Assembly: GCA_947632035.1 (NCBI GenBank)
Contig: CANRNR010000012.1
Coordinates: 1-56,496, forward strand
Length of the DNA: 56,496 nt
Direction of reading: 5' to 3'
Source of the DNA: an uncultured Clostridia bacterium
GTDB taxonomy: Bacteria; Bacillota; Clostridia; TANB77; CAG-508
The notes under the pieces are model-generated. The model was not told where the DNA came from and did not search any database. It worked only from the letters and a program-made list of their open reading frames with translations. Position 1 is the stretch's first letter, and the number at the start of each line of letters is the position of its first letter. This document shows positions 1 to 56,496 of the stretch, one piece after another. Position numbers and translations under genes: made by a program.

Positions 1-856
1 TATTAACTTGCAAGCGAAGCTTTCCTTTTGATGTTTGAGATAAAACTTCGCCTATTTCAAATTTTCCTTTTCCTCTTACTGTTAAAATATCACCTTGTTT
101 TAGCATAGTTGCATTTTTAGTTTTTAGTTCATAATTTACAAATACTCTTTCTTCACTTATAATCTCATCTGCTTTACTTCTAGACATATGAAGTATTTCT
201 GAAATAACCACATCTAGTCTCATTTGTGGGATCAAAATAACTATTTCTTCTTTTTTTGTTGGAAGAATTGTAAGCTCTGAAATTTCCTTTATTAAAATTT
301 CTGCTTTTTGAAATCTTGTTAAATCTTGAAGGTGTAATTTTAAATAATCTGCCATTTCATCTAATACTAAAATATCTGCACCTGTTTCATTTACAATTAT
401 ATCTCCTATTTTTTCTCTCTTAATGCCAAGCTTCATAATTCCGCCTAGATATTCAGAATGATGATAAGTGCCTTGTAAGTCTTGTGGCAATATAATTGAA
501 ATCACTTTAACGTTTTGATTTATTACTGTGTTATTTTCTTTTAAATTAAAGTTTTGGATTATATTTTCGTTATATTCTTCATTTAAATTTTCATTTAAGA
601 AAATATCTTTTAATTTTTCTGGATACATAAATAAAACTTTTCTTTCCGCTTCATCATATCCGCCATCTAATACATACTTATTTTCTCCAATAAGACTTAA
701 TGCTTTAATAACTATACTTTGCTGATATGTATCTAAAAAATCAGTATATTGTACTTGATTTTTATTATTTACAAACTTTAATTTATCTATTATTTTTGAT
801 ATTAAAAGCTTATCTTCTTGTTTAGGAAATTGTTTTAATATTTCTTGTTTTTCCAT
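1..856 (-). CDS. S4-domain RNA-binding protein, YlmH-like (C-terminus cut by window edge)
   Basis: The frame is open from an ATG at 856 to the window edge, giving 285 visible residues; the stop lies outside. The last ~70 residues form an S4 RNA-binding domain: the stretch beginning RLDVVISEMLHMSRSKADE, then FVNYE and a basic end (VRGKGKFEIGEV). The N-terminal ~200 residues contain LSLIGENKYVLDGGYDEAE and a KREKIGDIIV segment, as in YlmH proteins encoded near division genes in Firmicutes. YlmH-type proteins bind RNA or ribosomal particles; a cytoplasmic role is expected. It lies 136 bases downstream of dxs on the same strand. Family assignment is firm for the S4 domain and likely for YlmH. Confidence 0.8.
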   Translation of the reverse strand, partial: MEKQEILKQFPKQEDKLLISKIIDKLKFVNNKNQVQYTDFLDTYQQSIVIKALSLIGENKYVLDGGYDEAERKVLFMYPEKLKDIFLNENLNEEYNENIIQNFNLKENNTVINQNVKVISIILPQDLQGTYHHSEYLGGIMKLGIKREKIGDIIVNETGADILVLDEMADYLKLHLQDLTRFQKAEILIKEISELTILPTKKEEIVILIPQMRLDVVISEILHMSRSKADEIISEERVFVNYELKTKNATMLKQGDILTVRGKGKFEIGEVLSQTSKGKLRLQVN

Positions 857-992
857 TATTCTAAATCCCTTTTATTATAGTAACTTTATTTTATAATAAC
901 TCGTTTTATAGTAATTTCATTTTTTATTAAACTTTATAATAATTTTATAGTAACTTCATTCATTATATTATAAGTTTAAAGTCTAATTTTCC

Positions 993-3056
993 TTAAGACA
1001 AAAACCCCGTCCCAATGTCTTTACTAATACTTTCTTCATCTAATCCATATATTCTTTCTAATTCTTTTACTTCACCATGCTTGATAAATTCGTCTGGGTA
1101 ACCATATGATTTAATTAGCTTATCTGCTAAATTTTCTTTTGCTAAAGCCTCTAATGTTACTGTAGATAGCCCACCTTCAATAATTCCATCTTCTATTGTG
1201 ATTATTTTGTTTGTTTTTAAAACTGAGTTTTTAACAGTCTCATGGTCAAATGGTTTTAGGAATCTAGCATTTATTACTTCTGCCTGCACACTTTCTTTTT
1301 CTAAGTCTTCTGCTATTTTCTTAGCTCTTGCTACCATTTTGCCTATTGCTAAAATTGTAATGTCTTTTCCTTCTTTTACAATTTCAGCTTTTCCTTTAAT
1401 AATTTCCTCGTGTTTTTCAAAAGTTATAGCTTTTTCTTCTCCACCTCTTGGATAACGAATTACAGTTGGTTCATTAGAGTTTACGGCATATTCTAGCATT
1501 TTTCTTAATTCTTCAAAATCTTTCGGTGCCATAATAGTTAAATTTGGTACCAAATTGAAAAATGCTAAATCAAATATTCCTTGATGTGTTTCTCCGTCTT
1601 TTCCTACTATTCCTGCCCTATCTACACATAGAACTACTGGAAGTTTTTGTATCGCAATATCATGAATTACTTGGTCATACCCTCTTTGATAAAATGATGA
1701 ATATATTGATACTACTGGTTTTAGTCCTGCTCTTGCCATACCTGCTGCCATTGTTAAACTATGTTGCTCTGCAATTCCTACATCAAAAAATCTGTCTGGA
1801 AATTCTTTTGAAAACTCTGTCAAGCCTGTTCCGTCTTTCATAGCAGCTGTTATTGCTACTATCTTTTCGTTTTTCTTTGCTAACTCTACTAAGGTGTCTC
1901 CAAATATTTTTGAGTAGTCGTCTGCTTTTTTCTTACTACTTTCTCCTGTTACTATATTAAAACCTGATGTACTATGAAACTCGTCAGGATTTGTTTCTGC
2001 TGGTATGTAGCCTTTTCCTTTTTTAGTTATAACATGTACTAAAACTGGACCTTCCTGCCTTTTAGCCCTATCAAAAATATCTTCTAATTTTTCAATATTA
2101 TGCCCATCTACTGGACCTAAATACTGATATCCAAGTTCTTCAAATAACATATTAGGTATTACTAATTGTTTAATTCCTCTTTTAATTTTTCTTACAAATT
2201 CAATAATATTGTCTCCCATGTTACCTGGAAGTTTTTTTACAATTTTCTTTACATATTCATTAGATTTTTTGTAAGTTTTCCTTGTTCGTAACTTTGTTAG
2301 GAACATAGAAATTCCACCTACATTTTTTGAAATGCTCATTTCATTATCATTTAATACAACAATTAAATTTTTTTTACTACAACCTGCATCATTTAATGCT
2401 TCTAACGCCATACCACCAGTTAATGCTCCATCTCCAATTACTGCAACTACATAATAATTTTCTTTTTTTATATCTCTTGCTCTTGCAATTCCTAATGCTG
2501 CTGAAATTGAAGTGCTACTATGTCCTGTTTCAAAATAATCATATTCTGATTCTGCATATTTTGGAAATCCTGAAATGCCATTTAATTTTCTTAAAGTGTC
2601 CATCTTATCTCTTCTGCCAGTTAGCATTTTGTGCACATAAGTTTGATGCCCTACATCCCAAATGATTTTGTCATTTGGTGTATCAAATGAACTATGAAGC
2701 GCTATTGTAAGTTCTACTACACCTAAGTTTGAAGCTAAATGCCCACCATTTTTTGAAACTTCTTGTATTACTTCTTGTCTTAATTCTTCTGCAAGAAGTT
2801 CTTTTTGATTTTTGTCTAATTTTCTAAGTTCTTCGGTTGTTTGCAACTTACTTAGGTTTTCTGCCGTTTTTACATTTTCTATATTATCAACTGTTTTTTG
2901 GTTACTTAAATTTTTGGTTGTTTGTTGCTTATCTGCATTGTCCACATTTTTTTTGTTATCTACTTCTTTTAACTCATTTGAATTATCTGTTGTTTGTGCT
3001 TCTTTTGTATCATTTAAGTTCATATTTTTTTCTTCTATGTTACTTGATTTTTTCAA
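993..3056 (-). CDS. dxs: 1-deoxy-D-xylulose-5-phosphate synthase with low-complexity N-terminal extension
   Basis: Thiamine-diphosphate enzyme that condenses pyruvate and glyceraldehyde 3-phosphate, the entry step of the MEP isoprenoid pathway. Visible motifs are SKNGGHLASNLGVVELT, the thiamine-diphosphate motif GDGALTGGMALEALN, GPVDGHN, and the transketolase-type half with FDVGIAEQHS and YDQVIHDIA. The normal family start corresponds to about residue 75. Before it lies an extension rich in K, N, T, Q and D with loose repeats of the type K-x-V-D-N. The start codon is TTG at 3056, supported by AAAGGAAAG upstream; an in-frame ATG at 3023 has a much weaker ribosome site. The extension looks disordered and its function is unknown. 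Expected to be cytoplasmic. Confidence 0.95.
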   Translation of the reverse strand: MKKSSNIEEKNMNLNDTKEAQTTDNSNELKEVDNKKNVDNADKQQTTKNLSNQKTVDNIENVKTAENLSKLQTTEELRKLDKNQKELLAEELRQEVIQEVSKNGGHLASNLGVVELTIALHSSFDTPNDKIIWDVGHQTYVHKMLTGRRDKMDTLRKLNGISGFPKYAESEYDYFETGHSSTSISAALGIARARDIKKENYYVVAVIGDGALTGGMALEALNDAGCSKKNLIVVLNDNEMSISKNVGGISMFLTKLRTRKTYKKSNEYVKKIVKKLPGNMGDNIIEFVRKIKRGIKQLVIPNMLFEELGYQYLGPVDGHNIEKLEDIFDRAKRQEGPVLVHVITKKGKGYIPAETNPDEFHSTSGFNIVTGESSKKKADDYSKIFGDTLVELAKKNEKIVAITAAMKDGTGLTEFSKEFPDRFFDVGIAEQHSLTMAAGMARAGLKPVVSIYSSFYQRGYDQVIHDIAIQKLPVVLCVDRAGIVGKDGETHQGIFDLAFFNLVPNLTIMAPKDFEELRKMLEYAVNSNEPTVIRYPRGGEEKAITFEKHEEIIKGKAEIVKEGKDITILAIGKMVARAKKIAEDLEKESVQAEVINARFLKPFDHETVKNSVLKTNKIITIEDGIIEGGLSTVTLEALAKENLADKLIKSYGYPDEFIKHGEVKELERIYGLDEESISKDIGTGFLS

Positions 3057-3215
3057 ATTACTACTTTCCTTTGATTAGTTTTGTAATATCATATCATATT
3101 TTTATGTAAAAATATAGTATTTTAAGCTAAAATATGTCGCTTCTAAAGCTTTTTTGTATTACTCATGATTTATCGATTTATTAAAATTATTTATTAAAAA
3201 TTATTATTAAATAAA

Positions 3216-3827
3216 TTACATTTTTTTCATAGCATATTGTTTTATAATATCTATAGTATTTTCTATTCCTAATTTTGAAGTATCTATTAAAAGATCGTAT
3301 CCGCTCCTTGCACCCCATTTTTCATTAGTATAATAATGATAATATGCTGCTCTTTCTTTATCTTTCTTTTGCATCAATTTAATAGCTTTATTTTCATCCA
3401 AATTTGCAAATTCTACTTTACGTTTTATTTTAAATTCTACATCTGAAGAATAAACAAATACATTTATTACGTTTGGATTATCTTTTAAAATTATATTAGA
3501 ACATCTTCCTATAATTACACAATTATCTTCTTTAGCTATCTTTTCAATTAACCTTGAAACTTGTATAAAATATTTATCATTCATTGGCAAGTCAGTTAAA
3601 GAATTTACACTATCTGAATATGACATAGATGACATCGCTAAAGTATACCAAAAGCTATTTTTGTTGCTTTCATCTGTGTTTTCTAATAGTTTAAGGTCAA
3701 TATTTTCTTCCTTTGATAATCTTTCTAGAATTTCCTTATCATAAAATTTTAAGTTTAATTCTTTTGCTAACCTTTCTCCTATATACTTTCCGCCACTTCC
3801 ATATTCTCTACCAATTGTAATTACCAT
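3216..3827 (-). CDS. Cytidylate kinase-like family protein
   Basis: 203 residues. The start MVITIGREYGSGGKYIGERL carries a degenerate P-loop (GREYGSGGKYIG) typical of the 'cytidylate kinase-like' P-loop family (Pfam PF13189), which is distinct from canonical Cmk. A conserved central segment CVIIGRCSNIIL and the basic lid-like segment DKERAAYYHYYTNEKWG are also typical. The substrate of this family is not established; a nucleoside-monophosphate or related kinase role is only inferred. The gene sits between MATE and dxs on the same strand. The ATG start has the upstream GGAGG-like sequence GGAGGTAAAAAGGT. No signal peptide or membrane segment is seen. Confidence 0.8.
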   Translation of the reverse strand: MVITIGREYGSGGKYIGERLAKELNLKFYDKEILERLSKEENIDLKLLENTDESNKNSFWYTLAMSSMSYSDSVNSLTDLPMNDKYFIQVSRLIEKIAKEDNCVIIGRCSNIILKDNPNVINVFVYSSDVEFKIKRKVEFANLDENKAIKLMQKKDKERAAYYHYYTNEKWGARSGYDLLIDTSKLGIENTIDIIKQYAMKKM

Positions 3828-3881
3828 ACCTTTTTACCTCCATTTTTATCATTCTTTAATTTATTATAATTCTAAATATTT

Positions 3882-5432
3882 TTAAGCCTCTACTTGTTCT
3901 TCTACAACATTTTCTTTTTTCTCTAGCTTTTTAATTTTTCTAATCTCTATGAACATTAAAGTTCCTGCCATTAAAAATGCTAGAAAATCTGCTGTTGGTC
4001 CTGCATATAAGATTCCTTCTATTCCATTTAGAAAGCCCCAAATTAATAATGCTGGTATTAAGAATAGAATTTGTCTTGAAAGTGAAATTAATGCTGATTT
4101 TACTGATTTTCCTATTGCTTGCATAAATATACCAGAGGTTATTTGTATACTGTTAAATACAATTAACATTAAGAAAATCTTAAAGCATTTTCTTGCAAAT
4201 TCATTATATAAATCATTTTCTTGTCCGAATAAGTTTATAATTACTTGTGGGCATAATTGTAAAATTACTGTTCCAATTGCTGTAATTAGAACTGCTATCA
4301 TTATTGTTATTCTCAAAGTTTTAATTACTCTATCATATTTTTTTGCTCCATAGTTAAAGCCCCAAATTGGTTGTGCTCCAACAGCTATACCTAATACAAT
4401 AGAATTTATAATTTGATTTACTTTCATTACTATACCTAGTGCAGATAAAGGAATATCGCTTCCGTATTTTGACTCTGCTCCATATTTTACAAGTAATTGG
4501 TTTAAAGTAATAATAACTATTGTAATTGAAATTTCAGTAATGAAACTTGATATACCTAATAATATCACATTTTTTAATGTTTTCCAATGGATTTTCATAC
4601 TTTGTTTATTTACTTTTATTGATTTAAATCTTCTTAAATAACTTAAAGATACAATACCAGAAACAACTTGCCCTATAACAGTAGCAATAGCAGCACCTTC
4701 TACACCCCATCTTAAAATAAATATTGCAATTGGGTCTAAAATAAGGTTAATAATAGCGCCTATTAACATACTTGCCATTGCATATTTTGGTGAACCATCT
4801 GCACGAATTATTGAATTAAGTGCATTTGTAATCATGAAAAATGGTAGTCCTAAGGCTATGTAAAACATATAACCCTTTGCATACTGATAAGATTCTGGTG
4901 TTACACCAAATAGTTTTAATAAACTATCTTGGAAAATAATTGATACAGCTAAAAATATAATACTTAAAATAGAAACTACAAGTATTGAATTTCCTACACC
5001 TTTACTTGCACTTTCTTCGTCTTTTTTACCTAAGCATAAACTTAGATTTGCCGCTGCACCATCTCCTATTAAAAATGAAAATGCCATTGATATAACTGTT
5101 AATGGGAATACTATATTTGTTGCAGCATTTCCTAAATAGCCAACACCTTGGCCAATAAAGATTTGGTCTACTATGTTATATAGTGAACTTACTAAAAGTG
5201 ATATTATACATGGTATACTAAATTTTCTTAGTATTTTGCCTATTTTTTCTGTTCCTAGTATGTTTTCTTTTTCTTCGATTTTTGTTTCTTCTGTTTCTAT
5301 TATGTTTTTTTGGTCATTCGCTTTATTCTGTGTATTATTGTCATTTAAGTTGTTTTGTTTATTCATTTTTTGCTTTTCTTTGATTTCTGTTTTTTTCTTT
5401 TCTTGAACTTTTGCTTTTTCTTTTTGTTTCAT
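3882..5432 (-). CDS. MATE family efflux transporter with lysine-rich N-terminal extension
   Basis: 516 residues from the ATG at 5432. A longer frame opens with GTG at 5444, but that codon overlaps the GGAGG that serves the ATG, so the ATG is chosen. After a ~65-residue charged segment (K/E/N/Q-rich, no hydrophobic stretch) the transporter begins at LGTEKIGKILRKFSIPCII. It has about twelve hydrophobic helices in two related halves, with MATE landmarks NIVDQIFIGQGVGYLGNAA, ADGSPKYAM and GAQPIWGFNYGAKKYDR. MATE proteins export cationic compounds by Na+ or H+ antiport across the cytoplasmic membrane; the substrate here is unknown. A TATAAT promoter lies about 130 bases upstream. Confidence 0.9.
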   Translation of the reverse strand: MKQKEKAKVQEKKKTEIKEKQKMNKQNNLNDNNTQNKANDQKNIIETEETKIEEKENILGTEKIGKILRKFSIPCIISLLVSSLYNIVDQIFIGQGVGYLGNAATNIVFPLTVISMAFSFLIGDGAAANLSLCLGKKDEESASKGVGNSILVVSILSIIFLAVSIIFQDSLLKLFGVTPESYQYAKGYMFYIALGLPFFMITNALNSIIRADGSPKYAMASMLIGAIINLILDPIAIFILRWGVEGAAIATVIGQVVSGIVSLSYLRRFKSIKVNKQSMKIHWKTLKNVILLGISSFITEISITIVIITLNQLLVKYGAESKYGSDIPLSALGIVMKVNQIINSIVLGIAVGAQPIWGFNYGAKKYDRVIKTLRITIMIAVLITAIGTVILQLCPQVIINLFGQENDLYNEFARKCFKIFLMLIVFNSIQITSGIFMQAIGKSVKSALISLSRQILFLIPALLIWGFLNGIEGILYAGPTADFLAFLMAGTLMFIEIRKIKKLEKKENVVEEQVEA

Positions 5433-5563
5433 TTCATCCTCCACTATATTTCATATAAATTTTAATATATTTTAATTTATTCTTATTTTGCCACAAAAAT
5501 AACGCCTAATCTTTTTTTGCTTTTAAAAGAGTAAACGTTACTTCTGTTTAAGCTATGTTATCT

Positions 5564-5591
5564 ATTATAGCATAAATTTTAAAAAAAGCAA
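5564..5591 (-). promoter_or_regulatory. Probable sigma-A promoter for the MATE gene
   Basis: On the minus strand a TTGCTT (5586-5591) is separated by 16 bases from a perfect TATAAT (5564-5569), about 130 bases before the MATE start. The short repeat GCTAT/ATAGC next to the -10 box could form a small hairpin. Confidence 0.55.
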
Positions 5592-5599
5592 TTATTTTA

Positions 5600-5630
5600 T
5601 AAAAAACAGGTGGCTATTTTTAAGCCACCC
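5600..5630 (-). terminator. Rho-independent terminator after the 110-residue gene
   Basis: Read on the minus strand, GGGTGGCTT and AGCCACC form a stem with an A-rich loop (arms 5609-5615 and 5623-5629), followed by TGTTTTTTATAAAA. It begins six bases after the stop codon at 5636. Confidence 0.85.
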
Positions 5631-5635
5631 ATTTG

Positions 5636-5968
5636 TTATTCTTCTGGTAAGTTAGAGTTATAAATAGCCGGAGAATAGAAAAAGGCGAAATAGCCTTTCT
5701 CTTCAGAATTTTTTTCGAGAATTAAAGCCTCTTTTAAAGGGTTAAACTCGGCATTGATTCTGAGTTTTTTTCCATTTTGAATAATCATTGAACCTTTGCT
5801 TAAAGCCTTTTCCATGAATTCAAAAATGTAAAGATGCAGAATTGCACCTTGCTTTACAGTAATGTTTTCTTTTTCAACATTATTGTATAGCCAACTTCTA
5901 TTCCGGTATGATATACTCCTTCCCATTGAATCGTCTAATGCCCGTATTACTTCTAATGTTTGATTCAT
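5636..5968 (-). CDS. Hypothetical protein, 110 residues
   Basis: I do not recognise this protein. The start at 5968 is chosen over a longer frame from 6025 because TTTTTGGAGGTATTCTTATG gives a strong ribosome site at ideal spacing. The product is soluble and mixed-charge, with a central ITVKQGAILHLYIFEFMEKAL helix-like segment and an aromatic C-terminus (GYFAFFYSPAIYNSN). Base composition is noticeably less AT-rich than its neighbours. It is flanked downstream by its own terminator and so is probably a single-gene unit. Confidence 0.75.
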   Translation of the reverse strand: MNQTLEVIRALDDSMGRSISYRNRSWLYNNVEKENITVKQGAILHLYIFEFMEKALSKGSMIIQNGKKLRINAEFNPLKEALILEKNSEEKGYFAFFYSPAIYNSNLPEE

Positions 5969-6076
5969 AAGAATACCTCCAAAAAAATTTTCTACCATTA
6001 TATAACGTTTTCCTGTAAATGTCAATATTTGTTTAAAATTATTTTGGAAGATATTGGAAATTTTATTTATTTATCT

Positions 6077-6535
6077 TTATTTAAATTTAAATATTTCTTT
6101 TATTTTATCTAATATTTTTTTGAATATAGACTCTTTGTATTCTACTACTACCATAGAATTGCTATCTGTATATGAATTTACTTCATTATTTTGTTTTTTA
6201 TTTTTAAATATATTATCTGAATTATATTTTTCTTGTAATTTCTTTTCATGTATTTCTAATAAATTTTCATCTTCTCTTTTTAATTTTTCCTTAGTTTCTT
6301 CATCACACCAATAATTCCTATATAGCAAAGATATTAGTACTTTAGTGTCATGTAACATTTCTTGATTATCCAAAGTTTTATCTTCATTATATATAAAGCC
6401 ATTATCTATTTTATTTTCATTTATCAAATCTCTAATTTTTTCTGGTAATTTTTCATTATATTCTATTGGTATATGCTTCAAAATTTCACTAATCTCATAA
6501 AAAGAATAGTTTAAATTTTCTTGAATATAAACCAT
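6077..6535 (-). CDS. Hypothetical protein with basic amphipathic C-terminus
   Basis: 152 residues, start MVYIQENLNYSFYEISEIL, family not recognised. The N-terminal half is helical and soluble; the middle (residues ~85-125) is charged and low in complexity. The last ~20 residues, ESIFKKILDKIKEIFKFK, would form a basic amphipathic helix that could bind membrane or partner. It follows the 359-residue gene by eight bases and is probably cotranscribed with it. That upstream product ends in a very similar helix (KKILDKINGK), suggesting the two act together or derive from one ancestor in that region. No signal peptide is seen. Confidence 0.75.
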   Translation of the reverse strand: MVYIQENLNYSFYEISEILKHIPIEYNEKLPEKIRDLINENKIDNGFIYNEDKTLDNQEMLHDTKVLISLLYRNYWCDEETKEKLKREDENLLEIHEKKLQEKYNSDNIFKNKKQNNEVNSYTDSNSMVVVEYKESIFKKILDKIKEIFKFK

Positions 6536-6543
6536 CTTTATTT

Positions 6544-7623
6544 TTACCTTCCTTCGTTTTTTCCATTTATTTTATCTAATATTTTCTTAGTAAATTCTTT
6601 TATTTTAGCTATTAAGCCTCTTCTTTCTTCTGGTTTTACTTCACTATCTATTACTTGTATAGCACGATTTGTATCTTCTTTAGTTTGTATATTTTCTATT
6701 CTCTCTTTGTTTGCTATACTATCTTTATTTTCTATATCCTCTTTGCTCTCTATATTATTTTCTATGTTTTCTTCACTTTCTACTATGTTTATTGTTGGTT
6801 TTTTAATTGTTCCACTTACTCTTCCGCCATTTTCAGTTGGTACATCAAATGCAATTCCTTCAGTAATTACACCATCTGGACCAATCATTCTATATTCTTT
6901 TTCAAAAGGCTCTTTTTCTTTTCCTGGTATGTCTATATACATAAATTCTTCTTCTATTGGTTTTTCTGTATAATTTTTTCTTGCAGATGAATACACAAGT
7001 GAAGTTAGCGCTGCAATTTTATCTAATGGCAATTCTGATACATTTATATTTCCTTGGTTTAGTATATTTTCTAAACTTTGTATAGCTTCCTTTGATAATT
7101 CTTGTTCTAATTCTTCTACAGTTCCACTATGTTCTTTTATTAGATTAAAGTTATCTTGGCTATAATCTCTTTCATTTATATCTGATATTTGAGTTTCTTT
7201 ATCTACTTTATTTATTTTAATACTTTTTTCTCTAGCTATTTCTTTATGTTTTAATAGCTCTAATAATCTTTCTGAATCTGCTTTTAAAACTTCTTGTGGT
7301 TTATTTGAATTTTTTAAATTTGACGTAATTGATGAAATCATAAAATTTATATGGCTTTCTATAAAATCAGGAATAACATCTGCCATTTTATCGAATTCTG
7401 ATACTCTTGGAAAAGCCATTGTACATTCTGAAAGACCTGATTGGAACCCCCTTCTTGTGCACATTAAATCTCCGGCATCTCTAAATCTAACGGATGTATC
7501 TTCATAAAAGTCTTTCGGATAATTTTCTGATAATTTTGAATAAATATAAGTAAATCCATCATAATTAAATAATTTTAGTCCTGATTTTTCTGCCCATTCT
7601 TTTACTGTCATCATTTCTTCCAT
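6544..7623 (-). CDS. Hypothetical protein, 359 residues, first gene of a two-gene unit
   Basis: The start at 7623 has AAGGAGG eight bases upstream. The N-terminal ~90 residues (MTVKEWAEKSGLKLFNYDGF, later RDAGDLMCTRRGFQSG and CTMAFPRVSEFDKMADVIPDF) look like a folded globular domain. The centre is helical, and residues ~275-330 are an E/N/I/K-rich low-complexity linker with repeats of the type E-x-I-E-N. The C-terminus is a basic helix (KIKEFTKKILDKINGK) matching that of the next gene. I cannot assign a function. The ~60-residue linker between a folded head and the basic tail suggests a tethered or scaffold-like protein, which is inference only. Confidence 0.75.
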   Translation of the reverse strand: MEEMMTVKEWAEKSGLKLFNYDGFTYIYSKLSENYPKDFYEDTSVRFRDAGDLMCTRRGFQSGLSECTMAFPRVSEFDKMADVIPDFIESHINFMISSITSNLKNSNKPQEVLKADSERLLELLKHKEIAREKSIKINKVDKETQISDINERDYSQDNFNLIKEHSGTVEELEQELSKEAIQSLENILNQGNINVSELPLDKIAALTSLVYSSARKNYTEKPIEEEFMYIDIPGKEKEPFEKEYRMIGPDGVITEGIAFDVPTENGGRVSGTIKKPTINIVESEENIENNIESKEDIENKDSIANKERIENIQTKEDTNRAIQVIDSEVKPEERRGLIAKIKEFTKKILDKINGKNEGR

Positions 7624-7727
7624 ATATTTTTCCTCCTTATTTTTTATTTTTCAGTTGTGTATTTTAATGTTACATTCTAATTTGTATTTTTAATATAATT
7701 TAATTTTATTATCTTTCTATATTAAAC

Positions 7728-8138
7728 TTACTTTACTAAACTCAAATCTCCATGTATTACTATTGGAGAAAATCCTGATATTTCGTCATATAAAATTCCT
7801 TCTGGAATGTCATTATATAAATATATCTTCTTATTTTCCATGAAAGCTTCATATAATTCAAGGAATGTTGCGCCACCTATATAATTTTTCTTTCTATTTT
7901 TATCAAAGTTTAATGTTAATACTGCATCAACATTTTCAATTCTTTCTCTGCTCATCTTAAACATTCTTGCTTTAAATTCACTATGTGCTTTTTCTCCTAA
8001 CTCTAAACTTTTCTTTTCTGCATCTGGTTCGTCATAAGAATTTGGAAGCTCTATTTCATGGCCCATTTCTTCTAATTTTGCTTTTATTGGTTCTATTTCT
8101 TTATAAAATACCTTGCTACAAATAATTAATATTTTCAT
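7728..8138 (-). CDS. Nucleoside 2-deoxyribosyltransferase-like small protein
   Basis: 136 residues starting MKILIICSKVFYKEI. The Rossmann-like beginning, a conserved ENVDAVLTLNF strand-turn and the YIGGATFLELYEAFMENKKIYLYND segment resemble the nucleoside 2-deoxyribosyltransferase-like fold used for nucleoside or nucleotide N-glycosidic bond chemistry. The residues that would act catalytically cannot be pinned down with confidence, so substrate and reaction are open. It stands alone, with about 100 bases to each neighbour. AGGAGG lies just before the ATG at 8138 (rc TTTTAGGAGGAATTATTTATG). Probably cytoplasmic. Confidence 0.65.
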   Translation of the reverse strand: MKILIICSKVFYKEIEPIKAKLEEMGHEIELPNSYDEPDAEKKSLELGEKAHSEFKARMFKMSRERIENVDAVLTLNFDKNRKKNYIGGATFLELYEAFMENKKIYLYNDIPEGILYDEISGFSPIVIHGDLSLVK

Positions 8139-8280
8139 AAATAATTCCTCCTAAAAAATTTTAAGTTGAGATTTTTTGCTATTAACTATGTTTTTAAAGT
8201 TTCTGTTGAAAATAAAATCATACCTTGCAAACCTTTAAAGTCTTATATATTATATTCATTTTCATTTAAATATACATATA

Positions 8281-9300
8281 TTATAATCCTTCTAATCTTT
8301 TCTTTATTTCCTCTGGTGAAGGTAATAAATTCTTCATTTGTTCTGGCAATGTATCTCTTATTTGATATGTAGATACTCCTATTGGCTTATCACTATCACT
8401 TAATGCATATTCTACTACTGTTCTATTTTTGCTTTTACATATTATAATTCCTATTGACGGATTTTCATGCTCCATCTTTACTTGTTTATCTAATGCAGTT
8501 AAGTAGAATTGAAGTTGTCCAACAAATTCAGGTTTAAATTCTCCTATCTTTAATTCTATAGCAATTAAACTTTTTAAACTTCTATGATATAGAAGTAAAT
8601 CTATATAAAAATCATCTCCACCTACATTTAAATGATATTGACTTCCCATAAAAGCAAAATTTCCACCCATTTCTTCTAGAAACTCTCTCATATTATTTAC
8701 CAAACTTTCTTCTAACTCTCTTTCTGAATGTTGTTCAGACAATTCCATAAAATCGAAAATATACTCATCTTTTACTGCTAATTTTGCTTGATTAACATAT
8801 TTATCAGGTAGTGTTTCATCGAAGTTAGTTTGGTTTAATAGATATTTTTCATAAGTTTTATTCTCAATATTGTTTATTAAAACATCTTTCGTCCAACCAT
8901 ATTTTTTTGTCATTTTTATATAAAATTCTCTCTCAAGTTGATCTTTACATTTCTCCATTATAGTTACATTTTTGCTCCAGCTAATTTCTGCCACTAATGG
9001 TGGCAGAAATTCATTATCTTTATATTCAACATATAAATTTCGCATTCTCCAAAGGTTTCTCGCTGAAAAGCCTTGAACATCTGGAAATTCTTTTTTTAAT
9101 TCTTTTGCTAATAATTCAACAATTGATTTTCCCCATCCTTTTTCTTGTTGTTGAATATATATCTCTTGTCCAATTCCCCAATATAAATTAATTAATGTCT
9201 TATTAACAGCTCTCATTGCTTCATATTGGCTATTTCTAATTTTATTTTTAATTTCTCCTATAAAATTCTTATAATCTTCGTTTATTAGATTGTTTTCCAC
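8281..9300 (-). CDS. YhcG/DUF1016 family PD-(D/E)XK nuclease-like protein
   Basis: 339 residues. The N-terminal DUF1016-type domain (~10-150) has the hallmarks INLYWGIGQEIYIQQ, GWGKSIVELLAKELKKEFPD and GFSARNLWRMRNLY. The C-terminal domain (~200-330) has the PD-(D/E)XK arrangement: DDFYIDLLLYHRSLKSLIAIELKIGEF, with D, then E-x-K, followed by FVGQLQFYLTALD. The family is found near restriction-modification and other defence or mobile loci and is presumed to cut nucleic acid, but biological roles are poorly established. Here there is no methylase or restriction subunit nearby, only a small unknown gene. It is a full-length copy compared with relatives of about 340-360 residues. Confidence 0.9.
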   Translation of the reverse strand: MENNLINEDYKNFIGEIKNKIRNSQYEAMRAVNKTLINLYWGIGQEIYIQQQEKGWGKSIVELLAKELKKEFPDVQGFSARNLWRMRNLYVEYKDNEFLPPLVAEISWSKNVTIMEKCKDQLEREFYIKMTKKYGWTKDVLINNIENKTYEKYLLNQTNFDETLPDKYVNQAKLAVKDEYIFDFMELSEQHSERELEESLVNNMREFLEEMGGNFAFMGSQYHLNVGGDDFYIDLLLYHRSLKSLIAIELKIGEFKPEFVGQLQFYLTALDKQVKMEHENPSIGIIICKSKNRTVVEYALSDSDKPIGVSTYQIRDTLPEQMKNLLPSPEEIKKRLEGL

Positions 9301-9416
9301 TAAACTTCCTCCATTTTAAAATTTGCAATTGAGTGTTGCAAATTTTATACCTTTTTAATTTATATCATACATTTACTATTAATTTAACCATTTCCAAACT
9401 TTTTGCCTTTGTCATA

Positions 9417-9752
9417 TTAATACCAATATGCTAATTTTAAAAATGAATTAATTAACTTTGCTTGTTCTTCCAAATCTTCGCTTTTTTCATCATTAAATCT
9501 TTGAGCTACAATATTTCTAGATTGCAAAGTCCATAAAAAAGCTTTAAATTTTGGAAATCGTTTTATATTATTTTGCATATAATTTAATAAATTACATAAA
9601 CTTTTGTATAAATCACTATTTTTTTGTTTTTCTTTTTCAAATTTTTCAGGATTTGTTATCAATTCAAATGGTTTTGTAATATTTAATCTGTAATTCTCAT
9701 TCTCAAATGTTTTTATAAAATTTTCATAACTTTCACAAAAAATTCTATACAT
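9417..9752 (-). CDS. Hypothetical protein, 111 residues
   Basis: Start MYRIFCESYENFIKTF, preceded by AAGGAGAAGTATA. The product is small, charged and mostly helical, with a conserved-looking PKFKAFLWTLQSRNIVAQRF segment; I do not recognise the family. Immediately upstream on the same strand lies an open stretch of about 30 codons (9745-9840) whose last bases overlap this start. It has no ATG, GTG or TTG, so it is probably the remnant of a preceding gene. The neighbouring YhcG-family gene is on the same strand 116 bases downstream. A function cannot be stated. Confidence 0.65.
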   Translation of the reverse strand: MYRIFCESYENFIKTFENENYRLNITKPFELITNPEKFEKEKQKNSDLYKSLCNLLNYMQNNIKRFPKFKAFLWTLQSRNIVAQRFNDEKSEDLEEQAKLINSFLKLAYWY

Positions 9753-9901
9753 TATACTTCTCCTTAAAAATCTTTAATTTTTCTTCAAACTCTTTTTTCT
9801 TACTTTCAAATAAATCTTCTCTAATTATATTTACCTCTTTCTATCAATTTATCTATATTTTAACCGAAAATATATAAAAACTCAATATTTTATGATTATT
9901 T

Positions 9902-9918
9902 TTCTACTATATGTAGAA
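9902..9918. promoter_or_regulatory. Operator-like palindrome upstream of the 10.0-kb gene
   Basis: TTCTAC-TATAT-GTAGAA is a perfect 6-bp inverted repeat with a 5-base centre, ending 19 bases before the -35 box of the adjacent plus-strand promoter. It has the shape of a regulator-binding site; no regulator is visible nearby. Confidence 0.4.
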
Positions 9919-9937
9919 TAATTTTTAAAGTTTTTTA

Positions 9938-9966
9938 TTGTATAAATTATTTTTTAATAGTACAAT
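9938..9966 (+). promoter_or_regulatory. Probable promoter for the membrane-anchored unknown gene
   Basis: TTGTAT (9938-9943), a 17-base spacer and TACAAT (9961-9966) precede the ATG at 10000 by about 33 bases. AAAGGTGA serves as the ribosome site. Confidence 0.6.
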
Positions 9967-9999
9967 AATATAAATTATAAGAAAAAAGGTGACACAAAT

Positions 10000-10638
10000 A
10001 TGGAAGAAAAAAATAGTATAAAAATAAATTTAATTACAATATTTTTAATTATATCTTTAATGATAAATTTTATAATAGGATTTTTTATTTATAAATTATA
10101 TAATGATAAACAAATAGTCGATAGTAAATTAACAGATTTAAACAATAAAGTAGATAAATTAGAAAATGTAGTAGATAATTTACAATCAACTGAAACATTA
10201 ACTACTAAGGAAGATTATGAGACAATTGATATAAATAATTATATTTTCGAATTAGATAGTAAAGATAAATATATAATTGTAACTGATTCTAAATGGTTAA
10301 CTATGCTAAATGATGGTGGTAGTAATACCAGTATTTATTATCAAATAGACTTAGATAATAATATTATTAGTAAAGTTCAAGAAGATTATAAGGCTAACTT
10401 ATTAGAAGGTACTCCTAGTACAAAAACAAATGTAATTTATATTAAAAAAATAGATACTAATATTCAAAAAGAAGTAAGAGCTTTATTGACTGAAATAATC
10501 TCAAAAGAGGATATTAATGACTCTAATAATTATCATCCATTTACAATTTCAACCTTAAATACTGAAAAAGTAATATATAACAAAAATACTATCGAAAGTA
10601 TCAATGTACTTTTGAAAAAAATGGATGAATTAAAATAA
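10000..10638 (+). CDS. Membrane-anchored protein with coiled coil, unknown function
   Basis: 212 residues. A single hydrophobic segment at residues ~10-33 (LITIFLIISLMINFIIGFFI) is followed by a short coiled coil (~38-62, KLTDLNNKVDKLENVVDNL). A C-terminal globular domain of ~140 residues contains KYIIVTDSKWLTMLNDGGSN. There is no lipobox or clear signal-peptidase site, so an uncleaved anchor with the domain outside is likely. This is the only plus-strand gene between 1 and 11.9 kb and has its own promoter, upstream palindrome and terminator. Family not recognised. Confidence 0.75.
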   Translation: MEEKNSIKINLITIFLIISLMINFIIGFFIYKLYNDKQIVDSKLTDLNNKVDKLENVVDNLQSTETLTTKEDYETIDINNYIFELDSKDKYIIVTDSKWLTMLNDGGSNTSIYYQIDLDNNIISKVQEDYKANLLEGTPSTKTNVIYIKKIDTNIQKEVRALLTEIISKEDINDSNNYHPFTISTLNTEKVIYNKNTIESINVLLKKMDELK

Positions 10639-10645
10639 TAAAACT

Positions 10646-10695
10646 AAAATAAGACGTTTTTATTGACAGACGCCTTATTTTAATTTTATTTTTTT
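10646..10695 (+). terminator. Terminator, probably bidirectional
   Basis: AAAATAAG (10646-10653) pairs with CTTATTTT (10674-10681), extended by an inner CG/CG pair, and is followed by a T-rich run on the plus strand. The A-rich 5' side would also serve the converging methyltransferase gene. Confidence 0.7.
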
Positions 10696-10765
10696 CCTAA
10701 ATTTTCTTTAACTCCTTTACATATTTTTCATTTGTCAAACTCAACATAATTTTTGATGCAACAGT

Positions 10766-11590
10766 TTATATTTTAATAACAGTTACTATTGCATTTTCTA
10801 ATAATTCATTATACTCTTCTTTCGCAACACCTAATATTTCAAATGATTTTAACTGTTCTTTCATCTCAATAAATCTGTGAATCTCTATGTTTTTAAATCC
10901 TATTTTCATCATAAATTCTTTTATATGTTCTATATCACTAAATCTATCTTGCAAATCATTTCTTGAAGTAACTTGATTTAAATTTTTATTAAAATCTGGT
11001 AAGCATACATTTTGCTTTTCTATAAACTTTTTAGGTGTAACATCGCAAGTAATCCATACCCCATTGAATTTCTTTAATACATTATAAATATTCTTTGCAA
11101 CAATTTCCTTTTCTTCAAATGTTAAGTATCTAAGTAAGCCTTCATTTATTATTGCTACTTCTCTATCTTTGTTAAGAAACTCTTCACATTTTTCAAAATC
11201 TTCATAGTTTAATGCATTACCACTTGTTATATGTAAATTATTTGGAATACTAGCAATATCTTTTAGTAATTTAACTTTATTTTTAGCCACTTCCTCTAAA
11301 TCCATTTCAATATACTCATATCCCTTTTCGGCATATATTAAACCCCTTGAAGAATATCCAGCTGCAATTTCAACTACTTGTTTTATATTTAAATCATCAA
11401 GTATTTTATTAGTTAGCTTATACCTTGCTTCTATTTCCGGTGCTAATAATTTATTTAATTTCACATCATTATTTTTACAATTTTTCTGTAACCATTGATA
11501 TATTTCTTTTTCATAAGGTATGTCTGTAAATATTCTTGGATAAGAAGTAACAATTGCTGTTGGACTAATACTTTCAAAATTATCTAACAT
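10766..11590 (-). CDS. LCM-family (leucine carboxyl methyltransferase-like) SAM-dependent methyltransferase
   Basis: 274 residues. The N-terminus SPTAIVTSYPRIFTDIPYEKE and the SAM-binding strand VVEIAAGYSSRGLIYAEKGY, followed by an acidic YIEMDLEEV, match the LCM/PPM-like O-methyltransferase family. AIINEGLLRYLTFEE is the second conserved block. The substrate is unknown; bacterial members act on small acids or natural products. The start has AAAGGAATTAATT before ATG, and this ribosome site overlaps the end of an SDR remnant, so the two were probably once an operon. After the stop the same frame stays open for 22 more codons, perhaps a decayed extension. Confidence 0.8.
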   Translation of the reverse strand: MLDNFESISPTAIVTSYPRIFTDIPYEKEIYQWLQKNCKNNDVKLNKLLAPEIEARYKLTNKILDDLNIKQVVEIAAGYSSRGLIYAEKGYEYIEMDLEEVAKNKVKLLKDIASIPNNLHITSGNALNYEDFEKCEEFLNKDREVAIINEGLLRYLTFEEKEIVAKNIYNVLKKFNGVWITCDVTPKKFIEKQNVCLPDFNKNLNQVTSRNDLQDRFSDIEHIKEFMMKIGFKNIEIHRFIEMKEQLKSFEILGVAKEEYNELLENAIVTVIKI

Positions 11591-11592
11591 AA

Positions 11593-11757
11593 TTAATTCC
11601 TTTCAATTATAATATCTGCAACTGTCAAATTAGTATCATTTGTAACATTATCTATAATTGTTTTAGCTACATCTTCTGGTTTCATAAAAGTAGCTTGTTT
11701 TTCTTCAGATACATAATCTATACTATTTTTATAAAATTCTGTATTTATAATTATATT
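11593..11757 (-). pseudogene. Remnant of a short-chain dehydrogenase/reductase (C-terminus only)
   Basis: An open stretch of about 50 codons ends at TAA (11593-11595) and has no start. Its translation contains NTEFYKNSIDYV, then FMKPEDVAKTIIDNV and the final LTVADIIIERN. This is the usual SDR C-terminal pattern (x-N-T-E-F, KPEDVA, T-V-x-D-I-I-I). Upstream it runs into a stop at 11758-11760 and no Rossmann portion remains. The break lies a little before the promoter of the nucleotidyltransferase/SerRS island, so arrival of that island may have truncated it. Confidence 0.75.
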
Positions 11758-11910
11758 TCATAGTTTGATTCTATAATTATAATTTAACATAAGCTTTTAG
11801 TTTTTGCAAGCAATATATAAATCTTATTTTTACACAATCTTCTAGATATTATTTAACTTTTATAGCTAATTTATATTTTTTATATCTCTGGATTTAATTT
11901 CCTAAAATAA

Positions 11911-11939
11911 TTGACTTTATTGGTATTTTATGGTATTAT
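11911..11939 (+). promoter_or_regulatory. Strong promoter of the nucleotidyltransferase/SerRS island
   Basis: TTGACT (11911-11916), exactly 17 bases, then TATTAT (11934-11939). Transcription is expected to begin near 11946. Confidence 0.75.
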
Positions 11940-11941
11940 GT

Positions 11942-11969
11942 AAATATGATGTTTTATAATATCATATTT
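11942..11969 (+). promoter_or_regulatory. Inverted repeat over the predicted transcription start
   Basis: AAATATGAT (11942-11950) and ATCATATTT (11961-11969) form a 9-bp inverted repeat directly followed by further T residues. Because it overlaps the predicted start point it may be an operator. If transcription starts earlier it would act as an attenuator-like terminator. A second short hairpin, CCCT...AGGG, follows at about 11976-11990. Confidence 0.45.
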
Positions 11970-12011
11970 TTTATTCCCTGCTGTTGTAGGGGAACATGGG
12001 GTGCACATTGA
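11946..12011 (+). CDS. Possible 21-codon leader peptide (tentative)
   Basis: A frame opening ATG ATG at the predicted transcription start encodes a 21-residue peptide with a hydrophobic front (MMFYNIIFFIP), three consecutive Cys codons and a WGAH end, stopping 26 bases before the nucleotidyltransferase start. There is no Shine-Dalgarno sequence, so it would have to be translated as a leaderless message. Leader peptides are common before resistance genes, but this could be a chance ORF. Confidence 0.25.
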   Translation: MMFYNIIFFIPCCCRGTWGAH

Positions 12012-12037
12012 AAACTTAATAGAAAGGTGGTTATTTT

Positions 12038-12985
12038 ATGACTGTCCAACAAAAACAAATTCGTAACTGGTTAGATGACTTAGTAAAGGCTTTTTCTACA
12101 AGCTCTATAAGTCAAATGAGTTGTTTTCGGCAATTTATCGTAACTGGTAGCTATGCTGACTGGCTCAAAAATCCTGATGGTGTTTCTTGTCCAAGTTGGA
12201 ACGCATTACCTGACATTAATCTTTATGTTTTGGTATCCGGCTCGGAAGAAGAACAAATCGAGGCTGAATATGAACTTGGGCTTTTGTATCAGTCTATGAT
12301 GCGAGAACACAAAGAAGTTAATCTTCTTTTGGATTTACATCCTTTTTCTCGCTCTGTCGGTACAATTGTTCCTGACTGTTTGAATCTTCAGCTGACATCC
12401 AGAATTATCAATATGAAAGATACAAGTAAGTATCCTGACTATTGTTGGTATGGATGGAAGTCCAACTACTTTGTTCTCTACATTAATGGAGAGGATGAAT
12501 TAGAAAAACTTGAAGTTTCTTCTCCTAAAAGGGACTTGGCTTGGCTGAAACACATGCACATGGCTTTTGCTTCTTATAGCAATGTAATGCATATGGTAGC
12601 TTTATCTTCTATTTCGGCAGATTCATTGGAAATTTTTGATGAGGCTTATCGCTATTGCAAAGAAGTCATGAAAGACGGTATCAGTCTTGGGATTCCGATC
12701 TCTACTGATGAGAACTTCAACTATTCCATCATCAAAAAATGGAAAGACAAATGTGACAAATTTTATGGGGAATATTATGGTCCTCATGAAAAATCCATCG
12801 TGGAACGAATTTTGGCAATTGAAAAAGATTATTTCAGTTACCGAAACGAAACCTGCGCAAGACAGCTTTTGAGTGATTTCTTTACATTGAAGAACTATGT
12901 TTATAGCAAGGGATTTATGTCAAGAATATCTGAAGTTCAAAAGTTGCAAAACGATTCACTTGTGTCACTTCCGTTGTGGTACTAA
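12038..12985 (+). CDS. Nucleotidyltransferase-like protein paired with a SerRS
   Basis: 315 residues. FIVTGSYADWL followed by LPDINLYVLV and, further on, VNLLLDLHPF resembles the nucleotidyltransferase core (G-S, D-x-[D/E/N], third Asp). Here the second acidic position is Asn and the spacing between G-S and D-x-N is longer than usual, so activity is uncertain. The rest is helical and ends SLVSLPLWY. The ribosome site is GAAAGGTGG before the ATG. Codon use and base composition are clearly less AT-rich than in flanking genes, a sign of transfer. It ends 19 bases before the SerRS start, so the two are cotranscribed. A role in resistance or modification of an aminoacyl or nucleotide antibiotic is inference. 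Confidence 0.6.
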   Translation: MTVQQKQIRNWLDDLVKAFSTSSISQMSCFRQFIVTGSYADWLKNPDGVSCPSWNALPDINLYVLVSGSEEEQIEAEYELGLLYQSMMREHKEVNLLLDLHPFSRSVGTIVPDCLNLQLTSRIINMKDTSKYPDYCWYGWKSNYFVLYINGEDELEKLEVSSPKRDLAWLKHMHMAFASYSNVMHMVALSSISADSLEIFDEAYRYCKEVMKDGISLGIPISTDENFNYSIIKKWKDKCDKFYGEYYGPHEKSIVERILAIEKDYFSYRNETCARQLLSDFFTLKNYVYSKGFMSRISEVQKLQNDSLVSLPLWY

Positions 12986-13004
12986 AAGAGAAAGGATGAT
13001 AATA

Positions 13005-14270
13005 ATGATTGATATTAAACAAATTCAGAGTGATCCTATCGGTATGTCCAAAAAAATGGCTGATAAAGGAGTTACAATTGATTTTACAGAACTCCTTGAA
13101 AAAAATGCAGAGAAAAATCGGCTGATAGCTGAAATTGATGCTCTGCGTAACCGTCGAAAGACACTCAGCAAAAAAATTGGTATTGCTATCAAAAATGGCA
13201 ATCCAGTAGATGCGATGCAGGATGAAGTAAGTGAAGTAAATGCAAAAATTAAAGAGAATGAACTTCTCATCGAAGAAGTTGCAAATTACATTCAGACAGT
13301 TTTGCTTGAACTTCCTAATCCCCCTGCAGATGGTGTTGTAGCTGGTGGCAAAGAAAACAATCAGGTGGTCAAAGTCTATGGTGAAAAACCTATTTTTGAC
13401 TTCACACCTAAAAACCATGTAGATTTGGCAGAATCTCTTGATCTTATTGATTACAAGAGAGGCGTCAAGTTAAGTGGCTCTGGCTACTGGTGTTATACAA
13501 GAGTTGGTGCTATGCTTGAATGGGCATTGCTCAACTACTTTATTGAAAACCATATCGCAGATGGTTATGAAATGCTCTTCTTGCCCCACATTCTGAATCA
13601 GGAATGTGGTCTGGTAGCAGGACAATTTCCAAAGTTCTTTGATGAAGTCTATTATTTGGACAACACCAGAGATAAGTTTATTCTGCCTACTGCTGAAACT
13701 GCATTGGTAAATCTTCATCGTGATGAAATTCTCTCCGAGAATGATTTACCCAGAAGATACTTTGCATTTACTCCTTGCTATCGTAAAGAAGCAGGAAGTA
13801 GCAGAGCAGAAGAAAGAGGAATGATTAGAGGACATCAATTCAACAAGGTAGAACTTGTTCAATATGCTCATCCTGATCATTCTATGGAATCTTTGGAAGA
13901 AATGCTGAATAAGGCAGAAAAACTGGTTTCCGGATTAGGTCTGCACTATCGTGTTTCTAAACTCGCTGCACAAGACTGTAGTTGGGCTATGGCAACAACA
14001 TTTGATGTCGAAGTCTGGATTCCTAGCATGGGTATTTACAAAGAAGTAAGTTCTGTATCCAATGCTTTCGATTACCAGGCAAGACGTGGAAATGTTCGTT
14101 TCAGAGATGACGTGACAGGAAAAACTCGTTTTGTCCACACTCTCAATGCTTCTGGTCTTGCAACTAGCCGTATCTTCCCTGCAATTTTGGAACAGTTCCA
14201 GCAGGAAGATGGAAGCGTAAAAGTTCCCGATGTATTGAAAAAGTGGTTACCTATCAACTATATCAAATAA
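13005..14270 (+). CDS. serS: Seryl-tRNA synthetase, probable additional (resistance-type) copy
   Basis: 421 residues, class II synthetase charging tRNA-Ser. The N-terminal coiled-coil arm covers ~30-100. Motif 2 is FTPCYRKEAGSSRAEERGMI with RGHQFNKVE. The serine-site TAET precedes it (LPTAETALVN), and motif 3 is LNASGLATSRIFPAILEQFQ. The usual motif 3 reads LNGSGLAVGR, so the active-site rim differs. The start ATG at 13005 follows AAAGG by nine bases; the longer frame from 12897 is rejected because it overlaps the upstream gene and lacks a ribosome site. It belongs to a two-gene island with its own promoter and terminator and atypical composition. A housekeeping copy probably exists elsewhere. 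Insensitive SerRS copies are known to protect against SerRS inhibitors such as albomycin; that role here is inferred. Confidence 0.9.
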   Translation: MIDIKQIQSDPIGMSKKMADKGVTIDFTELLEKNAEKNRLIAEIDALRNRRKTLSKKIGIAIKNGNPVDAMQDEVSEVNAKIKENELLIEEVANYIQTVLLELPNPPADGVVAGGKENNQVVKVYGEKPIFDFTPKNHVDLAESLDLIDYKRGVKLSGSGYWCYTRVGAMLEWALLNYFIENHIADGYEMLFLPHILNQECGLVAGQFPKFFDEVYYLDNTRDKFILPTAETALVNLHRDEILSENDLPRRYFAFTPCYRKEAGSSRAEERGMIRGHQFNKVELVQYAHPDHSMESLEEMLNKAEKLVSGLGLHYRVSKLAAQDCSWAMATTFDVEVWIPSMGIYKEVSSVSNAFDYQARRGNVRFRDDVTGKTRFVHTLNASGLATSRIFPAILEQFQQEDGSVKVPDVLKKWLPINYIK

Positions 14271-14287
14271 TTGTGTACCCTTAATAA

Positions 14288-14336
14288 AGGAAAGGTGGTA
14301 GAGATAATTCTCTGCCACCTTTCCTATTTTTGTTTT
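14288..14336 (+). terminator. Strong rho-independent terminator of the SerRS island
   Basis: AGGAAAGGTGG (14288-14298) pairs with CCACCTTTCCT (14315-14325), with AGAGA/TCTCT pairs inside, followed by ATTTTTGTTTT. Its 3' arm overlaps the stop codon of the converging M20 peptidase gene. Confidence 0.92.
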
Positions 14337-15451
14337 AAAAATTTATATATTACTTTTTCATATTTTTCTAATTGTTCAATTTCTATAAATTCATTAGGCA
14401 AATGTGCTTGTTTTAGACTTCCAGGTCCAAACACACATGATTTTATTTTTAATATATTATAAATAAATCCTGCATCAGAAGAAGCACAAAATATACTTTC
14501 ATCTTCTTTTGAAAATTCCAACAAATTATTTAATAAATTAGATTCACACCAAAAACTATCAATTCCTCCACTTTCAAATAAGTCAGTAGTTATTTTACAA
14601 CCATTTTTTAGATTTTTATTAAATCGTTCTGTAATATCTTTTATTTCTTTTACATAATCTGCAAAATTATCTTTTGGCATTACTCTAGTTCCCCAATATA
14701 AAGTACACTCTGTTGGAATTGTTCCACTACTTGTACCATTTTCATATCTTCCTATATTAATGAATGGTTGTGAATCATTTTTATTTTCTCTTTTCAATAT
14801 TATCCATTCTTTCAATTTTTCTATATAATTTTGTGCAATTTCAAAAGGATTAATTTTTCCCTCTGGTAATCCAGTATGCCCTCCTATTCCTACTATATGG
14901 CTCTTAAAAAACATATTTCCCATTTGCTTTTTACATACTCTACATTCTGTAGGCTCCATAACAATTGCTATATCTCCATTGAGTAATTTATTTTCGCAAA
15001 TTGGAATAGTTCCATATAAACTAGTATTTTCCTCATCACATACCAAATTTATAATAATTGTTCCTTTACCTGAATTTTCTTCTATGACTTTGAATATTGC
15101 CGATAATGCTCCTGCTATTCCACCTTTCATATCACAAGCACCTAATCCATATATTTTACCATCATTTATAGTCGCCTCAAATGGATTTGTTTTCCATACA
15201 TTTACTTTTTCTCCATTTTCTGATGGCATTGTATCCATATGTCCATTAAAAATAATTGTAGGTCCTTCTACATCAAATTTATATGTTGCTACAATATTAG
15301 GTCTATCTTTTGAATATTCATATGTTTTTACATCAAAATTATATTTATATAGCAGATTAATTAAATAATCTGCTATATTTTTTTCCTTATTGATATCAAT
15401 TTGACTTGGTATAGATATTAAATCTTTTAGTATATCAATCGCTAAACTCAT
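14324..15451 (-). CDS. M20 family metallopeptidase (ArgE/DapE-like)
   Basis: 375 residues. Zinc-site motifs are in order: FNGHMDTMPSE, YGLGACDMKGGIAGAL, VCDEENTSLYG, AIVMEPTECRV and the C-terminal GPGSLKQAHLPNEFIE. The dimerisation segment GGHTGLPEGKINPFE is present. Such enzymes hydrolyse N-acyl or peptide bonds of small amino-acid derivatives in the cytoplasm. The start at 15451 is set by GGAGGAG seven bases upstream; the longer frame to 15553 would run deep into the ferredoxin gene. It overlaps that gene by 17 bases and is the last gene of the seven-gene operon, suggesting a deacylation or product-release step. Confidence 0.9.
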   Translation of the reverse strand: MSLAIDILKDLISIPSQIDINKEKNIADYLINLLYKYNFDVKTYEYSKDRPNIVATYKFDVEGPTIIFNGHMDTMPSENGEKVNVWKTNPFEATINDGKIYGLGACDMKGGIAGALSAIFKVIEENSGKGTIIINLVCDEENTSLYGTIPICENKLLNGDIAIVMEPTECRVCKKQMGNMFFKSHIVGIGGHTGLPEGKINPFEIAQNYIEKLKEWIILKRENKNDSQPFINIGRYENGTSSGTIPTECTLYWGTRVMPKDNFADYVKEIKDITERFNKNLKNGCKITTDLFESGGIDSFWCESNLLNNLLEFSKEDESIFCASSDAGFIYNILKIKSCVFGPGSLKQAHLPNEFIEIEQLEKYEKVIYKFLKQK

Positions 15452-15719
15452 TAAAAATCTCCTCCAAATTTTCTTTTTTAAAACCTTCTCTGAAATTAAT
15501 TTTAGCTGGACAAACGTCTTCACAAGGAAAATCACAGTCTTTACATTTATCAAAATCAGATAAATCTATTTTTTTCTTATTTTCATAAGCATATTTGATA
15601 TTTCTTATCTTTCCTCTTGGAGATTTTGTTTCTTTTTGAGCCTCTTGATACTGTGGGCAACCTTTAACACAAGATCCACAGTTTAAGCATTTTAGCAACT
15701 CATTAATATTCATATTCAT
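15435..15719 (-). CDS. Two-[4Fe-4S] ferredoxin-like subunit (GlcF N-terminal type)
   Basis: 94 residues with two cluster motifs, CLNCGSCVKGCP near residue 10 and CKDCDFPCEDVCP near residue 65. This matches the N-terminal iron-sulfur domain of glycolate oxidase subunit GlcF, but the two CCG (heterodisulfide-reductase-like) domains that follow in GlcF are absent. The start at 15719 lies six bases after AGGAG; an ATG at 15725 is too close. The gene overlaps the end of the GlcDE-type flavoprotein gene by 17 bases, so the two products very likely form a complex that passes electrons from the flavin. Confidence 0.85.
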   Translation of the reverse strand: MNMNINELLKCLNCGSCVKGCPQYQEAQKETKSPRGKIRNIKYAYENKKKIDLSDFDKCKDCDFPCEDVCPAKINFREGFKKENLEEIFNEFSD

Positions 15720-17766
15720 ATACATCTCCTTTTTGATAATCAAATATATAAGCATTTGTCAATTCATTAAATTTATCAATTGTACACTTTTTCTTTGATA
15801 TAATATTTAATTCAGTAAATAGACTAATATCTTCAAGAAGTTCTATATTCCTTATTTTTCTTTCTTCAAGTTCTTCTTTATTATATATTGAAGAAAAAAT
15901 TATAGATTTTTGTCCTTTTTTATCATTAATAATTAATGGTGTAAAATCGTAAGATACTGAATTTATAATTAATAATACATCTTCTTCAATTGATGTAATT
16001 GGCATCTTATAATATTTATTATCGTTATTATTAAATACTCTTAATGCTATTTTCTCTATATTTTTATTCAAAACTTCATTTGATCTACATATATTATATC
16101 CTGATACATTTTTTACTAATTTATCACCATATATTATTTCTCTGCCATTATCATTAAATTTTATACCTAATATTGAATCTTTTAACTCTCCATGTCTTTT
16201 TGATAATAAATTTTTATAATTTGCTCTAATAACATCAATTATCTGCTTTCCATTTACTTTGTTTAAAGTTAAATAACCTATGTTTAGATTTTGCTCATTA
16301 CAAGATTTTATAAGTTCTTCTATTTTCACATCAGCATCAACTACAACATTCATATTTATTTTATCTATGACTATTTTGTCAGTAGTATCAAATTTATGGT
16401 TTACTAAATCATTGTGCGGTACTTCTTTAGGTAAAACTTTTCCTGGATTTATCATATTTTTTTCATCAAATTTATTTTTTAGTCTATAAAATTCATTTAT
16501 CTCATCATTAGTATGCTTTTTGATAATATAATCTATTTTTTCCAAACCAATTCCATGTTCTGCTGCCAATGAGCCGTTATTCTTCAGACATTTTTCCATC
16601 ATTAAACCTAACACTCTATGTTTTTCTTTATCTCCTTGTTTATTATTTTCAAAGAAAAATGTTGGATGTACATTTCCATCACTAAAGTGAAATGTATCTA
16701 ACATAGGAATATTATTTTGTTCTGCTATATCAAATATATCCTCAACTAAATTTTGAAGTGAAGTTCTTGGAACAACACCATCAACTAATAAAGAAATAGG
16801 TTTCTTTTCAATTTCATCTTTAAGCAATTGTCTATTAGTTTGATATGCTTTTCCTCTAACTTCATAAATACTTCCCACTGGTGTTGTTATTTCTACTGGT
16901 AGATTTTTACTATATTCATTTAATTTATCAAAAAACATTTTCTTATCTCTTTCAGAATATGAAAAATATTCTAACAATAAATAATACCTTCCAACTCTTC
17001 CTTTTGTTGTGTGATATGATGGTGTTATCATTTCCATCGCTGAAAATGGAATTCCTGACTTAAAACAATTACTTAATAATTCATTTATTATCTTAGATGT
17101 GTCAAAAGTCATACAAAATAGCAATGTTTCTGTTGGTTTTTTTACTAATCTTACCTTAATCCAACCAACTGCTCCTAATGTTCCTTCACTACCTATTATT
17201 GTATAGAAATAATCTGAAATTCCTTCTTGTTTTTCTTTTTTTATAATATGTTCTTTTCCATCAGCTGTAAAAAATTGAAATTCTTCAATAAAACAATGTA
17301 AAGGTCCAAATCTTAAACATCTTGGTCCAGAACTATTTTCGGAAATCGCTCCACCCAAACTGCAATGGTCTTTGGAAATTGGATCTGGTGGAAAAAATAG
17401 ATTGTATCTTTCTCCAAATTCGTTAACTTCTGATATTGTTGTTCCAGGTGCAAAAACTGCTGTTTCTGCAACCTCATCAAAATTTATTATTCCTTTCCAA
17501 TTTTCATTTGATATAACAACACAGTTTTCTTGTGGTACACAACCACCTGTATATCCAGTTGCTTTTCCTCTTACTAAAAATTTAAAATTGTTTTCTCCAC
17601 ATATGCTAACTGCATTTTTGAAATCTTGTTCATTATATACAAGAATAACAACACTTGGTAATCCCTCTAATAAACTAGCATCTGATCCATAAGCAACTAA
17701 ATCTTCTTCTTGATCTAATATTTTTTTATTATCTATTTTTTTATTAAATATACTTCTATAATCCAT
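15703..17766 (-). CDS. GlcD-GlcE fusion: FAD-linked 2-hydroxyacid dehydrogenase
   Basis: 687 residues. Residues ~35-210 are the PCMH-type FAD-binding domain (VRGKATGYTGGCVPQ, PPDPISKDHCSLGGAISENSSGPR, IIGSEGTLGAVGWI). Residues ~220-455 are the FAD-oxidase C-terminal domain, with HFSDGNVHPTFFF and GSLAAEHGIGLEK, ending INPGKVLP. Residues ~470-600 resemble the GlcE subunit (IIYGDKLVKNVSGYNICR, compare GlcE R-x-G-G-x-V-x-K-N-V-x-G-Y-D). Enzymes of this group oxidise glycolate, D-lactate or related 2-hydroxyacids to 2-oxoacids. Ribosome site AAGGAGG precedes the ATG. The electron-accepting partner is the overlapping ferredoxin gene. The next upstream gene is an aminotransferase that could use the 2-oxoacid. 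Substrate unknown. Confidence 0.85.
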   Translation of the reverse strand: MDYRSIFNKKIDNKKILDQEEDLVAYGSDASLLEGLPSVVILVYNEQDFKNAVSICGENNFKFLVRGKATGYTGGCVPQENCVVISNENWKGIINFDEVAETAVFAPGTTISEVNEFGERYNLFFPPDPISKDHCSLGGAISENSSGPRCLRFGPLHCFIEEFQFFTADGKEHIIKKEKQEGISDYFYTIIGSEGTLGAVGWIKVRLVKKPTETLLFCMTFDTSKIINELLSNCFKSGIPFSAMEMITPSYHTTKGRVGRYYLLLEYFSYSERDKKMFFDKLNEYSKNLPVEITTPVGSIYEVRGKAYQTNRQLLKDEIEKKPISLLVDGVVPRTSLQNLVEDIFDIAEQNNIPMLDTFHFSDGNVHPTFFFENNKQGDKEKHRVLGLMMEKCLKNNGSLAAEHGIGLEKIDYIIKKHTNDEINEFYRLKNKFDEKNMINPGKVLPKEVPHNDLVNHKFDTTDKIVIDKINMNVVVDADVKIEELIKSCNEQNLNIGYLTLNKVNGKQIIDVIRANYKNLLSKRHGELKDSILGIKFNDNGREIIYGDKLVKNVSGYNICRSNEVLNKNIEKIALRVFNNNDNKYYKMPITSIEEDVLLIINSVSYDFTPLIINDKKGQKSIIFSSIYNKEELEERKIRNIELLEDISLFTELNIISKKKCTIDKFNELTNAYIFDYQKGDVYEYEY

Positions 17767-17794
17767 ATATTCCTCCTTATAAGATTTAGATTAT

Positions 17795-18928
17795 TTAATT
17801 TCCAAATATTTCTTCTACTTTCTCCAATGCCTTATCTTTATCATTTGAATATCCTAAATCTTTTAAAGTATTGCTCAATGCCTCTATTGTTCTTAATATA
17901 TCTTCTTTTCTTGTATAAAATCCCATTGTTCCAATCCTATCTTCCGCTATACAAACACCATATTTATCTTTCATTATTGTTGTAACCCTGTCGCCGTCAA
18001 TTCCTAATTTTTCTCTATCTTCATCAATTGCTTTTTGTAATTCTTCTGGGAAAACAATTCTAGTAGTAGATGGAGATACAATTTCTTCGTCAGCCATATA
18101 ATTTAATCCTAAAATCTTTATAGCTTCTCTAACTGCTTTTGATGCAATATAATGTTGTTTATATATCTCATCTAATCCATCTTTTAGTAAGCTATCAAAT
18201 AAATCGTTTAATCCCCTAGCAAATAAATATTCTGGATTATTATCTAGAGCCATACTAAAGTAAAACTTTTTATTTTGTTTTATTTTATTCATTCTATCGA
18301 TAGCCTTTTGACTGTAGCATACTAATGGACATCCTTGTGGTGCATTTAAACACTTTTGACTTCCAGTTACATATACATCAATTCCCCATTCATCAAATTT
18401 CACTTCTGTTCCACCAAATGCAGATATACCGTCAACGAATAATAATATATCACTTGATACTTCATCAATTATTTCACGAACTCTTTGTGGATTATATAAT
18501 GCACCTGTTTGTGTTTCATTTTGCACCATAGTTACAATATCATAATGATTTTTTGTTAATTCTTCTTTTAACTGTTCAAAATTAATTTGTTTTCCTTTTT
18601 GTCCTTCCATAAATTGCACTTCTGCACCCATATTTTTAGATAATGTTCCTCCAAAGTGTCCCCATTGTCCATTGTCAATTGTTAATACTTTTGTGTTTTC
18701 ATCTATTATGTTATATAATCCTGTCTCTAGTCCTACTCTTCCTATTCCTAATTTTAAATATACTGGCATTTTTGTACCTATTATTTTTTGTGCTTTTTCT
18801 AACATTGAATTTTGTATTTGTTTGTATTCTTTAAAATAAGTTGGAACAGGTATGCTATCATTTATTGTTCCTTTTATTACTGGATGAATTTCAGTTTGTC
18901 CAACTGTCATATTTAAAATATCATTCAT
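17795..18928 (-). CDS. Class V aminotransferase (alanine-glyoxylate/serine-pyruvate type)
   Basis: 377 residues. Pyridoxal-phosphate fold type I with HNGQWG-like DNGQWGHFG, QNETQTGALYNP, VDGISAFGGTEVKFDEWGID and the lysine-bearing GSQKCLNAPQG. The C-terminal domain carries DRIGTMGFYTRKEDILRTIEAL. Relatives transfer the amino group of alanine or serine to glyoxylate or similar 2-oxoacids. The start at 18928 has AAGGAG at seven bases; the longer frame to 18994 reads into the preceding gene. Placement beside the GlcDE flavoprotein suggests the pair turns a 2-hydroxyacid into an amino acid through the 2-oxoacid, which is an inference from context. Confidence 0.88.
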   Translation of the reverse strand: MNDILNMTVGQTEIHPVIKGTINDSIPVPTYFKEYKQIQNSMLEKAQKIIGTKMPVYLKLGIGRVGLETGLYNIIDENTKVLTIDNGQWGHFGGTLSKNMGAEVQFMEGQKGKQINFEQLKEELTKNHYDIVTMVQNETQTGALYNPQRVREIIDEVSSDILLFVDGISAFGGTEVKFDEWGIDVYVTGSQKCLNAPQGCPLVCYSQKAIDRMNKIKQNKKFYFSMALDNNPEYLFARGLNDLFDSLLKDGLDEIYKQHYIASKAVREAIKILGLNYMADEEIVSPSTTRIVFPEELQKAIDEDREKLGIDGDRVTTIMKDKYGVCIAEDRIGTMGFYTRKEDILRTIEALSNTLKDLGYSNDKDKALEKVEEIFGN

Positions 18929-18941
18929 TATAATTCTCCTT

Positions 18942-19982
18942 TTATAATATAATTTTTTCTTTTTTATTGATTGAGTCTTCAATTGCATTTGCAACTTTTA
19001 TAATTTCTACAACTTCTGATAAAGGTAATATTGGTGACTCTATTTTTTCTAATGCACATTGTACATAATGTTCTAATTCGTTTTTTAAAGCTCCTTTTAC
19101 CTTTCCATTAATTTTTGGCCAGAAAAATAATTCTGGATAATCTACTGTATCATTTGACCAATTATGTATAACTGGCTCATTTTTTATCACAAATACATCT
19201 TTATTAGTGATAATTTTTGAACTAAATTCAAAACCATAAGGACATTTTTGTGCTATGTGCCAACTATTTTGTAATGTTGCTAATGATCCATTCTCTAATT
19301 CTAATACTGCTACAATATTATCTGGATAAGTTCTATTTAAGAAACTATTTGCAAATGCACTTACTGATTTAACTTTATTTTTTGAAAGCCATAATGTTAA
19401 ATCAATATCATGTGCTAGACAACTATATGCAGGATGAACTCTTCCATATACTAAATGAGATTTGCTTTGAAAATTTCTTTCCATAGTAATGTGTCTTATT
19501 TCATCTTTTGTTGTATTTTGTAACATTTCTTCTAATGCTCTATATCTATCATCAAATCTTAGCACTTGCCCAACATATACATGTACTCCCTTTTTATTAG
19601 CTTCCATTTCTATTTTTTGAGCATCCTTATAATTTACTGTCATTGGTTTTTCTATAATTAAATCACAACCATATTCTATTCCCTTTAATGCAACATCAAT
19701 ATGAACATCTTCTGGAACTACTATATCTAGTAAATCAGGCTTTAATTCCTTTAACATTTTCTCAACATCTGTATATATCTTTATATTTCCTGATAATGAA
19801 TCTTTGTCTTGTGAAACATCTTTATGAAATTCATCTTGTAAACTTTTTTGTTTTGAACTAAATGAATTTTCATTTGTATCACATACTCCTATGACTTCTA
19901 CATTTTTCATATCTTTATATACAGAATAGTGCATCTTTCCAAACCAACCAAATCCTACAATACAAATTTTTAATTTTTCCAT
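18942..19982 (-). CDS. Gfo/Idh/MocA family NAD(P)-dependent oxidoreductase
   Basis: 346 residues. The N-terminal Rossmann domain starts with KICIVGFGWFGKMHYSVYK and VIGVCD. The family motif EKP appears as DLIIEKPMTVNYKDA, and the C-terminal domain carries the conserved SCLAHDIDLTLWL. Members oxidise or reduce sugars, inositols, trans-dihydrodiols and related compounds. Segment ~45-70 (KSLQDEFHKDVSQDKDSL) is an unusual charged insertion. Ribosome site AAAGGAAG precedes the ATG. It ends 13 bases before the aminotransferase start, so the genes are cotranscribed. Substrate unknown. Confidence 0.9.
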   Translation of the reverse strand: MEKLKICIVGFGWFGKMHYSVYKDMKNVEVIGVCDTNENSFSSKQKSLQDEFHKDVSQDKDSLSGNIKIYTDVEKMLKELKPDLLDIVVPEDVHIDVALKGIEYGCDLIIEKPMTVNYKDAQKIEMEANKKGVHVYVGQVLRFDDRYRALEEMLQNTTKDEIRHITMERNFQSKSHLVYGRVHPAYSCLAHDIDLTLWLSKNKVKSVSAFANSFLNRTYPDNIVAVLELENGSLATLQNSWHIAQKCPYGFEFSSKIITNKDVFVIKNEPVIHNWSNDTVDYPELFFWPKINGKVKGALKNELEHYVQCALEKIESPILPLSEVVEIIKVANAIEDSINKKEKIIL

Positions 19983-20007
19983 TTCTTATCTTCCTTTCAT
20001 ATTTATT

Positions 20008-21165
20008 TTAGAAAAAATAATCTATTGAACTTAAATCATTTACTATTTCTTCTGTTTTATTATAATTACTATCTAAAATAACATTTTTTTGTCCATCAAT
20101 TCTACAACAAGCCTCGCAACCTTTACAGTAATCATCTTTTAAATTATGATATAACATTTGTCCTAAATAAATATTTTCCAAATTATTACAAGTTAATATA
20201 TTCTCTATCGTTTTAGAATTATTACATGCTCTCATAACACAAGGAAATATATCTCCATTTGCTCTAACTAATGCTCTAATTAGTGATAGCCAACATTTTT
20301 CAAATTTTGGTTCTTTATTGTTTACTACAAATAATTCTTTTTCATCTATATTGGCATGATTTAATACAAACTTCCTGAATTCTAAATCTTTATCTTCAAA
20401 AATTAATTTTCTTTCTTTTTCAACGCTTTCTTTCCACCAATCTTTATTGTCTGGCACCATCAATTGTCCTGTACTCAAATAACTTTCAGAAGGACAATTA
20501 CAACTACTTACCATACAAGTTGGTCTAAATTGTATATTTAATTTTTCGGATCCTTTTCCTTTATATTTCAAATAAATATCCTTATATATCGTTTTCAAGA
20601 AATCATATACTTCGTCTATATTAAATCTACTATAAACAAATCCTGCACCAACATATTTTATTGGTCCTTGTATTAATTGTTCTAGTGTTTCCATAGACTT
20701 TTTTAAACTTCCATCTTTTATTTTTTTGAAAGTTGCTTCATTGTTTGTATCCAAAGATACTCTTATCCATTCTATTTCTTTCTGCCAATCACCTTCTGGC
20801 ATATATTGTCCATTCGAAGTAACTCCTATTTTTGCATTTGGAAACATTTCTCTTAATTTATGTATAACATCCTTAAATTTATATTTACCATCATTATAAT
20901 AAACTGGCTCTCCTCCACCAGATATAACTATTGCTCTTGGATCAAATACTTTTAATTTTTCCATTTTATCAAAAGGATATACCGCTGATTTATCTCTATG
21001 ATATGTACAATATAGGCAACTTAAAGGGCAACAGTCATAAGGGTGGAACTCTAACAATCCTACTTTTATTTTATTATTTGTAATAGATGATAATTTATTT
21101 TTTATAATATCTATATGGTTCAATACTCTCTCATGTTTTCTCAAATTTTCTACATCTTTAGACAT
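20008..21165 (-). CDS. Radical SAM protein with C-terminal auxiliary-cluster cysteines (SPASM/twitch-like)
   Basis: 385 residues. The radical SAM motif is C46-x3-C50-x2-C53 (CCPLSCLYC), followed by AIVISGGGEPVYYNDGKY and IGVTSNGQYMP. A central FRPTCMVSSCNCPSES adds cysteines at an unusual place. The C-terminus has C291-x12-G-x4-C309, then C314, C326 and a C347-x2-C350-x2-C353-C354 group. This is close to the SPASM pattern that holds auxiliary [4Fe-4S] clusters in peptide- or protein-modifying enzymes. Start at 21165 with GGAGG seven bases upstream. It lies 14 bases after the MBL-fold gene. No PqqD-like peptide-recognition domain is seen in this protein or in a neighbour. The substrate could be the 25-residue product encoded just upstream or a small molecule. 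Confidence 0.85.
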   Translation of the reverse strand: MSKDVENLRKHERVLNHIDIIKNKLSSITNNKIKVGLLEFHPYDCCPLSCLYCTYHRDKSAVYPFDKMEKLKVFDPRAIVISGGGEPVYYNDGKYKFKDVIHKLREMFPNAKIGVTSNGQYMPEGDWQKEIEWIRVSLDTNNEATFKKIKDGSLKKSMETLEQLIQGPIKYVGAGFVYSRFNIDEVYDFLKTIYKDIYLKYKGKGSEKLNIQFRPTCMVSSCNCPSESYLSTGQLMVPDNKDWWKESVEKERKLIFEDKDLEFRKFVLNHANIDEKELFVVNNKEPKFEKCWLSLIRALVRANGDIFPCVMRACNNSKTIENILTCNNLENIYLGQMLYHNLKDDYCKGCEACCRIDGQKNVILDSNYNKTEEIVNDLSSIDYFF

Positions 21166-21179
21166 TATTCTACCTCCAT

Positions 21180-22016
21180 TTATAACTTAATTATATGTCC
21201 ATCTTTTGCAAATTCTATATTATAATCTTTGTAATATTTTTTTGCTTCCATATTTAATTGTTCAATTGTCAATTGAAAAGCCTCTTCTATATGTGTTATA
21301 ACGACTTTTTTAGCATTCATCTTTTCAGAATCCTTCAACATTTTCTCAAAACTATCTTCTGTATCGGAATAATTAACTCCACTACCAATTTTTTTATTTT
21401 CAAAGTATAAGCAATGTGCAATAAATACATCTATCCCTTTTAATTCATCATAAACTATTAAATCTTGATATTCACATGGTGCATATACTATTTTTTTGCC
21501 ACTTTTATTATCCTCTACTAAAAAATAGTACCCTTCAGTTTTCGGAATAAAATATGGTGTTACTGTTACATTTTCAAACTCAATAGCTTGTTTATGGTTT
21601 AAATATATTATTTTTATTACTCCTTTACTTTCATAATAAGATAACATATTTCCACAACCGAATTTTTTAAACATTTCTAATTGTTTTTCTGCAATATATA
21701 AATTTATAGGATTTGGCTCCGCTTTCTCTTTTATATGATTAAAATTTATCTGTTCAACAACTCTAATTCCTTGAGTATGATCTGGATGCCAATGTGTCAA
21801 AATTATGTTTTCTACTTTTTCTATTCTTTCTCTATTTAATTGAAGCCTAACTTCTTCAGGTGTGTCAAACAATATATTATCATCATACACAAACATTGAT
21901 GGTCCAGTTTGATATTCACTTATTCCTTTCTCTCTTGCTTTGACACACAACTCACAATTGCAACATGGTTTAGGTATTGGAGTTACTCCACCTGTTCCTA
22001 ATAAATTTAAATTCAT
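21180..22016 (-). CDS. MBL-fold metallohydrolase with CxCxxC site (PhnP/PqqB-like)
   Basis: 278 residues. The metal-binding motif is TH75WH77PD79H80TQG, and a second zinc-type site near the N-terminus is C19-x-C21-x2-C24 ([10 protein letters not shown]). This pair is shared with PhnP (cyclic ribose phosphate diesterase) and PqqB. Further landmarks are [21 protein letters not shown] and [10 protein letters not shown]. Whether it cleaves a phosphodiester or acts in cofactor-like peptide maturation cannot be told from sequence. AAGGAGG before the ATG lies inside the end of the metK remnant. It is the first intact large gene of the seven-gene operon. Confidence 0.85.
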
Positions 22017-22023
22017 ATTTTCC

Positions 22024-22551
22024 TCCTTACAATCTTATTATCTTTTCCCAACTTAAATCTTCCATCTAATCCTGTATAACCTAAAGGTCCACCTATAATA
22101 AATCTTTCTGTTGGATTAATATATATTTTTGTATCCCTATCAATGTATTCATGTGGTATAACTTTTTTACTACTTTATCTATTATATTATTTCTCATTTT
22201 TTCAACATTTGTATCTTTTTCATATTGATTAGATATCAAAATAGTTTCTATCCTTTTTGGTATATCTTTTTCATATTCTACAGTCACTTGTGTTTTTCCA
22301 TCAGGTCTTAAGTATTCTAATCCTTTTGTTTTTCTAACTTCCGATAATTTTTTTGACAATCTATGTGCCATACTTATTGCAAAAAGCATATAATTATCTG
22401 TTTCATTGGTAGCAAATGTTTCAATTGCAACTCTTGAGTTTGAATTCTGTGTTAAATATTCATCTAATAAAGTGTCCGATATATAATCGCATAGTTTATC
22501 TGGATGTTCTTCGGTTACACTTTCTGAAGTAAAATAATAGTTTTTTTGTAT
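22024..22551 (-). pseudogene. metK: Decayed S-adenosylmethionine synthetase (metK) copy
   Basis: The frame begins after AAAGGAGAAAA at an ATA where ATG is expected (22549-22551), then reads QKNYYFTSESVTEEHPDKLC, the normal MetK N-terminus. After VAIETFAT it jumps directly to NETDNYMLFAISMAHRLSKK, which in MetK lies far downstream, so the middle including the ATP-binding part is deleted. It continues through LRPDGKTQVTVEYEKD. In a run of six A (about 22163-22168) one base is missing, and the next block, [20 protein letters not shown] then [15 protein letters not shown], is in another frame. The 3' end is lost just before the MBL-fold gene. It cannot make an active enzyme. Confidence 0.9.
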
Positions 22552-22574
22552 TTTTCTCCTTTCTTTCTATTCTA

Positions 22575-22611
22575 TATAAAAAAAGAACAAAGTATATCAT
22601 TACTCTGTTCT
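22575..22611 (-). terminator. Terminator or attenuator hairpin after the 25-codon ORF
   Basis: On the minus strand AGAACAGAG (22603-22611) pairs with CTTTGTTCT (22584-22592), with one G-U pair, followed by seven T. The 5' arm is formed by the final sense codons of the 25-codon ORF, so translation of that ORF would interfere with folding. It separates the ORF from the metK remnant and the operon. Confidence 0.75.
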
Positions 22612-22677
22612 AAAAGGCACAAAGGAAGTATTGAACAATATTACTATTTCTAATTTTTTTAGTACTCCTTGTTTCAT
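22600..22677 (-). CDS. 25-residue small ORF at the head of the radical SAM operon
   Basis: ATG at 22677 with AGGAGGGG upstream at good spacing, and a promoter 31 bases before the start. The peptide begins MKQGVLKKLE, has a hydrophobic middle and ends FNTSFVPFRTE; it contains no Cys or Tyr. Its last codons form the 5' arm of the following hairpin. It could be a leader peptide for attenuation or a very short precursor substrate, in the size range of PqqA or MftA but without their motifs. The strong ribosome site and promoter make real translation likely. The function is unknown. Confidence 0.55.
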   Translation of the reverse strand: MKQGVLKKLEIVILFNTSFVPFRTE

Positions 22678-22707
22678 TACTTCCCCTCCTAGTACAATAA
22701 TATTTAA

Positions 22708-22736
22708 ATTATACCATTTTAAAACTAACTTGTAAA
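22708..22736 (-). promoter_or_regulatory. Promoter before the 25-codon ORF and operon
   Basis: On the minus strand TTTACA (22731-22736), 17 bases, then a perfect TATAAT (22708-22713). The predicted transcript starts about 24 bases before the small ORF. Confidence 0.8.
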
Positions 22737-22792
22737 GATATTTCTAGAGTAATTTTACATTTTTTGTCATAACTACAAATATAGGCTTTCAT

Positions 22793-23101
22793 TTAATAAA
22801 ACCCTATATCTATAAAAATAATTTCTCTAAATACAATCTTTTCCGCTTCATTTTTAAAATCGTTCATAATACACACCCAATAAAGCATATCCGTATTTTT
22901 CATATCTTCTGTTAGATTCTTTTTTTGATTTTTATTGTTTTATTATTTGTTCTACTCTTTCAGTTGCATTTTCTTGAATTTCTTTTAAATGACTATTTAA
23001 TGTTTCATCCATTAACATTATTGAATATTCTGCTTTTTTATTTTCTTCTGGAATATCCTCAATTTTTTTATTTTTAAATTCAACTTCTTCGAAATATTTT
23101 T
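22793..23101 (-). pseudogene. Remnant of a TnpV-type transposon protein
   Basis: Two frame pieces are visible. The first contains YSIMLMDETLNSHLKEIQEN and then ATERVEQIIKQ before a stop. The second, one base out of frame, reads KKNLTEDMKNTDMLYWVCIM, then NDFKNEAEKIVFREIIFI. Together they match the second half of TnpV (pattern L-x-G-x-L-N-x-H-L-x-x-I, then W-V-x-x-M-N-x-I-x-x-x-A-x-E-I-V-x-x-E). The start is lost and a stop and frameshift break the frame. TnpV genes are carried on transposons and conjugative elements in Clostridia, so this marks an old insertion next to the radical SAM locus. Nothing else was seen between 22740 and 23130. Confidence 0.7.
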
Positions 23102-23133
23102 ATAAATTTAAGAAATTTTTGTTTATTTGATAG

Positions 23134-23171
23134 CAAAAAAGAAGATAATTCTTTAAATCAAACTATCTTCT
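23134..23171 (-). terminator. Terminator after tRNA-Gln
   Basis: On the minus strand AGAAGATA (23164-23171) pairs with TATCTTCT (23140-23147), followed by TTTTTTGC. It ends the tRNA transcript about 75 bases after the tRNA. Confidence 0.8.
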
Positions 23172-23247
23172 CTCTCTTTATGATTTTTATCGAATATTAA
23201 AACTCTTTTATATCAAGACTTTTAAGTGATTCGACAAAAATCGTCCA

Positions 23248-23323
23248 TGGCTGGGGTACTAGGATTCGAACCTAGGAAATGCCTGAGTCAGAGTCAGGTG
23301 CCTTACCGCTTGGCTATACCCCA
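23248..23323 (-). tRNA. tRNA-Gln (anticodon CTG)
   Basis: Minus strand. The acceptor arm TGGGGTA pairs with TACCCCA, the discriminator is G and CCA is encoded. The D arm is GCCAAGCGGTAAGGC. The anticodon arm CCTGA-CTCTGAC-TCAGG gives anticodon CTG, and the T arm is CTAGGTTCGAATCCTAG. Length is 76 with CCA. In such an AT-rich genome a TTG-anticodon isoacceptor would be expected elsewhere. Confidence 0.95.
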
Positions 23324-23330
23324 ATATTTT

Positions 23331-23350
23331 CCCCCTTATTTAAAAGGGGG
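23331..23350. terminator. GC-rich hairpin between eno and tRNA-Gln
   Basis: CCCCCTT (23331-23337) and AAGGGGG (23344-23350) form a perfect stem with a six-base loop. On the minus strand it follows eno and ends seven bases before the tRNA 5' end, but no clear T run follows, so it may be a weak terminator or a processing structure. Confidence 0.5.
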
Positions 23351-23403
23351 ATTATTTTTAAATTTCTTTTATTAAAAATTGCTCAATGCAATATTTATGC
23401 AAA

Positions 23404-24729
<1,326 letters not shown>

Positions 24730-24859
24730 TTAATAAACATATCCTTTCTTTTTTAATATTTTTTATGTGATTTTTATTATTGCTTATTTTTTTGTTTAAT
24801 TTTATTTACTTATTTTTTATTTTTGCTTTTTAATTATTGTAATTATTTTTTATTGACCA

Positions 24860-26389
24860 TTATTTTTCTATTAGGCTTTCTCCAGTCATTTCTTCTGGTT
24901 TTGAAATTTCCATTAAATCTAACATTGTAGGTGCTAAGTCTGCAAGTTTGCCTACTTTTAATTTAACACCTTCTGCTCCAATTAAAACAAGTGGAACTGG
25001 ATTTGTCGTGTGTGCTGTGTGTGGTTCTCCAGTTTTGTAATCTATCATTTGCTCTGCGTTTCCGTGGTCTGCTGTCATTATTATCATTCCGTTTTTTTCT
25101 TCTACTGCATCTACTACTTTTTGTACGCATTCGTCAATAGCTTCTATTGCTTTAATTGCAGCTTCTAGATTTCCTGTATGCCCAACCATATCTGGATTTG
25201 CATAGTTTAGAATAATGCAATCATATTTATCAGATTTAATTGCTTCTACTACTTTATCTGTTACTTCATAAGCACTCATCTCTGGCTTTAAGTCATAAGT
25301 TTCTACTTTAGGAGATGGCACTAAAATTCTATCTTCTCCTTGATATTGCTTTTCTTCTCCACCATTAAAGAAGAATGTAACATGGGCGTATTTTTCTGTT
25401 TCAGCTATTCTTAATTGTGTTAGACCTTTCTTTGAAACATATTCTCCAAAGGTATTTTTTAATGCTTCTGGTTTAAAGGCAATGCTTACATTTGGAATTG
25501 TTTCATCATATTGTTTAAAGCATACATAATGTAATTTTAATTTTTCTGTTTCAAATCCATCAAACTCAGGATCTACTAAACTTCTTGTAATTTCTCTTGC
25601 TCTGTCTGGTCTAAAGTTAAAGAATATAACTGAGTCATTGTTTGAAATTGTTGCAACTGGCTCTTCTCCATTGCATATTACAGTTGGTACTACAAATTCG
25701 TCAAATACTTCTTTTTGATAAGATGCTTCTATTGCTGATATTGCACTTACTGCTTTTTCTCCTTTTCCTCTAACTATTGCATCATAAGCTTTTTGTACTC
25801 TTTCCCATCTTTTATCACGGTCCATTGCATAAAATCTTCCTGAAATAGTTGCTATTTTTCCTACACCTTTTTCTTTTATTTTTTCTTCTAATTTTGCAAT
25901 ATAGTTTTCTCCAGATGCTGGTGGTGTATCTCTTCCATCCATAAAGCAATGAATATATACTTCATCAAAGTCTTTTCTTTTAGCAAGCTCTAATAAAGCA
26001 AATAAATGTCTTATATGACTATGAACTCCCCCATCTGAAAGAAGCCCCATAATGTGCAATTTTGAATTGTGTTTTTTACAATTTTCAATTGCTTCTGAAA
26101 ATTCCTTAATGCTAAAGAAGTCTCCTTCTTCTATTGTTTTAGTTATTCTTGTTAGGTCTTGATATACAATTCTTCCTGCCCCAATATTGGTATGTCCTAC
26201 TTCTGAATTTCCCATTTGTCCATCTGGTAATCCTACATTTAAACCACTTGTGTAAATAGTGGTTGTTGGCCATGTTTTCATTAGTTTATCTATATTAGGT
26301 GTATTTGCTAATTTTACTGCATTTGCTTTTTCATTTTCATTTATTCCAAATCCATCTAATATCATTAGCATCATAGGTTTTCTTCTCAT
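24860..26389 (-). CDS. gpmI: 2,3-bisphosphoglycerate-independent phosphoglycerate mutase
   Basis: 509 residues from the ATG at 26389, the family's normal size. It interconverts 3- and 2-phosphoglycerate using two Mn ions and a phosphoserine. [12 protein letters not shown] opens the enzyme, and the active serine lies in [16 protein letters not shown]. Other blocks are [48 protein letters not shown] and [10 protein letters not shown] frame opening at 26416 has no ribosome site, whereas GGAG precedes the chosen ATG. It sits between tpiA and eno. Confidence 0.97.
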
Positions 26390-26582
26390 TTTTTTATTTC
26401 TCCATTTCTTTTTCATTTTGTCAAATTCTTTAATAGCATTTAAACTTGATATAAAAAATTAATGTATTATATTATTTTAAGTTTACTATGATAATTAAAG
26501 TTTGATAATTATAATATTTAAATAAAATTTTGTATTTTTATTTTATATAGTTTACTTTTTCGTATAATTATTTTATTAAAAT

Positions 26583-27332
26583 TTATACTGACAAACAAAT
26601 TTTAGCAAATTCCTCTGGCTTTAAGCTAGCTCCACCTACTAATCCTCCGTCTATGTCTGAAGTAGAAAATAGTTCTTTGCTATTTTCTGATTTTACACTT
26701 CCACCATATAGAATGATTATTTCATTTGCAACTTCATCACCATAAAGATTTCTGATTTCATTTCTTACAGATTTTATAGCTTCGTTTGCATCTTCTGATG
26801 TAGCTGTTTTGCCAGTTCCTATTGCCCAAATTGGTTCATAAGCAATCATGCATTTTTTTACTTGATTGCCATCTAATCCTTCTAAAGCAAGTTTTGTTTG
26901 CTCTGTAATAATTTCTGTTTGTTTGTCTTGCTCTCTTTGCTCTAAACTTTCGCCTACACAAATAATAGGTTTTAGTTCATTTTGCAATGCTGATTTTATT
27001 TTTTTGTTTACTGTTTCGTCTGTTTCTGCAAAATATTGTCTTCTTTCAGAGTGGCCTATAATAACATATTCTACTCCAATTGATTTTAACATTTGTGCAG
27101 ATACTTCTCCTGTGTATGCTCCTTTTTCTTCCCAATGCATATTTTGAGCTCCTATTTTGATGTTTGTATTTTGTACACCAAGTAAGCAGTAAAATAAGTC
27201 TGTATAAGGAACACAAAGTATAACTTCATTTTGAGTATTTTTTACCATTGGTGTAATTTGTTCAATAAATGTCATTGCTTCATTTGGAAGCATATTCATT
27301 TTCCAATTTCCTGCAATTACTTTCCTTCTCAT
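26583..27332 (-). CDS. tpiA: Triosephosphate isomerase
   Basis: 249 residues, standard length. It interconverts dihydroxyacetone phosphate and glyceraldehyde 3-phosphate. Visible are AGNWKMN (catalytic Lys), VIIGHSERRQYF (catalytic His), the flexible-loop region AYEPIWAIGTGKTA (catalytic Glu) and ILYGGSVKSEN with GLVGGASL. It lies between pgk (155 bases) and gpmI in the order usual for clostridial glycolysis clusters. No odd features. Confidence 0.98.
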   Translation of the reverse strand: MRRKVIAGNWKMNMLPNEAMTFIEQITPMVKNTQNEVILCVPYTDLFYCLLGVQNTNIKIGAQNMHWEEKGAYTGEVSAQMLKSIGVEYVIIGHSERRQYFAETDETVNKKIKSALQNELKPIICVGESLEQREQDKQTEIITEQTKLALEGLDGNQVKKCMIAYEPIWAIGTGKTATSEDANEAIKSVRNEIRNLYGDEVANEIIILYGGSVKSENSKELFSTSDIDGGLVGGASLKPEEFAKICLSV

Positions 27333-27487
27333 TTTTGCCTCTTTCTATTTTTATTTAATATAGAATTGCTACTTTAAATAGCAATTTCTATATTAAATTA
27401 TTAACTTATTTTTTAATGTACATTCTATGTTAAATATTAAAATTTCTTTACTATTTACATATTTTTTTAATTTACATAGTCTTTTGA

Positions 27488-28834
27488 TTACATAGTTTTT
27501 TGATTTACATAGTCTTTGGGTGTACCTTCGCCTTTACTTTGTATAGGTGTTTTTTCATCTAATGCAGCAATTCCTGGTAAAGTTTTTCCTTCTAAGAATT
27601 CAAGTGATGCTCCACCACCTGTTGATAAATAAATATTATCAAAATCTTTTTTATCTTTACCTTTATTTACTTCTTCTTTAATGATTTTCTTAACAGCTGA
27701 AACTGAATCTCCACCACCTATTACACATTTTGCTTTTGTTCCTGCAATAACATTTGCAACTCTTGCTGTTCCTAGGTCAAATGGTGGTGCTTCAGTAAAG
27801 CCTAAAGGTCCATTCCATGCTATTGTTTCAGCATTTTCTATGCTATCTGCAAATTGCATTTGAGTATTGTTTCCAATATCTAAAATTTGGTAACCTTCTA
27901 AACTTTCTCCTTTTCCTTCAGCTATTTCTTTTTCTGTATATAATTTAACTTGTTTTTGTTCTGCATTGTCTATATTTTCTTTTGTTAGTTCTTCACCTTT
28001 TGCTAATTTTATGGCTCTAGCATCTTTTGGAAGTACAATTTCTACACCTTGCTCTGTTGCTTCTTTCATAATGTCCTTTGCTAATTGTAATTTATCTTCT
28101 TCATACATTGAAGAACCTATATCATAGCCTTTTGCCTTTAAGAAAGTATTTGCCATTGCTCCACCTATTAGAATTGTATCTACTTTATCTAATAAGTTTT
28201 CAATAACACCTATTTTATCAGAAACTTTTGCTCCTCCTAAAATAGCTACAAAAGGTTTTTCAGGTTTTTCAAGAACAGCTCCTAATGCATTTATTTCCTT
28301 TTCCATTAAAAGTCCTGCTACTTTATCTCCTTCTACATAGTGTGTAATTCCTTCTGTTGAGCTATGTGCTCTATGAGCTGTACCGAAGGCATCATTAACA
28401 TATATTTCAACGCCTCCACCTAAGCTTGCTAAGGCTTTGCTGAATTCTGGGTCGTTTGCTTCTTCCCCTGGATTAAAACGTAAATTTTCTAATAAGCCAA
28501 CATCGCCATCACCTAAACTACTTGCCATAGCTTGTGCGTCTTCTCCTATAACGTCTCCTGATAATTTTACATTAGCAGATAATTTTTGAGATAGGCTTTC
28601 TGCAACCGGCTTCATTGAATATTTTGGATTAACTTCTCCCTTTGGTCTACCAAAGTGAGATGCTAATATTACTCTAGCTCCTTTTTCTTTTAAAAGACGA
28701 ATTGTAGGTAATGCGGCTTCTATTCTAGTGTCATCTCTAATTGTTCCGTCATCATTTAATGGAACATTAAAGTCGCAACGAACAAAAACTAATTTTCCTT
28801 TAAAATCAACGTCATTTATAGTTTTCTTTTCCAT
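27488..28834 (-). CDS. pgk: Phosphoglycerate kinase (longer than usual)
   Basis: 448 residues, against about 395 in most bacteria. It transfers phosphate from 1,3-bisphosphoglycerate to ADP. Conserved blocks are VFVRCDFNVPL, ILASHFGRPKGE, LLENLRFNPGEE, VNDAFGTAHRAHSS, FVAILGGAKVSDKIGV, ILIGGAMANTFL, IAWNGPLGF and CVIGGGDSVSAV with STGGGASLEFLEG. The extra length comes from an insertion near residues 275-310 (ELTKENIDNAEQKQVKLYTE), a shorter one near residue 400 (KEEVNKGKDKKDF) and a C-terminal tail after PGIAALDEKTPIQ. The catalytic parts are intact. Confidence 0.97.
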   Translation of the reverse strand: MEKKTINDVDFKGKLVFVRCDFNVPLNDDGTIRDDTRIEAALPTIRLLKEKGARVILASHFGRPKGEVNPKYSMKPVAESLSQKLSANVKLSGDVIGEDAQAMASSLGDGDVGLLENLRFNPGEEANDPEFSKALASLGGGVEIYVNDAFGTAHRAHSSTEGITHYVEGDKVAGLLMEKEINALGAVLEKPEKPFVAILGGAKVSDKIGVIENLLDKVDTILIGGAMANTFLKAKGYDIGSSMYEEDKLQLAKDIMKEATEQGVEIVLPKDARAIKLAKGEELTKENIDNAEQKQVKLYTEKEIAEGKGESLEGYQILDIGNNTQMQFADSIENAETIAWNGPLGFTEAPPFDLGTARVANVIAGTKAKCVIGGGDSVSAVKKIIKEEVNKGKDKKDFDNIYLSTGGGASLEFLEGKTLPGIAALDEKTPIQSKGEGTPKDYVNQKTM

Positions 28835-29013
28835 ACTTTCACTCCTAACTTTTAGTTACTATTAAAATTTTATATTTGCTCTTTTACTTGTTTTTATTCT
28901 TATACTATATACTTTTTAGTTTATAGTACTTCATTTGATTTTTTATTTATAATGTATCATTTCGTTATAGTTTATTTTTTATATTTATAATTTAAATGTT
29001 TTGCAATTAAACT

Positions 29014-29268
29014 CTATTTTTTAATGTTTACACTTTTAATATCTTGTAATTCGAATCTATATTTTTGTTTTACTTCTGGGTATTTTTCTCTATCAACTTC
29101 TGATGCAAACATATCATAAGGTCTAATATATAAATTGGTATCGCCATATAAACCTCTATATACAACATATTTTTCTTTTGTTTCACTATGCACAGCAATA
29201 CCTTCTACTATATAATAGTCTCCTTTGAAATGTTTATATATTCCATGTACTTTAATTTCTCTTTCCAT
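29014..29268 (-). CDS. DUF1653 family protein
   Basis: 84 residues from ATG at 29268. VHGIYKHFKGDYYIVEGIAV, then HSETKEKYVVYRGLYGD and YIRPYDMFASEVDREKYPEV, is the signature of DUF1653 (PF07866), a small soluble domain of unknown function. The frame also has ATGs at 29286 and 29280, but these overlap or abut the only GGAG; the later start matches the family's usual beginning. It lies inside the gap-pgk interval on the same strand, so it is probably transcribed with glycolytic genes. Confidence 0.85.
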   Translation of the reverse strand: MEREIKVHGIYKHFKGDYYIVEGIAVHSETKEKYVVYRGLYGDTNLYIRPYDMFASEVDREKYPEVKQKYRFELQDIKSVNIKK

Positions 29269-29351
29269 TTTTATTTTCATCTCCATTTAATATACAATAA
29301 TCATGTAGTTATTTAGAATATTTCTATATAACTACATAATTATATATTCAT

Positions 29352-30656
<1,305 letters not shown>

Positions 30657-31109
30657 TTGGAGAAGGCATTAGTAAAATTACGTTACGATGTACCTTTAAA
30701 AATTTTCAATGTCCCTATTATACAGAAAAAATCAAAAGAGGTCTTTGAAGGTTTAGGTACACAAAAAGCTATTAAAGAAAGAGCAACGGAGATGTTGGCT
30801 GTCATGGATCTAAAGCCTACGAGTGATTTTTCTTATGAAAATATAGTTGAAAAATTTAAACCTTACTTTTATAAGGAAATCTTACAGCAAGCACTCGAAA
30901 TGGCAATCACTCAAAATAATAGGTTTAATATTGTAAGCAATATTTTAACTTTGCTTCCTTCTGAATACACTCTAAAAAAAGCTATAAATGGAAATGCTTT
31001 TTATTGTGCAATTGCAGATGTTATTAAAGAATTACCTATAATAAGTATCCATGATAAATCCAAAAAAATCATACTTTTGCAAAACTCTTTCTACAATAGC
31101 TCAGAGTAA
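30657..31109 (+). CDS. Hypothetical protein, 150 residues, TTG start
   Basis: I do not recognise this protein. The start is TTG at 30657, nine bases after AAGGAGG; the next in-frame ATG lies deep in the sequence. The product is soluble and helical, with DVPLKIFNVPIIQKKSKEVF near the front and NRFNIVSNILTLLPSEYTLK in the middle, and no membrane segment. It is a lone plus-strand gene between the divergent gap and the converging groEL, with its own promoter and a shared terminator. Confidence 0.75.
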   Translation: MEKALVKLRYDVPLKIFNVPIIQKKSKEVFEGLGTQKAIKERATEMLAVMDLKPTSDFSYENIVEKFKPYFYKEILQQALEMAITQNNRFNIVSNILTLLPSEYTLKKAINGNAFYCAIADVIKELPIISIHDKSKKIILLQNSFYNSSE

Positions 31110-31135
31110 AAAAAGATGGCAATGCCATCTTTTTT
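31110..31135. terminator. Bidirectional terminator between the 30.7-kb gene and groEL
   Basis: AAAAAGATGGC-AAT-GCCATCTTTTT is a perfect hairpin with A and T runs on both sides, serving both converging genes. Confidence 0.92.
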
Positions 31136-31139
31136 TATT

Positions 31140-32816
<1,677 letters not shown>

Positions 32817-32919
32817 TTAAAGGATACCTATAAACCTTAGACTTTTTAATATGTTTTTTACTTTGTGAAATTAGCTATTTTTACATTTTTATAATTGTTA
32901 ATATTTTTATTTTTTATAA

Positions 32920-33240
<321 letters not shown>

Positions 33241-33284
33241 TTATATGCTAACTTAGCCATTTTAGTATTATTTTAAGGTTAAAA

Positions 33285-33311
33285 TTAGCAGTCTCTTTTG
33301 AAGACTGCTAA
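33285..33311 (-). promoter_or_regulatory. CIRCE-type operator (variant sequence)
   Basis: TTAGCAGTC-N9-GACTGCTAA is a perfect 9-bp inverted repeat in the groES leader. The canonical HrcA-binding CIRCE is TTAGCACTC-N9-GAGTGCTAA; here one position is changed symmetrically in both arms. Confidence 0.9.
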
Positions 33312-33314
33312 TAC

Positions 33315-33341
33315 TTTATACCCTTTTTACTAAATTGTCAA
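33315..33341 (-). promoter_or_regulatory. groESL promoter
   Basis: On the minus strand TTGACA (33336-33341) is followed after 15 bases by TATAAA (33315-33320), directly before the CIRCE repeat; a TAAAGT at 17 bases is an alternative -10. Confidence 0.65.
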
Positions 33342-33355
33342 TACTACCAATTTAT

Positions 33356-33420
33356 TTTTCACATATTTTTCACAATTTCATTTAACTTTTCACCTGACAT
33401 ATTTTCACAATTATTTTCAC
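33356..33420 (-). repeat. Five GTGAAAA direct repeats upstream of the groESL promoter
   Basis: TTTTCAC on the plus strand (GTGAAAA on the groESL strand) occurs at 33356-33362, 33367-33373, 33387-33393, 33402-33408 and 33414-33420, between the hemW stop and the groESL -35 box. It has the layout of multiple regulator-binding sites; no known consensus is matched. Confidence 0.6.
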
Positions 33421-33443
33421 TTTTTTATTTGGATTTTTTAATG

Positions 33444-34661
33444 CTACACAAATTCTTCCCACACTATATTTGCAAAGTCTAAACCTTTATCAGTTAGCTT
33501 AATTACATCTCCATCTACTTCTATTAGCTCCTCATTTACTAATTTTTCTAGTTGCTCATGGTATAAAAATACTGGATTTGCAACAAACTTATTTTTAAAT
33601 TCTTGTATACTTACTCCATCTATCTTTCTTAACCCCAACAGCATGTATTCCTTTTGTTTTTCTTCCATATTTTGCTTTTCTTGAATAATGTAATTTTTTT
33701 CTATCATTCTATTTTCTATATTCTCGATGTATTTTTCTACATCTTCTATGTTAGAATATCTAACCATATTTATATATGAATGTGCTGCACTACCAAATCC
33801 AATATACTCTTCTTGATTCCAACAGTCTAAGTTATGTTTTGATGCATATTTTAAGTTTAAATTACTACTTTCTTTATGTTCATCTCTTGTGAAATTTTCC
33901 ATCTTTGCAAAGTTAGATATTTCATAATGCTTATATCCATTTTCTTCAAGCATTTTCTTTACTTGCCAATACATTGCTCTTTCCTCTTCTTCAGACGGCA
34001 ACTCTAGATTTTTTTCTTTTACTTGTTTTTCTAAATTTGTACCTTCTTCTAGTATAAGGGAATATACAGAAATATGTTGTGGCTCTAGTGAAATTATCTC
34101 TTCTAGAGCATCATTTACATCTAATAAAGTTTGATTTGGCAAACCTATCATTAAATCTACATTTATATTTTCAAAACCAACATTTCTTGCAAAACGATAT
34201 GTATCTAAAAAATCGTAATATGTATGTATTCTTCCTAACATTTTAAGTAAATCAGGCTTAATTACTTGAAGTCCAATGCTAAGCCTATTTATTCCCATTT
34301 GTTTATAATGCTCTAACTTTTCTAAAGTAACAGTTCCAGGATTTACTTCTATTGTAATTTCTGCATTTTCGTCTACTTGATAGTTTAATTTAATTTCATT
34401 TAAAATTTGCTCTATATATTTGCTATCAATTAAAGATGGAGTTCCGCCACCTATGTAGATTGTTTTTACATTTTGTACAATTTCTTTTGTACGATTTAAT
34501 GTATTAAAGTTTTTAGTTACAAATTTTATTTCTTCACATACACTTTTTGTATATCTTGCAGATAAGCTTTCTTTTCCTGCATAGGAGCAAAAGTCACAAT
34601 AGTTACATTTTTGTTTGCAAAATGGAATATGTATATAAATTCCTATATTTTTTGTGTTCAT
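33444..34661 (-). CDS. hemW: HemW-type radical SAM protein (coproporphyrinogen III oxidase-like)
   Basis: 405 residues. Radical SAM motif HIPFCKQKCNYCDFCSY (C-x3-C-x2-C), IYIGGGTPSLID, EVNPGTVTLEKL, NRLSIGLQVIKPDLLKMLGR and DLMIGLPNQT. The C-terminal HemN-type domain has HYEISNFAK and YIGFGSAAHSY. HemW proteins bind heme and are thought to be heme chaperones rather than decarboxylases. In many Firmicutes this gene precedes the hrcA-dnaK operon; here it lies next to groESL. A charged insertion (MENFTRDEHKESSNLNLKYA) interrupts the usual NFA-x-x-x-G-x-x-S-x-H-N segment. Confidence 0.92.
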   Translation of the reverse strand: MNTKNIGIYIHIPFCKQKCNYCDFCSYAGKESLSARYTKSVCEEIKFVTKNFNTLNRTKEIVQNVKTIYIGGGTPSLIDSKYIEQILNEIKLNYQVDENAEITIEVNPGTVTLEKLEHYKQMGINRLSIGLQVIKPDLLKMLGRIHTYYDFLDTYRFARNVGFENINVDLMIGLPNQTLLDVNDALEEIISLEPQHISVYSLILEEGTNLEKQVKEKNLELPSEEEERAMYWQVKKMLEENGYKHYEISNFAKMENFTRDEHKESSNLNLKYASKHNLDCWNQEEYIGFGSAAHSYINMVRYSNIEDVEKYIENIENRMIEKNYIIQEKQNMEEKQKEYMLLGLRKIDGVSIQEFKNKFVANPVFLYHEQLEKLVNEELIEVDGDVIKLTDKGLDFANIVWEEFV

Positions 34662-34677
34662 ATTATTTTCCTTCTTT

Positions 34678-35544
34678 TTATATTATATCCTCTGCAATCT
34701 TAATAATTGCTTTTAACCTGTGATTTACACCCGATTTTCCAAGTGGTTTTGAAAGCATTTGACCTAACTCTGTAAGTGATGCTTCTGGGTTATTTATTCT
34801 TAATTCTGCAATTTCTTGTAAATTGGCAGATAATGTTTGATACTTTCCCTTTTCTTTGATTTTTTTAATTGCTTCAATTTGCTTTACTGCTGCATCAACT
34901 GTTTTATTTAAATTTGCAGTTTCACAATTTACTAATCTATTTACATTATTTCGTTTATCTCTATATACTCTAATATCTTCAAACTTAAGCATTGATGAAG
35001 TTGCTGAAACAAATGCTAAAAAGCTTGATATTGCTTCTCCATCTTTTGAATATATTGAATAATAATTTTGTTTTTCTAATAGTTTAAATTCAATATCATA
35101 TTTATTTAATATTTCTAAAATAAATTGTGCAACTTCTTTATCTTTTAATTTTATTTCTATATGATATTTATTTTCTGGATTGTTTATCGAACCGCTTCCT
35201 AAAAAACTTCCTCTTACAAATGCTTTTTCCTCTACGTCATTTTCAAATTTAATATTTTCTAATTTTTCACTTTGTAATAGCTGAATTATATTTTTATTTT
35301 TAGTTTTTATGGTATATTTTTTTCCTTGAAAACCTATTTCATAATCTTCTACATTTAAGTTATTTAATAACTTTCCAAATCTATTTATGTTATATTCACT
35401 TTCAGTAGAAAATCTAAGTACATTTTTTTGAACTACTACATTTATGCTTTTGCTATACCCTAAAAATTCTAACTTTACACATTTTTTATTTGCTAAATTG
35501 CTAAGTTTACTTAGTTCTTCTTTTACATCTGTTGAAAAAGACAT
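34678..35544 (-). CDS. whiA: WhiA-family DNA-binding protein
   Basis: 288 residues. The N-terminal WhiA domain (MSFSTDVKEELSKL) is followed by a LAGLIDADG-homing-endonuclease-like core with AFVRGSFLGSGSINNPENKY. The C-terminal helix-turn-helix reads EIAELRINNPEASLTELGQM then SKPLGKSGVNHRL. WhiA is a conserved Gram-positive nucleoid-associated or regulatory protein linked to division and sporulation. The gene commonly follows yvcK and rapZ, but here it lies between prmC and hemW, 16 bases before hemW. It seems full-length. Confidence 0.93.
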   Translation of the reverse strand: MSFSTDVKEELSKLSNLANKKCVKLEFLGYSKSINVVVQKNVLRFSTESEYNINRFGKLLNNLNVEDYEIGFQGKKYTIKTKNKNIIQLLQSEKLENIKFENDVEEKAFVRGSFLGSGSINNPENKYHIEIKLKDKEVAQFILEILNKYDIEFKLLEKQNYYSIYSKDGEAISSFLAFVSATSSMLKFEDIRVYRDKRNNVNRLVNCETANLNKTVDAAVKQIEAIKKIKEKGKYQTLSANLQEIAELRINNPEASLTELGQMLSKPLGKSGVNHRLKAIIKIAEDII

Positions 35545-35592
35545 TTAATAGCCCCCTTCATTATTAAATTTAATTCACATATTTATGCTTAC

Positions 35593-36444
35593 TTATTTTT
35601 TAATTTTAATTACCCTGTCATTATCAGCTAAATCTTTAATGCAAGTAATATTTTTATAATTTTCTTCAAATATTTTAGTAACACTTTCTTTTTGGTTGTA
35701 GCCAATTTCTAATAAAATATGTCCATCATCATTTAAGTATTTTGGACTTTCTTTATTTATTATTTTATAAAAATCTAAACCATCTTGTCCACCATCTAAT
35801 GCAATTATAGGCTCATTTTGTACTTCTTTTGAAAGCGTAGGAATTGTTTCTGTTTCTATATATGGTGGGTTTGAAACAATTATATCGAACTTCAAGTTTT
35901 TTATTTCTTCAAACATATTTGATTGAATAAAATTTATTTTTGTATTGTTTTCTCTGGCATTTTTCTTTGCTATTTCTAATGCTTGCTTACTTACATCTAA
36001 AGCATATATTTCTATTTTATTATTTAAATTTTCAATATATTTTGCAATAGATATTGCAATTGCTCCACTTCCTGTACAAAGGTCTAATATTTTTATATTT
36101 TTATTTAAATATTTTTCTTTTATAAGTTTTAAAGTTTCCTCTACTAAAATTTCCGTATCTGGTTGTGGTATTAGCACATTTTCATCCACATAAAAATTAA
36201 GCCCCATAAATTCTTGGCTTTTGGTAATATATTGAATTGGTTTTCCTTGTATTATTTCTTCTAATAGACTTTCATATCTTTTCTCATTTTCTTTTGATAC
36301 TTCTTTTAAAGAGTTTATAACTAATTCTTCTTTACTTTGATTTAAAACATATTCTAAAAGCTTTTTTGCCTTTATATATGCATCTTCTACTTGATTTCGT
36401 TTTAAATTATTTTCTCCTAAAAGAAGTAAGTTTTTTTGATTCAT
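35593..36444 (-). CDS. prmC: Release-factor glutamine methyltransferase PrmC (HemK)
   Basis: 283 residues from ATG at 36444, set by AGGA seven bases upstream; a longer frame to 36486 lacks a ribosome site. The enzyme methylates the glutamine of the GGQ motif in release factors. The N-terminal helical domain is followed by QYITKSQEFMGLNFYV, the SAM-binding LDLCTGSGAIAISIAKY and the catalytic IIVSNPPYIETETI. ALDGGQDGLDFY and LLEIGYNQ close the fold. It commonly lies beside prfA, but that gene is not adjacent here. Confidence 0.94.
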   Translation of the reverse strand: MNQKNLLLLGENNLKRNQVEDAYIKAKKLLEYVLNQSKEELVINSLKEVSKENEKRYESLLEEIIQGKPIQYITKSQEFMGLNFYVDENVLIPQPDTEILVEETLKLIKEKYLNKNIKILDLCTGSGAIAISIAKYIENLNNKIEIYALDVSKQALEIAKKNARENNTKINFIQSNMFEEIKNLKFDIIVSNPPYIETETIPTLSKEVQNEPIIALDGGQDGLDFYKIINKESPKYLNDDGHILLEIGYNQKESVTKIFEENYKNITCIKDLADNDRVIKIKK

Positions 36445-36522
36445 ATTTATTTCCTGCCTATTTGGATTTATATTAAATGTAGGCAATTATTTTGCCTACA
36501 TTATTTTATATATATTTACAAA

Positions 36523-36834
36523 TTAATTATTAAAAAAAGTTTTTATACTTTTTAGTGTACTTTCTGCACTTTGAGCAGTATGTAATACTGAAATTATATA
36601 TATCTTATTATCTTCAATAAAATATATTATCCTATGCTCTTTAAAAATGAGCTGATAGATTTCTATATTTTCATATTTAGTTAAAACTTTACCTAAAAAT
36701 TTTTGGTCCTCTAAATAGCTAACATATTGTACTAATTCATTTATATATTTAATCGAATTTTTCTTTGTCATTAAAGTTGTTGTAAGAAAATTTTTTAAAT
36801 TTAATTTTGCAAAATCAGACCATATAACTACCAT
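36523..36834 (-). CDS. RelE/ParE-family toxin
   Basis: 103 residues. Start MVVIWSDFAKLNLKNFLTT, central YINELVQYVSYL and the C-terminal strand pattern YQLIFKEHRIIYFIEDNKIY, IISVLHTAQS match the ParE/RelE plasmid-stabilisation fold. Whether it cuts mRNA on ribosomes or poisons gyrase cannot be judged from sequence. It overlaps the upstream antitoxin gene by seven bases, the usual coupling for type II modules. Confidence 0.88.
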   Translation of the reverse strand: MVVIWSDFAKLNLKNFLTTTLMTKKNSIKYINELVQYVSYLEDQKFLGKVLTKYENIEIYQLIFKEHRIIYFIEDNKIYIISVLHTAQSAESTLKSIKTFFNN

Positions 36835-37001
36835 GTTTCAATCTCCTTTAATAATTGTTCAGTAGTAATTGTATTGCCTTCTTTTATATCTTTTATGCCT
36901 TTTTCGATACTTAATCTAATTAAAATAGCATCTAATATTTCGCCAATGGTTGCATTGTCTGGTAACGCATTTGTAACTTCCATAACTAATTCTTTCATCA
37001 T
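36828..37001 (-). CDS. Antitoxin of the RelE/ParE pair
   Basis: 57 residues from ATG at 37001, chosen because AGGAG lies ten bases upstream while the GTG at 37010 is too close to it. NALPDNATIGEILDAILIRL is a short helical, dimerisation-like region and the remainder, GIKDIKEGNTITTEQLLKEI, is the toxin-binding-like tail seen in small antitoxins. The position directly before the toxin with a seven-base overlap defines its role. No clear DNA-binding fold is visible, so autoregulation is uncertain. Confidence 0.8.
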   Translation of the reverse strand: MMKELVMEVTNALPDNATIGEILDAILIRLSIEKGIKDIKEGNTITTEQLLKEIETW

Positions 37002-37066
37002 AAAAATCACTCTCCTTACATTACTTATTATATAATAGTAAAGTTCATTTGTCTATTAGTATATAC

Positions 37067-37262
37067 AAAAATCCCCCGCCTTAGCCGTAAGATGAATGAA
37101 ATTTTAAGAGCCTGCTTTCACAGGTGGGTGTCTTGTTGAATGCTCCTGGGTTTCTTATAACATTTATATGGTATAAGCATACACGCCACATTCAAAGGCG
37201 GACTCCCGTTTAAAATTTGTTGGTTCTAAAATTCCAGTCTACACGCACTATGCAGGGATATT
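37067..37262 (-). ncRNA. ssrS: 6S RNA
   Basis: On the minus strand the 5' end ATCCCTGC pairs with the 3' end GGCGGGGGAT to close a long interrupted hairpin of about 195 nt, ending in TTTTT. Internal blocks AGAACCAACA, CGGGAGTCCGCC, ACCCAGGAGC and GACACCCACCTGTG match my memory of clostridial 6S RNA. 6S RNA mimics an open promoter and binds sigma-A RNA polymerase in stationary phase. It lies in a gene-free gap between truB and the toxin-antitoxin pair. Another structured RNA class remains possible. Confidence 0.78.
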
Positions 37263-37284
37263 TATTTTTATTTATTTGTTATTA

Positions 37285-38226
37285 TTATTTTACCACAGAA
37301 ATGTTATTTTTGCAAATGATTTTTCTTTTTAATAGTTTATTTTTTACAACACCTACACCAAGCCATTTTCCATTTTTTATTTGTATTTGGTATGTTCCAT
37401 CTGGATTATCTGTAGATAAATTTACACCATTTAAAAATAACTTTAGTTTATTTTCTTCCAAATAAATAGTAGGATATTTACTAAAAAATTCTTGAATTGT
37501 AATAATGTGCTTTTTTAGAAATTCAATATTATTATTATTTTCTAATTTTTTCTCACTTTCCATATTTTTATTAATACATTGTCCATTTTCTTCTATTTCT
37601 TTTAAATTTATTGCCTGATTTATTTCATATTCTCCTACTTTTACTCTCTCTAATTCTTTCATATAGCCTACTGTTCCTAGTTTTGTCGCAATATCTTCAC
37701 ATAAACTTCTTATATAAGTTCCTTTTGAGCAATGTACTTTAAATGAAATTTCATCATTTTCTATTTTTAATAATTCAATTTCATAAACTTCTATTTCTCT
37801 TTCAGGAATTTCTACTTTTTTTCCTTCTCTGGCATATTCATATAATTTTTTTCCTTTTATTTTAATTGCAGAATACATAGGAGGTGTTTGCTTTTGCTTT
37901 CCTAAAAAAGTTTTTAATACTTTATTTACCTGTTCTGTACTTATTTTTTTTAAATCTACTTCTTGTTTTTCTATTATTTTTCCTTCTGAATCTAAGGTAT
38001 CTGTTTTTATTCCTAATTTTATTGTTGCTATGTATATTTTATCATGATTTGTTATATATTCTGAAAGCTTTGTTCCTTCTCCTATAAGTAGTGGCAAAAC
38101 TCCTGTTGCCATTGGATCTAAAGTACCAGTATGCCCTACTTTTTCTTTGCAAATATTCTTTACTTTTGCTACAACATCATGTGATGTATATTCTTTTGGC
38201 TTATTTATAATTATTATTCCATCCAT
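37285..38226 (-). CDS. truB: tRNA pseudouridine(55) synthase TruB
   Basis: 313 residues. It forms pseudouridine 55 in the T loop of tRNAs. DGIIIINKPKEYTSHDVVAK and the catalytic GHTGTLDPMATGVLPLLIG with the nucleophile Asp are clear, as are PPMYSAIKIKGKKLYEYAREG and HCSKGTYIRSLCEDIA. A low-complexity insertion (about residues 215-240, around MESEKKLENNNN) separates the core from the C-terminal PUA-like domain (NPDGTYQIQIKNGKWLGVG). It is the last gene of the rimP-to-truB series, 27 bases after nrnA. Confidence 0.96.
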   Translation of the reverse strand: MDGIIIINKPKEYTSHDVVAKVKNICKEKVGHTGTLDPMATGVLPLLIGEGTKLSEYITNHDKIYIATIKLGIKTDTLDSEGKIIEKQEVDLKKISTEQVNKVLKTFLGKQKQTPPMYSAIKIKGKKLYEYAREGKKVEIPEREIEVYEIELLKIENDEISFKVHCSKGTYIRSLCEDIATKLGTVGYMKELERVKVGEYEINQAINLKEIEENGQCINKNMESEKKLENNNNIEFLKKHIITIQEFFSKYPTIYLEENKLKLFLNGVNLSTDNPDGTYQIQIKNGKWLGVGVVKNKLLKRKIICKNNISVVK

Positions 38227-38253
38227 TTTTAGTTTAATATCTCCTAAAAGCTG

Positions 38254-39204
38254 TTATTTTAATAATCTAGTTACTTCTTTTAATATATTTTCTTTTGCTT
38301 GTTCAAGAGTTCCTGGAATAGTGCACCCTGCTGCTTTTGGATGTCCTCCACCGCCAAATGCCACACAAGCATCTGATACATTCATATATTCATTAGAGCG
38401 TAATGAAACCTTCCATCCTTTTGCTGTTTCACGAAGAAAAACTGATACTTCTACACCTTCCACATCTCTACCATTTTCCACTATACCTTCATAATCACCA
38501 TTTTGTGCCCCAACTTTTTCCTCATCTTCCTTTGTGATATATGTGTATGCAATTTTTCCATTTTCTAAAAACTCTATTCTGTTATTTGCTATACGATGTA
38601 ACTCAAAATTAGGTCTTGTTTTTGTTTGCAACACTTTGCGATAAATATTTGATATATTAACACCTTTATTTAAAAGCCATGCAGCAAATTCAAATGTTTC
38701 TGCTGTAACACTTTGATAGGCAAATCCACCAGTATCTGTGATTATTCCAGCTACTATGCAAGTACCAATTTCTTTTGTAACTTCTATTCCAAAATATTCT
38801 AACATTACTAATAGAATTTGACTACAAGCTGGTGAATCTGGATTTACATAGTTATAGTCACCAAACATTGTATTTGTACCATGGTGGTCAATGCAAACTT
38901 TTGATTTTGCATTTTCAAAATAACTAGAAAATCCATTTAACATTTTTATTGTTGCACAATCTAGTGCTATTGCTAAATCATAATGTTCTATATCGCTTTC
39001 TTTTTTTATTTCTTTTATTCCTGGCAAACAATCAAATATCTTAGAATGTTCTGGAATAATTATATCTGGTTTTTTTCCATATTTTTTTAATGCATGATAC
39101 ATAGCTAAGCTACTTCCCATCGCATCTCCATCAGGGTTTTCATGTGTTAAAATCACAATTGTATTAGCACTATTTATTTGTTCTAAAATATCATCTAAAG
39201 TCAT
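38254..39204 (-). CDS. nrnA: DHH-family bifunctional oligoribonuclease/pAp phosphatase NrnA
   Basis: 316 residues. The DHH domain has ILTHENPDGDAMGSSLAM, LAIALDCA and VCIDHHGTNTMFGDY. The DHHA1 domain ends with VAFGGGGHPKAAGCTI. Such enzymes degrade nano-RNA and remove phosphate from 3'-phosphoadenosine 5'-phosphate with Mn. The position between rbfA and truB is conserved across Firmicutes. Confidence 0.95.
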   Translation of the reverse strand: MTLDDILEQINSANTIVILTHENPDGDAMGSSLAMYHALKKYGKKPDIIIPEHSKIFDCLPGIKEIKKESDIEHYDLAIALDCATIKMLNGFSSYFENAKSKVCIDHHGTNTMFGDYNYVNPDSPACSQILLVMLEYFGIEVTKEIGTCIVAGIITDTGGFAYQSVTAETFEFAAWLLNKGVNISNIYRKVLQTKTRPNFELHRIANNRIEFLENGKIAYTYITKEDEEKVGAQNGDYEGIVENGRDVEGVEVSVFLRETAKGWKVSLRSNEYMNVSDACVAFGGGGHPKAAGCTIPGTLEQAKENILKEVTRLLK

Positions 39205-39315
39205 TTACATACCTCTCATTTCATTTTATTTTTAACTTTGGTTTTTAAGTCACACTTTTTATAATATACAACTATATTTTAAACTTTATATTTTTAACTT
39301 TATTCATATAAGTAT

Positions 39316-39720
39316 TTATATATTATCTTTATTATCTTTGTTTTCCATATTTTCTGTTTTAGCTTCGTTATCTTTACTCTTCAACTCTTTTAAAATATTG
39401 TCGATTTTAGCACCATAATCTAAAGAGTCATCTATTTCAAAATCAAGTTCTGGTGTAATTCTTAAGTTAATATTTTTTGCTATCTGGCTACGAATAAAAC
39501 CAGATGATTCTTTTAAGCCTTCCATTGTTTTTGCATTACTTTTTGAATTTAATATACTAACATAAATTTTAGCATACCTAAAATCTGGAGTTATCTTTAC
39601 CTTTGTAACACTAACCAAACCTGTTACTTTTGAATTTTGAAGTTCAAAAGTAAATATTCGGCTAATTTCTTTTTTAAGTTCTTCATTAACTCTATTTAAT
39701 CTTGCCTCATTTTTAGGCAT
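39316..39720 (-). CDS. rbfA: Ribosome-binding factor A
   Basis: 134 residues from ATG at 39720; a GTG two codons earlier is too close to the AAAGG site. KH-type fold with RLNRVNEELKKEISRIFTFE, VTGLVSVTKVKITPDFRYAK and YVSILNS. The C-terminus has ITPELDFEIDDSLDYGAKID. It binds 30S subunits during late maturation of 16S rRNA. An acidic tail rich in K, D, N and E (after KELKSKDNEA) extends beyond the usual end. It is separated from infB by a structured repeat element. Confidence 0.94.
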   Translation of the reverse strand: MPKNEARLNRVNEELKKEISRIFTFELQNSKVTGLVSVTKVKITPDFRYAKIYVSILNSKSNAKTMEGLKESSGFIRSQIAKNINLRITPELDFEIDDSLDYGAKIDNILKELKSKDNEAKTENMENKDNKDNI

Positions 39721-39780
39721 CTTCACTTCATCCTTTCTAATTATATTTATATTATATCACTTTTTAATATAATATAATAT

Positions 39781-39960
39781 TAAATAAAAAATATAGTAGT
39801 TAGATAGCACCGCGTAGCGACCAAGCAAAGCTTCGCTTGTGAAGCTTTGTGCGATTGAAGCAGCCTTCTATGATATGTAATAAATTGTCGTTCTTACGGC
39901 AATTTATTACATAAAATGGCTGCGACAACAAGGTGCAATAACTACTATATTTTTTATTTA
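39781..39960. repeat. 180-nt structured element with perfect 22-bp terminal inverted repeats
   Basis: The first 22 bases (39781-39802) are the exact reverse complement of the last 22 (39939-39960). Inside are further nested arms: GCACC/GGTGC (39807-39811 and 39932-39936), CAAAGCTTC/GAAGCTTTG (39826-39834 and 39841-39849), GCAGCC/GGCTGC (39860-39865 and 39918-39923), and a perfect 13-bp pair ATGTAATAAATTG/CAATTTATTACAT (39875-39887 and 39900-39912). The whole folds into a branched hairpin and sits between infB and rbfA. No ORF. Shape suggests a MITE-like element or a structured RNA domain. Confidence 0.85.
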
Positions 39961-39991
39961 TTTATAGTAGTTAAATTTATAATTTTATGCT

Positions 39992-42900
39992 CTATCTCTT
40001 AACTTCTTCCATAATGTAAAATTCCAAAGTATCTTCTTCTTTTACATCATCATATCCATCAATTTGAAGTCCACATTCAAAGCCTTTTGATACTTCTTTT
40101 ACGTCGTCTTTGAAACGTTTTAAAGAAATAAGTTTTCCATCATGTATAACAACATTTTCACGGATTACACGTACACCTGCATTTCTTTCTACTTTTCCAT
40201 CTAGTACATAAGCACCTGCAATTGTACCAACCCCTGAAACTTTGAATGTTTGTCTTACTACTGCATTTCCTATTACTTTTTCTTCATAGATTGGGTCTAA
40301 CATTCCTTTCATAGCTGCTTCTACATCTTCTATTGCTTGGTAAATTACTGAGTATTGTTTAATTTCTACATTTTCCTTTTCTGCCATATCTTTTGCAGTA
40401 TTTACTGGTCTTACATTAAATGCAATGATTATACATTTTCCTGCTTTTGCAAGCTGTACATCTGATTCTGTAACTGCTCCTGCTACTGCATGAATAACTC
40501 TTACCTTTACTTCATCATTTGATAATTTTTCAAGTGATTGTTTTAATGCTTGTGCAGTTCCTTGTACGTCTGCCTTTACAATTATATTTAATTGTTTTAA
40601 GTTTTCACTTTCCATTTTTTCAAATAGATTGCTTAATGTTACTTTACTGTTTTCGTTTATTGCATTTTCTCTTTCTTGACGTTTTCTTCTTTCAATTAAG
40701 TGTTTTGCCATTTTTTCGTCTTTTACTTCGTAGAATGTGTCACCTGCTTCTGGTACTTCTGTTAATCCCATTACTTCTACTGGTGTAGAAGGTCCAGCCT
40801 TTTTAACTCTTTGACCTTTATCATTCTTCATTGCACGAATTCTACCAATTGATTTTCCAACTACTATTGTGTCTCCCTCATCTAATGTACCTCTTTGTAC
40901 TAAAATAGATGCGATTGGTCCTTTTGCTTTATCTAGTCTTGCTTCTATAACTGTTCCTTTTGCTTGTTTGTGTGGATTTGCTTTTAATTCTTTCATGTCA
41001 GCTACCAACAATACCATTTCTAATAAGTTATCTATGTTTAGTTTTTTCTTTGCAGAAATTGGAACATAGATGGTATCTCCACCCCATTCTTCTGGAACTA
41101 ATTCGTATTCCATTAATTCTTGTTTTATTTTGTCTATATTAGCTCCTGGAAGATCTATTTTGTTTATTGCTACAATTATTGGAATTTCTGCTGCTTTTGC
41201 ATGGTTAATAGCTTCTACTGTTTGTGGCATAACACCGTCATCTGCTGCTACTACTAGAATTGCAACGTCTGTGATTTGAGCACCTCTTGCACGCATTGCT
41301 GTAAATGCTTCGTGTCCTGGTGTGTCTAAGAAGGTTATTTCTCTACCTGCTATATTTACTTTGTATGCACCAATATGTTGTGTAATTCCTCCTGCTTCTC
41401 CTTCTATTACATTTGTGCTACGAATTGCATCAAGAAGTGATGTTTTACCATGGTCTACGTGTCCCATTACAACAACTACTGGTGGCCTTGGCTCTAAATC
41501 TTCACTTGAATCTTCTGTTTCGTCAAATAAAATGTCTTCTTCTTTTACTTCTTCCTTCTTATATGCTGTAATTCCAAATTCTTGTGCTACTAAAAATGCT
41601 GTATCAAAATCGATGCTATTATTTATTGTTGCCATTATTCCGTAATTAAACAATTTTTTTATTACTTCTCCACTTGTTTTTTTCATTTCAGTAGCTAAGT
41701 CTTTAACTGTAATGTTTTCTGGAATTTTTATTTCTTTTAATTCAAATATTTTTTGTTTATTTCTTTCTTCTTCTTTTTGTGGTTTACGTTTGTTTTTCTT
41801 TCCTCTTTCTGTTGTTAAATCGTAGTAATCTAACATTCCACCATCTTGTTCATTAAACATATATGATAATCTATCTACTTGTTTTAAGTCTTTTAATTTT
41901 CCTTCATTGAAATTTTCATCAAAACGATCATTCTTCTTTGCCTTTGTTCCTTTTTTAGCTTTATTATCTTCATAACGATTTGCTTTTTCTTTGTCTATTG
42001 CTCTTGTGCTAATGTCTCTTTTATCTTCTTTCTCAACTATTTCTGAAGAAATTATATCTTTAATGTTGCGGTCAATTCCACGATTATCTAAAGGTCTGTT
42101 ATTATTTCTTCCAAAACCTCCCCTTTGATTATTTCCGTAGGCACCTTCGCCTTGACGACCACCAAACCTACCTTCTCCTTGGCGATTACCAAAACGATTA
42201 TCTGAACCTTGGCGACCTCCAAAACCATTTTGACGACCATCAAAACGATTATCTGTACTTTGATGATTACCAAAATGATTATCTCCTTGGCGTCCACGAT
42301 TTTGGTTTTCTCCTGATTGACGATAGTTATTTGCTTGATTATTTTTATTATATTGTTTATTATTGTTTTGATTATAACCATCTTCACGATTATAGTTATT
42401 TTGCCTATTTTCAGAACGATTTTTATCAAAACTATTTGTTGATTTAATGTCAGCATTATTTGGATTTGCTTTAACTTCTGACTTATTTGTATTTGTTTCG
42501 TTTTGTGTTACTCCATTTTTTGGTTCTGCATTACTTTTTGTAATCGTTTCTGATTTATTTGCACTATTTTCTACTGTTTTTGTAACTTCTTTTTTAGCTT
42601 CTTCTTTCTTATTAGTTTTTAAACCAAATAACTCACTAACTGTCATTGGCTTTACAGGTTGTTTTCTGTACACAATATTAAAATCTTGGTTTTTCTTTCT
42701 CTCAACAAAACCAACATCTTTTCTATCCACTTTTTCTTCCTTTTTTGTTTCTTTTTCTTCATCAGCTAAAATCACTTCACGTCTAATAATGACTGGTGTA
42801 GTTTTTTGTTTTTCTTCTTTTTTATCTTTTTTATTTTCTTTTTTTGTTTCGTTATCTTTCATATCTTGCTTATTTTCTTTTACTCCTTTATTTTGTTGTA

Positions 42901-43063
42901 TATCTTTTTTTCCAAAGCTATTTTTTATTTTTTGTACTTCATCATCTTCTATTGAACTCAAATGACTTGTTATCTCCACTCCTAATTCTTTTGCTTTCGC
43001 TATTAGATCTTTGCTTTCCATTCCTAATTCTTTGGCGACTTCATGTACTTTTAACTTACCCAA
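39992..43063 (-). CDS. infB: Translation initiation factor IF-2
   Basis: 1023 residues. GTPase that places initiator tRNA on the ribosome. The N-terminal ~430 residues are low in complexity: a K/E-rich part, then an N/R/Q/G-rich part with repeats of the type GRQG-x-G. The core follows: IF-2 N-terminal helix ([20 protein letters not shown]), G domain with [37 protein letters not shown] and [11 protein letters not shown], and domains II to IV ending in [15 protein letters not shown]. The start overlaps the YlxQ gene by eight bases, indicating translational coupling. Confidence 0.97.
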
Positions 43064-43379
43064 TCACTTCACCCCCATTTATGATTTTCTTAATTTTTTC
43101 TGCAAATCCATTTTCTTTTATTCCAATAATCGCTTTATTTGGCTTTCCTATGGCATTACTTATTTCTTCTATCGATAATATCTCATATACACAAACATTA
43201 AATTGCTCACATTTCTCATTTATTAGCTTTTTCGTTCTTTCCGAAGCATCTTTGGCTATTAGAACTAATTTAATATTTCTCTTTTCTATTCCTTCTAAAC
43301 AAGCTTCAGTTCCTGCTGTTAATTTACCAGCTTTTGTTGCTAGTCCTATTATTCCATATAATTTTTGGAAATTGTTCAA
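43056..43379 (-). CDS. L7Ae-family ribosomal-like protein YlxQ
   Basis: 107 residues. [20 protein letters not shown] and [20 protein letters not shown], plus [19 protein letters not shown], match the L7Ae/L30e/YlxQ (RplGA) RNA-binding family, which recognises kink-turn RNA. The position between ylxR and infB is standard in Firmicutes. Its precise role is not established. Confidence 0.92.
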
Positions 43380-43392
43380 TACATTACACCTC

Positions 43393-43650
43393 TTATTTTT
43401 CTATTTCATTTTTAAGTTCATCATAAACTGATTGTTCTATTGATGTTTCAAAACATCTTTCTAGCTTTTTTGAACGAATTGCTTTATTTAAACATTCTAT
43501 GTCATTACAAATATATGCTCCTCTACCTTGCATTTTTCCTGTTCTATCAACACTTATTTCTCCACTTTTATTTTTTACAATTCGTATTAATTCATTTTTT
43601 GTTTTTTGCACTCCACATCCTATGCAAGTACGACCTGGCAATTTTTTCAA
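43393..43650 (-). CDS. YlxR/RNase P-modulator-like protein
   Basis: 85 residues from a TTG at 43650: AAGGAAG lies eight bases before it, whereas the GTG at 43659 is almost on top of that site. The TTG start also matches the family beginning (M-K-K-x-P). Conserved: PGRTCIGCGVQKTKNELIRI, DRTGKMQGRGAYIC and NKAIRSKKLERCF. YlxR-family proteins are small RNA-binding proteins coded after nusA. The C-G-x-G-C pattern could hold metal. Confidence 0.9.
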   Translation of the reverse strand: MKKLPGRTCIGCGVQKTKNELIRIVKNKSGEISVDRTGKMQGRGAYICNDIECLNKAIRSKKLERCFETSIEQSVYDELKNEIEK

Positions 43651-43698
43651 AATGTCCACTTCCTTTATTTTAAATGTATTTGCAAATTTTATACATTA

Positions 43699-44820
43699 TT
43701 ACTCTTGTTCTTCATTTTCTGTTTCTTCTTGAGCTTTACTAATCATTTCTCTAAATTGAGATTCACTCTTAATATCAATTTTCCATCCTGTTAGTCTTGC
43801 AGATAATCTAGCATTTTGTCCTGATTTTCCAATTGCTAAAGATAATTGGTCATCTGGAACAATTACTTGGGCAAATTTTTCATCTTCATGAACATCTACT
43901 GCCATAACTTGTGCTGGAAGTAATGCTGCTGAGATGAATATTGATGGATCCTCATTCCATTCAATTACATCTATTTTTTCACCATGTAATTCGTTTATAA
44001 TATTTTGAATACGAATTCCTTTTTGACCTATACAAGAACCTACTGGGTCTATGTTTGCATTTGGAGAATATACTGCTACTTTGCTTCTGCTTCCTGCATC
44101 TCTTGAAACACTTTTTATTTCAATTACTCCTTCATAAATTTCTGGAATTTCTAGTTCAAATAATTTTCTTACAAATTCTGTAGATGCTCTTGAAACTGTG
44201 ATTTGTGGTGAGCCCTTTGCTCCTTTTTCAACTTGTGAAATACATGCTCTTATTTTATCATTTACATGATATTTTTCTGTAGGAATTTGCTCTTTTACAG
44301 GCATAACTGCTTCTAATTTTCCTAAGTCTAAAACTACAATATTTCCATCTGCTTTTTGAACTATACCACTAACAATTTCACCTTTTTTGTTATCAAATTC
44401 TTCAAATAAAACATTTCTAGATTCTTCTCTAATTTTTTGAACAATAACTTGTTTTGCAGTTTGTGCTGCTATTCTACCAAAGTTCTTTGGTGCTAGCTCA
44501 ATTTCTGCTTTATCTCCTACTGCTAACTTTTTATCTATTTTTTTGGCATCATCTAATAATATTTGTAAATTTTGATCCTCTATATTTTCTACAACGTCTT
44601 TTAATGCGTAAATATGAACTTCTCCTGTTTTTTTATCCATTGTTACTTTTACGTTTTCTTGTGAATCAAAATTTCTTTTATATGCTGTTACTAAAGCATT
44701 TTCAATTGATTCTAATAAACATTCCTTTTTTATACCTTTTTCCTTTTCTATTTCTTGTAATGCTATCATTAGTTCTGTATTGTCGATTGCTGGTGTAGCT
44801 ACGTTTGTTTTCTTTTTCAT
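43699..44820 (-). CDS. nusA: Transcription termination/antitermination protein NusA
   Basis: 373 residues from ATG at 44820, preceded by GGAGGAG at ten bases. The N-terminal domain ([20 protein letters not shown]), S1 domain ([20 protein letters not shown]) and the two KH domains ([40 protein letters not shown]) are all present. It binds RNA polymerase and affects pausing and termination. It lies between rimP and ylxR. Confidence 0.96.
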
Positions 44821-44843
44821 TTTTCTAAATCTCCTCCTTAAAA

Positions 44844-45344
44844 TTACCAATTATATTTTAATTTCATATTTGAAATATTTTTTCTTTCTATTATTAGTTC
44901 TTTGTTTTCTACTATTAAGCAAATTTCATTTTCATTAAAGCTTTTTAAAATTCCATCTATCTGTTTTAGTGATTTAAGCTTTTTTATTTTACTATTTTGT
45001 TTAGTATCTTCCTCTAAATTTATTGGCTTAAATAAATTAATTGTTATTTCTTTTTCTAAACTTTCTTCAAGATGCTTATCTTTTCTTATTACTCTTTCTA
45101 TTCCAGGTGAAGAAACTTCTAAAAAATATGCATCTTTTATATAGTTTGCTTCATCTAACATATCTGATATAGCATCATTTACTTTCTCACAGTCTTCTAA
45201 ACTAATTCCCTCTGGTGTGTCTATGAAAATTCTCAAATAATAGTCTTTTGCTTCTTTTTCATAAATGACATCATACAGTTCATAGCCTAAATTTTCAATA
45301 GTAGGCTTGAGCAAGCTTTCTACCTTTTCTTCTATATTGGCCAT
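44844..45344 (-). CDS. rimP: Ribosome maturation factor RimP
   Basis: 166 residues. LLKPTIENLGYELYDVIYEK, LRIFIDTPEGISLEDCEKVN and FLEVSSPGIERVIRKDKHLE identify RimP, needed for 30S subunit maturation. It is the first gene of the rimP-nusA-ylxR-ylxQ-infB series and is preceded by its own promoter and a conserved-looking leader hairpin. Confidence 0.96.
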   Translation of the reverse strand: MANIEEKVESLLKPTIENLGYELYDVIYEKEAKDYYLRIFIDTPEGISLEDCEKVNDAISDMLDEANYIKDAYFLEVSSPGIERVIRKDKHLEESLEKEITINLFKPINLEEDTKQNSKIKKLKSLKQIDGILKSFNENEICLIVENKELIIERKNISNMKLKYNW

Positions 45345-45430
45345 GTTGCTTTCGTATTAAGTTTTACCTTAATACATCCTCCTTTCGCAGTTTTTTATTA
45401 TCTTAACTTAATATGCTTAATATACGACAC

Positions 45431-45455
45431 GAGAGTGGGATTTGTTCCCACTCTC
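45431..45455 (-). promoter_or_regulatory. rimP leader hairpin
   Basis: GAGAGTGGGA and TCCCACTCTC form a perfect 10-bp stem with a five-base loop in the 5' leader of rimP, between the promoter and the start codon. No T run follows it on the rimP strand, so it is not a plain terminator. A similar hairpin before rimP is, as I recall, common in Firmicutes. Confidence 0.7.
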
Positions 45456-45479
45456 TTAGTAATTATTTATGCAATTATT

Positions 45480-45508
45480 ATTATAAACTAGTTTTCCAAA
45501 TATTGCAA
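45480..45508 (-). promoter_or_regulatory. Promoter of the rimP-infB operon
   Basis: On the minus strand TTGCAA (45503-45508), 17 bases, then TATAAT (45480-45485). It lies just after the stop of the prepilin-like gene. Confidence 0.75.
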
Positions 45509-45531
45509 GTGTTTTTTTTATTTTTATTAAT

Positions 45532-46998
45532 TTAAGGTATTAATACTACTCTAAATCCATGTCTTTCATCTCCAGCATCTCCTGTATTTCTACCTATTGA
45601 ATAAATTCCACCATAATCATTACAAGAACCACCTCTATATATAATTGGCACATCAGAATATGGAAAATCAACAAAATTATCATGCCATGCAAAATTTCCA
45701 TTTTCTTTTCCAGCGTTTGATTCTAAACAAGAAGTCTCCCATATTGCATCACCATATATAGCTTTATTAGCTATATAATTGCTTCTCTGTGTATCTTCTG
45801 TACTTGCGGCATATACATCTTTTGCATAATCTGGTGCATTTTTTAGACTTTGAGCATAAAGCTCTAAGCTGTCTTCTCCTGCTTTATTATCTATATATGC
45901 TGCAGTTTCTTCCCAAGCTCCACCAGCCATATCATATATTCCATAAATATTTCCCGTAGTACTTGCTTTTACTCCATAAATATTATTATCATAATCATAT
46001 GTTTGAGTAGTACTACTTTGTAAATATGTTTTTCCTGCCTGTCCAGTTATATAACTAGAATTTGGGTTTGTCCATATTATATCGTTTTTTCCATAATCAC
46101 TTTCGGCTAGATAAGCTACTGCACTCCATTCAGTATTTTTAGTTAAATGGCTATTTAATTCTTTTCTATAATTTGAACATACTGTATATGCTGTTCCTAC
46201 AGATATATATCTCCAACTTGGTACTCCTGGTTTTATTTGTAGTGTTTTGCTTGTTCTATCATCACCTTCTGGTGTATTTGAATTTCCTTCTACACTACTT
46301 GCTTCAAACTTTGCCACCCAAATTCCTTCTACAGCTCCATCATATTGAAATGCAGGATGTACGTTCCAGTTTCCTTCTCCTGATTCATTATTCCAAACTA
46401 TTCTTCCTTTTGAACTTATATCAGTTTTACCTATCATAAATTCTATATTTACTACTCCAACAGAATTGCTATGATATCTACTTTCTATTTGATAACCATA
46501 TCTTGGAATCCATACAAACATGCTTCCTAGTTCAAGTACTTCTTCTCCTTGCATTTCAGAAAGGCTAGCAGTTGTTGCATCCTTTACACCACTTACTTTA
46601 AGTCCATCTCTTAACATTACATTAGCCCATTTTTTCTTACTATAGTCAAACCATTCACTATCTTTACTATTGGTTACAACCCAAGCTGCTACTGATTCAT
46701 CCCATTTTACAGGTACCATTTCTTCTGTTAATTTTGGTGGATTTGCACCACTAGAATCTTTCCAAATATTCTTTATTTCTTCATCAGCCTCATTCACAAT
46801 TTCGTTAGTTTCATTATCTTGTTGAGCAATTTGCTCATTTCTTACCCTTTCTGTCTCTTTTATTTGATCTAATATTCCTCCATCTCCAACTACAAGATTT
46901 ATTGTAGCTCCAGCTATCATTAGTATAACAATAATTGTAACTACTAAAATCATAAGTGTTATTCCTTTTTCTTCTCCTAACTTCTTTTGTACTACCAT
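45532..46998 (-). CDS. Prepilin-like N-terminus fused to an FGE/C-lectin-type domain, surface protein
   Basis: 488 residues. The start KLGEEKGITLMILVVTIIVI, then LMIAGATI, is a class of prepilin-like signal frequent in Clostridia. Cleavage would fall after the Gly; the +5 Glu of true pilins is replaced by Ile. Residues ~35-75 are a charged helix. The remainder has SMFVWIPRYGYQI, IYGIYDMAGGAWEETAAYID and a C-terminus IYRGGSCNDYGGIYSIGRNT, HGFRVVLIP. These are hallmarks of the formylglycine-generating-enzyme/sulfatase-modifying fold, a C-type-lectin-like scaffold also used by retroelement-diversified proteins. The catalytic cysteines of FGE are not evident, so binding or adhesion at the surface is more likely. 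Ribosome site GAGGAAA precedes the ATG. Confidence 0.8.
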   Translation of the reverse strand: MVVQKKLGEEKGITLMILVVTIIVILMIAGATINLVVGDGGILDQIKETERVRNEQIAQQDNETNEIVNEADEEIKNIWKDSSGANPPKLTEEMVPVKWDESVAAWVVTNSKDSEWFDYSKKKWANVMLRDGLKVSGVKDATTASLSEMQGEEVLELGSMFVWIPRYGYQIESRYHSNSVGVVNIEFMIGKTDISSKGRIVWNNESGEGNWNVHPAFQYDGAVEGIWVAKFEASSVEGNSNTPEGDDRTSKTLQIKPGVPSWRYISVGTAYTVCSNYRKELNSHLTKNTEWSAVAYLAESDYGKNDIIWTNPNSSYITGQAGKTYLQSSTTQTYDYDNNIYGVKASTTGNIYGIYDMAGGAWEETAAYIDNKAGEDSLELYAQSLKNAPDYAKDVYAASTEDTQRSNYIANKAIYGDAIWETSCLESNAGKENGNFAWHDNFVDFPYSDVPIIYRGGSCNDYGGIYSIGRNTGDAGDERHGFRVVLIP

Positions 46999-47060
46999 AT
47001 ATTTTCCTCACTTTATAAAAATTTACTCTAAATTGTTTAACACATTTTTACGATGTTTTA

Positions 47061-47089
47061 TTGTATTTTGTCCATTTCTGTGACATAAT
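47061..47089 (+). promoter_or_regulatory. Probable mutS2 promoter
   Basis: TTGTAT (47061-47066), 17 bases, CATAAT (47084-47089), about 36 bases before the ATG. The ribosome site is AAAGGA. Confidence 0.5.
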
Positions 47090-47125
47090 ATTAACGAAAT
47101 TTTATTTTGAAAGGACTTTTTATAA

Positions 47126-49543
47126 ATGGACACAATTTTATCTAAATTAGAATACAATCAAATTATACAAATAATAAAAAAATATTGCAATACATATATA
47201 GGAAAAAAATTTTGTGAAGAGCTAATACCTGTTTTTAAATTTGATAATGTAGAACATTCCTTACTAGAAACAAGTGAAGCTACAACCATTATTTTTCAAA
47301 AAGGATGTCCTCCATTTTTTGAAATTGATGAAAATTTGGAACACTTTTTTAAAGTTTTAGAAAGTGGGCAAACCCTATCAGCCAAGGGATTACTTGCTGT
47401 TGCACATTTTATGGAATTATCTTCTTCATTATATAATTATTTTTATGCAGAACCTAAGCCTATTGAAAATTCTATATTAGAGTCATACTTTTCCAATTTG
47501 TATAAAAATCCTAATATTCAAAAAAATATTTTAGATAAAATTATAGACGAGGTAAATATTGCAGATAATGCATCTTCTAATTTGTCTAATTTAAGAAAAA
47601 ATAAAAAGAATTTAGAACTTCAAATTAAAGATAAACTAAATTCATACATTCACTCTGGTACCTATGCTAAATACATTATGGACCCAATTATAACTATTAG
47701 AAATAACCGATATGTAATTCCTGTAAAAGAAGAATATAGAGATAAAATTAAAGGTTTTATTCATGATACATCTGCAAGTGGCTCTACTCTTTACATTGAA
47801 CCTACTAGCATTTTTGATTTGAATAATAAAATAAATCATATCGAAATTGAAGAAGAATTAGAAATAGAAAAGATTTTGCAAGAGCTTTCTAGCTTACTAT
47901 TCCCTTATGTTAAAGAATTAAAGCAAAACTTAGAATATATTGCTATAATTGACCTTATTTTTGCAAAAGCTGCTTATGGAAAAGAAAATAATTGTATTTT
48001 TCCTCATTTAAATAATGAAAAATATTTTTCTTTTTATCAAGCTAGACACCCTTTGATTTCAAAAGATAAGGTTGTTCCTATTGATATTGGAATTGGTAAA
48101 GAATATGAATGCTTACTTATTACAGGTCCTAATACTGGTGGTAAAACTGTTGCTTTAAAAACTATGGGGCTTTTGCTTTTAATGGCTTATTCTGGTATTC
48201 CAATTCCTTGTAAAGAGAATACTAACATATGTGTATTTTCTCAGATCTTTGTAGATATTGGAGATGAACAAAGTATTGAACAATCTTTAAGTACCTTTTC
48301 TGCTCATATTTTAAATATAGTTAATATAACAAATGAAATAAATGAAAATAGCTTAGTTTTATTAGATGAATTAGGCTCTGGTACTGACCCAGTAGAAGGC
48401 TCAGCCTTGGCTATTAGTATTCTAAATTATCTAAAAGAAAAAGGTGCTTTAATTTGCTCTACCACCCACTTTCCTGAGCTTAAAGAATTTGCCTTGGTTA
48501 CAGATGGCTTTGAAAATGCTAGTTTTGAGTTTGATTTAGAAAACTTAAAGCCTACCTATCATTTATTAATGGGAATCCCAGGTAAAAGTAATGCTTTTGA
48601 AATTAGTAAAAAACTAGGATTAAATTCAAGCATTTTAGAAAATGCCTCTTCTTTTTTAGAAAAAGATAAAGTTTCTTTTGAGGAATTATTAAAAAATATT
48701 TATGATGATAAACTACTTATTGAAAAAGAAAAAATTGAAACAGAAAAGAATTTAAATCAAATTACTATATTAAGACAAAATTTAGAAGCTGAACAAACTA
48801 AACTAAATGAAACTAAAAAGGATTTAGTAGATAATGCAAAAATGGAAGCTAGAAGCATTTTATTAGAAGCTAAAGAAGAAGCTCAAGATATGATAAAAGA
48901 ATTACAAATAAATAATATTAGTTTAAAAAAAGCAAATGAAATAAGAAATAAAATAAATGACAAAATTAAGAATTTAAAATCTGATGAAGATTTACTTGAA
49001 AATTCTAATGCTAAAGGCTATGAAGCTTTAACTGAAAAGGATTTAAAGGAAGGTTTAATCGTATGGGTTCCATCTTTAGAAACTTCTGGAACTATTTTAA
49101 ATCCTCATGTTAACAAATCTTCCGAAGTCTTTGTACAGGTTGGGCTTGCTAAAATGAATTTGAAATTAAGCAATCTTACTAAAATGCCTGATAATACATT
49201 TAATAGTGGTATTGCAGGTCAAAATAGTAATAATGCAAAAAATAATAACTCATACGAACATGGTAGTGTTCACACTATTGCAAGCTCTAAGTCACAATTT
49301 GTTTCTTCAGAAATAAATGTAATTGGTCAAAATGTAGATGATGCTATATATGTAATTGATAAATATATTGATAATTGTAGTTTAGCACAGCTTTCTCCTA
49401 TTCGTATTGTTCATGGTAAAGGTACTGGAAAATTAAGAGAAGGAATTCATAATTATTTAAAGAAAAACCCACATGTAAAGTCTTTTCGCTTAGGCACTTT
49501 TGGAGAAGGCGAAATGGGTGTTACTGTGGTTGAGCTAAAATAG
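47126..49543 (+). CDS. mutS2: Endonuclease MutS2
   Basis: 805 residues. The clamp/lever region includes NRYVIPVKEEYRDKIKGFIH and ASGSTLYIEPTSIFDLNN. The ATPase has Walker A LLITGPNTGGKTVALKTMGL, Walker B VLLDELGSGTDPVEGSALA and CSTTHFPELKEFA. After a coiled coil (~525-640) a KOW-like and then an Smr nuclease domain ends the protein (PIRIVHGKGTGKLREGIHNY). MutS2 acts in suppression of recombination and in rescue of collided ribosomes, depending on species. There is a low-complexity N-rich linker before Smr (NSNNAKNNNSYEHG). It is a stand-alone plus-strand gene. Confidence 0.96.
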   Translation: MDTILSKLEYNQIIQIIKKYCNTYIGKKFCEELIPVFKFDNVEHSLLETSEATTIIFQKGCPPFFEIDENLEHFFKVLESGQTLSAKGLLAVAHFMELSSSLYNYFYAEPKPIENSILESYFSNLYKNPNIQKNILDKIIDEVNIADNASSNLSNLRKNKKNLELQIKDKLNSYIHSGTYAKYIMDPIITIRNNRYVIPVKEEYRDKIKGFIHDTSASGSTLYIEPTSIFDLNNKINHIEIEEELEIEKILQELSSLLFPYVKELKQNLEYIAIIDLIFAKAAYGKENNCIFPHLNNEKYFSFYQARHPLISKDKVVPIDIGIGKEYECLLITGPNTGGKTVALKTMGLLLLMAYSGIPIPCKENTNICVFSQIFVDIGDEQSIEQSLSTFSAHILNIVNITNEINENSLVLLDELGSGTDPVEGSALAISILNYLKEKGALICSTTHFPELKEFALVTDGFENASFEFDLENLKPTYHLLMGIPGKSNAFEISKKLGLNSSILENASSFLEKDKVSFEELLKNIYDDKLLIEKEKIETEKNLNQITILRQNLEAEQTKLNETKKDLVDNAKMEARSILLEAKEEAQDMIKELQINNISLKKANEIRNKINDKIKNLKSDEDLLENSNAKGYEALTEKDLKEGLIVWVPSLETSGTILNPHVNKSSEVFVQVGLAKMNLKLSNLTKMPDNTFNSGIAGQNSNNAKNNNSYEHGSVHTIASSKSQFVSSEINVIGQNVDDAIYVIDKYIDNCSLAQLSPIRIVHGKGTGKLREGIHNYLKKNPHVKSFRLGTFGEGEMGVTVVELK

Positions 49544-49718
49544 TTAGCTTTTCTCCTAATGTTTTTATCATATGCAAATAAAATTTGAAAAAACACTAGC
49601 TTTTTTTTCAAAGTATGTTATAATCTCTAACGATGGCTAATAATTTTGATAAATATCATCATTATGCTACAATAGTAAAATAAAGACATTTTGATACTGC
49701 AAACAAATGGAGGTTATC

Positions 49719-50759
49719 ATGAAAAAATTTGCAATTTTAAATGCTTGTACTGATTTAGGAGTAAATATAGACGGTGCAGAACTTGCTCCACAAATTCTAA
49801 CAAAAGATTTAATTTCTAATAACATATCTAATACTTATCTTGTAAAACAAGAACACATAAAAGAGAAAACCGATTTAAAAAATCCAAATACAAATAAAGA
49901 AACTATTGATGATTTCGTAAAAGAATTTGATGCACTTTTGCTTAAAATGCACGAACTTCACTTTGAACATAAGATGAATCAAAATGAAATGAATATTTAT
50001 TTTGAAAAAATGCAAAATTTAGTTTTAGCTGTAAAGTCATTAGACACCAAAAATGAAAAAAGAAATTTAACTTCTATTAATGAATTTAATCAAGAACTTT
50101 ATAATTTAGTTTTAAATGCAATTAATAAAAATGAATTTCCCATTACTGTTGGCGGAGACCACATTGTTACTATCGCATCAAGTTTAGCTTCAATTAAAAA
50201 GAATAAAAATTTAGGTATTATCTGGTTTGATGCACATGGAGATTATAACACCTATGAAACTTCTGTTACAGGTAATTTACATGGTCTTCCTTTAGCAGTT
50301 GCTACAAATTATGAAAAAAATATTTTAGCTGATTTTCATAATGGTCCATTTTATAATCCAAAAAATACTGTTATCGTTGGTGGCAGAGACATTGACCCTT
50401 GGGAATGGGGTAATATTATAGACGCAGGTGTGACTGTATTTTCTACTAATGATATTAAAGAGCAAGGTGTTGAAGCCATTTGTAAAAAAGCTTTTGAAAT
50501 TGCAACTAATGGTACAGATGGTGTACATATAAGCTTTGATATAGATTTAATTGATCCACAAGTAGCTCCTGGTGTTTCAACACCAGCAAATGATGGACTA
50601 AATTTAGAAGAAGGTTATAATCTTGTAGATGAAATTACAAAATACTCTAATGTTATAAAATCCGCTGATTTAGTGGAATTTAATCCTATTTTTGATATAA
50701 ATCATTCTACTGAAGAAATTGGTAAAAACATTTTAAAAACATGGATTGAAAAGCTTTAA
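49719..50759 (+). CDS. Arginase-family ureohydrolase
   Basis: 346 residues from ATG at 49719, five bases after GGAGG; the ATG at 49707 contains that site. Mn-binding motifs are all present: FPITVGGDHIVTIAS, IIWFDAHGDYNTYETSVTGN with LHGLP, and ISFDIDLIDPQVAPGVSTPA. T-x-E-T-S-x-T-G-N-x-H-G is closer to arginase than to agmatinase, so arginine hydrolysis to ornithine and urea is the best guess. Formimidoylglutamase and other members cannot be excluded. Residues ~50-115 form a helical insertion not found in typical 300-residue arginases. No other arginine genes are near. Confidence 0.85.
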   Translation: MKKFAILNACTDLGVNIDGAELAPQILTKDLISNNISNTYLVKQEHIKEKTDLKNPNTNKETIDDFVKEFDALLLKMHELHFEHKMNQNEMNIYFEKMQNLVLAVKSLDTKNEKRNLTSINEFNQELYNLVLNAINKNEFPITVGGDHIVTIASSLASIKKNKNLGIIWFDAHGDYNTYETSVTGNLHGLPLAVATNYEKNILADFHNGPFYNPKNTVIVGGRDIDPWEWGNIIDAGVTVFSTNDIKEQGVEAICKKAFEIATNGTDGVHISFDIDLIDPQVAPGVSTPANDGLNLEEGYNLVDEITKYSNVIKSADLVEFNPIFDINHSTEEIGKNILKTWIEKL

Positions 50760-50813
50760 TTAAATTATATCAATTAGAAAAAATTTAAAATAAAATTATA
50801 ATATAGAAATAAC

Positions 50814-50868
50814 AATATGTCTTTTGTGAAGTCACCGCGTAGTGGCCAAACAAAAGACATATTTTTTA
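50814..50868. terminator. Long hairpin terminator between the arginase gene and pheT, carrying a repeated 22-nt core
   Basis: AATATGTCTTTTGT (50814-50827) and its exact complement (50850-50863) form a 14-bp stem followed by T residues. The loop holds a small inner hairpin CAC-CGCGTA-GTG. Bases 50833-50854 match 39808-39829 at 19 of 22 positions. Confidence 0.8.
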
Positions 50869-53280
50869 TTATTTTCTTAATTCTGCTCCTAGGCTCTTTT
50901 CTAACTCTGATACAATTTCCTTCATAACTCCATTTACTTCTTCATCTGTTAAAGTTCTATCTGGAAGTCTGAATTTTAAGCTATATGCTACACTCTTTTT
51001 GTTTTCTCCTAATTTTTCGCTTCTATAAACATCAAATAATTTTGCTTCTTCTAATAATTTCTTTGCTTTCTTTTGGATTATCTTCTCTATCTCTCCTACT
51101 TCTATGTTTTCATCTATTACCATAGCAATATCTCTTTCTAGTACTGGATATTTTGTAATAGGTGAATATTTTTTGTTTCTTCTTGCATAAACTGAAATTT
51201 TATCAATGCTTATTTCTGCTAATAATACTCTTTGTGTAATGTCATAATTTTTAGTAAGTAGTGGATTTGCTTCTCCAAATGTTGCAATTATATCATTTCC
51301 TACTTTTAAGTTTGCACATCTTCCTGGATGATACATTTTATTGTTTTCTTCTTTTTTGATTTCATATTTTGAAACACCTGCTACTTCTAAAATGTTTTCT
51401 ACTAAACCTTTTAAAGTATAGAAGTCTTCACTTTCATTATATATTCCAATTGTTAGGACATTGCTTTCTTCTGGTAAATTGCCATTTTCTATTGCATTTT
51501 GCTTGTTTTTATATACTCTTGATAAATCGAATAATCTTACTTCTTTATTTTTATAATTATTATTGTTTGCAAGCATTTGCATCATTGTTGGAACTGAAGT
51601 AGGCTTCATTATTGTATAATCTTCACTTAATGGATTTTGAATTTTTACTGTTTCTTTCATATACTCATTATCTTTTGATATATTGCATTTTTCTAAATCT
51701 TTTTCACTTATAAATCCATAAGTACAGATTTCTGATAAGCCACTATTTACCAATAATTCTGATATTGAATCTGCTATTTTTTGCTCTTTATTTTTTCCAC
51801 CTAAAGTTGTTTCTGCATTTATTAAAGTTGTTCCTAATTTATCATATCCATAAAATCTTAAAACTTCTTCTGCAACATCTGCTATTCCTTCTACATCTTG
51901 TCTGAAATATGGTGGGATTACAACATCATTTTCTACCTTAATGTCTAATTTTTCTAATGTTTTAATCATTTCTTCTTTACTTAAATTTGTACCTAATAAA
52001 ATGTTTATTCTTTCTACATTTAATGGTATTCTATTTTCTTTTTGTTTTGCTGGGTAAACATCTACTTTTCCGTCTACTGCTTCTCCTGCTCCTAATAACT
52101 CTACTAATTCAACTGCCCTATTTATACTACGAAGTGCATTTTCTGGAGATAAGCCTTTTTCATAACGGCTAGATGCCTCTGTTCTTAGTCCTACTGCTTT
52201 TGCGGTTTTTCTAATATTTCCACCATAGAATACTGCTGATTCAAATACTACAGTTTTTGTGTCGTTTTCTATTTCAGAATTTTGACCACCCATTACACCA
52301 GCTATTGCAACTGGCTTTTTTTCATCTGCTATGACTAGCATATCTTCTGTTAAATTTCTTTCTTGGTCATCTAATGTGATAATTTTTTCACCTTTGGTTG
52401 CTCTTCTTACTGTAATATGTTTTCCTTCAATTGAATTTATATCAAATGCGTGCATTGGTTGACCTAGCTCTAACATAACATAGTTTGTAATATCTACAAT
52501 GTTATTTATAGCTCTTACGCCACAACTATTTAATCTTTTTACCATCCACTCTGGTGATGGTCCTATTTTTACATTTTTAACAACTCTTGCTATATAACGA
52601 TAACATAAATCTGGTGCTGTTATATCTACTTTTATTCCTTCAACGCTGTCTTTATCTTGAACTTTCATTTCATCTAGATTTTTGCGTGGATTTTTGAAAG
52701 GTTCATTTAAAGAAACTGCTGTCTCTCTACCTAAGCCTTCAATAGATAAACAATCAGGTCTATTAGGTGTAATTTCAAAATCAATTACAGTTTCCTTTAA
52801 TCCTAATACTTCTGTAATATCTGCTCCCAGCTTGTTTTCTAAATCTTTTGATAGAATCATAATTCCCATTTCAATTTGGTCTGGATAACTATTTATATCT
52901 AAGCCTAACTCTCCAACAGAGCACATCATTCCACAAGATTCTACGCCTCTTAGAATACCTTTTTTAATTTCTACGCCGCCAGGTAATTTTGATCCATCTT
53001 TTGCTATTGGAACAATATCACCTTCTTTTATGTTGTTAGCACCTGTTACTATTTGTAAGATTTCTCCGCCTCCAACATCTACTTTAGTTACTACTAAATG
53101 GTCTGAATCAGCATGTGGTTTAATTTCTAATATTTTTCCAACCACTACATTTTGAATATCTTTTCCTTGTTCTTCTATTGTTTCTACTTTTGAGCCTGTC
53201 ATTGTAAGAATATCTCCTAATTGTTTTGGCTCTACATTTATATCAGCATATTCGCTTAGCCATTCTATACTTGCTTTCAT
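50869..53280 (-). CDS. pheT: Phenylalanyl-tRNA synthetase beta subunit
   Basis: 803 residues. The N-terminal tRNA-binding domain is VVGKILEIKPHADSDHLVVT, followed by B3/B4 editing region (DITNYVMLELGQPMHAFDIN), B5 (PLNVERINILLGTNLSKEEM) and FDX-ACB (SPITKYPVLERDIAMVIDEN). It joins two PheS to make the tetramer that charges tRNA-Phe and edits Tyr-tRNA. It lies 83 bases after pheS and shares its T-box control. Confidence 0.97.
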   Translation of the reverse strand: MKASIEWLSEYADINVEPKQLGDILTMTGSKVETIEEQGKDIQNVVVGKILEIKPHADSDHLVVTKVDVGGGEILQIVTGANNIKEGDIVPIAKDGSKLPGGVEIKKGILRGVESCGMMCSVGELGLDINSYPDQIEMGIMILSKDLENKLGADITEVLGLKETVIDFEITPNRPDCLSIEGLGRETAVSLNEPFKNPRKNLDEMKVQDKDSVEGIKVDITAPDLCYRYIARVVKNVKIGPSPEWMVKRLNSCGVRAINNIVDITNYVMLELGQPMHAFDINSIEGKHITVRRATKGEKIITLDDQERNLTEDMLVIADEKKPVAIAGVMGGQNSEIENDTKTVVFESAVFYGGNIRKTAKAVGLRTEASSRYEKGLSPENALRSINRAVELVELLGAGEAVDGKVDVYPAKQKENRIPLNVERINILLGTNLSKEEMIKTLEKLDIKVENDVVIPPYFRQDVEGIADVAEEVLRFYGYDKLGTTLINAETTLGGKNKEQKIADSISELLVNSGLSEICTYGFISEKDLEKCNISKDNEYMKETVKIQNPLSEDYTIMKPTSVPTMMQMLANNNNYKNKEVRLFDLSRVYKNKQNAIENGNLPEESNVLTIGIYNESEDFYTLKGLVENILEVAGVSKYEIKKEENNKMYHPGRCANLKVGNDIIATFGEANPLLTKNYDITQRVLLAEISIDKISVYARRNKKYSPITKYPVLERDIAMVIDENIEVGEIEKIIQKKAKKLLEEAKLFDVYRSEKLGENKKSVAYSLKFRLPDRTLTDEEVNGVMKEIVSELEKSLGAELRK

Positions 53281-53363
53281 TTATTTTTCCTCCCCATATT
53301 TTAGGTTTTTATATATTAAAAGATTTCTCAACTTAAAAATCAATTTTTAAGTTATTTTAGATG

Positions 53364-54383
53364 TTAAAATTGTTTTAAAAATCTTACATCATTTTCATAT
53401 AATAGACGCATATCATCTATACCAAATTTAGCCATTGCAATTCTTTCTACACCAAATCCAAATGCAAAGCCTGTGTATTCGTCTGGGTCTATTCCACAAT
53501 TTCTTAATACATTAGGATGAACCATTCCGCATCCAAGTAACTCTATCCAGCCTTCACCTTTACAAACTCTACAACCTTTTCCTCCACAAACAAAACAAGA
53601 TACATCTGCTTCTGCACTTGGCTCTGTAAATGGGAAGTGGTGTGGTCTAAATCTAATTTCTGTTTTTTCTCCTAAACATTTTTTAGCAAACATTGCAAGT
53701 GTTCCTTTTAAATCTGCCATTGATATATTTTTATCAATTACTAATCCTTCAATTTGATGGAATACCGGAGAGTGTGTAGCATCTACACTATCTGAACGAT
53801 ATACTGCTCCTGGGCATATAATTTTAATTGGTGGTTTTGTTCCTTCCATAACCCTTGCTTGAACTGATGATGTTTGAGAACGAAGTATTATTTCGTCTGT
53901 AATATAGAATGTGTCTTGTATATCTCTTGCAGGGTGGTCTGGTGGAGTATTTAATTTATCAAAGTTATATGTAGCAAGCTCTACTTCTGGACCATCTGCT
54001 ATTTCATAACCCATTCCTATAAATATTTCTTTTACATCATTTATAACTTGTGTAATTGGATGTACACTTCCTAAGCTAGTTTTTTTGCTTGGCATAGTAA
54101 CATCAATGTTTTCTTCTTTTAGCTTCTTTTCTATTTCTAGATTTGCGAAACTATCTTCTCCCTCTTTTATTTTTGCTTCTAATTCATCCCTTACTTCATT
54201 TACTAAACTACCTATTACAGGTCTTTCTTCTGGGCTTAATGCTCCCATTCCTCTTAAAACTGCTGTTAGTTCTCCTTTTTTTCCTAAGTATTTTACTCTT
54301 ACATCATACAAGCTTTTTGCATCTGATGCTTTTGCAATTTCTTCTAAAGCATTTGCTTTAATTTTTTCAATTTGCTCTTTCAT
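53364..54383 (-). CDS. pheS: Phenylalanyl-tRNA synthetase alpha subunit
   Basis: 339 residues, usual length. N-terminal coiled coil, then [45 protein letters not shown] and [14 protein letters not shown]. The C-terminal end has [16 protein letters not shown] and [20 protein letters not shown] with the class II motif 3 arginine. A Cys-rich insert [18 protein letters not shown] could bind zinc and is found in several bacterial PheS. Expression is under the upstream T-box. Confidence 0.98.
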
Positions 54384-54514
54384 TGTCTTCTTCCTTGCTT
54401 TTAATATATTTAGGTTTTTATGGAATTACCTATAAACCATTTATAATTTTATACATTTGAATAGTATAATTTGTTAACTAGAGTTATAATTTTATTTTGT
54501 AAAATTCGAAATTT

Positions 54515-54765
54515 GAGCAACAAAAAATCCATTTGCCCTACTATCTTTTAGTATAGGACGAAATGGATTCGTGGTACCACCTAATTTTATTAATATTTTT
54601 TATATTAACCTCATTTATTAGCTATAACGTAGCTAGCGTCTTTTCCTACTATTTTTCAAAAAAGAACCTCAAAAGTGAAATTTCAATAAAAGTAGTAATA
54701 ATAAACTTTCAGCTAATGTTTATCTCTCTTTCTTACTTTTTCTTTTATTTACTTTGCTTTTTCAA
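54515..54765 (-). promoter_or_regulatory. T-box leader (tRNA-Phe-sensing) of pheST
   Basis: On the minus strand the T-box sequence AGGTGGTACCACG (54570-54582) is followed by the terminator stem AATCCATTT / AAATGGATT (54561-54569 and 54526-54534) and a T run. Upstream are stem-I-like pairs, a GGTTCTTT segment with a possible TTC (Phe) specifier near 54665, and AGTAGGAAAAGACG as the region before the antiterminator. Uncharged tRNA-Phe is expected to favour read-through into pheS. Confidence 0.92.
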
Positions 54766-54992
54766 AGGTGTTTTTGTATTGTTTAATATTTTTGTTAATG
54801 CTTTTGTACTTGTTTAATACTTTTCTAATTTTTTTAATATTTTTGCTAATGTTTTTATTTGCTTTTTCTAATGCTAATTATTTTAACACCTTTTTTGCAT
54901 AAAATCAAGAGGAATTGTAAGTTATTTTTAAGGTTTTATCTATTTTCTAATATTCATTCTCACTTAATGTATAAATTATCATTGCATTAAAT
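54766..54992. other. AT-rich spacer with degenerate short repeats
   Basis: No gene is seen here. The plus strand carries loose tandem repeats of TTTAATATTTTTG-TAATG type between about 54780 and 54885. The promoter of the pheST leader must lie in or near this stretch, but I cannot identify it with confidence. Confidence 0.5.
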
Positions 54993-55340
54993 TTATGCTT
55001 TCTTGCCATTTTCATCTGTCCATCTATTAACTCTAATATTTTGATATGCTTGCAATACTTGTGAATACTTTTGATATTCTTCTTCCCACACCATAGTTGG
55101 AATTTTATCATACGCATTAAAAACTTTTTCTGCTTCTGCCAAAAAAATAATTTGCTCTTGTGGGCTCATCATTTCATATCTTTTAGAAAAATTATATAAT
55201 TTATCTAGCATCTCGTTTGCTTGAATAAATCCCCAAAAGTCTTTTATTTTTATACCTGCTGATCGTATTTGAAATACAGAAAAAGCAATTAAGATAAATA
55301 TAATTAAAAACAATAAATATATTATTGTTAGTATTCCCAT
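54993..55340 (-). CDS. Small single-pass membrane protein, unknown function
   Basis: 115 residues from ATG at 55340, eight bases after AAAGGA; a longer frame to 55400 lacks a ribosome site. Residues ~2-22 (GILTIIYLLFLIIFILIAFS) form a transmembrane anchor. The rest is a soluble helical domain with KDFWGFIQANEMLDKLYNFS and a Trp-containing VWEEEYQKYSQVLQAYQ segment. It is divergently transcribed from the CDF transporter gene. Family not recognised; location suggests the cytoplasmic membrane with the domain inside. Confidence 0.75.
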   Translation of the reverse strand: MGILTIIYLLFLIIFILIAFSVFQIRSAGIKIKDFWGFIQANEMLDKLYNFSKRYEMMSPQEQIIFLAEAEKVFNAYDKIPTMVWEEEYQKYSQVLQAYQNIRVNRWTDENGKKA

Positions 55341-55496
55341 GTTTTGTTTCCTTTCTTCTTTTGCTTTTTTCATTATAACATTATTATTTTTTTTATGCAA
55401 CTTTTTTATTTTTTCTTTTTTTCTTCAAATATTGTGATATAATTAAACATACAAATATATTTAATATAGTTTTATTTATATTGACCTAGAATTTGG

Positions 55497-55538
55497 AAAG
55501 GAGTATATGATTATTTAAATCATTAAATATATCATATA
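55497..55538 (+). promoter_or_regulatory. Ribosome site separated from the CDF start by a hairpin
   Basis: AAAGGAG (55497-55503) lies 44 bases before the ATG at 55548, too far for normal use. Between them TATATGAT (55504-55511) and ATCATATA (55531-55538) are perfect complements; folding them would bring the site to nine bases from the ATG. Confidence 0.5.
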
Positions 55539-55547
55539 AGTTTATAT

Positions 55548-56405
55548 ATGGATCGTTTTGAAGAAACTAAAAAAGTTGGCTTATTTGGAATTATTGGAAA
55601 TTTATTTTTGCTTATTATTAAAGGTTCTGCCGGCCTTATTTTTAAAAGTCAATCTATGATTGCTGACGCTGTTAATAGTGCTAGTGATATTTTTGCATCT
55701 TTAATGACTTTTATTGGCAATAAAATTGCAAGTGAACCACAAGATAATAGTCACAATTTTGGACATGGAAAAGCAGAATATATCTTTTCTTTGCTTATTG
55801 CTATTTCTATGGTTTTAGTTTCTTTTAAAGTATTGTATGATTCTATTTACACCATAATTTATGGAAGCGAACTTAAATTTTCGTGGCTTTTAGTGGTTGT
55901 ATGTGTAATTACAATTATCACTAAATTAATACTCTATATTTACACACATGGGCTATCTAAAAAGTACACTAATATCTTACTAGATGCTAGTAAGAAAGAC
56001 CATAGAAATGATTGTATTGTAACAACCTTTACACTCGCATCTATTTTACTTACTTTAGCAAACATTTATTGGTTTGATGGAATTGTAGGTATTGGTATTT
56101 CAGTATGGATTTGTTTAACTGGTGCTAAAATTTTTATTGAAAGCTATAATGTTTTAATGGATATTTCTATTGATGAACATACTACGGAGATAATTTTAGA
56201 TTTAGCACATAATTATAAAGAAATTAAAAATGTTGAAAGCATTTCTTCCGCTCCTGTTGGTTATCAGTTTATTATAGTTTTAACTATTTGTGTAGATGGA
56301 AATATGTCCACTTTTGATAGCCACAAATTAGCCGACCAGCTAGAAAAAGATATTACAGCATTAGATAAAGTTTATAATACTTTCGTTCATGTAAATCCAG
56401 TTTAA
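55548..56405 (+). CDS. Cation diffusion facilitator (CDF) family metal transporter
   Basis: 285 residues with six hydrophobic helices. Helix II carries MIADAVNSASDIFASLMTFI and helix V carries DHRNDCIVTTFTLASILL, giving the metal-site D-x3-N/D and H-x3-D pairs of the family; HNFGHGKAEYIFSL follows helix II as usual. The C-terminal cytoplasmic domain (~205-285) has the ferredoxin-like VGYQFIIVLTICVDGNMSTF. CDF proteins export Zn, Mn, Fe or Co by proton exchange; specificity cannot be settled here. No Shine-Dalgarno lies at normal spacing; see the upstream hairpin. Confidence 0.9.
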   Translation: MDRFEETKKVGLFGIIGNLFLLIIKGSAGLIFKSQSMIADAVNSASDIFASLMTFIGNKIASEPQDNSHNFGHGKAEYIFSLLIAISMVLVSFKVLYDSIYTIIYGSELKFSWLLVVVCVITIITKLILYIYTHGLSKKYTNILLDASKKDHRNDCIVTTFTLASILLTLANIYWFDGIVGIGISVWICLTGAKIFIESYNVLMDISIDEHTTEIILDLAHNYKEIKNVESISSAPVGYQFIIVLTICVDGNMSTFDSHKLADQLEKDITALDKVYNTFVHVNPV

Positions 56406-56496
56406 TTTAAAAAAATTTATAATTTATAGGTTTACAATAGATATGTCACAGTAATATAAAAAATAAAAATAGGAAATACCAAAGTATGATAAAATA

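Follow-up and report, generated by a model that had tools for sequence, protein, structure and literature searches.

A compact radical SAM operon on a tRNA-Gln-bordered island, tentatively read as an orphan small-molecule biosynthesis locus

Organization of the operon and its leader

Analysis of the window (the whole 56,496-nt stretch of DNA that was analysed) revealed seven intact, closely packed genes on the minus strand, running from 22016 to 14324 (Table 1). All seven have open frames with a stop at the end and no internal stops, and Pfam and NCBIfam place them in the MBL, radical SAM, Gfo/Idh/MocA, class V aminotransferase, GlcD-like FAD enzyme, 4Fe-4S ferredoxin (two sites) and M20 (ArgE/DapE-like) families. 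Successive genes are separated by 14 nt (MBL to radical SAM), 25 nt (radical SAM to Gfo), 13 nt (Gfo to aminotransferase) and 28 nt (aminotransferase to flavoprotein), while the last two junctions overlap by 17 nt each. The ferredoxin start at 15719 was set by its ribosome-binding site; from the ATG at 15755 the protein would have 106 residues and the overlap with the flavoprotein gene would be 53 nt. A purine-rich Shine-Dalgarno-like stretch lies 5-9 nt 5' of every gene (AGGAGG, GGAGG, AAGGAAG, AAGGAG, AGGAGG, AAGGAG and GGAGGAG). The open frames, families, spacings and ribosome-binding-site-like stretches bear out the initial annotation, which had described one compact seven-gene unit spaced by 13-28 bases or overlapping. 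GC3 is 0.11-0.16 for six of the genes and 0.21-0.24 for the short ferredoxin gene, against 0.11-0.18 in 13 other single-copy-looking window genes sampled, two of them within the island described below.

Table 1. Positions of the operon, its leader and the surrounding features in the window
Feature	Position	Strand	Remarks
Putatively acquired island	8154..23247		About 15 kb missing from the closest relative found (G075)
Terminator-like hairpin	14288..14325	+	17 pairs; operon end, between the convergent operon and serS
M20 ArgE/DapE-like metallohydrolase, 375 aa	14324..15451	-	Pfam/NCBIfam
Two-cluster 4Fe-4S ferredoxin, 94 aa	15435..15719	-	Resembles the start of GlcF
GlcD-like FAD 2-hydroxyacid dehydrogenase, 687 aa	15703..17766	-	Extra C-terminal part GlcE-like by eye
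Class V aminotransferase, AGXT/PucG/BhcA type, 377 aa	17795..18928	-	Pfam/NCBIfam
Gfo/Idh/MocA oxidoreductase, 346 aa	18942..19982	-	Pfam/NCBIfam
Radical SAM enzyme, 385 aa	20008..21165	-	Cys 46/50/53, GGGEP 83-87
MBL-fold protein, 278 aa, PhnP/PqqB-like fold	21180..22016	-	Third His and bridging Asp lost
Broken metK (SAM synthetase)	22058..22545 (about)	-	Pieces = model positions 2-43, 122-211, 205-241
Terminator-like hairpin	22584..22611	-	11 pairs, then T run; overlaps end of 25-codon ORF
25-codon ORF (more likely leader than precursor peptide)	22600..22677	-	After AGGAGGGG
Promoter-like site TTTACA-17-TATAAT	22708..22736	-	11/12 matches, TG before -10 (extended -10)
tnpV relic (transposon gene)	22935..23090	-	Pfam PF14198, 33.1 bits vs cut-off 27
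tRNA-Gln (anticodon ctg)	23248..23323	-	At island edge

The leader of the operon is attenuator-like, with a promoter-like site, a 25-codon ORF and a terminator-like hairpin in succession. The promoter-like site is the best of 54 of its class, a class that is rarer here than in shuffled sequence (68.1). Terminator-like hairpins of the class found here number six against 1.7 in shuffles, and the RNA around the ORF (22700-22555) folds 4.1 standard deviations better than shuffles. The ORF had been put at the head of the operon; it is indeed present behind a promoter-like site, but it does not head the enzyme genes directly, as the hairpin and a broken metK intervene. No Rfam riboswitch matches the leader, nor is it shared with the genome's own metK or the other loci compared (best E 0.038).

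An acquired island and the distribution of the gene set

Window positions 7728-8153 (96.2%) and 23248-25919 (94.4%) match the closest relative found, and between these flanks the relative has about 276 nt of different sequence. Since the segment from 8154 to 23247 is missing from this relative and its right boundary coincides with the 3' end of tRNA-Gln, we regard it as an acquired island. The tnpV relic near this edge spans profile positions 35-72 of 111. The island also carries a second seryl-tRNA synthetase (SerRS), which, like an accompanying ORF, lies on the other strand and faces the operon; GC3 is 0.31 for SerRS and 0.35 for the ORF versus 0.11-0.24 in the operon. On these differences in GC3 and strand the two therefore look like a separate arrival, and a role of SerRS in self-resistance of the pathway is unsupported. 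In four plasmid records inspected, the neighbours of serS are ordinary chromosomal genes. The initial annotation held neither the island nor the second SerRS, the tnpV relic or the metK relic.

The metK relic sits between the leader (promoter, 25-codon ORF and terminator) and the MBL gene. Its three pieces are 62, 72 and 76% identical to an intact metK on another contig of the same genome. The middle and the C-terminus are gone, the last piece is in a different frame, and by eye no ATG is visible at the expected start. Because this broken gene lies ahead of the first enzyme, the ancestral unit probably comprised eight genes.

By sequence comparison, the key enzyme of the operon, the radical SAM protein, is without a close copy in the samples searched. 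It gave no match in 286 other genomes of the order (1e-10, whole-genome search) or 390 of the class (1e-8), and a single one in 397 other genomes of the phylum (1e-8), with 31% identity over residues 45-193 and none of the partners in the surrounding 3.4 kb (genome G747). At E<=0.01, matches appear in 44 of 327 other phylum genomes. All four samples overlap, so these counts are not additive. Of 29 loci, 27 supplied a radical SAM ORF (L098 and L109 gave none); alignment A1 took 23 of the 27 (without L096, L097, L103 and L105) and A2 took 16. The 23 aligned phylum matches are 18-25% identical to the window protein and look by eye like MoaA-like and other general radical SAM enzymes. Indirect scanning of 84,980 species genomes, in two rounds that moderate-identity relatives would escape, found no orthologue: the first used six 8-residue peptides (eight stretches matched, none from a relative), the second one fixed-spacing motif, HP-C-C-YC-29-GGGEP. 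Plasmids and phages yielded no orthologue by tblastn and viral contigs no relative; a relaxed motif picked out six viral contigs, and in these no resemblance to any of the seven proteins was seen at 1e-3. The initial annotation had proposed to judge the unit by whether the gene set recurs; the genome samples, plasmids and phages offer no homologue to judge by.

The radical SAM and MBL-fold proteins

Membership of the radical SAM superfamily is supported by Pfam PF04055 (36.9 bits against a cut-off of 29.5) and the CxxxCxxC motif. As had been proposed, SPASM-like cysteines are present, eight in all (Cys 291, 309, 314, 326, 347, 350, 353 and 354), with no match to the Pfam SPASM model. In the predicted structure the enzyme looks SPASM/twitch-like: its top Foldseek matches are of this type and include the small-molecule enzyme BlsE and the peptide enzymes SkfB and SuiB, with most of the modelled C-terminus at pLDDT <50. 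A viral fold library gave general radical SAM matches only. The model begins opposite residue 81/82 of SuiB, whose first 80 residues form an RRE, and has no N-terminal domain of that size. No RRE or PqqD-like domain was found by Pfam in eight proteins scanned, so that the operon has none fused or adjacent to the enzyme, as RiPP-type maturases would; the absence of a PqqD-like domain noted initially thus holds for the complete Pfam lists of the operon. Some RiPP maturases lack an RRE.

The MBL-fold protein was compared with 29 homologues (alignment A3 used 20 of them; L122 and L135-L140 are remoter and L119 is incomplete). These were picked for HxHxDH, which makes that motif 29/29 by construction, whereas the third His and the bridging Asp were unselected. 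The third His, kept in 28 of 29, is Lys159 in the window protein, and the bridging Asp, kept in 29 of 29, is Pro180; the alignment does not put the other histidines at 94 and 141 at the ligand column. Since two conserved ligands are lost, the label 'CxCxxC hydrolase' is doubtful. The one aligned PqqB also lacks these two ligands and so shares two of three site changes, the third being HxHxDH, which is intact here and altered in PqqB. The statement that PhnP and PqqB share the MBL site therefore has to be amended, as PhnP-type homologues keep the two ligands that the window protein and the aligned PqqB lack. Neither PqqB (TIGR02108, 20.8 bits against 245) nor PhnP phosphodiesterase (NCBIfam, 48.2 against 272, and an incomplete dinuclear site) is recognised. 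The best NCBIfam match, near full length, is NF038231 (58.7 bits against a cut-off of 360). The plasmid collection contributed a single match, in a record of Proteus; by eye, this gene is ordinary and PhnP-like.

One rival reading is a PQQ-like route, in which the 25-residue peptide (22677-22600) would be the precursor, crosslinked by the radical SAM enzyme, transformed by the PqqB-like protein and trimmed by the peptidase. We consider this very unlikely. The peptide contains no Tyr, Trp or Cys and lacks Glu-x3-Tyr, the PqqA motif; metK separates it from the enzymes, and an attenuator is the simpler account of ORF, hairpin and terminator. The missing RRE/PqqD, the intact HxHxDH and the low PqqB score also argue against it, and M20 enzymes cut small amides and are not known to act on leader peptides.

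A proposed pathway and known systems

The M20 protein scores 100.2 bits against 24.6 for PF01546 and just misses TIGR01910 (ArgE/DapE; 212.4 against 217.6), and the aminotransferase clears PF00266 (63.5 against 21.5). The flavoprotein matches PF01565 and PF02913 and stays below the GlcD equivalog (TIGR00387, 226.5 against 567.9). Of the GlcD-GlcE fusion proposed initially, the GlcD part is upheld, but the GlcE half is short and the weak GlcE score falls on the GlcD half. Of 122 other class genomes, 12 match the flavoprotein, all over the GlcD part alone, at 25-28% identity and in frames of 471-494 aa. PADLOC matches to defence systems are superfamily-level only (best E 1.2e-7).

These families could also serve salvage or catabolism, with an amide or N-acyl compound imported and split by the M20 enzyme to yield an amino acid, hydroxy-, oxo- and amino acids interconverted by the flavoprotein/ferredoxin pair and the transaminase, and an unusual carbon skeleton opened by the Gfo and radical SAM enzymes. 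GlcD-like, ferredoxin, AGXT-type and ArgE/DapE-like families, all in the operon, are often seen in degradation, and among PDB entries the flavoprotein comes closest to LctD, part of a lactate dehydrogenase that depends on ferredoxin (7qh2, 1e-31). However, none of the seven proteins matches a transporter, and metK with a SPASM-like radical SAM enzyme is unusual in catabolic operons; we find salvage a tentative, rather unlikely reading. Decay of the island with no present function would agree with the metK and tnpV relics, the lost MBL ligands and the short GlcE-like and GlcF-like parts. It is very unlikely given seven consecutive intact frames with ribosome-binding-site-like sequences and host-like codon-position GC, the retained radical SAM motifs, and the M20, aminotransferase, Gfo and GlcD motifs, which seem retained by eye.

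Taken together, the operon probably makes or processes a small molecule through radical chemistry, and with middling confidence we take the locus for a horizontally acquired, orphan biosynthesis operon. metK may once have supplied SAM to the pathway; the intact copy elsewhere in the genome would then have made it dispensable. The radical SAM enzyme would act on a small substrate through the key C-H abstraction, whether for oxidation, for decarboxylation or for bond formation; the flavoprotein and ferredoxin would convert a 2-hydroxy acid into a 2-oxo acid, passing electrons to Fe-S proteins; and the transaminase would make an amino acid from this product or run in the opposite direction. An NAD(P)-linked redox step would fall to the Gfo/Idh/MocA protein. 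The PqqB-like protein may be a non-canonical metal or binding protein and not a phosphodiesterase, and the M20 enzyme might finally remove an acyl or amino-acid mask. The initial annotation had the locus make or salvage an unusual amino acid or a peptide-derived small molecule set free by the M20 enzyme, which stays an inference. The earlier view that the operon belongs to no recognised pathway agrees with the family libraries and with the open-licence papers listed, none of which describes such a gene set in its title or abstract opening.

A bolder and distinctly unlikely variant is an undescribed pathway in which the SPASM-like enzyme and the half-dismantled PqqB-like protein cooperate towards a new cofactor or signalling molecule. 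It could be analogous to PQQ logic and expend the 25-residue peptide as its precursor, or it could resemble BlsE in taking a small substrate of sugar or nucleoside type. Should the host be an anaerobe, this would be an oxygen-independent version.

If the operon functions as in the main reading, the island would hold a compact gene set for new radical chemistry, without close relative in the searched collections. A SPASM-like radical SAM enzyme beside a PqqB-like protein outside PQQ biosynthesis would show how MBL proteins lose a hydrolytic site and gain other roles. The size of the locus suits direct heterologous expression and metabolite comparison.

Among known systems, BlsE (7vob), a radical SAM enzyme that decarboxylates cytosylglucuronate on the way to blasticidin S, is a fold match at 12% identity over the alignment, fourth and not first in Foldseek's order. 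No blasticidin-type partner matches the seven proteins; the likeness is of fold only. SkfB, SuiB and anSME are also of SPASM/twitch type and act on peptides or proteins; SuiB has the N-terminal domain that the window enzyme lacks. The MBL protein differs from the PhnP family (6b9v, 3g1p) at Lys159 and Pro180, and its best NCBIfam match, the GPMC-system MBL, is yet far under the cut-off. The GlcD part and GlcF-like ferredoxin recall GlcDEF glycolate oxidase and LctD, but the flavoprotein is one 687-aa chain and the ferredoxin lacks the remainder of GlcF. As in PQQ biosynthesis (PqqB/PqqE), a SPASM-like radical SAM gene adjoins one for an MBL protein with an N-terminal CxCxxC and, as in the aligned PqqB, without third His and bridging Asp. 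Unlike the PQQ operon, this one has no match to PqqC, PqqD or PqqF and no recognisable PqqA, keeps HxHxDH in its MBL protein, and adds a transaminase, a Gfo/Idh/MocA protein and a flavoprotein.

An intact operon behind a broken metK

Reading of the frames, with families assigned by Pfam and NCBIfam, bears out the seven-gene operon proposed in the initial annotation. All genes are intact and tightly packed, with intergenic spacings of 13-28 nt or overlaps of 17 nt when the ferredoxin start is the one picked by its ribosome-binding site, and a ribosome-binding-site-like stretch is present for every gene. The composition is host-like: the G+C content of the operon genes is 0.26-0.29, and the GC3 is 0.11-0.16 in six of them and 0.21-0.24 in the ferredoxin, compared with 0.11-0.18 in 13 other genes of the window.

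Features of the radical SAM operon, the surrounding island and its flank
Feature	Position	Strand	Remark
Operon	22016-14324	-	gene order: metallo-beta-lactamase-fold protein (MBL), radical SAM, Gfo/Idh/MocA, class V aminotransferase, GlcD-like flavoprotein, ferredoxin, M20 hydrolase
Promoter-like site	22736-22708		upstream of operon
Terminator-like hairpin	14288-14325		operon end
tnpV relic (TnpV transposon gene)	23090-22935	-	beside tRNA, island edge
Second, divergent seryl-tRNA synthetase (serS)	13005-14270	+	inside island
Orphan 315-aa ORF	12038-12985	+	directly upstream of island serS
LCM-type methyltransferase gene	10766-11760	-	in island
YhcG/DUF1016 PDDEXK nuclease	8281-9300	-	left end of island
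ORF of second unmatched stretch	6544-7623		within 6093-7727

The 25-codon ORF that had been placed at the head of the operon does exist, at 22677-22600, but a broken metK (SAM synthetase gene) lies between it and the MBL gene. The pieces of this relic align with model positions 2-43, 122-211 and 205-241, and share 62, 72 and 76% identity with the genome's intact copy of the gene, which lies on a different contig; the middle and the C-terminus are missing, and the final piece is in a different frame. The ancestral unit therefore probably comprised eight genes, with the SAM synthetase at the front. The RNA around the 25-codon ORF folds 4.1 standard deviations better than shuffled sequences and terminates in a terminator-like hairpin, so that ORF, folded RNA and hairpin together look like an attenuator. 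No Rfam family matches this leader at E<=5.

An acquired island at a tRNA-Gln gene

The operon lies on an acquired island. The closest relative found is G075, the member of the genus whose enolase is most similar (100%). Where the window has positions 8154-23247, G075 carries a different sequence of about 276 nt, and the flanking regions on either side of it are 96.2 and 94.4% identical. The match picks up again at 23248, the 3' end of a tRNA-Gln gene, and several other relatives hold different content beside this same tRNA. The operon aminotransferase was not found in any of the 29 other genomes of the genus (E<=1e-20). G075 also lacks a counterpart for a second stretch of the window, which contains an ORF (see table).

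The island also carries a SerRS that is 29% identical to the other copy in the genome and about 40% identical at best to plasmid-collection records. The neighboring orphan ORF, nucleotidyltransferase-like by eye only, has no match in Pfam, NCBIfam, PHROG, PDB or the plasmid collection, and is found in none of 244 other genomes of the class. The GC3 of both genes is higher than that of the operon (0.31 for serS and 0.35 for the orphan ORF), and they therefore probably came to the island separately from it. Ahead of the methyltransferase gene, an apparent short-chain dehydrogenase tail, seen by eye, is perhaps another island relic.

Predicted chemistry of the operon

No orthologue of the radical SAM enzyme was found in the genome samples of the order, class and phylum, in peptide and motif scans of 84,980 species genomes, or among plasmids and phages. 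From its gene content, we infer that the operon encodes a small-molecule pathway that would have a demand for SAM and a single radical step, would interconvert 2-hydroxy, 2-oxo and amino acids, and would conclude with a deacylation. For the direction of this pathway, we give biosynthesis an even chance and rank it above salvage, which appears rather unlikely, owing to the metK gene and the SPASM-like enzyme, which tilt the balance without being decisive.

In the aminotransferase, the flavoprotein and the M20 hydrolase, what we take to be the catalytic motifs appear intact by eye. The flavoprotein includes a GlcD part, and the matches to it in 12 of 122 other genomes of the class extend over this part only. 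The M20 hydrolase scores 212.4 bits, narrowly under the ArgE/DapE subfamily cut-off of 217.6 bits. The aminotransferase belongs to the AGXT/PucG/BhcA type, with identities of 25-30% among the 15 matches listed out of 226 in the plasmid collection.
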